Source of the DNA: Teichococcus deserti
GTDB taxonomy: Bacteria > Pseudomonadota > Alphaproteobacteria > Acetobacterales > Acetobacteraceae
Direction of reading: 5' to 3'
Assembly (NCBI RefSeq): GCF_001982615.1
Contig: NZ_MLCO01000105.1
Span: 1-33,389, forward strand
DNA: 33,389 bases
Shown here one piece after another: positions 1 through 33,389 of this stretch. A program made the translations under genes and the position numbers. Under the pieces are notes generated by a model that saw nothing but the letters and a program-made list of their open reading frames with translations, searched no databases and had not been told where the DNA came from. Within the stretch, counting starts at the first letter, position 1. Each line of letters begins with the position of its first letter.

Positions 1-164
1 TGGATTAGGTCTGTAGATGGCGGTGTGGTACTGACTATAGGAAGGCATGATTGGGTTGTGTCACGAGTGGAGATAAGTGTTGTTTGTTTTTTTTTTTTCA
101 CGCAGAAGCCGACATACGAGATGGGCGCTAGTCTCGTGGGCTCGGAGATTTGTATAAGAGCCAG
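1..164. other. Sequencing-adapter remnant at contig end
   Basis: Positions 99-122 match the Illumina P7 primer with about three mismatches (it ends in gacatacgagat). Positions 123-130 sit where an 8-base index would be. Positions 131-164 match the Nextera read-2 transposon end with two mismatches (gtctcgtgggctcggag, then tgtataagag). The poly-T run at about 87-98 and the unrelated 1-86 are what a read yields after running through the adapter, in reverse complement. Genome probably begins near 165. The C-rich stretch 165-185 may also be unreliable, and 165-282 shows no gene. Confidence 0.93.
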
Positions 165-282
165 GCCCCCCCACCCCCCTCCCGCCGCGGCGCACGGCCC
201 GTCAGGCGGCGCCAGGAGGCGGGAGGGCGAGGCGGGAGCGGGGGCACTAGCCGCCGCCAGCCCGGAGCCGCCCAGCGGGCTC

Positions 283-621
283 CTACGGGCTGCTGCTGGC
301 GTGGCGCCGTCGCCGCTCCTGCGCCGTCTTGGTCGAGTGGCAGCTGCCGCAGAGCGCCTGCCCGTTGCTCAGGGCGAAGGGCGCGCCGCCGTCGCGCAGC
401 TCGACGATGTGGTCGGCGTAAAGCCGAGTGTCGGCCCGGTCGCAGCCGGGTGCCTGGCAGGCGCCGCCCGCCCGCCGGATCACCGCCGCGCTCCACCCCC
501 GATGCTTGGGGGTCTGGTAGTGCGGGTCGCTGACCTTCGGCGCCGGGCGGGCGGTGCGCACATCGACCACGGCCAGGCGCGGCGGCAGCGTGTGCAGCCG
601 CCCCATCCATGGCTTCGGCAC
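283..621 (-). CDS. HNH endonuclease, phage type
   Basis: A 112-residue protein starting at a GTG two bases after the stop of the upstream gene. The HNH core is visible. CQAPGC at about residues 55-60 and CGSCH near residues 91-95 give the two zinc-binding Cys pairs. ADHIVELRDGG around residues 69-79 carries the catalytic His, and LSNGQALC holds the Asn. Small HNH proteins of this kind usually sit beside the terminase genes of tailed phages and assist DNA packaging or cos cleavage. The last ~15 residues are Arg/Ser-rich and the gene ends close to the adapter junction, so the 3' end is less certain. The call as an HNH nuclease is secure; the packaging role is inferred. Confidence 0.85.
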   Translation of the reverse strand: MPKPWMGRLHTLPPRLAVVDVRTARPAPKVSDPHYQTPKHRGWSAAVIRRAGGACQAPGCDRADTRLYADHIVELRDGGAPFALSNGQALCGSCHSTKTAQERRRRHASSSP

Positions 622-623
622 GG

Positions 624-1004
624 TCAGCGCACCTCGAGGGTGGTGTAGCCGGGCCGGCCCTTCTTCGGCGGCAGTTCCTTGCCCACCATGCCGCGCGTGA
701 TCTTCTCGCCCGGGATGTCGGGGGTGCCGAGCACCTCGGTGCGGGTCAGGACATGCTTGTCGGCATAGGCCAGCGGCGCATCGCCCATCGCGGTCAGCAG
801 CACCGGCTTCAGCTCCTTCAGCCGCTTCTCCAGCCGGTTCTTCTCCGGTGCGGCGGCCGCGTATTCGGCGGCGGCGGCGATAACCGCCTTGTCGGTGATC
901 ACCGGCGAGTTGGTGCCGGCCGGCGCCGCCGAGGTGGGCTCGGCCGCCTTGCGGGCGCGGGGCTTCGGGGCGGCGGCGTCATCGGCCGGCTTACGGGGAG
1001 CCAT
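624..1004 (-). CDS. Hypothetical phage protein, Ala/Lys-rich N-terminus
   Basis: A 126-residue protein with a Shine-Dalgarno (gaagga) just upstream of the ATG. Residues 1-35 are a low-complexity Ala/Pro/Lys/Arg tail. The rest is a compact helix-rich domain (EKNRLEKRLKELKPVLLTAMGD) followed by a short beta/charged segment ending PGYTTLEV. Small phage proteins with this layout (coiled helix, then a short 'V.TPEMVG...RPGYT' segment) occur next to HNH or nuclease genes, but I do not know their function. It lies between the recombinase and the HNH gene on the same strand, probably one transcript. Confidence 0.7.
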   Translation of the reverse strand: MAPRKPADDAAAPKPRARKAAEPTSAAPAGTNSPVITDKAVIAAAAEYAAAAPEKNRLEKRLKELKPVLLTAMGDAPLAYADKHVLTRTEVLGTPDIPGEKITRGMVGKELPPKKGRPGYTTLEVR

Positions 1005-1014
1005 GGGCTATCCT

Positions 1015-1767
1015 TCAGGTTGATGGCGCTTTCATCAAAATTGATGACGAGGCCGGATCGTCTGTTCTGAGGAGGCGGCGGACCTGGTTGGGGTGCCAGT
1101 GGTCCCCGCCGGAAGGGGTTCGGATGCCGCGTGCCGTCAGGGCCGCGGCGATCTGGGGCAGGCTGCTGCAGCCGGCGCGTTGCGCCGCCACGATCAGCGG
1201 CAGCACGTCAGCGGCGAACTGTTCGGCCCGGGCGCGGCGCAGATCGGTTGCCCGCCGCGCCGCCTCGGCGTCCCCTGCCCTCAGGCGAGGATTGCCGAGG
1301 CGGACCCCTCGCACCTTGGCGGCTTGAAGCGCGGCCTTGGTGCGAGCTGAGATCATCTCCCGCTCATGCTCAGCGACCGCGGCCAGGATGTGGATGGTCA
1401 GGCGGGTCGCATAAGGGTTGTCGCAGGCGACGAATTCGATGCCGGCTTCCATCAGGTTGCTGACGAAGGCGACGTTGCGCGCCAGGCGGTCGAGCTTGGC
1501 GATGACCAGCGTGGCGCGGCGCATGCGGCAGGCGGCGATAGCCGCCGCGATTTCGGGTCGGTCGTTCCTCTTCCCGCTCTCGATCTCCTGGAACACGTCC
1601 AGGATGCGACCGCCGGCGGTGCGCACATGGCGCTGAACAGCGTCCTGCTGGGCTTCCAGCCCGAGGCCGCTCTTGCCCTGCTTGTCGGTCGAGACCCGGT
1701 AGTAGGCGATGAACCCCTTCGCGCCGCCGGCGCCGCCTGGCGCCTTGGGAGGCGGTCTGCGGGCCAT
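1015..1767 (-). CDS. Serine recombinase (resolvase/invertase family)
   Basis: A 250-residue small serine recombinase, counted from ATG 1767; a GTG at 1773 is an alternative start. The N-terminal catalytic domain has YYRVSTDKQ with the nucleophilic Ser at residue 26, then GLEAQQDAV and the arginine-bearing LDRLARN. Next comes the long connecting helix (AAVAEHEREMISARTKAALQAAK) and a C-terminal DNA-binding region (LPQIAAALTARGIRTPSGGDHWHPNQVRRLL) of the Recombinase-domain type. It is too short to be a typical large phage serine integrase. It could resolve multimers of a circular prophage, invert DNA, or integrate. A strong dyad repeat lies just upstream and may be its binding site. Confidence 0.88.
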   Translation of the reverse strand: MARRPPPKAPGGAGGAKGFIAYYRVSTDKQGKSGLGLEAQQDAVQRHVRTAGGRILDVFQEIESGKRNDRPEIAAAIAACRMRRATLVIAKLDRLARNVAFVSNLMEAGIEFVACDNPYATRLTIHILAAVAEHEREMISARTKAALQAAKVRGVRLGNPRLRAGDAEAARRATDLRRARAEQFAADVLPLIVAAQRAGCSSLPQIAAALTARGIRTPSGGDHWHPNQVRRLLRTDDPASSSILMKAPST

Positions 1768-1795
1768 GTTCACCGGGGGATGTGGGGTGGTGGGG

Positions 1796-1833
1796 CTTTA
1801 CGTTTCCAAACGTCCGTTTGACGAAACGTAAAG
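1796..1833. promoter_or_regulatory. Nested dyad repeat between recombinase and divergent gene
   Basis: CTTTACGTTTC (1796-1806) and GAAACGTAAAG (1823-1833) form a perfect 11-bp inverted repeat. Nested inside are CAAACG (1807-1812) and CGTTTG (1815-1820). The motif AAACG/CGTTT thus occurs four times within 38 bp. The site lies in the divergent intergenic region 1768-1896, about 30 bp from the recombinase start. It is either an operator or part of a recombination (res-like) site for the adjacent serine recombinase. Confidence 0.6.
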
Positions 1834-1896
1834 GATTTTAGGTGCCGTTCGCACCGGATAGGGGCACACTAACTCAGCTTCAGCGGGGGATTTAGC

Positions 1897-2118
1897 ATGC
1901 CGAAAACATCGGTAGCTTTCCCAAAGGCAGGCTCGACAGTTCTGCGCTGGGAAGCTGGTGTCACCTTGCGAAAGTCGTCGGGTGAGGATGGATATGCCCT
2001 CTGGGCAGTGTTTGATCCAAACCATTCACCAGACCCATGGGTCTTCTTGGATGAGGCAGATGCTGCATCCTTCTTCAACGAGAAGGTCATGCTTCGCCGT
2101 AGAAGAAATTTCCTCTAG
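1897..2118 (+). CDS. Small hypothetical protein, paralogue 1 of 3
   Basis: A 73-residue protein with a clear Shine-Dalgarno (gcgggggat) just upstream of the ATG. It ends in a motif shared with the next gene: W-x-V-x-D, eight residues, then W-V-F-L-D-E-A-x-A-A-x-F-F, followed by a basic tail (LRRRRNF). No known domain is recognised. Composition is distinctly less GC-rich than the flanking phage genes, which fits an acquired accessory gene. No catalytic motif, signal peptide or membrane segment is seen. Confidence 0.65.
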   Translation: MPKTSVAFPKAGSTVLRWEAGVTLRKSSGEDGYALWAVFDPNHSPDPWVFLDEADAASFFNEKVMLRRRRNFL

Positions 2119-2219
2119 ATAATTATTTCAGTAAATTCCTATACTTTTGTAAACAACAAATATATGCCTTGATTCTTTCCAAATCGTGCTAACGATGTTT
2201 TTTCGAACTGGACTTCGAA

Positions 2220-2456
2220 ATGCCGGAATGGAGCGTTCGGGCTAATGAAGGCGGCGTGGAGCTGCTTTCGAAGCCGCACCTACGGCATGAGGGACAGATG
2301 CATTGGCGTGTTCGAGATCTTGAGCGCACCAATGCAGAATGGTTTTTCGTCGAGGAGGTAAAGGCTTGGCGCTTCTTTGCGGACCGCCTTTCCAGCATCG
2401 GCTACCCTCGTTGTTCCCCAACACCACGCATACGCCGGCCCAAAAAAGACCCTTGA
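2220..2456 (+). CDS. Small hypothetical protein, paralogue 2 of 3
   Basis: A 78-residue protein. Its central part aligns without gaps to the preceding small protein (residues 29-53: W-x-V-x-D, then W-F-F-V-E-E-V-x-A-W-x-F-F), so the two are probably paralogues. The C-terminal 20 residues are Pro/Arg/Lys-rich. The Shine-Dalgarno is weak (ctgga). The 100 bp upstream is AT-rich and could hold a promoter. Function unknown. Confidence 0.6.
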   Translation: MPEWSVRANEGGVELLSKPHLRHEGQMHWRVRDLERTNAEWFFVEEVKAWRFFADRLSSIGYPRCSPTPRIRRPKKDP

Positions 2457-2604
2457 TGGCAAGGAGCACCTGTTAGGCGTGGAGTAGAGCAGCAGCCTAA
2501 TGGCCGAGCTCAGATCGAGCGCCTGAAAGTCGCAGTCGATATTGGTTTGCATCTTCTATGTCATCGGCAGCGTTTAGTCTTCTGAATCTTATTTGGACAA
2601 GATC

Positions 2605-2799
2605 ATGACGGGGTGGCGCGCTGTAGAGATTCGGCAAGGCTTCGAGATATTCGATGTGCCAAACCCACCACAGAACATGATAGTTCCTGTGGTTCTTGTT
2701 CGGTGCCCCAAGCATGGTCTAGTGCATTATTTTACGACCATTGCCGTGGCTGTTGAGTTTGCGGATGAAGGCTTTAAGGCTATCAGCGGAGAGGTCTAG
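2605..2799 (+). CDS. Small hypothetical protein, paralogue 3 of 3
   Basis: A 64-residue protein from ATG 2605; a TTG at 2593 is a less likely start. The C-terminal half (VVLVRCPKHGLVHYF, then AVAVEFADEGF) keeps the spacing of the aromatic/Ala/Phe motif of the two upstream small proteins but with fewer identities, so it is a more diverged member of the same set. A lone Cys-x-x-x-His is present and is not enough to claim metal binding. The 136 bp before it (2457-2592) hold no gene I can support. Confidence 0.55.
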   Translation: MTGWRAVEIRQGFEIFDVPNPPQNMIVPVVLVRCPKHGLVHYFTTIAVAVEFADEGFKAISGEV

Positions 2800-2816
2800 G
2801 CCTCCTCAGATAGCTT

Positions 2817-3260
2817 TCAGCGTCTCGCGTTCCATCTGCAGCCGTCCGTCGCGGCCGTTGTCACACGGAAGGGGCCGGGCTCGACAATTCCGTCGCGCTG
2901 GAGGTGCCAGAGCAGCCGGCTGAGGGCTTCCCCCCAAAGCTGGGCGTCGCCGGGGTGCCGGTGCGGGTCGGGGGCCTCCTGGCGCTCGCCCCAACGGCGC
3001 AGCACGCGAGCATGCGACAGGTCGAGGCGGCGCTGGCGATAGAGCCGGTCGAGGTGCTTCACCACGTCGTCGGGATCGCAAGGCCGCGGCGGCCGTGGCG
3101 CGCCCATCGCCGGGCTCTGCCCGCGCAGCTGGGTGAGCGGAGCGCCATCACGGCGCGCGACCAACGCGGCCATGGTCCAGAACCAGGCCTCCGCGGCGCT
3201 GGCAAACGGCATCGCCCGCTCGCGACAAAGCGCGGCGGGTGCCGTGGGGTTCGGGAGCAT
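2817..3260 (-). CDS. Hypothetical phage protein
   Basis: A 147-residue protein with normal GC-rich codon use. It has an aromatic N-terminal helix (SAAEAWFWTMAALVARRDGA), a charged central helix (DPDDVVKHLDRLYRQRRLDLSHARVLRRWGERQ) and a Trp-containing C-terminal part. I believe similar proteins are common in alphaproteobacterial prophages, but I know no function. The true start may be the Met at residue 17, since MPFASAAEAW looks like a natural N-terminus. It is the last gene of the leftward early block and is separated from the gene upstream by a strong terminator. Confidence 0.65.
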   Translation of the reverse strand: MLPNPTAPAALCRERAMPFASAAEAWFWTMAALVARRDGAPLTQLRGQSPAMGAPRPPRPCDPDDVVKHLDRLYRQRRLDLSHARVLRRWGERQEAPDPHRHPGDAQLWGEALSRLLWHLQRDGIVEPGPFRVTTAATDGCRWNARR

Positions 3261-3306
3261 TTCGGGGTTCCTGGGCCGCCGGATCGGCCTCAGGGGGCCG
3301 AAAATG

Positions 3307-3342
3307 AAAAACGCCCGGAAAGCCGTTTTCGGGCTCCGGGCG
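3307..3342 (-). terminator. Rho-independent terminator, leftward
   Basis: Perfect 8-bp stem CGCCCGGA (3312-3319) / TCCGGGCG (3335-3342), with an inner GCC/GGC pairing. On the minus strand it is followed by a run of five T at 3311-3307 and then catttt. It lies between the 3437-4216 gene and the 2817-3260 gene, so it would stop or attenuate the leftward early transcript unless antitermination occurs. Confidence 0.8.
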
Positions 3343-3436
3343 CAGCTATAGCGACATCTGACCGGGGGTTAGCTCGCGCAGCTGCAGCTCGTCAAGCAAG
3401 AAATTGGGCAGTGCTTTCCGCCGCCGCCCGCGCCGA

Positions 3437-4216
3437 TCATCGCAAGTCCCACAGATGGACCAGCACCGCGAGCCCTTCCCGGACCCGGTGAGCCGCGGCC
3501 GGCTCCCGCAGAATGACCGCGTCGCGCACCGCGTTGGCGTGCTCCAGGCTCGTCCGCTGCTGAACCTCGAGCATCCACTTCTGGTAATCCTGCCAGGCGC
3601 GGGCCGCCCAAACCTGGTCGGCCGCCGATAGGTCTCCCGCACCCGCGGAGGACTTGCCGAAGTCCCTCGGCAGCTCCATCGCCGGCAGGGCGTCGCGCCA
3701 GGTGTCTGCCAGGATGGCTGCCGCCTCCTGCTGGCGGATGTCCAGGTCCATCCAGTGGAGCGGGCTATGGTCAAGCATCTGCCGCGCTTCGGCACCGCTA
3801 TCGCGGGCGGGCTGCACGACCTGCGACGGCCGGGCCGACATGGCCTGGCCGTCCGCACCCCGGTCCTTGCTGAAGAACGCATCGGCTTTCGCCTGCCGTC
3901 GCGCCCATTCCGCCTCCCGGTCCCGCTCTGCCAGCGAACGCGCGCGCACGTACTCGGCGTCTATCCGTTCCATGCGGCCTTCGGCGATCAGCAGCTGCAC
4001 GAGCCGTCCGGCCTGGTTCCGCATGCGCTCCATCCGCGCCGGATCAGGCGTCACCGGCTCGGGCTCGATGGGCCGACGGTGCGTCACCTCGGCCGGCGGG
4101 AAAACCGGCTGGCGCTTCAGCCGGGCGACCCGCGCCTTGCGAAGCGGGGCGGCGGAGGCCGGAAGAGCGGAAGCCTGCGCTTCCAGGGTGGGGTCGATCT
4201 TGCGGGCCGCTGTCAT
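3437..4216 (-). CDS. Hypothetical protein downstream of replication gene
   Basis: A 259-residue protein with a good Shine-Dalgarno (ggagg) six bases before the ATG. The first ~60 residues are basic and Pro-rich (LRKARVARLKRQPVFPPAE), probably disordered. Next come charged helices (RMERMRNQAGRLVQLLIAEGRMERIDAEYVRA) and then a Trp-rich helical domain (HSPLHWMDLDIRQQEAAAILADTWRDAL ... WAARAWQDYQKWMLEVQQR). No enzyme motif is recognised. By position after the O-like initiator, in the leftward operon and before a terminator, it could serve replication or late regulation. That is inference from place only. Confidence 0.65.
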   Translation of the reverse strand: MTAARKIDPTLEAQASALPASAAPLRKARVARLKRQPVFPPAEVTHRRPIEPEPVTPDPARMERMRNQAGRLVQLLIAEGRMERIDAEYVRARSLAERDREAEWARRQAKADAFFSKDRGADGQAMSARPSQVVQPARDSGAEARQMLDHSPLHWMDLDIRQQEAAAILADTWRDALPAMELPRDFGKSSAGAGDLSAADQVWAARAWQDYQKWMLEVQQRTSLEHANAVRDAVILREPAAAHRVREGLAVLVHLWDLR

Positions 4217-4303
4217 CGTGCCTCCAGGGAGCCGGCTTCCCCGGCGTCAAGCTAAAGTTACACGACATTGCGATAGAAGACGATATAATTTTCGCTATTT
4301 CGT

Positions 4304-4335
4304 GAACAATGCCGGAAACATTCCGGTCATTGTTC
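4304..4335. promoter_or_regulatory. Long inverted repeat in early operon
   Basis: GAACAATG (4304-4311) pairs with CATTGTTC (4328-4335), and CCGGAA (4312-4317) with TTCCGG (4321-4326), leaving a 3-base loop and one bulged T. There is no T-run on either side, so it is not a classical terminator. AT-rich sequence follows it toward the 3437-4216 gene (minus-strand TTATAT near 4285-4280), so an operator overlapping an internal promoter is possible. Confidence 0.5.
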
Positions 4336-4363
4336 GTGATACTGGACCTTGGCGGAGCGCTCC

Positions 4364-5347
4364 TCACGCGGCCACTTGGCGGCATGCCACCTCCCAGGCC
4401 GGCGCGCAGTGGTTGCGCAGGAAGCCTTCGACCTTGATGCGCCGCTGGTTGTTCTCCGGAACCTTCAGGCGGACCATTTCGGCGAATTCGTCCACCAAGG
4501 CCCGCTCCTTCGGGGTCAGGCCATCCGCGTCCTTGCTTGGCACATCGGCGGCAGCGGGCTCTCCTCCCGCTGCTGCCACCCCGCCGGCAGCCGGCGCGGC
4601 CGGAGCGTCTTCGAGGCACCACAGCTGCCAGCGGGCAGACCAGTCGGCGCAAACGGCGCCCTTGGCCCGGAAATGGAGCTGGAACCGGACCCAGATCGCG
4701 TCGGGGTCGAGGCCGCGCTCGGCGGCGAACTGCCGATCATCCTCCCCCGGATGCCAACCCTCCAGGGGGCGCGGGGTCGAGCGCGCGCTCGCGCGCTCCC
4801 CCCCTGATGGTTCTTTGATGGTTCTATGATGGTTCTGGGGGCAACTGCTGCCCCCTAAATCTGCAGATTTTGCCCCCTTGAGCGACGAATTTTGCCCCCT
4901 TGCCACAGTGGGAAGGGGGCGGCTGCTGCCCCCTTTGGAAGGCAAGGGGGCGCCATTTGCCCCCTTCCTGCCAATTGCGCCAGGGGTAACGTCCAAGCTT
5001 TTGATATCGCATGAATTATCATCGTGTTCTGACGCTGCTTCGTCGAAGGGGGCATAATCTGCCCCCTTCGCCTCAGCCGACGGCCGCCAGCCCTGCCGGA
5101 GGTAGTAGCGGGAGGATCGGCGGAAGCGCTGCTCAACCCGCAGCGCGCCCATTGCCTCGAGCTGCCGCAACGCGGTCCGCACGGTCCGCTCGCTCAGGCT
5201 GGTATGCCGCTGCAGGCTCTCCAGCGTGGGCCAGCAGCTCCACTCCTCGTCGGCATGGTCAGCCAGCCGCAGCAGCACCAGGCGCTGTGACGGGCCGATG
5301 GCGCCGGGCGGGATGTTCCACGCCCAGGAGGTGGCTTCGACGCTCAT
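4364..5347 (-). CDS. Replication initiator, lambda O-like
   Basis: A 327-residue protein. Residues ~18-75 form a winged helix-turn-helix (GPSQRLVLLRLADHAD ... CWPTLESLQRHTSLSERTVRTALRQLEAMGALRVEQR), the HTH_36 type found in phage and plasmid initiators. Residues ~90-190 are low-complexity Gly/Ser/Lys-rich. Residues ~195-327 form a second helical region (AAERGLDPDAIWVRFQLHFRAKG ... LTPKERALVDEFAEMVRLKVP) suited to contact a helicase or loader. The middle of the gene carries many DNA repeats, as in lambda O, whose gene contains its own origin. The start overlaps the stop of the upstream regulator (ATGA). No separate helicase or loader gene was recognised, so host DnaB recruitment is inferred. 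Confidence 0.75.
   Translation of the reverse strand: MSVEATSWAWNIPPGAIGPSQRLVLLRLADHADEEWSCWPTLESLQRHTSLSERTVRTALRQLEAMGALRVEQRFRRSSRYYLRQGWRPSAEAKGADYAPFDEAASEHDDNSCDIKSLDVTPGAIGRKGANGAPLPSKGGSSRPLPTVARGQNSSLKGAKSADLGGSSCPQNHHRTIKEPSGGERASARSTPRPLEGWHPGEDDRQFAAERGLDPDAIWVRFQLHFRAKGAVCADWSARWQLWCLEDAPAAPAAGGVAAAGGEPAAADVPSKDADGLTPKERALVDEFAEMVRLKVPENNQRRIKVEGFLRNHCAPAWEVACRQVAA
4805..5070. repeat. Putative replication origin: iterons inside initiator gene
   Basis: Three copies of TGATGGTTCT start at 4805, 4816 and 4827, spaced exactly 11 bp. TGCCCCCTT-type repeats (the first copy, at 4849, ends in a single T) start at 4849, 4871, 4893 (22-bp steps), 4927, 4958 and 5060. Inverted copies are at about 4837, 4913, 4944 and 5045. 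The pair at 5044-5054 and 5060-5070 makes a perfect 11-bp inverted repeat. An AT-rich patch lies at about 4992-5026. Steps of 11 and 22 bp are helical and not multiples of three, so the repeated bases encode different residues; the constraint is on DNA, as for iterons. Confidence 0.75.
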
Positions 5348-5874
5348 GCGACCCTCCGCGGCGCTTCGCGCACGCCTAGCTTGGCGCCCTCAACCAACGA
5401 CCGGAGGCTGGCGACCAGGCGCTTGCCGTCAGCGATCATCTCCAGCGCCTCGCGCTCGATCTTGGCGGCGTCGGCCGCGCAGATCCTGCCATCGCGCAGC
5501 GCGTTCGCGACCGCCGCCTGCACATCGGCCACCTCGCTCGACCATTCGGCGATGCAGGCCAGCACCTGCTCGCCGCCGGCGGCTTCGAGCGGCACCAGCC
5601 CATAGCCGGCCTGGCGCGCCACCTCGACCAGCAGCTCCGGCGGAGACGGCGTGTCGCCGCGTGCAACCGCCTCTTCGCGCTGCAGAGCGGTCAGCCGCAG
5701 CAGCACGTCGAGAGGCATGAAGTGGTCGCTGTTACGACTTTGGTAGGTCGCCAGCTGCGACTTTCCGACCCGGGTCTCGAGCGCAACGGCATCCAGCGGC
5801 CCGCGGTCCTCCAGCAGCCGTCGTGTGGCTGCCTTCAGCATCTCTTCGCCGGGGGTGAGATGGACGGGGGTCAT
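5344..5874 (-). CDS. CII-family phage regulatory protein
   Basis: A 176-residue protein. Residues ~15-60 contain LLEDRGPLDAVALETRVGKSQLATYQSRNSDHFMPLDVLLRLTAL. The 'GKSQL..YQS.N...FMPLDV' pattern is characteristic of the Phage_CP76/CII-family regulators of prophages. The C-terminal half is helical (ADVQAAVANALRDGRICAADAAKIEREALEMIADGKRLVASLRSLVE). It lies between the cro-like gene and the O-like gene, the position of lambda cII, and its stop overlaps the initiator start by ATGA. A role in the lysis/lysogeny decision is inferred from family and place. Confidence 0.78.
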   Translation of the reverse strand: MTPVHLTPGEEMLKAATRRLLEDRGPLDAVALETRVGKSQLATYQSRNSDHFMPLDVLLRLTALQREEAVARGDTPSPPELLVEVARQAGYGLVPLEAAGGEQVLACIAEWSSEVADVQAAVANALRDGRICAADAAKIEREALEMIADGKRLVASLRSLVEGAKLGVREAPRRVA

Positions 5875-5992
5875 GCGGACAAGCTCCGGTAGGCTAAGCT
5901 CAGGCTTCGAGAAATGATGCGACCATGCAATGCGATGAACGGCTCAGGCATCGGATCGGGGTGCTTGGGCCAGCACGGAGGCGGACGTGTGT

Positions 5993-6208
5993 TCACGTCG
6001 CCTCCTCCAGCTCGGGAGCCGCGCGAGGAACGAAGTCCGCAGCAGTGACCGCGCCCTCTGTCTTCCGCTCAATGTCGGCAACCGCGGTCCAGGTTGGCCT
6101 GCGCTTCAGGGAGAGCCAGCTGTGAACCGTCGAAACCGGATGGCCCAGCAGGGTTGCCAAGGCAACCAAGGTGAGCCCGCGGGCCTTCTGGAATTCGCTA
6201 AGGGTCAT
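5993..6208 (-). CDS. Cro-like HTH repressor
   Basis: A 71-residue protein beginning MTLSEFQKARGLTLVALATLLGHPVSTVHSWLSLKRRP, a typical small Cro/YdaS-type helix-turn-helix, with an acidic C-terminal tail (PELEEAT). I chose ATG 6208 because the sequence upstream of it is the switch region. It is the first gene of the leftward early operon. The predicted -10 box ends only five bases before the ATG, so its mRNA would be leaderless or nearly so, which fits the absence of a Shine-Dalgarno. Confidence 0.8.
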   Translation of the reverse strand: MTLSEFQKARGLTLVALATLLGHPVSTVHSWLSLKRRPTWTAVADIERKTEGAVTAADFVPRAAPELEEAT

Positions 6209-6213
6209 ACCGT

Positions 6214-6243
6214 AATTTACGCGCTGAGTAGAAATCCGCGCAA
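6214..6243 (-). promoter_or_regulatory. PR-like early promoter, leftward
   Basis: On the minus strand the -35 is TTGCGC (6243-6238) and the -10 is TAAATT (6219-6214), with an 18-bp spacer. The spacer contains the half-site ATTTCTACT, as in the matching module at 6687-6716. It points into the cro-like gene, and transcription would begin at about 6207-6208, on the start codon. Confidence 0.65.
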
Positions 6244-6284
6244 GGTGGAATTCTACCGAGAGGTTCTGCCGCCCAGTTTCTACC
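6228..6284. promoter_or_regulatory. Operator region between cro-like and repressor genes
   Basis: GTAGAAATCC (6228-6237) and GGAATTCTAC (6247-6256) are a near-perfect inverted pair (consensus half-site GTAGAA). A third half-site, TTTCTACC, is at 6277-6284 close to the repressor start. The first pair covers the PR-like -35 and spacer. Three half-sites between divergent repressor genes is the layout of a lambdoid right operator. Confidence 0.65.
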
Positions 6285-6301
6285 GGAACGACAATCCGGG
6301 C

Positions 6302-6661
6302 ATGAACCTCCCGGAAAGCGCTTTGTCCCCTGAATCCCAGGCCATGCAGGCAAACCTCAAAACCTGGCGAAAGCATAGGAACCTCACACTAGCGGCACTT
6401 GCAGAACATACCGGGAACAAGCTATCTACTCTGTCAAGCTGGGAGAACGGAAAAAGAGCTATGTCTTTGGACGATCTACAGAAGCTCGCCACCTTCTATG
6501 GCGTTCATCCGGCCGCATTGCTGATGGCGCCCCAGAATGCAGCTCCTGTCGTTGCTCGGATGCAAACCGCAGCTAGCATCGCGGCCGGGCTGGATGATGA
6601 AGCGGCGGAGGCTTGGCTCACCATGGGGCGCCGAGCGAGCGACAGGCCGCGCGAATCGTAG
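6302..6661 (+). CDS. CI-like repressor, XRE family, no peptidase domain
   Basis: A 119-residue protein. The XRE helix-turn-helix spans residues ~18-70 (LKTWRKHRNLTLAALAEHTGNKLSTLSSWENGKRAMSLDDLQKLATFYGVHPAALL). The remaining ~45 residues are a short helical tail. There is no LexA/S24-type peptidase, so RecA-triggered self-cleavage, the usual induction route, is not available. The gene is divergent from cro. ATG 6302 has no Shine-Dalgarno but lies six bases after a possible -10 (GACAAT, 6290-6295), suggesting leaderless translation as for lambda cI from PRM. ATG 6344 is an alternative start. Operators of the same half-site type flank it on both sides. Confidence 0.8.
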   Translation: MNLPESALSPESQAMQANLKTWRKHRNLTLAALAEHTGNKLSTLSSWENGKRAMSLDDLQKLATFYGVHPAALLMAPQNAAPVVARMQTAASIAAGLDDEAAEAWLTMGRRASDRPRES

Positions 6662-6671
6662 TTCCACGTAG

Positions 6672-6716
6672 AGTAGAAATTTTCTCTTGCGTAAATTTCT
6701 ACTGAGAGTGTAAATT
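6672..6716 (+). promoter_or_regulatory. PL-like early promoter and operator, rightward
   Basis: The operator pair AGTAGAAATT (6672-6681) and AATTTCTACT (6694-6703) is a perfect 10-bp inverted repeat. The promoter has -35 TTGCGT (6687-6692), an 18-bp spacer and -10 TAAATT (6711-6716). The module repeats the layout of the PR-like site on the opposite strand. It lies just after the repressor stop and points into the rightward early genes. Confidence 0.65.
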
Positions 6717-6745
6717 TTCCTCGCTTTCCAGTGAGGGAGATTAGA

Positions 6746-6916
6746 GTGCGCAGATCGGAGAGGGGCCACGGCCCCGCAAGGCGCCGGCTGGCCGGCACCG
6801 ACAACCGCCGCATCGTTTCCGAGAGCGTCCGCGACGGTGTCGAGCGCGTCTATCACGCGACCAAGGGCTGGCGGACCCGGCGCATTGCGCCGGCCGCGAA
6901 GACGCCGCGCTCATGA
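6746..6916 (+). CDS. Small basic early protein
   Basis: A 56-residue, strongly Arg-rich protein from GTG 6746, chosen because AGGGAG (6734-6739) lies six bases upstream; GTG 6731 is in frame but lacks a Shine-Dalgarno. The middle (RRIVSESVRDGVERVYHATKGWRTRR) looks helical and could bind nucleic acid. It is the first gene of the rightward early transcript, where lambda carries N, but there is no clear similarity to an antiterminator. It overlaps the next start by ATGA. Confidence 0.55.
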   Translation: MRRSERGHGPARRRLAGTDNRRIVSESVRDGVERVYHATKGWRTRRIAPAAKTPRS

Positions 6917-7248
6917 AGCTGCCCCTAGGCCCTGCCACCCTCTGCTTCGCGATCAGCGACCTGGTGCCGCTGCTGCCCGACCTGCGCAATGCCGCGGGGC
7001 ACGCGAACGCGGAAGCCATCAAAGCTCAGGAAGCGGGCGAGCAGCTGCTGTGCCAGGCGACAGCGCACATGACTTTGCGCCTCCTCTTCCCCGGCGGCTT
7101 CTTCCAATCCGCCGAAGCGCCCAGCCCCGAAGAAGCGAGCCTGCTCCGCCAGGCCGAGGTCTGCGCACAGAACGCTCGCAGCGCGCAAGCACGCGCCGCT
7201 CGCCTCACCGCCCTTATCCAGACTGTCGAGGCCAACCCATGCAGCTGA
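6913..7248 (+). CDS. Hypothetical early protein
   Basis: A 111-residue, Ala/Leu/Gln-rich, mostly helical protein, translationally coupled to the preceding gene (ATGA) and overlapping the next gene by ten bases. The C-terminal half (EEASLLRQAEVCAQNARSAQARAARLTALIQTVEA) is a likely coiled coil. No family recognised. The tight overlaps and consistent codon use support that it is real. Confidence 0.6.
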   Translation: MKLPLGPATLCFAISDLVPLLPDLRNAAGHANAEAIKAQEAGEQLLCQATAHMTLRLLFPGGFFQSAEAPSPEEASLLRQAEVCAQNARSAQARAARLTALIQTVEANPCS

Positions 7249-7598
7249 TTTCTGCCCAGGCCGCTGATCGATCGATCCTCGGCCTTCCCGCGCCGCCGGC
7301 CGCCGCCGCGCCGGGCATCTTCGCCAGCGTGCGCCAGGCGCGCGCTGCCCTGCTCCGCGCCTCGGCCGACTTCTGCCTGCGCCGCGCCGCCAGCTACGGC
7401 ATGAAGCGCGACGCCGCGCCGCCGGCCAGCATGCTCCGCTGCTTCCTGCACGCCAAGCAGCACGGCTGGGCCGCGCAGGCCGCCGCCTACCAGGCCATGG
7501 CCGAGGGGCGCGACGCCGACGCGAAGGAGGCCTTCGCGGTGTCCGACGAGGCCTTCCTGCGCGCCTCCGACATGAGGGCGCTCGCATGGCCTGCCTGA
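7239..7598 (+). CDS. Hypothetical early protein
   Basis: A 119-residue Ala-rich helical protein from ATG 7239, which overlaps the end of the preceding gene. It has several Arg/Lys-flanked helices (RQARAALLRASADFCLRRAASYGMKRD ... AKQHGWAAQAAAYQAMAEGRDADAKEAFAV). No domain recognised. It overlaps the start of the next gene by 13 bases, consistent with one compact rightward early operon. Confidence 0.55.
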   Translation: MQLISAQAADRSILGLPAPPAAAAPGIFASVRQARAALLRASADFCLRRAASYGMKRDAAPPASMLRCFLHAKQHGWAAQAAAYQAMAEGRDADAKEAFAVSDEAFLRASDMRALAWPA

Positions 7599-7903
7599 CC
7601 CCCTGCCCTTCCCCGTGCTCGGCCCTCGGCGCTACCGACAGCGCCAAGCTCCACAAGCAGATCGAACAGCGCCAGCGCACCTTCATGCGTCTTGGGCCTA
7701 AGCTGGTCGTGGATATGGACCAGCACGAAGTCGCCTGCCTCATCGCCGAGGCCATCCTCGACCTACAGCGCCCTGCCGGCTCAACTCCGACCCAGGCCCT
7801 CGCAGCCTTCCAGCCGGAGGACCGCACCGGCTTCTACCGTGCGGCGGTTGCAGCGATAGGCTACTTGGCCAAGAAGACCCACACTGCACACAGGACGTTC
7901 TAA
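7586..7903 (+). CDS. Hypothetical early protein
   Basis: A 105-residue protein, last of four overlapping rightward early genes. The central segment (RLGPKLVVDMDQHEVACLIAEAILDLQRP) and the C-terminal AFQPEDRTGFYRAAVAAIGYLAKK look like a folded helical domain. No family recognised. It ends 14 bp before the first par-type palindrome. Confidence 0.6.
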   Translation: MACLTPCPSPCSALGATDSAKLHKQIEQRQRTFMRLGPKLVVDMDQHEVACLIAEAILDLQRPAGSTPTQALAAFQPEDRTGFYRAAVAAIGYLAKKTHTAHRTF

Positions 7904-7917
7904 GCACGCCATTGTTT

Positions 7918-7949
7918 ATAGATATCTAGCTATCTAGCTAGATATCTAT
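7918..7949. repeat. Perfect 32-bp palindrome, candidate centromere site
   Basis: ATAGATATCTAGCTA (7918-7932) and TAGCTAGATATCTAT (7935-7949) are perfect inverted arms of 15 bp around a 2-bp centre. Further TATCTATC/GTAGATAGC repeats run to about 7966. The same TAGCTAGATA core recurs before parA and after its partner gene. The rest of the gap, 7967-8117, shows no gene. Confidence 0.7.
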
Positions 7950-8117
7950 CTATCTGTGTAGATAGCTTTGCTGCGCTGCGGCCGCCGCCACTTCCATGCT
8001 TGGCAGAGCTCAGATGTCAAAACGGCCGCCAGCAGGCGGCGGACTGATGTGGCCGTGCAAGGCTGCATCCATCGCCGCACCTGCTCTGTGCAAAACCCTT
8101 CAGCTCTCCTGAAATCC

Positions 8118-8164
8118 ATCTAGCTAGAAAGATATAAATCTAGCTAGATAGCTAGGAAGCTAGG
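8118..8164. promoter_or_regulatory. parA upstream repeat block, likely operator
   Basis: ATCTAGCTAGA occurs at 8118-8128 and again at 8138-8148 (20-bp step), followed by GATAGCTAGGAAGCTAGG. The block ends 16 bp before the parA start, where Par proteins commonly bind to repress their own operon. It is AT-rich and could include the par promoter. Confidence 0.6.
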
Positions 8165-8179
8165 TATGGAGCGGGTGCT

Positions 8180-8827
8180 GTGATTCTAATGGTTGGCGGT
8201 GAAAAGGGTGGTGTCGGCAAGACGACCCTTGCAACACACATGGCCGCTGCGCGGGCGGCCATGGGCAGAACCGTCGTACTGGTGGATGCTGATAGCCAGG
8301 GCACCTCCACAATTTGGAGCGATGCCCGAAAAGAGCATCAGCAGGTACCGCAATTTCCGTGCGTCAGCCTCCGCGGTGGCAAAGTGCATATCGAACTGCG
8401 GGAGCTGGCCCGCCACTACCAGGATGTGGTGGTGGATACTGGCGGCGCAGATAGCCAGGAGTTTCGCTCGGCCATGCTTGCCGCGAACACGCTGCTGATG
8501 CCGCTGCGGCCGGGCTCCTTCGACTTCTGGACCCTAATCAAGATGGGCGAGGTCGTGGCGCTGGCGGAAGGCTTCAACGACAACCTAAAAGCGGCGGTCT
8601 GCCTATCGCAGGTGCCGCCGACTGCTCTGGACCGGGCCAGGAAGGAAGCGGCTGAGGTAATGACCGATGTTCCACGCTTCACCCTACTGAATAGCCTGAC
8701 GGTGTTCCGGGCGGCCTTTAACCACTCGGCCGGCGAGGGCCTAACCGTCGACGAGATGCCGAGGCGCGATCCCAAAGCCTGCAGCGAAATCGGCTTCCTC
8801 CACGACGAGCTTTTCGCAGGAGCTTGA
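8180..8827 (+). CDS. parA: ParA-family partition ATPase
   Basis: A 215-residue protein from GTG 8180 (ggag eight bases upstream). The deviant Walker A motif GGEKGGVGKTT is at residues 6-16 with both signature lysines (9 and 14). VVLVDADSQG (about 33-42) is motif A', and DVVVDTGG (about 84-91) is Walker B. It is short and has no N-terminal DNA-binding domain, so it is the small (type Ib) ParA that works with a small DNA-binding partner. It segregates low-copy circular replicons along the nucleoid. The next gene supplies the partner and both sides carry repeat sites. The presence of this locus is the main evidence for a plasmid-like prophage. Confidence 0.92.
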   Translation: MILMVGGEKGGVGKTTLATHMAAARAAMGRTVVLVDADSQGTSTIWSDARKEHQQVPQFPCVSLRGGKVHIELRELARHYQDVVVDTGGADSQEFRSAMLAANTLLMPLRPGSFDFWTLIKMGEVVALAEGFNDNLKAAVCLSQVPPTALDRARKEAAEVMTDVPRFTLLNSLTVFRAAFNHSAGEGLTVDEMPRRDPKACSEIGFLHDELFAGA

Positions 8828-8829
8828 GC

Positions 8830-9114
8830 ATGGCCATCAAGATGCCGCCGCGCCGCCCTTCGGCCCCGGCCACCGCCGAGGATTTCATTGCCGGCGCTTC
8901 CGCAGCCCCTGCCCCTCGCCTGGATCTCCCATGGACAGATCCCAAGGTTCGGCCGGATCTGCGTGTGCAGATGAACGTCAAAGTGGCCGAACCGCTGGCG
9001 CTGAAGTGCCACTACCTGGCCTTGCGCCTGGGGCTTCGGAAGCAGGATGTGATGGAGCGGGCTCTCTCTGAATGGACGGACGAGCAGCTCAAGAAGCTTG
9101 GCTTGCCGAACTAG
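8830..9114 (+). CDS. Small centromere-binding protein (ParG/RHH type)
   Basis: A 94-residue protein. I chose ATG 8830 because AGGAG (8818-8822) lies seven bases upstream; the gene starts two bases after the parA stop. Residues 1-40 are a Pro/Ala-rich flexible tail. Residues ~41-94 (RPDLRVQMNVKVAEPLALKCHYLALRLGLRKQDVMERALSEWTDEQLKKLG) have a strand followed by two helices, as in ribbon-helix-helix partners of small ParA proteins such as ParG. It should bind the flanking palindromes and stimulate ParA. The assignment rests on fold pattern and position; sequence similarity within such partners is low. Confidence 0.72.
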   Translation: MAIKMPPRRPSAPATAEDFIAGASAAPAPRLDLPWTDPKVRPDLRVQMNVKVAEPLALKCHYLALRLGLRKQDVMERALSEWTDEQLKKLGLPN

Positions 9115-9128
9115 CTAGAAAAATATTT

Positions 9129-9168
9129 AGTTAGATAGCTATAAAGATATCTTTCTAGCTATCTAACT
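9129..9168. repeat. Near-perfect 40-bp palindrome after par genes
   Basis: AGTTAGATAGCTA (9129-9141) and TAGCTATCTAACT (9156-9168) are perfect 13-bp arms around AAAGATATCTTT (9143-9154), itself a palindrome. Only the pair 9142/9155 fails to match. A further CTAGCTAGAAA is at 9111-9121. The core matches the repeats before parA. There is no downstream T-run, so a centromere site is more likely than a terminator. The gap 9169-9423 shows no gene. Confidence 0.7.
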
Positions 9169-9423
9169 CTCTGAATTTCCTTTCTTGTCATTGGAAGCTC
9201 GGCGGGGAATCATTGAACCGTCGCGCATCCCCGCGCGGCCTTGATTCGCCCAAAACAGAAAGGGCCGGGCCAGCAGCAGAGCTACCAGACACCGACCCTT
9301 TCAAAACCGAACCGTAGCCCGGCAGGCGTGAGAACCCCAGGCTACGGCGATGCTCGGAAAACCGCAAGCGCGCGGTGAGGGGTATCTGCGTCCAAAATCC
9401 TGGTGCTGGGCTGGCAGATCGCC

Positions 9424-10005
9424 ATGCCCATTCGAACCTTTGCGCCCGCCCGGCGGGGCTCGGTCGCTGTCGCGAGCTGGCAGCGGCAGCGGCTCGGACA
9501 CACCGACCGCGTGCAGCTGATGGACGCTGCGCGGCGACGCGAACGCGCGACCCGCCAGCCCGGCAGCGGCCGCCACGGCGGCGAGCTGCGGCAGACCGGC
9601 CTGCGGGTGCTTTGGGCGCTGCTCTACCGCGGCTGGGGGCGCGCCGGCGCCTGCGATCCGGCCATTGCTCAGATCGCGGAGGCGGCCGCCGTCGCACGCT
9701 CGACGGCACAGGAAGCGCTCGGCCGCCTCGAGGCCGCCGGCATCCTGCTGCGGATCCGCCGCGGCCTGGTGGTGGGGCGGCGCTGGTGCCAGGTGACCAG
9801 CGCCTATCTGTTCCAGGAGCCGGCACGGTGGGCGCCGCCGAGCGATACCGAAAGCCGGTCACCCTCAGCCTCTGAAGATAATATCCAGGAAGAAGAATGG
9901 CAGAGGACGGCGCTGCCCGAGCCGACTGCGCCGCCAGATCCGGCCATGCTGCGGGAGATTGCAGCCCGGTGGGGGCTGCTGGAGGCTCTGGAAGCCGCCG
10001 CTTAG
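9424..10005 (+). CDS. Winged-helix protein, plasmid replication-like
   Basis: A 193-residue protein from ATG 9424 (GTG 9403 also in frame). The N-terminus is basic (RTFAPARRGSVAVASWQRQRLGHTDRVQLMDAARRRERATRQPG). The core is a winged helix (LRVLWALLYRG ... CDPAIAQIAEAAAVARSTAQEALGRLEAAGILLRIRRGLVVGRRWCQVTSAYLF). It resembles a family I associate with replication proteins of alphaproteobacterial plasmids and prophages, though a purely regulatory role is possible. It lies directly after the partition locus. If it is an initiator, this element carries two. The C-terminal ~60 residues are acidic and Pro-rich. Confidence 0.6.
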   Translation: MPIRTFAPARRGSVAVASWQRQRLGHTDRVQLMDAARRRERATRQPGSGRHGGELRQTGLRVLWALLYRGWGRAGACDPAIAQIAEAAAVARSTAQEALGRLEAAGILLRIRRGLVVGRRWCQVTSAYLFQEPARWAPPSDTESRSPSASEDNIQEEEWQRTALPEPTAPPDPAMLREIAARWGLLEALEAAA

Positions 10006-10087
10006 GCAGGGCAGGGGAGGGCAGCCAGGAAAGCGTCACCTCCGGCATCACCTCTCGCGAGAATTAGGCGGCAGGATCATCTGCCTT

Positions 10088-10102
10088 GTTCTCTGTTCGT
10101 TC
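10088..10102. promoter_or_regulatory. LexA (SOS) box before umuDC operon
   Basis: GTTCTCTGTTCGTTC is a GTTC-N7-GTTC direct repeat, the LexA site of Alphaproteobacteria. It overlaps a possible -35 (TTGTTC, 10086-10091) that is 17 bp from TAGGGT (10109-10114). It lies 60 bp before the first gene of the operon. Confidence 0.82.
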
Positions 10103-10162
10103 ACGTCTTAGGGTGGTTGCCGTGCCCCCCCGCGCTACGTTGTGCCTCGCCTGGAGCTGCTG

Positions 10163-10522
10163 ATGTCCCGCAAGACCGCCCGACCCTCCGCCGAACCCAA
10201 GCCTAAGTCGATCCAGACCAAGGAGGCGCTGAAGCGTCTGGCCGACCTGGCCAGCAAGCCGGTGGCCCCCGACAGGATCCGCCGCGAGGTCGAGGGCATG
10301 GTGAAGATCTGGCTGGACGGCGCCGGCGACGAGCGGCGGATCGAGCTGCGCGACAAGCTCGAGGAGATGGGCGGCGAGCTGGGCGAGGGCGTCGAGGCTG
10401 CCACCGAAGCCCTGGGCGACCTGGACAACGAGGACCTGGCCGGCAAGCGCCACGCCACGGCGGCGCTGCACGCGCTGCGCGCGGCCAAGGACGCCCTCGT
10501 GCAGGCGCGCACCAGCCTCTGA
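10163..10522 (+). CDS. Hypothetical protein in SOS operon
   Basis: A 119-residue protein from ATG 10163 with ggag eight bases upstream. It has a basic, Pro-rich N-terminus (SRKTARPSAEPKPKS), then mostly charged amphipathic helices (TKEALKRLADLASK ... ERRIELRDKLEEMGGELGEGVEAATEAL ... ATAALHALRAAKDALVQA). No family recognised. It lies between the LexA box and the umuD-like gene with only four bases before the latter, so it is damage-inducible and may act with the polymerase. Confidence 0.65.
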   Translation: MSRKTARPSAEPKPKSIQTKEALKRLADLASKPVAPDRIRREVEGMVKIWLDGAGDERRIELRDKLEEMGGELGEGVEAATEALGDLDNEDLAGKRHATAALHALRAAKDALVQARTSL

Positions 10523-10526
10523 TGCC

Positions 10527-10919
10527 ATGGGCCAGCAGGAACCCCCCGGCGGATATACTGGCGCCGAGACCACCGGCTTTGTCTCGCCGGCGGGCGACAG
10601 CCTGGAAGGCCCCATCGACCTCGAGGTCGCGCTCGACCTGCGCCGGCCCAATCGCTACCTGGTCCGCGTCTCCGGCGATGCCTTGCGCGAGCACGGCATC
10701 CTGTCCGAGGACATTCTGGTCACCGATGCTGCTATCCCGCCCCGGGTCGGCGCCGTCGCCATCGTCATGCTGCATGGCGACGTCGTGGTGGCGCGCCTGG
10801 CGCTGAAGGACGGCACCTGGTGGCTGCAATCCGGCCGCCGCGGCCGCCATAGCGTCGCCGTGCCGGAAGATGCCGAGATCTGGGGCGTGGCGACCGCCCT
10901 CGTCCGAGATCGGATGTAG
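10527..10919 (+). CDS. umuD: UmuD-like protein, catalytically dead
   Basis: A 130-residue protein clearly related to UmuD: GFVSPAGD at residues 17-24 matches the region after the UmuD cleavage point, and VSGDALREHGILSEDILVTD and HGDVVVARL match the catalytic core. In UmuD the nucleophile is Ser60 in GDSM and the base is Lys97 in VKKL, 37 residues apart. Here the equivalents are Ala52 (GDAL) and Ala89 (VVARL), also 37 apart. Self-cleavage and LexA-like peptidase activity should therefore be lost. Only 16 residues precede the cleavage-like region, so the protein may work directly as a UmuD'-like subunit of the polymerase encoded next. A role as a non-cleavable inhibitor is the alternative. Confidence 0.85.
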   Translation: MGQQEPPGGYTGAETTGFVSPAGDSLEGPIDLEVALDLRRPNRYLVRVSGDALREHGILSEDILVTDAAIPPRVGAVAIVMLHGDVVVARLALKDGTWWLQSGRRGRHSVAVPEDAEIWGVATALVRDRM

Positions 10920-10924
10920 CGGCC

Positions 10925-12184
10925 ATGCCCAGCACCTATGGGCTGATCGACGGCAATTCCTTCTACTGCTCGGCCGAGCGCGCCTTCGCGCCCGTGCTGC
11001 GCGGCGCCGCGGTGGTGGTGCTGTCGAACAATGACGGCTGCGCCATCGCCAGGACCGCGGAGGCCAAGGCGCTGGGCATCAAGATGGGCGATCCCTGGCA
11101 TCTGATCCGCGAGCGCCGCGAGCTGCGCGACGTGCGCTGGTTCAGCAGCAACTACCCGCTGTATGGCGACATGTCGCGCCGGGTCTACCAGGTGCTCGCC
11201 GAGCGGCTGCCGCGGGTCGAGCCCTACAGCATCGACGAGATGTTCCTGGATCTCGACGTGCCGGGCGATCTGCGCCGGCTGTGCCAGGAGCTGCGGGAGG
11301 TGGTGCGCCGCATCGCCAAGATCCCGACCTGCGTCGGCTGGGGGCCGACCAAGACCATCGCCAAGCTGGCCAACGGCATCGCCAAGGATCATCCCGAGCT
11401 CGACGGCCTGTGCGACCTGACCGACCCACTGGTGCGGGCCGGCTGGTACGAACGCCTCGGGATAGGGGGCGTCTGGGGCATCGGCCGGCGCACCGAGGAG
11501 AAGCTGGCCCAGCTCGGCATCCGCAGCATCGCCGACTTCCTGGCGCTGGACCCGCGCATGGCCCGCGACCTGCTGACGGTGGTCGGCGGCCGGGTGCAGG
11601 AGGAGCTGCGCGGCGTCTCCTGCCTGCCGTTGCAGCTGATGGCGGCGCCGCGGAAGGGGCTGGCGGTGACCCGGTCTTTCGGCCGGCCCGTACTGACCTG
11701 GCGCGACATGCGGGAGGCGGTCGCCGCCTATGCCGCCCGGGCGGCCGAGAAGCTGCGGGCCGAGGGTATGGAGGCCTGCCACATGCAGGTCTTCCTGCAC
11801 ACCAACCCGCATGACGGCAGCACCTGGTACTCGGCACAGCGCAGCGCTCGCATCGAGCCGACCAGCGACACGCTGGCGCTGATCGGCGAGGCGATGCGGC
11901 TGCTGCCGCCGCTGTGGCGGGATGGCTTCGCCTACGCCAAGGCCGGGATCATGCTGACCGACCTGGTGCCGGCGCGGCAGCAGGCCCGGATGTTCCAGAC
12001 CCGCGATCCTGTGCGTTCGGCGAAGACCATGGCGGCGCTGGATGCGGTCAACGAGCGCTTTGGCCGCGGCACTCTGCGGCCGCTGGCGACCGGCATCACC
12101 CGATCATGGGGCACCCGACAGCAGAAGCTGTCGCAGCGCTACACCACCAGGATCGAGGAAATCATGCGGGCGACTGCACTCTGA
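10925..12184 (+). CDS. umuC: UmuC, Y-family DNA polymerase V catalytic subunit
   Basis: A 419-residue protein, full length for the family. Catalytic acidic residues are present: Asp9 in LIDGNSFYCSAE, and Asp104-Glu105 in YSIDEMFLD. PTCVGWGPTKTIAKLANGIAK (about 143-163) is the palm/thumb motif, and VWGIGRRTEEKLAQLGI a helix-hairpin-helix. The C-terminal little-finger domain includes the ITRSWGTRQQKLSQRYTT region typical of UmuC. A clamp-binding motif is at best weak (QARMF). It performs error-prone bypass of damaged DNA as part of an SOS operon, where the partner UmuD-like protein is already catalytically inert. Confidence 0.95.
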   Translation: MPSTYGLIDGNSFYCSAERAFAPVLRGAAVVVLSNNDGCAIARTAEAKALGIKMGDPWHLIRERRELRDVRWFSSNYPLYGDMSRRVYQVLAERLPRVEPYSIDEMFLDLDVPGDLRRLCQELREVVRRIAKIPTCVGWGPTKTIAKLANGIAKDHPELDGLCDLTDPLVRAGWYERLGIGGVWGIGRRTEEKLAQLGIRSIADFLALDPRMARDLLTVVGGRVQEELRGVSCLPLQLMAAPRKGLAVTRSFGRPVLTWRDMREAVAAYAARAAEKLRAEGMEACHMQVFLHTNPHDGSTWYSAQRSARIEPTSDTLALIGEAMRLLPPLWRDGFAYAKAGIMLTDLVPARQQARMFQTRDPVRSAKTMAALDAVNERFGRGTLRPLATGITRSWGTRQQKLSQRYTTRIEEIMRATAL

Positions 12185-12313
12185 TGTGGATCGAGCAGAC
12201 CCATGGGATCAGGGCGGGAAAAGTTGCGCTGGGCAATAAAGCATTTCCAATTTCGGCACAGTCTAAGCGGGCTCATCCTATTCGAGTGATGAAGAAACTG
12301 GCACGACAGAGGG

Positions 12314-12526
12314 ATGTTTGTGGTGCGGGAATTGTCCTTTTTTGCCACCGCAACGGTATATCAGCTCGTGACAATGTTGATCTTCATCATTGTTTGCTAC
12401 GCCATTGTCGTGCCGGGCTTCTACTTCTTGGCCTGGATCTTGGATGTCGCGATGGCGCGCATTTACCAGCGGGGAAATGCGGTCGCACAGTCTGGCTCGG
12501 AGCCTCATCGCAACGTCATCCGCTGA
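12314..12526 (+). CDS. Small membrane protein
   Basis: Up to 70 residues, with a long hydrophobic stretch at about residues 16-44 (VYQLVTMLIFIIVCYAIVVPGFYFLAWIL) interrupted by a Pro-Gly, followed by a polar C-terminus. This fits one long or two short membrane helices. The start is uncertain: the Shine-Dalgarno-like agaggg is too close to ATG 12314 and better placed for GTG 12320. The surrounding island is less GC-rich than the rest. Function unknown; superinfection exclusion would be a guess from size and place. The rest of 12185-12624 shows nothing else I can support. Confidence 0.5.
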   Translation: MFVVRELSFFATATVYQLVTMLIFIIVCYAIVVPGFYFLAWILDVAMARIYQRGNAVAQSGSEPHRNVIR

Positions 12527-12624
12527 CCGACAGTATGGCATCTGCACGCGCTGCCAGATCAGGGCCGATATTAAAAGGTTATCGTGCAAAGAAGGTCGTC
12601 GGCAGCCGCTTCGAAGAGCAGCCA

Positions 12625-12981
12625 TCACATCGCCAACAACTCTTCGACGACCTTGTGGAAGCGCCCATGGGCCACCGGGTGAAGCATCTGTGGGCGCCCC
12701 TGGCACAAAGAGTCTCCGCTACTCAGCGGCACATCATTGACCATCATCGAAGGTACGTTCTGCCGACGGAGACATTCCGCCAGCAGAGCGACGCGATGGT
12801 CGCGAAGCTGGGCATTGAAGACTACGAAATCGACGTTGCCAAGCAACAGGATGTCGAGCGCTGCGTCCTCGCTTGGAACAGGCCCCAAGATCGTCGCCCC
12901 CATCTCATGCAGAGAAAGAGCCAGCTCCATTGCCGAATAGTAGTTTGTCTCGACCACGAGAATTCTGCGGCCTCTCAACAT
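12625..12981 (-). CDS. Degenerate response-regulator receiver domain
   Basis: A 118-residue stand-alone receiver-like protein (from ATG 12981; ATG 13047 is an alternative). It begins RRILVVE and keeps the receiver pattern: ALSLHEMGATILGPVPSEDAALDILLLGNVDFVVFNAQLRDHRV. The phosphorylated Asp is replaced by Asn56 (FN instead of LD). The acidic partner after VVE is Thr12, the switch Thr position reads MMVND, and the conserved Lys-Pro reads His-Pro. All phosphotransfer residues are therefore missing. It resembles the single-domain receivers common in Alphaproteobacteria. It is on the opposite strand from its neighbours and in an AT-richer patch, so it may be an acquired gene acting as a decoy or binding partner. 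Confidence 0.65.
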   Translation of the reverse strand: MLRGRRILVVETNYYSAMELALSLHEMGATILGPVPSEDAALDILLLGNVDFVVFNAQLRDHRVALLAECLRRQNVPSMMVNDVPLSSGDSLCQGRPQMLHPVAHGRFHKVVEELLAM

Positions 12982-13114
12982 AAAGCTGAAGTCCAAGATA
13001 TGAGGTTCTTCTACCAACGCACCAATGCAGGTGCGAATTTTCACCATGCATGATTTTAAAGCCGATAAAACAACATGGGTTGGGCCGCCCATAGAGATGA
13101 AAGGCATGCACAGC

Positions 13115-13435
13115 ATGGTGAACGGGAATTATCGTGCACGGTCGGCCGGCCTGGCGCGCGCCATCGCCGCCGCACCGGCCCCAGTCGAGCCGATGACGTC
13201 GTATGAGTTCAGCCAGGCGCTGCGCGTAATCCGCTGGACCCCCGGCGAGGCGGCCGAGCGGCTTGGCTTCGCGCCAAGCACAATCCGCAAGATGATCAGC
13301 GAATATGGTAGGATCCCAGAAGATGTTGCCGCTTGGCTGCGCCCCTATGCCGCCGAGACCGCCGCTTTGAACGCGCGGCATCCACCGCCGCAGCGCATCG
13401 GCCAGACCGTCCCCGCCAAGGAGCGCGGCCAATGA
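13115..13435 (+). CDS. Small HTH protein
   Basis: A 106-residue protein if started at ATG 13115; ATG 13193 (MTSYEFSQALRVIRW) is a plausible shorter start, and neither has a strong Shine-Dalgarno. Residues ~27-70 contain a Cro/XRE-like helix-turn-helix (FSQALRVIRWTPGEAAERLGFAPSTIRKMISEYGRIPEDVAAWLRPYA), followed by a Pro/Arg tail. It is the first of a run of rightward genes joined by ATGA overlaps and may regulate them. GC-rich codon use resumes here after the AT-richer island. Confidence 0.65.
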   Translation: MVNGNYRARSAGLARAIAAAPAPVEPMTSYEFSQALRVIRWTPGEAAERLGFAPSTIRKMISEYGRIPEDVAAWLRPYAAETAALNARHPPPQRIGQTVPAKERGQ

Positions 13436-13617
13436 ATCTTCGCCCTGTCTCCCCCCGGCGGATCGTCGAGACGCTCGACGCCCTCGACTGGATGCGCGCC
13501 AAAGGCGGCGAGGATCGCGGCCAGATGGCCGATGCCGCGAAGCAATGGGCGGACGGCCTTGGCCAGGTGCCCGAGGCCGTGGCCGTGCGGCTGCAAGCCG
13601 GCCCGCCCCAGTCATGA
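13432..13617 (+). CDS. Small hypothetical protein
   Basis: A 61-residue protein whose ATG overlaps the stop of the HTH gene (ATGA); its own stop overlaps the next start in the same way. The sequence is helical and charged (RIVETLDALDWMRAKGGEDRGQMADAAKQWADGL). No family recognised. Support comes from the coupling on both sides. Confidence 0.55.
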   Translation: MNLRPVSPRRIVETLDALDWMRAKGGEDRGQMADAAKQWADGLGQVPEAVAVRLQAGPPQS

Positions 13618-13937
13618 CCGCGCCGGCGCAGGATGATGGTCCGATCACCCTGCCGCCGGCGGGGGGATGCCTGGGCGACTGGAAGGGCTGGTGGCTGCAG
13701 CTCACCTGCGACTGCGGCCGCAGCCTGCGCATGGTGGACCACCTCGCAGAGAGCAAGCGGCTGCCGGGTTGGTATCCCTTGCCGGCGGCCGTCTACCTGA
13801 TGCGATGCCGCCAGTGCTACGGCCGGCCGAAGGCGGCGGAGCTGCAGCACGGGAGGCCGGTCGGCGGGCATGGCGCGCCCCATATGGGCCGGAACAGCCT
13901 GCGCGTGCCGCTGCTGGACGAGCTGTTCGGCGACTGA
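13614..13937 (+). CDS. Hypothetical protein with Cys-pair (zinc-ribbon-like) motif
   Basis: A 107-residue protein with two Cys pairs, CDCG (about residues 32-35) and CRQC (about 65-68), separated by a helix-forming segment (RMVDHLAESKRLPGWYPLPAAVYLM). This fits a treble-clef or zinc-ribbon fold. The next gene has a similar shape, so the two may be related. It is translationally coupled to the gene before it. Metal binding is inferred from the Cys spacing; function unknown. Confidence 0.6.
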   Translation: MTAPAQDDGPITLPPAGGCLGDWKGWWLQLTCDCGRSLRMVDHLAESKRLPGWYPLPAAVYLMRCRQCYGRPKAAELQHGRPVGGHGAPHMGRNSLRVPLLDELFGD

Positions 13938-13941
13938 CGCC

Positions 13942-14319
13942 ATGGCGCACAACTGGAGCCACGAGAAGGTCATGCGCTACCGGCGGGCCGAGCCGGTCGA
14001 TGACTTCATTGGGTGGATGCTGGTGGCCGGCTGCGCCCAGCACGGCGCGCGCGCCTGCCTGGTCTCGACCCTGCTGAAGGTGCCGAACCCGCCGACGACG
14101 CTGGGCGCGCTGGCTGGCCGGCTGCGGTGCCGGTTCTGCCGCACGCAGCCCGAGGGCGTGCTGCTGCGCAAGCACGACAAGGCGCCGGCCGAAGACAGCA
14201 TCTGGCTGCGCTACCCGGCCGGCGTGAAGCCGGCCGAGCGCGTGCCCTGCGGCATGGAGCGGGCGGAGTGGTGGGGCGCCTATATCGGCCGCGGGATGCG
14301 GCGGAGGAAAATTCTATGA
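13942..14319 (+). CDS. Hypothetical protein with Cys motif
   Basis: A 125-residue protein. GWMLVAGCAQHGARACLVSTLLKVPNPPTTLGALAGRLRCRFCRTQP gives Cys at two places before and a C-x-x-C pair after a helical segment, resembling the arrangement in the gene before. The C-terminal part holds WGAYIGRGMRRRK. Its ATG lies four bases after the preceding stop, and its stop overlaps the following start (ATGA). Probably a zinc-binding phage accessory protein; role unknown. Confidence 0.6.
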   Translation: MAHNWSHEKVMRYRRAEPVDDFIGWMLVAGCAQHGARACLVSTLLKVPNPPTTLGALAGRLRCRFCRTQPEGVLLRKHDKAPAEDSIWLRYPAGVKPAERVPCGMERAEWWGAYIGRGMRRRKIL

Positions 14320-14840
14320 GCGCCATCGGGTTCTTCGAGCGCTTCGACCAGGCTCTGGCGGCGGTCACCGAGCAGCGGCGGCAAGAGCGCGCGGCGCTCG
14401 AGGCGGGGCTGCAGCTGGCGGAGGAGGTCCTGGGCGAGGTCTTGAAGATCCTCGACGGCTATGCAGTCGAGCTGGTCGGCCGGCTGGACGCCGTGACCGA
14501 GCACAGCGCCCATACGCGCGAGCTGAGCATCGAGGAGCGCGAGACGGGGGGCTTCCGCAAGCTGATCTATGCGCGCAGCGAGGATGGCCGGATCGCGGTC
14601 TATCAGCTGGGCCTGATCGGGGAGGAGCTGGAGCCTGAAAAGCACCTCATGTCCATGGGCGACCCGCAAGCGCTGTCAGAAGCCCTGGTGAGGGAGCAGG
14701 TCGAGACCTTCCTGCTGGCGGTGATCGCGGAGCGGCCCGACCTGGTGCCGGCGGCAGGCGCGTCATCGCGCCCCCAAATTGAAGGGCAGGCAGACCCCGA
14801 AGATTTCCTCGAACTAGGTCATTATGACCTGGCAAAATAG
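14316..14840 (+). CDS. Hypothetical protein, coiled N-terminus
   Basis: A 174-residue protein. Residues ~1-70 form long amphipathic helices (FERFDQALAAVTEQRRQERAALEAGLQLAEEVLGEVLKILDGYAVELV). Residues ~75-130 form a beta-rich domain (GGFRKLIYARSEDGRIAVYQLGLIGEELEPEKHLMSMG), then a helical acidic tail. No family recognised. Its last codons contain the first of two palindromic operator-like sites, and its stop TAG lies inside the second, so gene end and regulatory site overlap. Confidence 0.65.
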   Translation: MSAIGFFERFDQALAAVTEQRRQERAALEAGLQLAEEVLGEVLKILDGYAVELVGRLDAVTEHSAHTRELSIEERETGGFRKLIYARSEDGRIAVYQLGLIGEELEPEKHLMSMGDPQALSEALVREQVETFLLAVIAERPDLVPAAGASSRPQIEGQADPEDFLELGHYDLAK

Positions 14841-14853
14841 GTCATAATGACCT
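14816..14853. promoter_or_regulatory. Pair of 15-bp palindromic operator-like sites
   Basis: AGGTCATTATGACCT (14816-14830) and AGGTCATAATGACCT (14839-14853) are both palindromes, differing only at the centre, with centres 23 bp apart (about two helical turns). They span the end of the upstream gene and precede the 21-residue peptide gene and the HTH gene at 15055. This is the form expected for two dimers of a repressor binding one face of DNA. The binding protein is unknown; the HTH proteins nearby are candidates. Confidence 0.65.
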
Positions 14854-14906
14854 ATAAGGGTCCTGCCGGCGGGAAATGGGTTCCGCTGGCATTCGGAGAA
14901 GACACG

Positions 14907-14972
14907 ATGAAGATCGTGATCCGCATCCGGATTTGGAAGTGGAACCTCAGCTTCAGCCTGAAGCGCGGGTAA
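14907..14972 (+). CDS. 21-residue amphipathic peptide
   Basis: ATG 14907 to TAA 14972, with GGAG (14895-14898) eight bases upstream. Residues 2-19 (KIVIRIRIWKWNLSFSLK) alternate polar and hydrophobic almost perfectly, as in an amphipathic beta strand, and the net charge is strongly positive. It lies 54 bp after the operator pair. A membrane-active or structural micro-protein is possible. It may also be a leader peptide; the sequence alone cannot decide. Confidence 0.45.
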   Translation: MKIVIRIRIWKWNLSFSLKRG

Positions 14973-14988
14973 CCTTCCAAAACTGGAG

Positions 14989-15014
14989 GTGGGCGGGTCG
15001 GCAGGCCCGCCCAC
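14989..15014. promoter_or_regulatory. Hairpin upstream of HTH gene
   Basis: GTGGGCGGG (14989-14997) pairs perfectly with CCCGCCCAC (15006-15014) around an 8-base loop. It lies between the small-peptide gene and the Shine-Dalgarno of the HTH gene. No T-run follows, so it may be an mRNA processing or attenuation structure, not a classical terminator. Confidence 0.45.
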
Positions 15015-15054
15015 TGCCAGTTACCCAGGGACCTGCGGCAGAGAGGAGGCCGTT

Positions 15055-15537
15055 ATGAGTGACCTGAAGAACAGCACGGCGGACTTCACCGATGACGGGG
15101 CCTGGATGCGCAGCCAGCTGGAGCGCATTGGGGAGACCCAGGCGGGGCTGGCGCGCTTTCTGCAGCGCAATGGCGACAACCGGGAATTGACCAACATCGA
15201 GCGGAGCATCCGCCGGATGACCGCCGGCGACGCTCGGGTGTCTGGCGAGATGCGGGCAATCTTGGGCATCCTGCGCAAGCGGCACGAGCGGGCCGCCTAC
15301 CAGGCGCAGTTTCTGGATTGGGACGATGTGGATGGTGTCCCGACCGCAACTACGCATGATGGATACACCCTGCGCATCACGCCGCAAAAGGGCAGTCGCT
15401 GGCTGGCCCAGGTGGACCACCATGGCACGGGCTATTCGGTGACCTTCCGCCCTTGGGAAGCGAGTGTGGAGAAGGCGAAGGCGGTTGCTATGTCGATGCT
15501 CGACGAAGCACGGCGCCGCCCGGAAACGGGGCGCTGA
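15055..15537 (+). CDS. HTH-containing phage protein
   Basis: A 160-residue protein with a strong Shine-Dalgarno (aggagg) before the ATG. The N-terminal half (GAWMRSQLERIGETQAGLARFLQRNGDNRELTNIERSIRRMTAGDARVSGEMRAILGIL) resembles a Cro/C1 helix-turn-helix with a longer loop. The C-terminal half is beta-rich (GYTLRITPQKGSRWLAQVDHHGTGYSVTFRPWEASVEKAKAVAMSML). Preceding palindromes could be its operators. It ends seven bases before a strong hairpin shared with the convergent genes. Confidence 0.65.
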   Translation: MSDLKNSTADFTDDGAWMRSQLERIGETQAGLARFLQRNGDNRELTNIERSIRRMTAGDARVSGEMRAILGILRKRHERAAYQAQFLDWDDVDGVPTATTHDGYTLRITPQKGSRWLAQVDHHGTGYSVTFRPWEASVEKAKAVAMSMLDEARRRPETGR

Positions 15538-15543
15538 CCGCCT

Positions 15544-15571
15544 GCCGCCGGCGCTTTACTGCGCCGGCGGC
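15544..15571. terminator. Bidirectional hairpin between convergent genes
   Basis: GCCGCCGGCGC (15544-15554) and GCGCCGGCGGC (15561-15571) are a perfect 11-bp stem with a TTTACT loop. The rightward HTH gene ends just before it, and the leftward 15556-15756 gene has its TAA stop inside the loop. The T-rich tail is weak on both sides. Confidence 0.65.
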
Positions 15572-15756
15572 TTCGCTCTCTCCAGTCGCGCCCGAGCGTC
15601 ATCATCGAGCCGTATACTGGCGTCTACTTCGATCCCCATGAAGCCGAGGTCGAGGCGGCGCGACCGCGTCACCGTGCCCTGGTCAGATAGCAGCCAAGGA
15701 TTGCGCTTGGTGACCCAGCGCAGAAGCCAGAGCGGAGCACGGAAGCCGATCTGCAT
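15556..15756 (-). CDS. Small hypothetical protein
   Basis: A 66-residue protein, last of a leftward run of four small genes. N-terminal segment MQIGFRAPLWLLRWVTKRNPWLL, then a charged C-terminus (DASIRLDDDARARLERAKPPAQ). The start lies five bases after the preceding stop. No family recognised. The stop codon falls in the loop of the shared terminator hairpin. Confidence 0.55.
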   Translation of the reverse strand: MQIGFRAPLWLLRWVTKRNPWLLSDQGTVTRSRRLDLGFMGIEVDASIRLDDDARARLERAKPPAQ

Positions 15757-15761
15757 TCCGT

Positions 15762-16004
15762 CTACTTTCGTGGGGGCCAGACCAGCGGCGGCGGCAGACG
15801 CTGGTGATCAATCCAGGCGTCGACCCAGCTCTGCAGCAGATCGACGTGGCCGCCAAACCGCTGGTGCATCGGATGCCCGTCCATCAGAAGCCGATTATGC
15901 ACGCCCTGCGACCGGATGGTCGCGCCGCGATACTCATAGATGACCCAGCCCTTATCATCAGGATTGATGACGCGGAGGCGAAGGTCTGGGATCATCGCGG
16001 ACAT
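15762..16004 (-). CDS. Small hypothetical protein
   Basis: An 80-residue protein with a beta-rich N-terminal part (LRLRVINPDDKGWVIYEYRGATIRSQGVHNRLLMDG) and an aromatic C-terminal helix (FGGHVDLLQSWVDAWIDHQR). GAGG lies eight bases before ATG 16004; ATG 15995 overlaps the previous stop and is an alternative. Natural-looking composition, function unknown. Confidence 0.6.
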   Translation of the reverse strand: MSAMIPDLRLRVINPDDKGWVIYEYRGATIRSQGVHNRLLMDGHPMHQRFGGHVDLLQSWVDAWIDHQRLPPPLVWPPRK

Positions 16005-16198
16005 GGCGAAGCCTCTTTCGGAGGCGAAAGCCCGATATCTCTCGCCAGCTGCATCAGGTCGAATTCACCGTCGAGCAGGATGCGGCCCGCTCCGCGGTCG
16101 GCGTCGACGTAGGGGGCCGGGCCATCCTGCTGCGCCTGCTTCTTCAAGGCCGCAACAATGCGCCGCGCGAGAGCCTCGAGATCCTCGGTCTGCGGCAT
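15992..16198 (-). CDS. Small hypothetical protein
   Basis: A 68-residue acidic protein. I chose ATG 16198 because GGAGG lies five bases upstream and the ATG overlaps the preceding stop (TAATG). Sequence: a helix (DLEALARRIVAALKKQAQQDG), a short strand region (GRILLDGEFDLMQLARDIGL) and a Pro-rich end. No family recognised. Confidence 0.58.
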   Translation of the reverse strand: MPQTEDLEALARRIVAALKKQAQQDGPAPYVDADRGAGRILLDGEFDLMQLARDIGLSPPKEASPCPR

Positions 16199-16572
16199 TA
16201 GCCCCTCCATGGCGACTGGGCTTTCAGGGCGCTGTGCCGAAGCCGGATGATATCATTGGCCAGCTCGGCGGCTTCATCCTCGAGAAGCACCAGCGATAGA
16301 TCCTCTGCGGCCCCGAAGCTTTCCGGGCGAAAGCCGGGGAGGCGCTGCGCCGCGGCGTCCAGCTTCTGCATCAGCGCCTCGAAGCTTGCCCGGCACTCGG
16401 CCGGCAGGTCGCGCTCTGGGCGGAGGCGCACCAGGTGCCGCACATAGGCCGCGGCCACGCCGGCTCGCCAGGGAGACGTATGCCCCCAACTCGAATGGAA
16501 GCCGGTCAGGTCGCTCAGCGCCTGCACCAGGATGGTGTTGCCTTGAGCAGGTTCGAGCATGCTTTGCATCAT
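16198..16572 (-). CDS. Hypothetical phage protein
   Basis: A 124-residue protein from ATG 16572 (aagg just upstream); ATG 16623 is possible but lacks a Shine-Dalgarno. It is all-helical by appearance: NTILVQALSDLTGFHSSWGHTSPWRAGVAAAYVRHLVRLRPERDLPAECRASFEALMQKLDAAAQRL, then LVLLEDEAAELANDIIRLRHSAL. First gene of the leftward group 16572-15556, divergent from the SRAP/SEFIR pair. Function unknown. Confidence 0.6.
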   Translation of the reverse strand: MMQSMLEPAQGNTILVQALSDLTGFHSSWGHTSPWRAGVAAAYVRHLVRLRPERDLPAECRASFEALMQKLDAAAQRLPGFRPESFGAAEDLSLVLLEDEAAELANDIIRLRHSALKAQSPWRG

Positions 16573-16656
16573 CCAGCCTTGGTGTTGCAGCCGGCCTATA
16601 CGCGCAGGCGGCTTCACCGGCATTATGCGAAGAGCGGTCCTTCAGGAACAGCCAGC

Positions 16657-16833
16657 ATGTCCAGCTTCTACGCGATGACCCGCAGTCAGCAGGCGATCCG
16701 AGAGCTGCTTTTTGTGACTTACGACAGGATAGGCAATCGGCCGCTCTTTATCGCCATCTACCCCGACACGCCTGCGCCCCAGGGGCGCGCAAGGAGAAAA
16801 TATGGAAAATCCTCAAGTATTCATATCGTATAG
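16657..16833 (+). pseudogene. Truncated SRAP (YedK/HMCES-like) gene
   Basis: A 58-codon frame with a Shine-Dalgarno (aggaa). Residues 1-42 follow the N-terminus of bacterial SRAP proteins (family pattern MCNLYS...QxAIRxLF...DRxGNxPP...FPDxxAPxxR); here MSSFYAMTRSQQAIREL, then DRIGNRPLF and YPDTPAPQGR. Two defects are clear. The catalytic Cys2, which traps abasic DNA ends, is Ser, and everything after about residue 42 is missing, replaced by the 5' end of the SEFIR gene in another frame. Intact SRAP proteins are about 200 residues or more. It looks like the remnant left by insertion of the SEFIR gene. Confidence 0.72.
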
Positions 16834-18259
16834 TTGGACCTCTCAAGAGCATATTGATTGGGTTATGGAATTGGTCAACCAGCTAGCCGAGAATGGAATC
16901 ACATCTATAATTGATCAGATCGATCTACAGCCTGGCGACGAAGCAAACGCCTTTATGGAGAGAATGGTTAATGATGAGAGCATAAGTAAGGTATTGATTA
17001 TAAGTGACCGAAAATATGCAGAGAAATCCAATAAGAGAACTGGTGGCGCAGGAACAGAGTCACAAATTATAAGTCCGGAAATATATAAATCTAAAGAAAA
17101 TAGTAGATTTGTTTGTATTGTTACGGAATTTGATGACGAAGGAAAGCCTTATATTCCGACGTATTATACGTCGAGGATATACATAAATCTTTCAGATCAA
17201 GAACGGTACTCGGCGGAACTGGAGCGTCTAATAAGGTGGATTTACGGAAAGCCATCATATCAGAGGCCAGTAATAGGAAACGCACCAACATATATCAATG
17301 AGGAATTATCGTCTATAGTTATACATACAACAAGCCGACAAAAGAGCTTTCTCTCTGCGAACAAGTCAGGGCGATCTGGTAAAGAAAATTTTTTGGGAGA
17401 TTATTTAGAGACTCTTGCAAGCGGGCTCAGTGAATTGGAAATGAATGCGCCTGATATGGGAGCAGGCCGTCAAGAAGCTGAAAGAATGGTCTTGGACCAA
17501 TTCAATGAGAAGATTCAGGATTTTATGCCGTACAGAAATGAATTTGTAGAGGTTTGCCGAGCTATTTCTGGTTCTCCATTCTCTGATGAATACGCGTCGC
17601 ACATGCACAGTTTTTTTGAAGAGGCAATGAAGAGCACGTATCCGTCATCGGAAACTAGGTCATGGAACGAGATTCAGTTTGATGCGAAAAGGTTTGTTGC
17701 GTACGAGATGTTTATCTATTTTGTTGCTGCTATAGTGAAAAAGGAAAAATTTCAATACATACAGCCGGTGATTAAGAGGGACTTCTATGTGCCTCACGTT
17801 CAGCAAAGAAGCGCTGAAACTCTCTGTTCATTTAGCCACTTCCAACAAGAAATGCCCAGCATAGAAATATGGAACAGATTAGGTAAAACTCAGTGGAATT
17901 ATCCCATAGCGCAGCTTTTTATGGAAAGAATTGAGGGTTCCAAATTCGATGTTCGAGAAATAGCAGAGGCGGATATGGTATTATACCTTCTTTCTCGATC
18001 TCATAAAACTAGCTACAGTTTTTGGCCTCCTTTTAATTGCGTCAACTGGAGAAGTCGGTCGCCGCTTCCGATATTCGCTAGGTGTAGATCAAAATTATAT
18101 TTCGATAAATTGTTTGGATCAATTGGTTTAACAAAATCGGATCTAGAGGACTTGTCGGACGAGGTTAGAGCCTCGGGCGGGCTTCTTAGGAGAGGACACT
18201 TCACCATGTGGACCCTCGATAGCGCTTTGGATGTTTCCAGTTTAGCTTCCGCTCCTTGA
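16802..18259 (+). CDS. SEFIR-domain protein, probable defence gene
   Basis: A 485-residue protein with a good Shine-Dalgarno (aaggag). Residues ~4-150 are a SEFIR (TIR-like) domain: VFISYSWTSQEHIDWVMELVNQLAENGITSIIDQIDLQPGD is box 1 and helix A, then KVLIISDRKYAEKSN and the GGAGTESQIISPEIY segment. Residues ~190-485 are an unrecognised helical region without membrane segments. Single-gene SEFIR proteins are known antiphage systems of the abortive type, thought to deplete NAD. The gene is strikingly AT-rich with different codon use from every neighbour, a sign of recent transfer. It begins inside a truncated SRAP gene and its last 18 bases overlap the convergent methylase gene. Confidence 0.85.
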   Translation: MENPQVFISYSWTSQEHIDWVMELVNQLAENGITSIIDQIDLQPGDEANAFMERMVNDESISKVLIISDRKYAEKSNKRTGGAGTESQIISPEIYKSKENSRFVCIVTEFDDEGKPYIPTYYTSRIYINLSDQERYSAELERLIRWIYGKPSYQRPVIGNAPTYINEELSSIVIHTTSRQKSFLSANKSGRSGKENFLGDYLETLASGLSELEMNAPDMGAGRQEAERMVLDQFNEKIQDFMPYRNEFVEVCRAISGSPFSDEYASHMHSFFEEAMKSTYPSSETRSWNEIQFDAKRFVAYEMFIYFVAAIVKKEKFQYIQPVIKRDFYVPHVQQRSAETLCSFSHFQQEMPSIEIWNRLGKTQWNYPIAQLFMERIEGSKFDVREIAEADMVLYLLSRSHKTSYSFWPPFNCVNWRSRSPLPIFARCRSKLYFDKLFGSIGLTKSDLEDLSDEVRASGGLLRRGHFTMWTLDSALDVSSLASAP

Positions 18260-19057
18260 GGGAACACGCGAAACCAGCACCTCTCCTGCGCGCTGGGCCT
18301 TTCCGCTAATGCCATAGGTGGTTTCGACCGCTTCGATCTCGAAGCGGCCGAACACCTCGCGCACGCCGGGCGTGTCGTTGAGGCTCAGCAGGAAGCGCCC
18401 CTTGATGCCGGCGAGGATCTCGGCCAGGCGCTCGAAATCGGCGCGGTCGAAGACACCAGGTCCATAGTCGCGCTCGCAGCCCCAGTAGGGCGGGTCCAGG
18501 TAGAAGAGCGTGTCGGGCCGGTCATAGCGCGCGATCAGCTCGGCATAGGGCAGGCGCTCGATGACGACGCCGGCAAGGCGCTCGTGAACTTCTTCGAGCA
18601 CGGCTGCAAGCTTGGTCACGTCGAAGCGCGCGGGCGTGGCAGGCGCCACGCCGAAATTGCGGCCGCTGATCTTCCCGCCAAAGGCGGTGCGCTGCAGGTA
18701 GAGGAAGCGCGCGGCGCGCTCCAGGTCGGTGAGGGTGTCCGCATTCGCGGCCAGCAGGCGCTCGAACTCGGCGCGGCTGGTCAGCTGCCAGCGCAGCATA
18801 TCCATCAGCGCGACATAGTGGCGCTGCAGGACGCGGAAGAGGTTGGCGACATCGGTGCTGATGTCGTTGATCACCTCGGCGCGGGCGCGGAAGGGCCGGC
18901 GCAGAAAGACGCCGCCCATGCCGACGAAAGGCTCGACATAGGTGGCGTGCGGGGTCTCGGCGAGGCGCGCGCAGATGCGCTTCGCCAGGTTGCGCTTCCC
19001 GCCCAGATAGGGCGCCGGGGTGCGAGACGGGGAGGCGGGAAGCAGGGTGGACGGCAT
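18242..19057 (-). CDS. DNA adenine methylase (D12 class)
   Basis: A 271-residue N6-adenine methyltransferase of the Dam/D12 class. Motif order fits: PYLGGKRNLAKRI (residues ~16-28), the AdoMet site YVEPFVGMGGVFL (~40-52), INDISTDVANLFR (~63-75), and the catalytic DPPY in FYLDPPYWG (~183-191). It probably protects phage DNA from host restriction or marks it for regulation. The target sequence cannot be read from the gene. A LexA box lies seven bases before the ATG and no clear Shine-Dalgarno is present. The 3' end overlaps the AT-rich SEFIR gene, so the last few residues may have been rewritten by that insertion. Confidence 0.93.
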   Translation of the reverse strand: MPSTLLPASPSRTPAPYLGGKRNLAKRICARLAETPHATYVEPFVGMGGVFLRRPFRARAEVINDISTDVANLFRVLQRHYVALMDMLRWQLTSRAEFERLLAANADTLTDLERAARFLYLQRTAFGGKISGRNFGVAPATPARFDVTKLAAVLEEVHERLAGVVIERLPYAELIARYDRPDTLFYLDPPYWGCERDYGPGVFDRADFERLAEILAGIKGRFLLSLNDTPGVREVFGRFEIEAVETTYGISGKAQRAGEVLVSRVPSRSGS

Positions 19058-19064
19058 GGGTTTT

Positions 19065-19079
19065 GTTCTCTATTCGTTC
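19065..19079. promoter_or_regulatory. LexA (SOS) box before methylase gene
   Basis: GTTCTCTATTCGTTC is again GTTC-N7-GTTC and shares a longer stretch, TTGTTCTCT-x-TTCGTTCAC, with the box before the umuDC operon. It sits 7-22 bases upstream of the methylase ATG (19057), where bound LexA would block transcription. Confidence 0.72.
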
Positions 19080-19080
19080 A

Positions 19081-19098
19081 CTCTCCCGTGAGGGAGAG
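19081..19098. promoter_or_regulatory. Hairpin between lysis genes and methylase
   Basis: CTCTCCC (19081-19087) and GGGAGAG (19092-19098) are a perfect 7-bp stem with a GTGA loop, directly beside the LexA box. No T-run follows on either strand. It may separate the late transcript from methylase expression. The rest of 19099-19187 shows no gene. Confidence 0.4.
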
Positions 19099-19187
19099 CG
19101 GGACGGTCTATCCGTGCGCAGGACCCACTCCTGCGCGGCTTGGCTGCTGGAACAGCCTTGCCCCCGCGCCATGACGGCGCGGGTCGA

Positions 19188-19547
19188 TCAGTTGGCGGCG
19201 ACGGCCGGCGCGACGGGCGCGGGCAGCTTGCCGAACTCACCGGCGATGATGCCGGCCAGCTTGTCGTCGGTGCCGCTGACGCGGCGGACATGCGGCGCGA
19301 ACTCGTCGCGGATGGCCTTCACGCCCTCGGCGATGGCGGCGGCCTTCAGCGCGTCGCGCTCGAGGCCGATGGGCAGGTGGCCGAAGGCGTCATTCATGCG
19401 GCCGGCGACGCGGCTGGCAGCGCCCACCAGCTTGGCCAGCGAGCTGTCGCGCGCCTCGCGGCGCAGCTTGGCGGCCCAGAGGGCCAAGCCGGCGGCGCCC
19501 TGGCTCAGCAGGATGGTGACGGCGAGGTTGATCAGCAGAGCGGACAT
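19188..19547 (-). CDS. Holin-like protein (LL-H type)
   Basis: A 119-residue protein. One N-terminal membrane segment (LLINLAVTILLSQGAAGLALWAA, residues ~4-26) is followed by a charged helical cytoplasmic part (KLRREARDSSLAKLVGAASRVAGRMNDAF ... DALKAAAIAEGVKAIRDEFAPHVRRVSGTDDKLAGIIAGEFGKL). The 'KAAA...GV..I' and 'TDDKLAGII...FGKL' parts recall phage holins of the LL-H family. It lies directly downstream of the endolysin. It could instead be a spanin-like or accessory lysis protein, since another holin-like gene precedes the endolysin. Confidence 0.62.
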   Translation of the reverse strand: MSALLINLAVTILLSQGAAGLALWAAKLRREARDSSLAKLVGAASRVAGRMNDAFGHLPIGLERDALKAAAIAEGVKAIRDEFAPHVRRVSGTDDKLAGIIAGEFGKLPAPVAPAVAAN

Positions 19548-19558
19548 GGGCGGTCCTT

Positions 19559-20101
19559 TCAGGACGCCAGGCGCATGGCCTGGAAGGGCAGGGAGGCCAG
19601 CCGGCGCGCCCAGCCCAGGCCGAAGGTGGCCCAGGTGGACAGCGCGGCCATCAGGACGATGCGGCGGGCCTGAAACTCGATGGCGACGGCGGTGACCCGG
19701 TCGGGGTCGCCGTTGCCCACAGCGCGGCGCAGGGCGGCCAGGGTGGCCGGGCCGATCAGGCCATCGGCCGGGGTGCCGATGCTGGCCTGCAGCAGCTTCA
19801 CAGCCGCCGCGACGCCGTTGTTCACCGCGCTGTCGAAGACCAGCAGGGCGAGCGCCGGCGGCAACTCGTCGCCGCGCACACGGTCCCAGTAGAGCCGGCG
19901 GTAGATGGCGCGGGCGTCCTCGAGGGTCAGCGCCGCGATATCGAGGGTCGGGAAGCTGGCGGCCGAGATGCCGAACTTGGTGCCGCGCAGCAGGCCCTTG
20001 TCGGGCTTGCCGCCGGTCCAGTTGCCGGGATCGGCGCGGTTGAGGGTGAAGCCGCCCTCATGCTCGAGCAGGCGGGCGAGGGCGTGGTCGAATGCGGTCA
20101 C
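19559..20101 (-). CDS. Endolysin, GH108 family muramidase
   Basis: A 180-residue protein from a GTG that overlaps the preceding stop (GTGA). LEHEGGFTLNRADPGNWTGG at the N-terminus carries the catalytic Glu15 in the E-G-G motif of glycoside hydrolase family 108. RGTKFGISAASFP follows, and the C-terminal part (LLVFDSAVNNGVAAAVKLLQASIGTPADGLIGPATLAAL) is the usual peptidoglycan-binding type 3 domain. It cleaves the glycan strands of peptidoglycan at the end of the lytic cycle. No signal peptide is seen, so export depends on a holin, and candidates flank it. Confidence 0.93.
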   Translation of the reverse strand: MTAFDHALARLLEHEGGFTLNRADPGNWTGGKPDKGLLRGTKFGISAASFPTLDIAALTLEDARAIYRRLYWDRVRGDELPPALALLVFDSAVNNGVAAAVKLLQASIGTPADGLIGPATLAALRRAVGNGDPDRVTAVAIEFQARRIVLMAALSTWATFGLGWARRLASLPFQAMRLAS

Positions 20102-20412
20102 GGCTTGGCCTTCTTCAGGGCGGGCACCAGGTGCCCGAGGAGGGGCTCGATGGCGTCGGGCCCGATGCGCGCCAGCAGGGCGATGCAGAGCGTGGCGCCG
20201 CCGGCGGACAGGCCGGCCCACTGCGCCAGCGCCAGGCCGATCAGGCCCATGGCGCAGGCGGTGGGCACCTCCCAGAACAGGGTCCAGAGGATCTTGCGCG
20301 GCGTGACGGCCTGGCGGGTCGCGCGCAGCAGCAGGGTGGCGCGGCCGGCGAGCGCGGCCGAGAAGGCCCAGGCGATGTCGCTGGGCGAGGGCAGGGGGTC
20401 GAAGACGCTCAT
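20098..20412 (-). CDS. Holin-like membrane protein (LydA type)
   Basis: A 104-residue protein. An N-terminal amphipathic/charged region (GRATLLLRATRQAVTPRKILWTLFWEVPTACAMG) leads into two hydrophobic segments at about residues 49-66 and 70-84. The pattern 'LxWExPTAxxMGxxGxxLAxxxGL' is that of LydA-family phage holins. Its stop overlaps the endolysin start. It probably forms the lesions that let the endolysin reach the wall. Confidence 0.75.
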   Translation of the reverse strand: MSVFDPLPSPSDIAWAFSAALAGRATLLLRATRQAVTPRKILWTLFWEVPTACAMGLIGLALAQWAGLSAGGATLCIALLARIGPDAIEPLLGHLVPALKKAKP

Positions 20413-20415
20413 GGG

Positions 20416-20943
20416 TCAGAGCCTCGCGGCCCGGCGGAACATGCCGTCGACCTGGTCCTGGGACAGGCCAAGGGCTGCAGCGGCGCCGGCGATGAAGGGG
20501 TGGTAGCGCTCTAACTCGACGGCGTACTCGAAGGCGATCTGCACCTCGCGGCCGGCGCCGGCGATGTAGGCCTCGGTCTCGTCGAGCAGGCCGTCCTGCA
20601 GCAGCCCCAGGCGGAGCTGCCGCGCCGAGACGACGGGCGGCACGGGCTCGACGCCCAGGCCGGTGTCCTCGAGGCTGACGGGGATCACCGGCGCCGAGGC
20701 GCCAGCGTCCGCCACGGCATTGCGGAAGGTGTCGGGCACCGGGCCGCGGAACTGGCCATGCACCCAGAAGCCGGGCAGGGCGACCGGGTCGTCGATGGTG
20801 GAGGCGGCCTGGTCGAGCAGCCGGCCATAGACGGTCAGCGTGCCCACCTCCGGCGGGATCAGGGCGACGCCGTCCTCGACGGGCCAGGGGCATGCGGCCA
20901 GGAACGCTGCCCGGTCAGGGAAGCGGCAGAGCAGGATCTTCAT
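20416..20943 (-). CDS. Phage tail-associated protein
   Basis: A 175-residue protein from ATG 20943. The middle is low in motifs. The C-terminal part (SARQLRLGLLQDGLLDETEAYIAGAGREVQIAFEYAVELERYHPFIAGAAAALGLSQDQVDGMFRRAARL) matches a widespread C-terminal segment of proteins encoded after tail-fibre genes of many prophages ('SARQxRLxLxxxG...ExxxxxERxHPxV..'). It lies between a receptor-binding-type protein and the lysis genes. Probably a tail assembly or chaperone function, inferred from position. Confidence 0.65.
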   Translation of the reverse strand: MKILLCRFPDRAAFLAACPWPVEDGVALIPPEVGTLTVYGRLLDQAASTIDDPVALPGFWVHGQFRGPVPDTFRNAVADAGASAPVIPVSLEDTGLGVEPVPPVVSARQLRLGLLQDGLLDETEAYIAGAGREVQIAFEYAVELERYHPFIAGAAAALGLSQDQVDGMFRRAARL

Positions 20944-20954
20944 GGGGCAGGGCC

Positions 20955-22385
20955 TCACATGGTCAGGGCGGCGGCAGAGGCGGCCTTGAGGTCGGCGCCG
21001 GTGGTCTCGACCGGCGCATAGGTGAAGAGCCCGATGGGGCCGTTGAGCTTGCGCGAACTGGCCGTCGACATATCGCCGAGGCGCAGGCCGTCAGCGGCGC
21101 TCGGCGGCATCACGCTGCCCCAGGCGGCCGAGACGGTGTCGTTGCCATTGACCGAGAGGGACATGCGCTCCTGGCTGAAGGAGTAGGCCAGGGTGTTCTC
21201 GCCGATCACCAGGCCGCCGCTGTCGAGGGTCACCGTCCCATCGCTGCCGGCCTCGACGCGGACAGCGGCGTTGAAGCGCCCGGTGAGCCGCATGAAGCTG
21301 GTGGTTGAGCTATAGGTGAGGAACAGGCCGAGCTGCTCGGCGGTGCTGGTAGCAAGGGGAAGGCTGTCGAGCCAGAAGCGGAAGACAAAGGTACCGGCCA
21401 GCCCGTTGAAGGCGATCCTCGCCAGGTCAGTGATCGTGTAGAGGTCGGCGGCGCGCGTCACCGGCGCGGTGGGTGATCCGACCGGCGGCAGCATTGGTGC
21501 GTAGGAGCAGAGGGCCGCCTTCTCCAGCGCGGGGATGTAGAAGCGGAAGGTCCAGTCGTAGGCCTGCCCGACGGCGAGATAGAAGCGCAGCTCGATCCGC
21601 GCTTCGCCCGGCGATGCCTCGTTGAGCTGGCGCGTGGAGCGCACCCGCTGCCAGCTACGGGTTAGCCCGAGCAGGTTCGACGGGAAGGCGGTCAGGCTGC
21701 GGATGGCCCAAGAGCAGGCCGGTTGGACGCCGGCCGCGGCCATGATCATGCCGGAGGTAGAGTACCAATCGCCCTGCTCAGCCGCAGCGACACCGGAGGC
21801 GAGATACATGCGGATGTCGCCATTGGCGATGCCGCGGGCGCGGATCTCGACGGCATTGGCGTCGCCCATTGGGATGATCCGCGTCACCTCCATGGTCAGG
21901 CCGCCATTGCTGGGCGCCGACATGCCGGTGGGCAGCGCGCCGACCGTGCTGGACGCGCCGTCGACCGCGAAGGTTCCGACGCGGGCACCTTCGCAGCGGG
22001 TGTTGCAGGTGTTGGTGGCAGCCTTCTGCGACAGAAGGCCCATGCTCTTCAGGGTCAGCGGGTCGAAGGTCAGCAGCGCGACGTTGTTGTTGGCCTCGCG
22101 GATCTGGCCGAGGCCATCGAAATAGCTGGCCTTGCTGGCGCGGCTGGTGGTGATCAGATCCGTCAGGGCATAGGCGCTCGGCATCGCACCGCTCCGCTGG
22201 GAATAGAGGACAGGGTCGGGCTCGGGGATGCCGCCCAGCAGGTAGCCACTGGCGAAGCGCGCCAGCAGGCCGGTGGAGCTGCGCGGCGCTTGGCGGGCCA
22301 GCAGCGCGCGCAGCCCGTAGGGGCGCGGCGTCGTACCCGGCGCCTCCTGGGCAACGGCGAGGAACTGCGATCCGGAAAGCGGCAT
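20955..22385 (-). CDS. Tail fibre / receptor-binding-type protein
   Basis: A 476-residue protein whose ATG overlaps the stop of the preceding gene by one base (TGATG). The N-terminal ~130 residues (SGSQFLAVAQEAPGTTPRPYGLRALLARQ ...) probably attach it to the tail. The remainder is beta-rich and includes a concanavalin/lectin-like pattern near the C-terminus (FRFWLDSLPLATSTAEQLGLFLTYSSTTSFMRL ... WGSVMPPSAADGLRLGDM). Position at the end of the tail cluster and the beta-rich repeats suggest host recognition. No enzymatic motif seen. Confidence 0.6.
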   Translation of the reverse strand: MPLSGSQFLAVAQEAPGTTPRPYGLRALLARQAPRSSTGLLARFASGYLLGGIPEPDPVLYSQRSGAMPSAYALTDLITTSRASKASYFDGLGQIREANNNVALLTFDPLTLKSMGLLSQKAATNTCNTRCEGARVGTFAVDGASSTVGALPTGMSAPSNGGLTMEVTRIIPMGDANAVEIRARGIANGDIRMYLASGVAAAEQGDWYSTSGMIMAAAGVQPACSWAIRSLTAFPSNLLGLTRSWQRVRSTRQLNEASPGEARIELRFYLAVGQAYDWTFRFYIPALEKAALCSYAPMLPPVGSPTAPVTRAADLYTITDLARIAFNGLAGTFVFRFWLDSLPLATSTAEQLGLFLTYSSTTSFMRLTGRFNAAVRVEAGSDGTVTLDSGGLVIGENTLAYSFSQERMSLSVNGNDTVSAAWGSVMPPSAADGLRLGDMSTASSRKLNGPIGLFTYAPVETTGADLKAASAAALTM

Positions 22386-22858
22386 CAGGCCTCCGTGTCG
22401 CCGACCAGGCGCGCGCAGAGGGTGGAGCCGTCGAGATAGACGTAGAGCTGCGCGCAGCCATTCGCCGCGATCTTGGTATGGCCGCGGGCATTGCGCAGCT
22501 CGATGCCGCTGACGCTGACCGTGGCGCCGACGCCGCGCCGGTTCTCGACCACGCAAGCGAAGCCGTTGCCGATATTCGCCGCCAGCAGTGCCGGGGCACC
22601 CGCGCCGGTCAGCAGCAGCAGGCGGTTGTTGTGCGTCGCCTGCACCAGGTTGGTCGCCGCGGTGATGGGCACGATCTGATAGGTCTGCGACAGCATCGCG
22701 TTGTAGGCGAGCGAGACCGCATCGCGCATGATCTGCACATCCGCGCCCACGGCAGCGATGTCGCCAATCAGCGCGGGAAAGGCGGTGACGTAGCCGCCAT
22801 TCTCGAACATCGCCTTGGTGTAGGTGTTGTTGTTGATCGAGATGGGCCAGGAGGCCAT
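22385..22858 (-). CDS. Tail structural protein
   Basis: A 157-residue protein from ATG 22858, which overlaps the preceding stop. Sequence: SWPISINNNTYTKAMFENGGYVTAFPALIGDIAAV at the N-terminus, a helical segment, then a beta-rich C-terminal half (GNGFACVVENRRGVGATVSVSGIELRNARGHTKIAANGCAQLYVYLDG) that looks like a short tail-spike or fibre domain. No family recognised. It lies inside the tightly packed leftward tail gene cluster. Confidence 0.6.
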   Translation of the reverse strand: MASWPISINNNTYTKAMFENGGYVTAFPALIGDIAAVGADVQIMRDAVSLAYNAMLSQTYQIVPITAATNLVQATHNNRLLLLTGAGAPALLAANIGNGFACVVENRRGVGATVSVSGIELRNARGHTKIAANGCAQLYVYLDGSTLCARLVGDTEA

Positions 22859-23730
22859 CAGTTGATCTCCTCGACGGTGAGGCGCCAGGTCCATCGATCG
22901 GGACCGGCCGCGACGATGGGCGAGGTGTCCGAGAGGGCGCCGTAGATGGTTTGGCGAAAGCGCACCGCAGGCGGTGCATCGGGGTCGAGGCAGATCAGCA
23001 GCTCGCCGCTCTTGCCGAGGGCGCGGCTGATGGTCTCGGCGGTGCCCATGGCGTCGGCCTCGGTCAGCGCCTCGAAGGACAGCTCCAGCACCCGGTACTT
23101 CGGCCGCTTCTTGACGATGCGGCGGCCGCCGGCGGTGCGCTTGACCTCGGAGGGGTCGACCCAGCGAAGGTTGCCGCCCCAGGCGGCATTGACCTTCGGC
23201 GACCAGGCCCAGCCGCCGAGAAAGCGGCCGATCTGCAGGAAGCCATCCGGGTTGGTCGTGTCGTCGAGGTAGACGAAGACATAGCGGGCGATCCGCCCGA
23301 CCTGGCCCTGCGCGTCCTTCGGGATGGTGTGCAGCAGCATGGCGCCGGCCGGATAGGCCGTGGTGTCGACCAGGTCCCAGGGAAACACGCCCCAGGGCAG
23401 GCTGCCCCAGACCACCGTCTGCTCCCAGGCCGGCACCCAGCCGCTGTCATAGATCGGCGTGCCGGCATTGGTGGGGCTGTCGGTCAGCACCAGCCGCACC
23501 AGGCCGGCCGTGGTCATATTGTGGTTGATCAGCGCGAACTGGCTGATCAGCGAAGGCCGGCCGCAATCGACGCTGAACTGCGTGCTGGCAAGGTTCACGT
23601 TGACAGAGCGGGCGACCCGCTGCGGGTCCTGGCTGGTCAGGTTCAGCAGGGGCAGGGGCGGCCGCCACGCGCCGCCGCTATAGGCGCCCGCATCGGTCGG
23701 CGGGCTCCTCAGCACAGATGCATTGGACAC
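22858..23730 (-). CDS. Phage tail protein
   Basis: A 290-residue protein from GTG 23730, four bases after the hub stop. It is beta-rich with many Trp (VWGSLPWGVFPWDL, GGWAWSPKVNAAWGGNLRWVDPSEV). The N-terminal half resembles a discoidin/carbohydrate-binding jelly roll (FSVDCGRPSLISQFALINHNMTTAGLVRLVLTDSP). The C-terminal half (YRVLELSFEALTEADAMGTAETISRALGKSGELLICLDPDAP) has the look of a tail-tip adaptor. Probably part of the distal tail; exact role unknown. Confidence 0.65.
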   Translation of the reverse strand: MSNASVLRSPPTDAGAYSGGAWRPPLPLLNLTSQDPQRVARSVNVNLASTQFSVDCGRPSLISQFALINHNMTTAGLVRLVLTDSPTNAGTPIYDSGWVPAWEQTVVWGSLPWGVFPWDLVDTTAYPAGAMLLHTIPKDAQGQVGRIARYVFVYLDDTTNPDGFLQIGRFLGGWAWSPKVNAAWGGNLRWVDPSEVKRTAGGRRIVKKRPKYRVLELSFEALTEADAMGTAETISRALGKSGELLICLDPDAPPAVRFRQTIYGALSDTSPIVAAGPDRWTWRLTVEEIN

Positions 23731-23733
23731 GGA

Positions 23734-26100
23734 TTATCCCCAGAGGATCAGGCTGAGCGTGTCGCTCTCGGCGTCGCGGTCCAGCTCGGTGACGACGAAG
23801 TTGCGCCCGGCGGCGAGGCCGTAGCGGCTGTGGCTGATGCCCACCGTCATCCCGACGCGCAGGCCGGCGATGAAGTCGACGGTGATCTCGAACATTTTCC
23901 GCCGGGCGCCATGCATGGCAACGCGGCGCTGCGCCTCGCCGGCGGCGTCGGCCTTGTCGTCGAGCGAGCCGTCGATGCGCTCCTCGCGCGCCAGCAGGGA
24001 CTGCGCGGCGACCGTGGCATCGGCATAGGCCTCGGTCAGCCACTCGGTGCGCAGCGCCTCGCGCTCGGCGCCGAGGATGGTGGCCAGGATCTCGCTGTCG
24101 TTGAGCGGGCGCCAGCGCCGGCCATAGCCGATGGTCTGCAGCTTGAGGCGGCGGGCCACCTCGCGCGGCAGGATCTCGTGGATGGCGTGCTCGTCGAACT
24201 CGAAGTCGGGCGTGGCCGCCGGCGGCTCGAGGCGGCCGAGCAGGATCCGGCGCGCATCGTCGCAGATCCACCAGGCACCCGGCCCGGTCGCCAGCTGGTC
24301 GATGGCCTGGCGGATGGTCATCTCGCCGCTGCCGTCGTACCAGAGCCCGACCCGCTGCGGCGCCACGGCATTCATGGAATCGACCGTGCCCGCGGCGAAG
24401 TCGCCGGCGGTGAGCCCGGTGCTCTGCCCCACCGCCAGCTGCGCCAGGTCGCCGAAGCGCCCGAGCCACTCCACCACCTGCACATCATCCACGCTGCCGG
24501 CGAAGGCGCTGTCGGCCGAGAAGGCGACCGTGGTGCTGCTGCCGGTCGCCCGGAAGATCTGCACCAGCCGGCCGGAGGCGACGGCGGTGGCCAGGGCGGT
24601 GCTGCCCACCTGCAGCGCCAGGCTGCCGGCAGAGCGGGTCACCATGACCTTGGCGGCGTAGAGCCGCCCGGCCACCGTGGCGACGGCCTGGCTGGCCGTG
24701 CCGGCGATGCCGGCGGCGCTGACCAGGCGGCCGCCATATTCGCTGGCGGTCGCCGCCGCCTCGAGCTGGACGTCCTGCAGCTCCAGCTGCCGGCCTGCGC
24801 CGGCATAGGAGGGCGAGCGGGCGGCCGCGGCGGTCGGCACCAGGATGGCATAGGCCGGATTGCTGCCGGCGGCGGTGACCGGCGCCGCCAGGGTGCAGAG
24901 ATAGACCCCGCCGCCGAGCGCCGTGATGGCCGCCGTGGCGGCCGTACCCTTGCTGCCCAGCGCGCCGCTGGCCAGGTCGAAATTGGCCCAGGCGTTGCTG
25001 CCATGGGTCGAGCCGCCATAGAGCAGCTGCAGGCAGGGGGCGCCGGCGACCGCGCGGGCCTTGACCTGCAGGGTGGTCTGGGTGCCCGCGGCGAAGCTCA
25101 CCGCCGCCGAGGCGAGGGTGTGCTGGCCGGTCGCCGTGCTCTCGGTCACCAGGCAGGCCCGGCCGTCGCCGTAGAGGCCGGGCGCGGCCACGCGGCTGGC
25201 GATGCCGGTCGGCGCCCAGCCGCTCTCGAGCGGGCTGTCGGAGGCCAGCAGCGCTGGGCTGGTCCAGCTCCACCCGCCGCCCAGCGTCCAGCCGGCGGCG
25301 CTCTGCCCCAGGCGACCGTTGGCCACCAGGTTGCCGCCGCGGCTGCGGCCGAGCACGTCGCCGGTGATCGGCCAGAAGGGCTGCGCGCCGATCCGCGCCT
25401 TGCCCAGCACGTCGCAGGTCACATAGCCATACGCGCCCATCGGCGCCGCCAGCATGGCCTCGCGGGTCGGGTAGTCCGGGCCGGCCACCAGCGGGCCGCC
25501 CTTGTCCTTCAGATTGAGGATGCCGCCGCAGGCCGCGTTGTCCCAGGCCACCACCAGATTGGCGGTGTCCTCGACCACCAGCTCGGCCTGCCGGGCGATG
25601 CCCAGCGTCATCGGCCGCCGGCGGTCCTTCAGCGTCTCCAGCCCCTCGGCGCCGCCGGTGCCGGCATAGCGCAGCGGCTGCAGCGGGTCGTCGAGCAACG
25701 CCTTCAGCGAGCGGAGCTTGATGGTCAGCTCGTCGCCCGGCGTCAGCGATTCCACCGTGCCGGAGACGGCGACGGCGAAGTCGGCCCAGACTGGGGCATC
25801 CTTCGCCGAGAAGCGCACCTCGAGGAGGCGGCCATCCCAGTCGAGGTCGGCCAGCGCGTCGAGCGCGCCGTCGCCGTTCTCGAGGGTCAGGTCGCCATAG
25901 TCGACATCGCCCTCGCCGCCGGCCTGGCCATCGGCGAAGAGGCGCGCCTGCATGGACAGGCCGACGCCGATGCGCCGATCCCAGTAGACATCGCCGGGGG
26001 TGTCGGTGGGCTTCGAGAGGAAGCCCACGTCGCTGTAGTAGAGCGGGCGCACCGCCCCGGCGGCGGCATCCCAGGGCTCAGCCCTGACCAGCCACGCCAT
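23734..26100 (-). CDS. Tail hub/tip protein with inserted lectin-like modules
   Basis: A 788-residue protein; its ATG overlaps the tape-measure stop (TAATG). Residues 1-250 (WLVRAEPWDAAAGAVRPLYYSDVGF ... GYVTCDVLGKARIG) and 548-788 (GDLAQLAVGQSTGL ... RLKLQTIGYGRRWRPLNDSEILATILGAEREAL ... GLRVGMTVGISHSRYG) form the conserved hub. Residues ~255-455 look like a carbohydrate-binding jelly-roll insert (GGNLVANGRLGQSAAGW ... LQDVQLEAAATASEY, the phage 'QLEAGxTASxY' ending). A second, shorter beta module spans ~456-547. Placement next to the tape measure supports a tail-tip role; the inserts may add host binding. Confidence 0.7.
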   Translation of the reverse strand: MAWLVRAEPWDAAAGAVRPLYYSDVGFLSKPTDTPGDVYWDRRIGVGLSMQARLFADGQAGGEGDVDYGDLTLENGDGALDALADLDWDGRLLEVRFSAKDAPVWADFAVAVSGTVESLTPGDELTIKLRSLKALLDDPLQPLRYAGTGGAEGLETLKDRRRPMTLGIARQAELVVEDTANLVVAWDNAACGGILNLKDKGGPLVAGPDYPTREAMLAAPMGAYGYVTCDVLGKARIGAQPFWPITGDVLGRSRGGNLVANGRLGQSAAGWTLGGGWSWTSPALLASDSPLESGWAPTGIASRVAAPGLYGDGRACLVTESTATGQHTLASAAVSFAAGTQTTLQVKARAVAGAPCLQLLYGGSTHGSNAWANFDLASGALGSKGTAATAAITALGGGVYLCTLAAPVTAAGSNPAYAILVPTAAAARSPSYAGAGRQLELQDVQLEAAATASEYGGRLVSAAGIAGTASQAVATVAGRLYAAKVMVTRSAGSLALQVGSTALATAVASGRLVQIFRATGSSTTVAFSADSAFAGSVDDVQVVEWLGRFGDLAQLAVGQSTGLTAGDFAAGTVDSMNAVAPQRVGLWYDGSGEMTIRQAIDQLATGPGAWWICDDARRILLGRLEPPAATPDFEFDEHAIHEILPREVARRLKLQTIGYGRRWRPLNDSEILATILGAEREALRTEWLTEAYADATVAAQSLLAREERIDGSLDDKADAAGEAQRRVAMHGARRKMFEITVDFIAGLRVGMTVGISHSRYGLAAGRNFVVTELDRDAESDTLSLILWG

Positions 26101-29100
26101 TACTTGGTGCCCCCACGCTGCATCAGCGGTTCCCTCTTCCTTGCCATGCGGCGGTTGCTGTCGGCGGTGTCCTCCGCCGCCTCGGCGGTGCGCTCGGACG
26201 CTTCGGCAGAGCGCTCGGCCGTGGCCTGCGCTGCCTGAGCATCCTTGCTGCGCTCGGCGCGCAGCTCGGCCAGCTGGCGCTTCACCTCACGCAGCTCGGC
26301 CACCAGGTCGGCGACCGAATCGCTGCCGCTCGGCCGGGTGGGTGCCGGCGAGGGCAGCCGCCCCGGCGGTGCCGCGGCGTCCTCTTCCTCGACCAGGAAG
26401 GGCATCAGGATCCGCTGCAGGATCTCCTGCATCAGCCCCGGCAGGCCGGCGATGTCGGCCTGGACGCCCAGCTCGCCGTTGGCCATCCGCTTCAGCGGCA
26501 GGATGGCTTCGGGCCCGGCCTCGCCGAGCAGCCCGACATTTCCGCCCGCCATGGGGAAGAAAGTCGGCTCGTCGACGCGCGGCACGCCGCCCTTGGCGAA
26601 GGGGACCACGTTGCCGCCGGCGAAGGCGTTGCCCAGGGCGTTCACCGTCAGGGTGGTGCCCCAGTTGCCAATCGTCGTGTTGAAGTTGGCCGGGTCGTTC
26701 GCCGCGCCGCTGGCCTTCGGCGTGGTGACGCGGATGCCGCCCCACTGGCCTCGGGCCAACTCGCGCAGGCCATAGGTCCAGAGGTCGATGTTCCGCAGCC
26801 GGCCGTCCAGCACCGCCAGGGTCTGCGCCTGGGTGGCCGTGCTGCCCTTCATCGCCGACAGCAGATCGGTCTGAGCCTTCAGGCTCGCGCCGATCTTGTC
26901 GTCGATGCTCCGGCTGATCAGGACCGTCTCGGTGGTCTCGATCTGCTGGTCGACCGTGCGCGTGACGGTGCCGCCTGTCAGGACGGTTTGCCGCTCGGCC
27001 TCGGTCAGCTGGCGCCCGAGCTGCTGTTCGATGCTCTGCAGCACCGTGCCGCCCTGCGCCAGGCTGGCCTTCTCCGCCGCGGTCAGCCGCGCCCCCAGCG
27101 CCTCGGTCACCTCGCGGCGCACCGTGGCACTGTCGAGCAGCTCGGCCCGCTCCGCCGCCGTCAGCGTGCGGCCCAGCGCCTGCTCGATCTGGCGCGTCAC
27201 CGTGTCGGCGCCGACCAGCTCGGCCTGCTGGGCAGCGGTCAGGCTGCGCACCGCCTGCACCACCTCGCGGTCGACCGAGCCGGCGGGGATCAGCGCGGCC
27301 TTTTCGGCCGCGGTGAGCTGCCGGCCCAGGGCCTGCTCGACCGACTGCAGCACGCTGCCGCCCTGCACCAGGCTGGCGCGCTCGGCCGCCGTCAGCGTGG
27401 CGCCGAGCCGTTGCTCGACGGCGCGCGACACCGTGCCGCCGGCGATCAGCTCGGCCTTCTCCGCGGCGGTGAGGTTCCGCCCCAGGGTTTGCTCGACCCG
27501 GCGCAGCACGTCCTCGCTGGCGACCAGCGCGGCGCGCTCCTTCACGGTCAGGTTGCGCTCCAGCTCCTGCCGGATGTTGCGCTCGACCGTCGCCGTGGCG
27601 ACGATGGCCGCGCGCTCGGCCGCGGTCAGGTTGCGCCCCAGCTGCTGCTGGATCTGCCGCACCACCGTGCCGCCAGCGACCAGGCTGGCATCCTCGGCCG
27701 CGGTCAGGGTGCGGCCGAGCCGCTCCTCGACGCTGCGGATGACCGTGGTGGCCTGGGCCAGAGAAGCCTTCTCCGCCGCGGTCAGGACGCGGCCCATGGC
27801 CTCGTCCACCGTCCGCCGCAGGGTGGCGCTCTCCAGCAGCTGCGCCCGCTCAGCGGCCGTCAGCGTGCGGCCCAGGGCCTGCTCGACGGTGCGCACCACT
27901 GCCTCGCCGTTCACCAGCTGGGTGAGCTGGCTCGCGGTCAGCGCGCGCACCTGCTGCATGACCGTCCGGTCGACGGTGCCGGCCGGGATCAGCGCCGCGG
28001 TCTCCGCGGCGGTGAGCTGCCGGCCCAGCGCCTGCTCGACGCTGCGCAGGACGCTGCCGCCCTGCACCAGGCTGGCCCGCTCGGCCGCCGTCAGCGTGGC
28101 GCCGAGCCGCTGCTCGACGGCGCGCGCGACGGTGCCGCCGGCGACCAGCTCGGCCTTCTCGGCAGCGGTGAGGTTCCGCCCCAGGGTCTGCTCGACCCGG
28201 CGCAGCACGTCCTCGCTGGCGACCAGCCCGGCCCGCTCCGCCGCCGTCAGGCTGCGGCCCATGGCCTGCTGCACGGTGCGGGTCACCGTCGCCGTGGCGA
28301 CGAGCGAGGCCCGCTCGGCCTCGGTCAGGGCGCGGCCGAGCTTCTGCTCGACCGTTCGGACCACGGCACCGGCCTTGGCCAGGGTGGCATCCTCGGCCGT
28401 CGTCAGCGTGCGGCCCAGCGTCTCCCGCACCACGCGGTCGATGCTGGTCGACTGCAGCAGGGCATTGCGCTCCGCCGCCGTCAGGGTCCGCCCCAGGGTC
28501 TCCTCGACCCGGCGCAGCACCGTCTGGCTGGCCTGGAAGCTGGCCAGCTCGCCGGCCGTCAGCGTGCGGCCGATGACCTGGTCGACCGTGCGGGTGACCG
28601 TGATGCTGGCCAGCAGCGTGCCGCGCTCGGCCTCGGTCAGGCTTCGGCCGAGCTGCTGCTCGACGGAGCGGATGACCGAGGCGGCCTGCACCAGGCCGTC
28701 GCGCTCCGCCGCCGTCAGGCTCCGCCCCATGGTCTGCTCGACCAGGCGGCGCACCGTCTCCCCCTGCACCAGGCTGGCGCTCTCCGCCGCGGTCAGGCTG
28801 CGCCCGAGCGCCTCCTGCACGCTGCGCAGCACCGCGCCGCCCGCGGTCAGCGAGGCGGCCTCGGCGGCCGTCAGGCTGCGCCCCAGCAGCTCCTGCACCT
28901 GGCGGGTGATGGTGCCCGACTGCACCAGCCCGGCCGCCTCAGCGGCGGTGAGCTGGCGGCCGATGCGCTGCTCGATGGCGCGCAGCACATCGCCGGAGCT
29001 GACCAGGCTGGCCCGCTCCGCCGCGGTGAGGTTGCGCCCCAGCGACTGTTCGACGCTGCGCAGCACCACCTCGCCCTCGATCAGCCGCGAGCGCTCGGCC

Positions 29101-32100
29101 GTGCTCAGCGCCCGGCCCAGGCGATCCTCGACCGTGCGCAGCACCGTCTCGGCCTGCACCAGCTTCTTGCGGTCGGCATCGGCCAGCGCGTTGAGCGTCT
29201 CGGTGATCACCCGGAAGGTGGTCAGCTCGACGCTGACGTCGATGCGCCCGCCGAGCTTCTGCAGCTCGGCCAGGATCAGCGCGTCATAGCTCTGCGTCGC
29301 CGGCAGCTGCTCGAGCTGCGAAAGGACCCAGTCGCGGCCCTGCCGCCCCTCGGCGGTCGACCCATACATCTGGTCGAGCGCCTTCATCAGGTTGTCGGCC
29401 GTGCCGGTGATCCGGCCCGAGGCCTCGACGTTGCCGCCGCGCGCCAGGGCCAGGTCACGGCCGAACTGCTCCTGCGCCGCCTGCAGCTGCTGCTGCGGCG
29501 TGCTGCCGCCGGCGGCGGTCGCCCGCATGCCGTCGACATAGCTGCGGATCGAGCCGCCCAGCTGTTGCCGGGCCGCCAGCTCGGCGGCCTCGATGGCCTT
29601 GGTGGTGCTGTTGCCGAGGCGCAGCATCTGCTCGGCCGCGTCGGCCGCGGCGTCGTCGAGCCCGCGGAAGGATACGGCGATGTCGCGCAGCTGGTCGGCG
29701 TTGAGCTGGTCCAGCACCGCGGTCATCTGCTGGTGAAACAGTCGCACGCCGTCGACGCCGGCCGCCTCGAAGGCCGCCCGGTTCTGCTCGTAGAAGGTGC
29801 GGACACCCTCGACGCTGTTGACATAGCCGCGCCCCTCGGCCTGCCGGCTGGTCTGCCAGTAGCCGGTCGCCACAGCCTGGTTGGCCGCCCGCTGCGCCGC
29901 GCTGCCGGTCTCCAGCAGCTGCTTCGCCAGGGTCACCGCGGCGTCGTCGATGCCGACGAAGGCCGTCGCGATGTCGCGCAGCTGGGCGTCGCTGAAGGTG
30001 TTCAGCACGGCGCGCATCTGCCGGTCGAACAGCGCTTCCGGATCCCGCCCGGCGTCGCGGAAGCTCGCCTCGTTGGCGTTGTAGTAGGAGCGGACCGCGG
30101 TCACCTGGTCGACATAGGTCCGGCCGTCCAGCTCGCGCACCGCGGCGTCATAGGTCGAGCGCACGGCATTCTTGGCCGCCTCGATGGCCTCGGCCTGCTT
30201 GCGCCAGAGCACATCGGTCGCAAGCCCCAGCTCCTCCGCCTTGGCGATGTGCTCGCCAAAGGAGGTGGTCAGCGCCTCGATCTGCTGGGTCAGCGCGCTG
30301 CCGGCTTTGCCCGCGCCAACCAGCGGGTCGTAGAGGTTCTTGACCCACTCGATATTGGCCATCGCCCGGTCGAGGTCGGCGTCGCCCGCATAGGCCTTGG
30401 ACAGCTCCGCGGTGATCACCCGCGTCATGTTGTCGGTGCCGCCGCGCATCCCCTCGAGGACCGCCAGCGTCATGTTGCGGCTGTCTTCCTCCGGCCGGCT
30501 GTCCTCGCCGAAATGGGTCTGGCCGGCAGTCGCGCCGTCCAGCGTCAGACCCAGTGCGGCGATCTTCTGGTTGAGCGCCAGCAGCGCCTGGGTGGTCTGG
30601 GCGACGGCCTCCTTGTCGTCCATCCACTTCGACTTGCTGCCGGTGACCACCAGCTGGCCGTCCTCGTTCATCCCGTACTGGACCGAGGCCGCCTTGTGCT
30701 GCTTCTGGCCGCCGAACAAACCGCCGACCAGGTTGCCGACCATGCCGCCGAGCGCCGTGCCGATGCCCGGCAGGATCATGGTGCCCAGCGCCGCGCCGCC
30801 CAGGCCAAGGCCAGCCTGCGCATAGTTGCCCGAAATGAGGCCGGGCAGCGCAGCACCGGCGATGCCCAGGACGTTCGACAGGCTGCTGAAGCCGCCGAAC
30901 AGGTCGCCGCCGCCGATCAGGCCCGGCGTCAGGCCGGGAGTGGGGCCGGCCGGCATCGACGCCAGCAGGGCATCGGCGCTGGTGTGCCCGAGCGTCGAGG
31001 CGCCGGCCGTGGTGGCCGGGCCCGAGAAGCCGAGGCTGCCGAGATTGGCTGCACCCCAGGCGTCCACCCCGATGCTGAGGCTGCTGCTGCCCAGGTTGAA
31101 GAGGCTGCTGATCCCGCCCAGGCCGCCGACGCTGCCCAGCCCGCCGCCTCCGGCTGCGGCCGTGGCCACGCCGCCGGCCGAGCTGGCCGCCGACATTGCG
31201 CCGCCCAGCGTGGTCCGCGAGCCCCCGAAGAGGCTGTTCAGCACCGGGTTCAGCACGCCCAGCTTCAGGACCGATTGGGCCACCTCGGAGAGGATGCCCT
31301 TGACGATGGAGCCGAAGTTGATCGCCTTGCCGCTGCCGTTGGTGAAGGCCTCGGTGATGGCACTGCCAATCCGGTCGAAGGCCTGCTCGCCGATCTGCTG
31401 CAGCTCGGAGAAGGCGTTCTGCGTGCGGGTCAGCTCGGCGCGGGCGGTGGCCACGTCGCCGGCCATCTGGATCGCGGCCTTGCCGGCTTCCGTTTCCGGG
31501 TCGCCGCCATTGGCGAGGATCTGCTGCCGCGCCTTCAGCACCGCCAGCTCGCGCTCGCGCTGCTCGGTCGAGGCGCCGACCAGCTTGGTCTCCGCCTCGA
31601 TCATCTCCAGCTCGCGCCGCATGTCGTCGACGCTGCGGGCGGCGGCCAGATCGGCCTCAGCGATGGCCTGCTGCTCGAAGGCCGACGTCAGGATGCGGAC
31701 ATAGCGGTCATATTCCGCCGTGCCCTGGACCCCGTATTTCAGGGCCTCCTGCCGCGCCTTCATCTCGGCCGTCATGGCGCGGCCGGCGGCGGTGCTCTCG
31801 AGGTAGGCCTGCGCCTGGTTCCGGGCGCCGGTGATGTCGCGGTTGACGCCCGCCCGATAGGTCGTGAACTCGGCCTCGAGGCGCCGCATCACCAGCGCGC
31901 GGGCCTGGGCCTGCGCGGCATTGCTGGCGTGGCCTTGGCCGGCCTGCTTCACCGCCTCGTCGAGGGCGAGCTCGGCCTCGCGCAGCGCGCGCGCCGCGCC
32001 TTCGCCGGCCTCGGCCTGCTTCACCTGGTTGGTCAGGCTGTCCAGGAACTGGGCGGCCGGCCCTTCCAGGCCCTGCATGGCCTCGCCAATGGCGGCGAGC

Positions 32101-33389
32101 GCGTCGCGGTACTGCGCCAGCTTCGCCGGGTCGGCCTGCACCGAGGGCAGCTGCATTGCCGCCTGGATGCCCTGGCGCTGCGCCAGCAGCGTCTGCTGCC
32201 GGTACAGCCGGCCGCCCAGCGAGGCGGTCAGCTTGTCCGCGTTGCTGATGAGCTGGCTGCTGGACGGCGGCACCGTGTCGGGCGGCGTCGGCGGGAGGGT
32301 GCCCGCCAGATCGACCGGCGCCGGCGCCCCGTCAGCGCCATAGGTGCTGTCCCAGCCGCTGCGCAGCCCGCCGCGGAGCGTTCCCCTGCGCGTGCCGACC
32401 GTGTCGGGCGCGCTGCTGGCCATCCGCCGCGTGGCCTGAGCCAGCGCGTCGGGGATGCTCAGGATGCCGCTGACCAGCCCGCTGATCATCGAGATGGCGT
32501 GCGCCAGGGCCGAAATCAGCGCGCCGCCGATCAGCTCGACGCCCGGCCGGATCGCGTCCCAGGCCTCGCCGCTGCTCTTGGCCAGGCCGCGCCAGGCGCG
32601 CTCGAGGTCGGTCAGGTTGTCATCGGCGCCGGCGGTCGCCTGCTTCAGGCGCTCGAGGACGATGCGGGTCGCCTCGGTGCCGCGGCCCGCCAGCTCGAGC
32701 AGCTCGAGCTGCCGCACCAGCGCCCCGTTGAAGCCCCGCATCCCCTGGTCGGCGAAGCCCTGCGCCGCGGCCGAGGCGTCCTTGTAGGCCGAGCTCAGGC
32801 TACCGACCGCCGTCGCCAGGTCGGTGCCCATGGCCACGCGCATGTCCTGCGCGAGGCGAAGCGCCTTCTCCATGTCGTCGAGGTTGAAGCCGCGGGTCTG
32901 CGCCAGGGTCAGCGCGGCGTCGCGCGTCTCGCCGACGCTGGCGCCGCTGGTGCGCGAGACGGTACGCGCCAGGGGGTCGATCATCGGCGCGACGACGGCC
33001 GCATCCGTGCGGTAGGCCTGCAGCCGGTTCTGCAGCTCGCGCGTGCGCCGGTCCATCGTCTCGGCGGCGATGGCCGCGGCGCCGAGCGCGACCGCGATGG
33101 CCGTGACGCCGGCCACCATCGGATTGATGGCGCCGACGACCGCGGCGAAGGTGGCCTTCACGCCGCCAAAGATGTCGGTGATCTGGCCGCCCTGCTGCAC
33201 CAGCACCTGCAGCGGCGGCATGCCGCCATAGAGCGACACCACCACGTCGTTGATCTGCGGCGCCAGGCGGCGCATCTGGTCGCCGGTCAGGCCCAGGCGA
33301 TTGGTCGCGACGGTCGCCTCCTGGGAGACGCCCTTGAGGCCCTTCACCTGGTCGGCGAAGCCCGACTTCACCTGGCTGCGCAGCTGCGC
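26100..33389 (-). CDS. Tail tape measure protein (5' end outside window)
   Basis: At least 2423 residues counted from the GTG at 33371. The frame stays open to the window edge, so the true start is beyond it. Residues ~30-250 are the TMP_2 (lambda gpH-like) domain (LAPQINDVVVSLYGGMPPLQVLVQQGGQITDIFGG). Hydrophobic segments lie near 75-105, 280-310 and, Gly-rich, 830-890. Two copies of a ~96-residue unit begin near 1085 and 1181 (YVDQVTAVRSYY / YVNSVEGVRTFY). Residues 1408-2133 are 28 tandem 26-residue helical repeats. Near 2283 is the GEAGPEAILPL motif common in tape measures, and a coiled coil ends the protein. It sets tail length during assembly; the large size predicts a long tail. Confidence 0.92.
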   Translation of the reverse strand, partial: AQLRSQVKSGFADQVKGLKGVSQEATVATNRLGLTGDQMRRLAPQINDVVVSLYGGMPPLQVLVQQGGQITDIFGGVKATFAAVVGAINPMVAGVTAIAVALGAAAIAAETMDRRTRELQNRLQAYRTDAAVVAPMIDPLARTVSRTSGASVGETRDAALTLAQTRGFNLDDMEKALRLAQDMRVAMGTDLATAVGSLSSAYKDASAAAQGFADQGMRGFNGALVRQLELLELAGRGTEATRIVLERLKQATAGADDNLTDLERAWRGLAKSSGEAWDAIRPGVELIGGALISALAHAISMISGLVSGILSIPDALAQATRRMASSAPDTVGTRRGTLRGGLRSGWDSTYGADGAPAPVDLAGTLPPTPPDTVPPSSSQLISNADKLTASLGGRLYRQQTLLAQRQGIQAAMQLPSVQADPAKLAQYRDALAAIGEAMQGLEGPAAQFLDSLTNQVKQAEAGEGAARALREAELALDEAVKQAGQGHASNAAQAQARALVMRRLEAEFTTYRAGVNRDITGARNQAQAYLESTAAGRAMTAEMKARQEALKYGVQGTAEYDRYVRILTSAFEQQAIAEADLAAARSVDDMRRELEMIEAETKLVGASTEQRERELAVLKARQQILANGGDPETEAGKAAIQMAGDVATARAELTRTQNAFSELQQIGEQAFDRIGSAITEAFTNGSGKAINFGSIVKGILSEVAQSVLKLGVLNPVLNSLFGGSRTTLGGAMSAASSAGGVATAAAGGGGLGSVGGLGGISSLFNLGSSSLSIGVDAWGAANLGSLGFSGPATTAGASTLGHTSADALLASMPAGPTPGLTPGLIGGGDLFGGFSSLSNVLGIAGAALPGLISGNYAQAGLGLGGAALGTMILPGIGTALGGMVGNLVGGLFGGQKQHKAASVQYGMNEDGQLVVTGSKSKWMDDKEAVAQTTQALLALNQKIAALGLTLDGATAGQTHFGEDSRPEEDSRNMTLAVLEGMRGGTDNMTRVITAELSKAYAGDADLDRAMANIEWVKNLYDPLVGAGKAGSALTQQIEALTTSFGEHIAKAEELGLATDVLWRKQAEAIEAAKNAVRSTYDAAVRELDGRTYVDQVTAVRSYYNANEASFRDAGRDPEALFDRQMRAVLNTFSDAQLRDIATAFVGIDDAAVTLAKQLLETGSAAQRAANQAVATGYWQTSRQAEGRGYVNSVEGVRTFYEQNRAAFEAAGVDGVRLFHQQMTAVLDQLNADQLRDIAVSFRGLDDAAADAAEQMLRLGNSTTKAIEAAELAARQQLGGSIRSYVDGMRATAAGGSTPQQQLQAAQEQFGRDLALARGGNVEASGRITGTADNLMKALDQMYGSTAEGRQGRDWVLSQLEQLPATQSYDALILAELQKLGGRIDVSVELTTFRVITETLNALADADRKKLVQAETVLRTVEDRLGRALSTAERSRLIEGEVVLRSVEQSLGRNLTAAERASLVSSGDVLRAIEQRIGRQLTAAEAAGLVQSGTITRQVQELLGRSLTAAEAASLTAGGAVLRSVQEALGRSLTAAESASLVQGETVRRLVEQTMGRSLTAAERDGLVQAASVIRSVEQQLGRSLTEAERGTLLASITVTRTVDQVIGRTLTAGELASFQASQTVLRRVEETLGRTLTAAERNALLQSTSIDRVVRETLGRTLTTAEDATLAKAGAVVRTVEQKLGRALTEAERASLVATATVTRTVQQAMGRSLTAAERAGLVASEDVLRRVEQTLGRNLTAAEKAELVAGGTVARAVEQRLGATLTAAERASLVQGGSVLRSVEQALGRQLTAAETAALIPAGTVDRTVMQQVRALTASQLTQLVNGEAVVRTVEQALGRTLTAAERAQLLESATLRRTVDEAMGRVLTAAEKASLAQATTVIRSVEERLGRTLTAAEDASLVAGGTVVRQIQQQLGRNLTAAERAAIVATATVERNIRQELERNLTVKERAALVASEDVLRRVEQTLGRNLTAAEKAELIAGGTVSRAVEQRLGATLTAAERASLVQGGSVLQSVEQALGRQLTAAEKAALIPAGSVDREVVQAVRSLTAAQQAELVGADTVTRQIEQALGRTLTAAERAELLDSATVRREVTEALGARLTAAEKASLAQGGTVLQSIEQQLGRQLTEAERQTVLTGGTVTRTVDQQIETTETVLISRSIDDKIGASLKAQTDLLSAMKGSTATQAQTLAVLDGRLRNIDLWTYGLRELARGQWGGIRVTTPKASGAANDPANFNTTIGNWGTTLTVNALGNAFAGGNVVPFAKGGVPRVDEPTFFPMAGGNVGLLGEAGPEAILPLKRMANGELGVQADIAGLPGLMQEILQRILMPFLVEEEDAAAPPGRLPSPAPTRPSGSDSVADLVAELREVKRQLAELRAERSKDAQAAQATAERSAEASERTAEAAEDTADSNRRMARKREPLMQRGGTK
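26973..29150 (-). repeat. 28 tandem 78-bp repeats in tape measure gene
   Basis: The repeat consensus in protein is roughly VLRxVEQxLGRxLTAAER followed by ASLVxx and a G-T/S start of the next unit. There are 26 units of 26 residues and two of 25 (units 16 and 25): 28 units, 726 residues, 2178 bp, which closes exactly from 29150 to 26973. A partial 29th unit follows. Units 13-19 (starting at 28214) and 22-28 (starting at 27515) match in order, including the position of the 25-residue unit, giving a 699-bp higher-order period. Confidence 0.92.

Follow-up and report, generated by a model that had tools for sequence, protein, structure and literature searches.

Positions 4805 to 5066 of the window (the whole stretch of DNA analyzed, 33,389 nucleotides from Teichococcus deserti) probably constitute a lambda-like replication origin lying inside the gene of a phage replication initiator. 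Two classes of repeats make up this candidate origin: 19-bp palindromes (hereafter referred to as class 1), which would bind dimers of the initiator, and an adjoining array of short repeats with a GAACC core (hereafter referred to as class 2), which would be the opening element. The sequence of the candidate origin is under selection at the DNA level. From the sequences compared, class 1 differs between lineages, whereas class 2 recurs and is common to initiators with different class-1 sites.

The initiator gene and its surroundings

The gene (positions 4364-5347, minus strand) encodes an O-like protein of 327 amino acids and is, judged by family, a phage replication initiator. Pfam places an HTH_36 domain (PF13730; E = 2.8e-13, 49.9 bits, cut-off 25) at the N-terminus, and the best PHROG match is phrog_1032, “replication initiation protein” (E = 4.4e-27), followed by O-like PHROGs; no Phage_rep_O match was reported by Pfam at E-values up to 0.001 or 0.01. 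The AlphaFold model is divided into three blocks, all encoded on the minus strand: a winged-helix domain (residues 1-90, positions 5078-5347, pLDDT 91-98), within which HTH_36 covers residues 17-67; a linker predicted to be disordered (residues 91-190, positions 4778-5077, pLDDT 45-54); and a small helical domain (residues 192-247, positions 4607-4774, pLDDT 81-96). The entire candidate origin lies within the linker-coding DNA. The top matches of a structure search with the initiator were winged-helix chains, none of them at a Foldseek E-value of up to 0.001. A single-protein sequence search of solved structures returned mostly designed ankyrin proteins and no initiator, and a profile search returned weak winged-helix matches, including the “chromosome replication initiation protein” 2vn2 (E = 0.007). 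The region of the small helical domain aligns with the C-terminus of a second initiator (L184), in a part related to DnaT-like sequences; the match of that C-terminus to DnaT (PF17948) is weak and under the curated cut-off (E = 7.3e-4), another member of the same cluster (L084) reaches 2.7e-6, and Pfam gave no DnaT match for the window protein itself.

A CII-like regulator (Phage_CP76; positions 5344-5874, minus strand; PF06892, E = 1.1e-8; phrog_101, E = 2e-14) lies immediately upstream and overlaps the start of the initiator gene by 4 bp. No helicase-loader gene was recognized adjoining the initiator: the next gene (3437-4216) and the ORF at 2817-3260 had no Pfam or PHROG match at E-values up to 0.001, a threshold that remote relatives could escape. 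The window also carries endolysin, tail and tape-measure genes. The phage would be temperate and its host a Roseomonas-like alphaproteobacterium. A ParA-like gene (8180-9114; phrog_164, E = 6.2e-35) is followed by a 96-amino acid ORF without a family, and the prophage may persist as a plasmid. Other genes on this phage contig encode a 485-amino acid SEFIR/TIR-like protein (16802-18259), which strongly matches bSEFIR, a defence model (E = 4.5e-94), and a UmuC-type translesion polymerase (10925-12184; IMS, E = 1.1e-27). At positions 87-164, a poly-T run is followed by a sequence that we take to be Illumina-adapter-like, and the translation of the ORF at 25-648 contains what is presumably a familiar artefact peptide; the first ~165 bases may therefore be an assembly artefact.

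Two classes of repeats within the linker-coding DNA

The class-1 unit is a 19-bp palindrome, GGGGGC-N7-GCCCCC, present at 4837-4855 (GGGGGCAACTGCTGCCCCC), 4915-4933 (GGGGGCGGCTGCTGCCCCC), 4946-4964 (GGGGGCGCCATTTGCCCCC) and 5048-5066 (GGGGGCATAATCTGCCCCC), and these are the only four exact matches in the whole window. The parallel with lambda ori drawn in the initial annotation thus holds, with four 19-bp palindromes inside an initiator gene. The half-site TGCCCCC starts at 4849 (where it reads TGCCCCCTA), 4871, 4893, 4927, 4958 and 5060, the copies at 4871-4877 and 4893-4899 (plus strand) being orphans; GGGGGCA starts in the region at 4837 and 5048. Eight half-sites fall within 4805-5070, versus five in the remaining ~33.1 kb, and synonymous-codon shuffles of the initiator ORF (n = 2000) gave a mean of 1.29 and a maximum of 6. 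The 22-bp step described earlier for these repeats applies to three half-sites only (4849, 4871 and 4893), the other steps being 34, 31 and 102 bp.

The class-2 repeat, TGATGGTTCT, starts at 4805, 4816 and 4827 (4805-4814, 4816-4825 and 4827-4836), at the exact 11-bp steps initially reported, and is absent from both strands elsewhere in the window. Because coding runs along the minus strand, the coding-sense form of the repeat is AGAACCATCA. Together, the copies fill 4805-4836, so that there is no gap between the array and the palindrome starting at 4837 (junction 4836/4837). The 11-bp triple never arose when the codons of the initiator ORF were shuffled synonymously 2000 times. The GC content of this 32-bp array is 0.375, versus 0.67 for the window. 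A further AT-rich patch (4980-5040, GC 0.46) had been described as adjoining the repeats; it exists, but lies inside the gap between two palindromes (4965-5047) rather than beside the whole set. This patch is a second candidate opening site and could replace the array in that role.

The involvement of a DnaA box was rejected: there is no TTWTNCACA box in positions 4301-5900, the nearest sequence being a single two-mismatch site at 5874. GC-skew gave no clear origin signal in the window (extremes at 8,119 and 25,261). In the related Roseomonas marmotae plasmid p1318-7 (L221), the extremes lie at 22,756 and 32,995 and the initiator gene at 20,001-20,990.

The repeats are maintained as DNA rather than as protein

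Two exact repeats separated by a step of 11 bp were found in 32 stretches of IMG/VR sequence, among which are the contig of the window itself and some near-identical copies. Every one of the 32 is located within an HTH initiator ORF, in its sense strand. A second scan accepted pairs of 9-mers with steps of anything between 9 and 29 bp and yielded at least 111 loci absent from the first. Among the matches listed, the steps inside HTH ORFs were of 10 (6 cases), 11 (9), 12 (20), 13 (1), 15 (5) and 20-27 bp (20), and 33 of these 61 were not multiples of three. Outside HTH ORFs, again among the matches listed, 69 of 72 steps were multiples of three (69 of 74 with the loci of the first scan, which add two 13-bp steps). 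Two of the three exceptions among the 72 belong to a single locus (L148), and its linker suggests that an initiator gene has been truncated there by the end of the contig. The motif is therefore repeated as protein elsewhere and as DNA in initiators. All three codon phases are used by the 87 copies found in 26 initiator genes (36/22/29).

Synonymous conservation was estimated as codon identity at shared residues. In the best-sampled group (44 relatives, HTH domains 83-100% alike), this identity was 42-66% over the first seven ten-column blocks, then rose to 78, 86, 97, 96 and 85% over the five blocks covering the class-1 sites and the array, the values of 97 and 96% corresponding to the last class-1 sites and the array, and was 52-75% afterwards. 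Three copies at 11 and 12 bp were present in 24 of the 25 arrays examined in this group, the remaining one having two; one of the 25 carries K in place of V within the array and retains the core. In a second group (n = 16), identity increased from 42-63% to 76-100% where the repeats lie, and the C-terminal blocks ranged from 48 to 94%; in a third (n = 7), it increased from 28-47% to 74-79%. The rise was modest and the contrast weaker in a fourth (n = 6; 43-85% to 93-96%). Among the genes with HTH domains 67-76% alike to the query, 31 of the 32 listed contain three or four copies spaced by 10-12 bp, and the letters between the cores vary. The GC content of third codon positions in the arrays is 0.41 (vs 0.72) and is lower in 25 of 26 genes, which is supportive, although the arrays had been picked out by their own sequence.

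The initial annotation had argued that the repeats could not be protein repeats, and this is borne out: in relatives, the 10-13-bp steps are mostly kept and frame and residues differ, the reverse of residues being retained with repeat number and spacing lost. It had also proposed a comparison of homologs for spacing retained as residues change. The sampled groups follow this pattern, the best-sampled ones showing the highest conservation of synonymous codons where the repeats lie, but a three-copy array is absent from 29 of the 55 initiator genes described below.

Recurrence of the array in initiator genes

Initiator genes were gathered by protein from 145, 299 and 369 genomes, together with viral contigs and named phages. 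Among loci L004-L021, L169-L198 and L222-L330, 139 yielded an HTH ORF extending for 100 residues or more beyond the domain, and the rest were dropped. After the removal of HTH domains at least 70% alike, 54 of these 139 and the window formed a set of 55 non-redundant genes. All 1024 5-mers were then compared over the 540 bp after the HTH. GAACC was the word most frequently found in chains of at least three copies at 10-13-bp steps (15 of 55 genes, shuffle mean 1.4), the runner-up being AACCA (7 of 55). This test is independent of the choice of word; the step range of 10-13 bp was set after the loci had been viewed.

A stricter motif rule caught just five of 30 loci (shuffle expectation 0.38), and a shorter core was therefore adopted; it was chosen after the viewing of these 30 loci and seven relatives, and many of them recur in the set of 55. 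With this relaxed core (GAAYC or WAACC), arrays were found in 26 of the 55 genes, versus a shuffle mean of 3.3 (maximum 6), with none on the antisense strand and 0-2 for other step ranges; this proportion may overstate prevalence, because the HTH profiles were built largely from motif-bearing loci. The 29 protein-selected genes without a three-copy array were scored under the same rule. A few of the 26, including L008 and L321, resemble chance or simple repeats. Steps were of 11 (28), 12 (19), 10 (10) and 13 bp (4), and 42 of the 61 were not multiples of three. The helical spacing initially proposed is retained in the sense that steps of 10-13 bp are kept, but pure one-turn phasing is too strict, because 12-bp steps are common (19 of 61). 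The letters 3' of GAACC weakly favor A/G, T/C, C and A. Non-core bases of the array had a GC content of 0.39, versus 0.62 for the flanks, and were lower in all 26 genes.

Class-1 sites and C-terminal parts vary between initiators sharing the array

The 26 protein-selected genes were combined with 40 pattern-selected genes, which were chosen by motif and are thus uninformative on prevalence, to give 66 non-redundant array genes. Of these 66, 55 were scanned with Pfam; HTH_36 was found in all of them, and the RP-C N-terminal model matched seven. Upstream palindromes vary widely over the 66 genes (for instance, GTGCG-CGCAC, GGTGAAC-GTTCACC, CGGAAC-GTTCCG, GTGTCCG-CGGACAC and GGACA-TGTCC), and the class-1 half-site does not always coincide with the commonest 6-mer. 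Upstream iteron palindromes were detected in 63 of the 66 genes, but the rule is loose, with shuffles giving 47.1, so that only the gap result is informative: in 31 of 63 genes, no more than 6 bp separate the last palindrome from the array, versus 0.19 of 943 shuffled cases. The distinction of two repeat classes made in the initial annotation was right, class 2 being common to initiators with different class-1 sites.

The C-terminal parts of the 66 proteins fell into clusters of 18, 11 (including the window), 7, 4, 3, 3, 2 and 2 members, plus 16 singletons (BLAST, E-values up to 1e-3, single linkage). As they are spread over so many clusters, no single C-terminal domain is obvious as the common reader of the array.

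Distribution in genomes, phages and plasmids

The three-copy pattern was found in 22 stretches from 84,980 species genomes, 14 of which map to HTH initiator linkers: eight from Pseudomonadota, four from Verrucomicrobiota, one from Roseithermus (an isolate with a complete chromosome) and one from Hydrogenedentota, with some of these phylum placements being presumed. The Verrucomicrobiota and Hydrogenedentota entries, L204 and L219 are metagenome-assembled, and the host labels of these entries hinge on binning. The remaining stretches comprise L207, which resembles an initiator gene truncated at the start of its contig, and seven others.

Fifteen named phages were fetched by protein (15 of the 60 listed of 438 matching records). 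Chains of at least three copies were present in four (Pseudomonas LPPA33, Rhodococcus Tonitrus, E. coli mEp460 and Arthrobacter SerialPhiller), and two copies in another four (Microcystis Mvi-Yong1342-1, Bifidobacterium Bbif-1, Salmonella SI8 and Thermus Lalka27a). In Lalka27a, the annotated CDS has its pair close to its start, and the pair found with the relaxed-core rule lies in another ORF. The other seven had one copy or none (SfIV, mEp044, Vibrio K73, ValentiniPuff, for which the CDS is of 88 codons, Aeromonas 56, Butyrivibrio Ceridwen and Lactobacillus PL-1). Two further named phages, fetched for the motif, carry three copies. Lambda has no GAACC chain after its iterons and only a two-copy chain before them. 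The initiator gene of a Massilia plasmid has four copies at steps of 11, 12 and 11 bp, and that of an Arsenophonus plasmid has no array by the rule.

Other repeats were observed in some of the array-less linkers. The Butyrivibrio and Lactobacillus phage genes (L327, 1471-2226, and L328, 1417-2286) share AATAATACAAGTATTAAT, which occurs twice, overlapping, in L327 and is perhaps a different opening element in that phylum. The Vibrio K73 (L320, 1501-2430) and Aeromonas 56 (L326, 1501-2253) genes have 12-bp repeats around CCTAACAA where others have GAACC; these may be a drifted form of the array.

The initiator of p1318-7, a 39.6-kb plasmid, is related to that of the window and is the only initiator-like gene among the 37 features listed, which include ParA and form an incomplete annotation. 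This suggests that the initiator family can drive a replicon. The same plasmid carries a CRISPR-Cas set (4632-13884) with a type I-D Cas7 annotation.

Discussion

We propose that the winged-helix domain would bind the four 19-bp palindromes as a dimer, as modeled on lambda O, and that this binding would stress the adjoining class-2 array, with its GAACC core, its steps of 10-12 bp and its locally AT-rich composition. The array would then open, and initiator molecules would hold one strand through the phased repeats, after the examples of RctB (PMC11711613) and plasmid Rep proteins (PMC4081077; PMC10797057), leaving a gap for the host helicase, which would be loaded on the other strand. By analogy with RctB and TrfA, class 2 is probably read as a single strand. 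Beside its last iteron, a lambda-type origin has an A+T-rich tract of ~40 bp; here, the 32-bp array abuts a palindrome, and a second AT-rich patch lies between palindromes. RctB/TrfA-type origins have short, regularly spaced repeats in a locally AT-rich segment beside the iterons, and this arrangement is found here. The 60% GC content of GAACC, which is unusual for an unwinding element, argues against the array in this role.

A wider proposal, to which we would give slightly less than an even chance, is that the GAACC array is an origin-opening module shared, across several phyla, by phage initiators with different duplex sites and C-terminal domains, each initiator gene having it next to its own iterons, and read by a conserved component. 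This reader would be either the common winged helix, acting on the single strand, or a universal host replication protein.

Alternatively, class 2 might be bound as a double strand by a conserved host factor, or might serve the initiator as a second, weaker site, rather than being the opening element, with the roles of class 1 and of the origin unchanged. We regard this as unlikely, if worth serious attention. The array co-occurs with different class-1 sites and with eight multi-member C-terminal clusters and 16 singletons, and, because both the class-1 sites and the C-terminal parts differ, such a site would have to be read by a common host factor or by the shared winged helix; steps of nearly one helical turn would suit a protein lining one face of the DNA. 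However, the frequent 12-bp steps drift off one face, positions 4301-5900 contain no DnaA box, and the low GC content of the non-core bases points to opening. It is much less probable that the repeats are operators or other regulatory sites, for a repressor or for partition, with the true origin elsewhere. A ParA gene and HTH regulators do lie within 4 kb, and repeats beside par genes can be parS sites, but the sites are inside the initiator gene, at the place of lambda ori, and arrays occur in initiator genes across genomes and on plasmids. Finally, although EPS- or NHQ-like peptides are encoded by many linkers, a conserved linker peptide motif (EPS, NHQ and similar) has next to no probability and was rejected on codon phase, step sizes and synonymous conservation, given the use of three phases, the steps that are not multiples of three in initiators and almost always are elsewhere among the matches listed, the predicted disorder of the linker and the loss of the signal in codon shuffles.

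The favored lambda-like in-gene origin can be compared with known systems. RctB belongs to another family, and ori2 is located outside the RctB gene; the RepC origin lies within repC. In-gene origins are already known, from lambda and from the RepA_N plasmid pSK41, the origin of which is described as central within rep (PMC5703833); both RepA_N and the RepC of repABC replicons belong to other Pfam families than the window protein. Lambda ori has four ~19-bp inverted-repeat iterons that bind initiator dimers (PMC5043065 and PMC7466680). The window shares with it the position of the candidate origin inside the initiator gene, a cII or CII-like gene directly upstream and a candidate opening region beside the iterons. 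Lambda differs in its iteron sequence and in having an A+T-rich tract without a GAACC chain after the iterons, and the window protein has HTH_36, is not reported as Phage_rep_O and has no recognized P-like gene downstream. Thus, although it would work in a similar manner, the candidate origin in the window is set apart from that of lambda by a protein that is not Phage_rep_O by Pfam and by a different putative opening element.

At Vibrio cholerae ori2, RctB engages six regularly spaced ATCA repeats of the opened unwinding element as a single strand (PMC11711613 and PMC10797057). There, too, iterons adjoin a repeat-bearing element, and the class-2 repeats of the window end in ATCA, but the window differs in its GAACC core and in the location of its candidate origin within the gene. 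The winged-helix Rep proteins TrfA of RK2 and RepE of F bind both the iteron duplex and one strand of the repeats of the unwinding element, which in RK2 are 13-mers (PMC4081077). The iterons of such plasmids are mostly direct repeats rather than palindromes (PMC5043065), unlike the class-1 sites of the window, and the 13-mers of RK2 are a further difference. The DnaA-trio is likewise a short repeated motif read as a single strand beside a duplex site (PMC10797057), but its motif is of 3 nt and lies beside a DnaA box, whereas the class-2 array has a period of 11 bp and there is no such box in 4301-5900. No description of a shared GAACC array was found in the open-access literature searched.

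The array provides a sequence rule for locating the origins of phages and phage-like plasmids of a common type, the initiators of which often carry no annotation more specific than “helix-turn-helix protein”, “hypothetical protein” or “primosomal protein I”. The codons of a linker predicted to be disordered would be dictated by the origin, in a case of heavy double coding. The part of the origin specific to each replicon (class 1) is separable from the part shared between replicons (class 2), which makes the proposed opening and the common reader directly testable.
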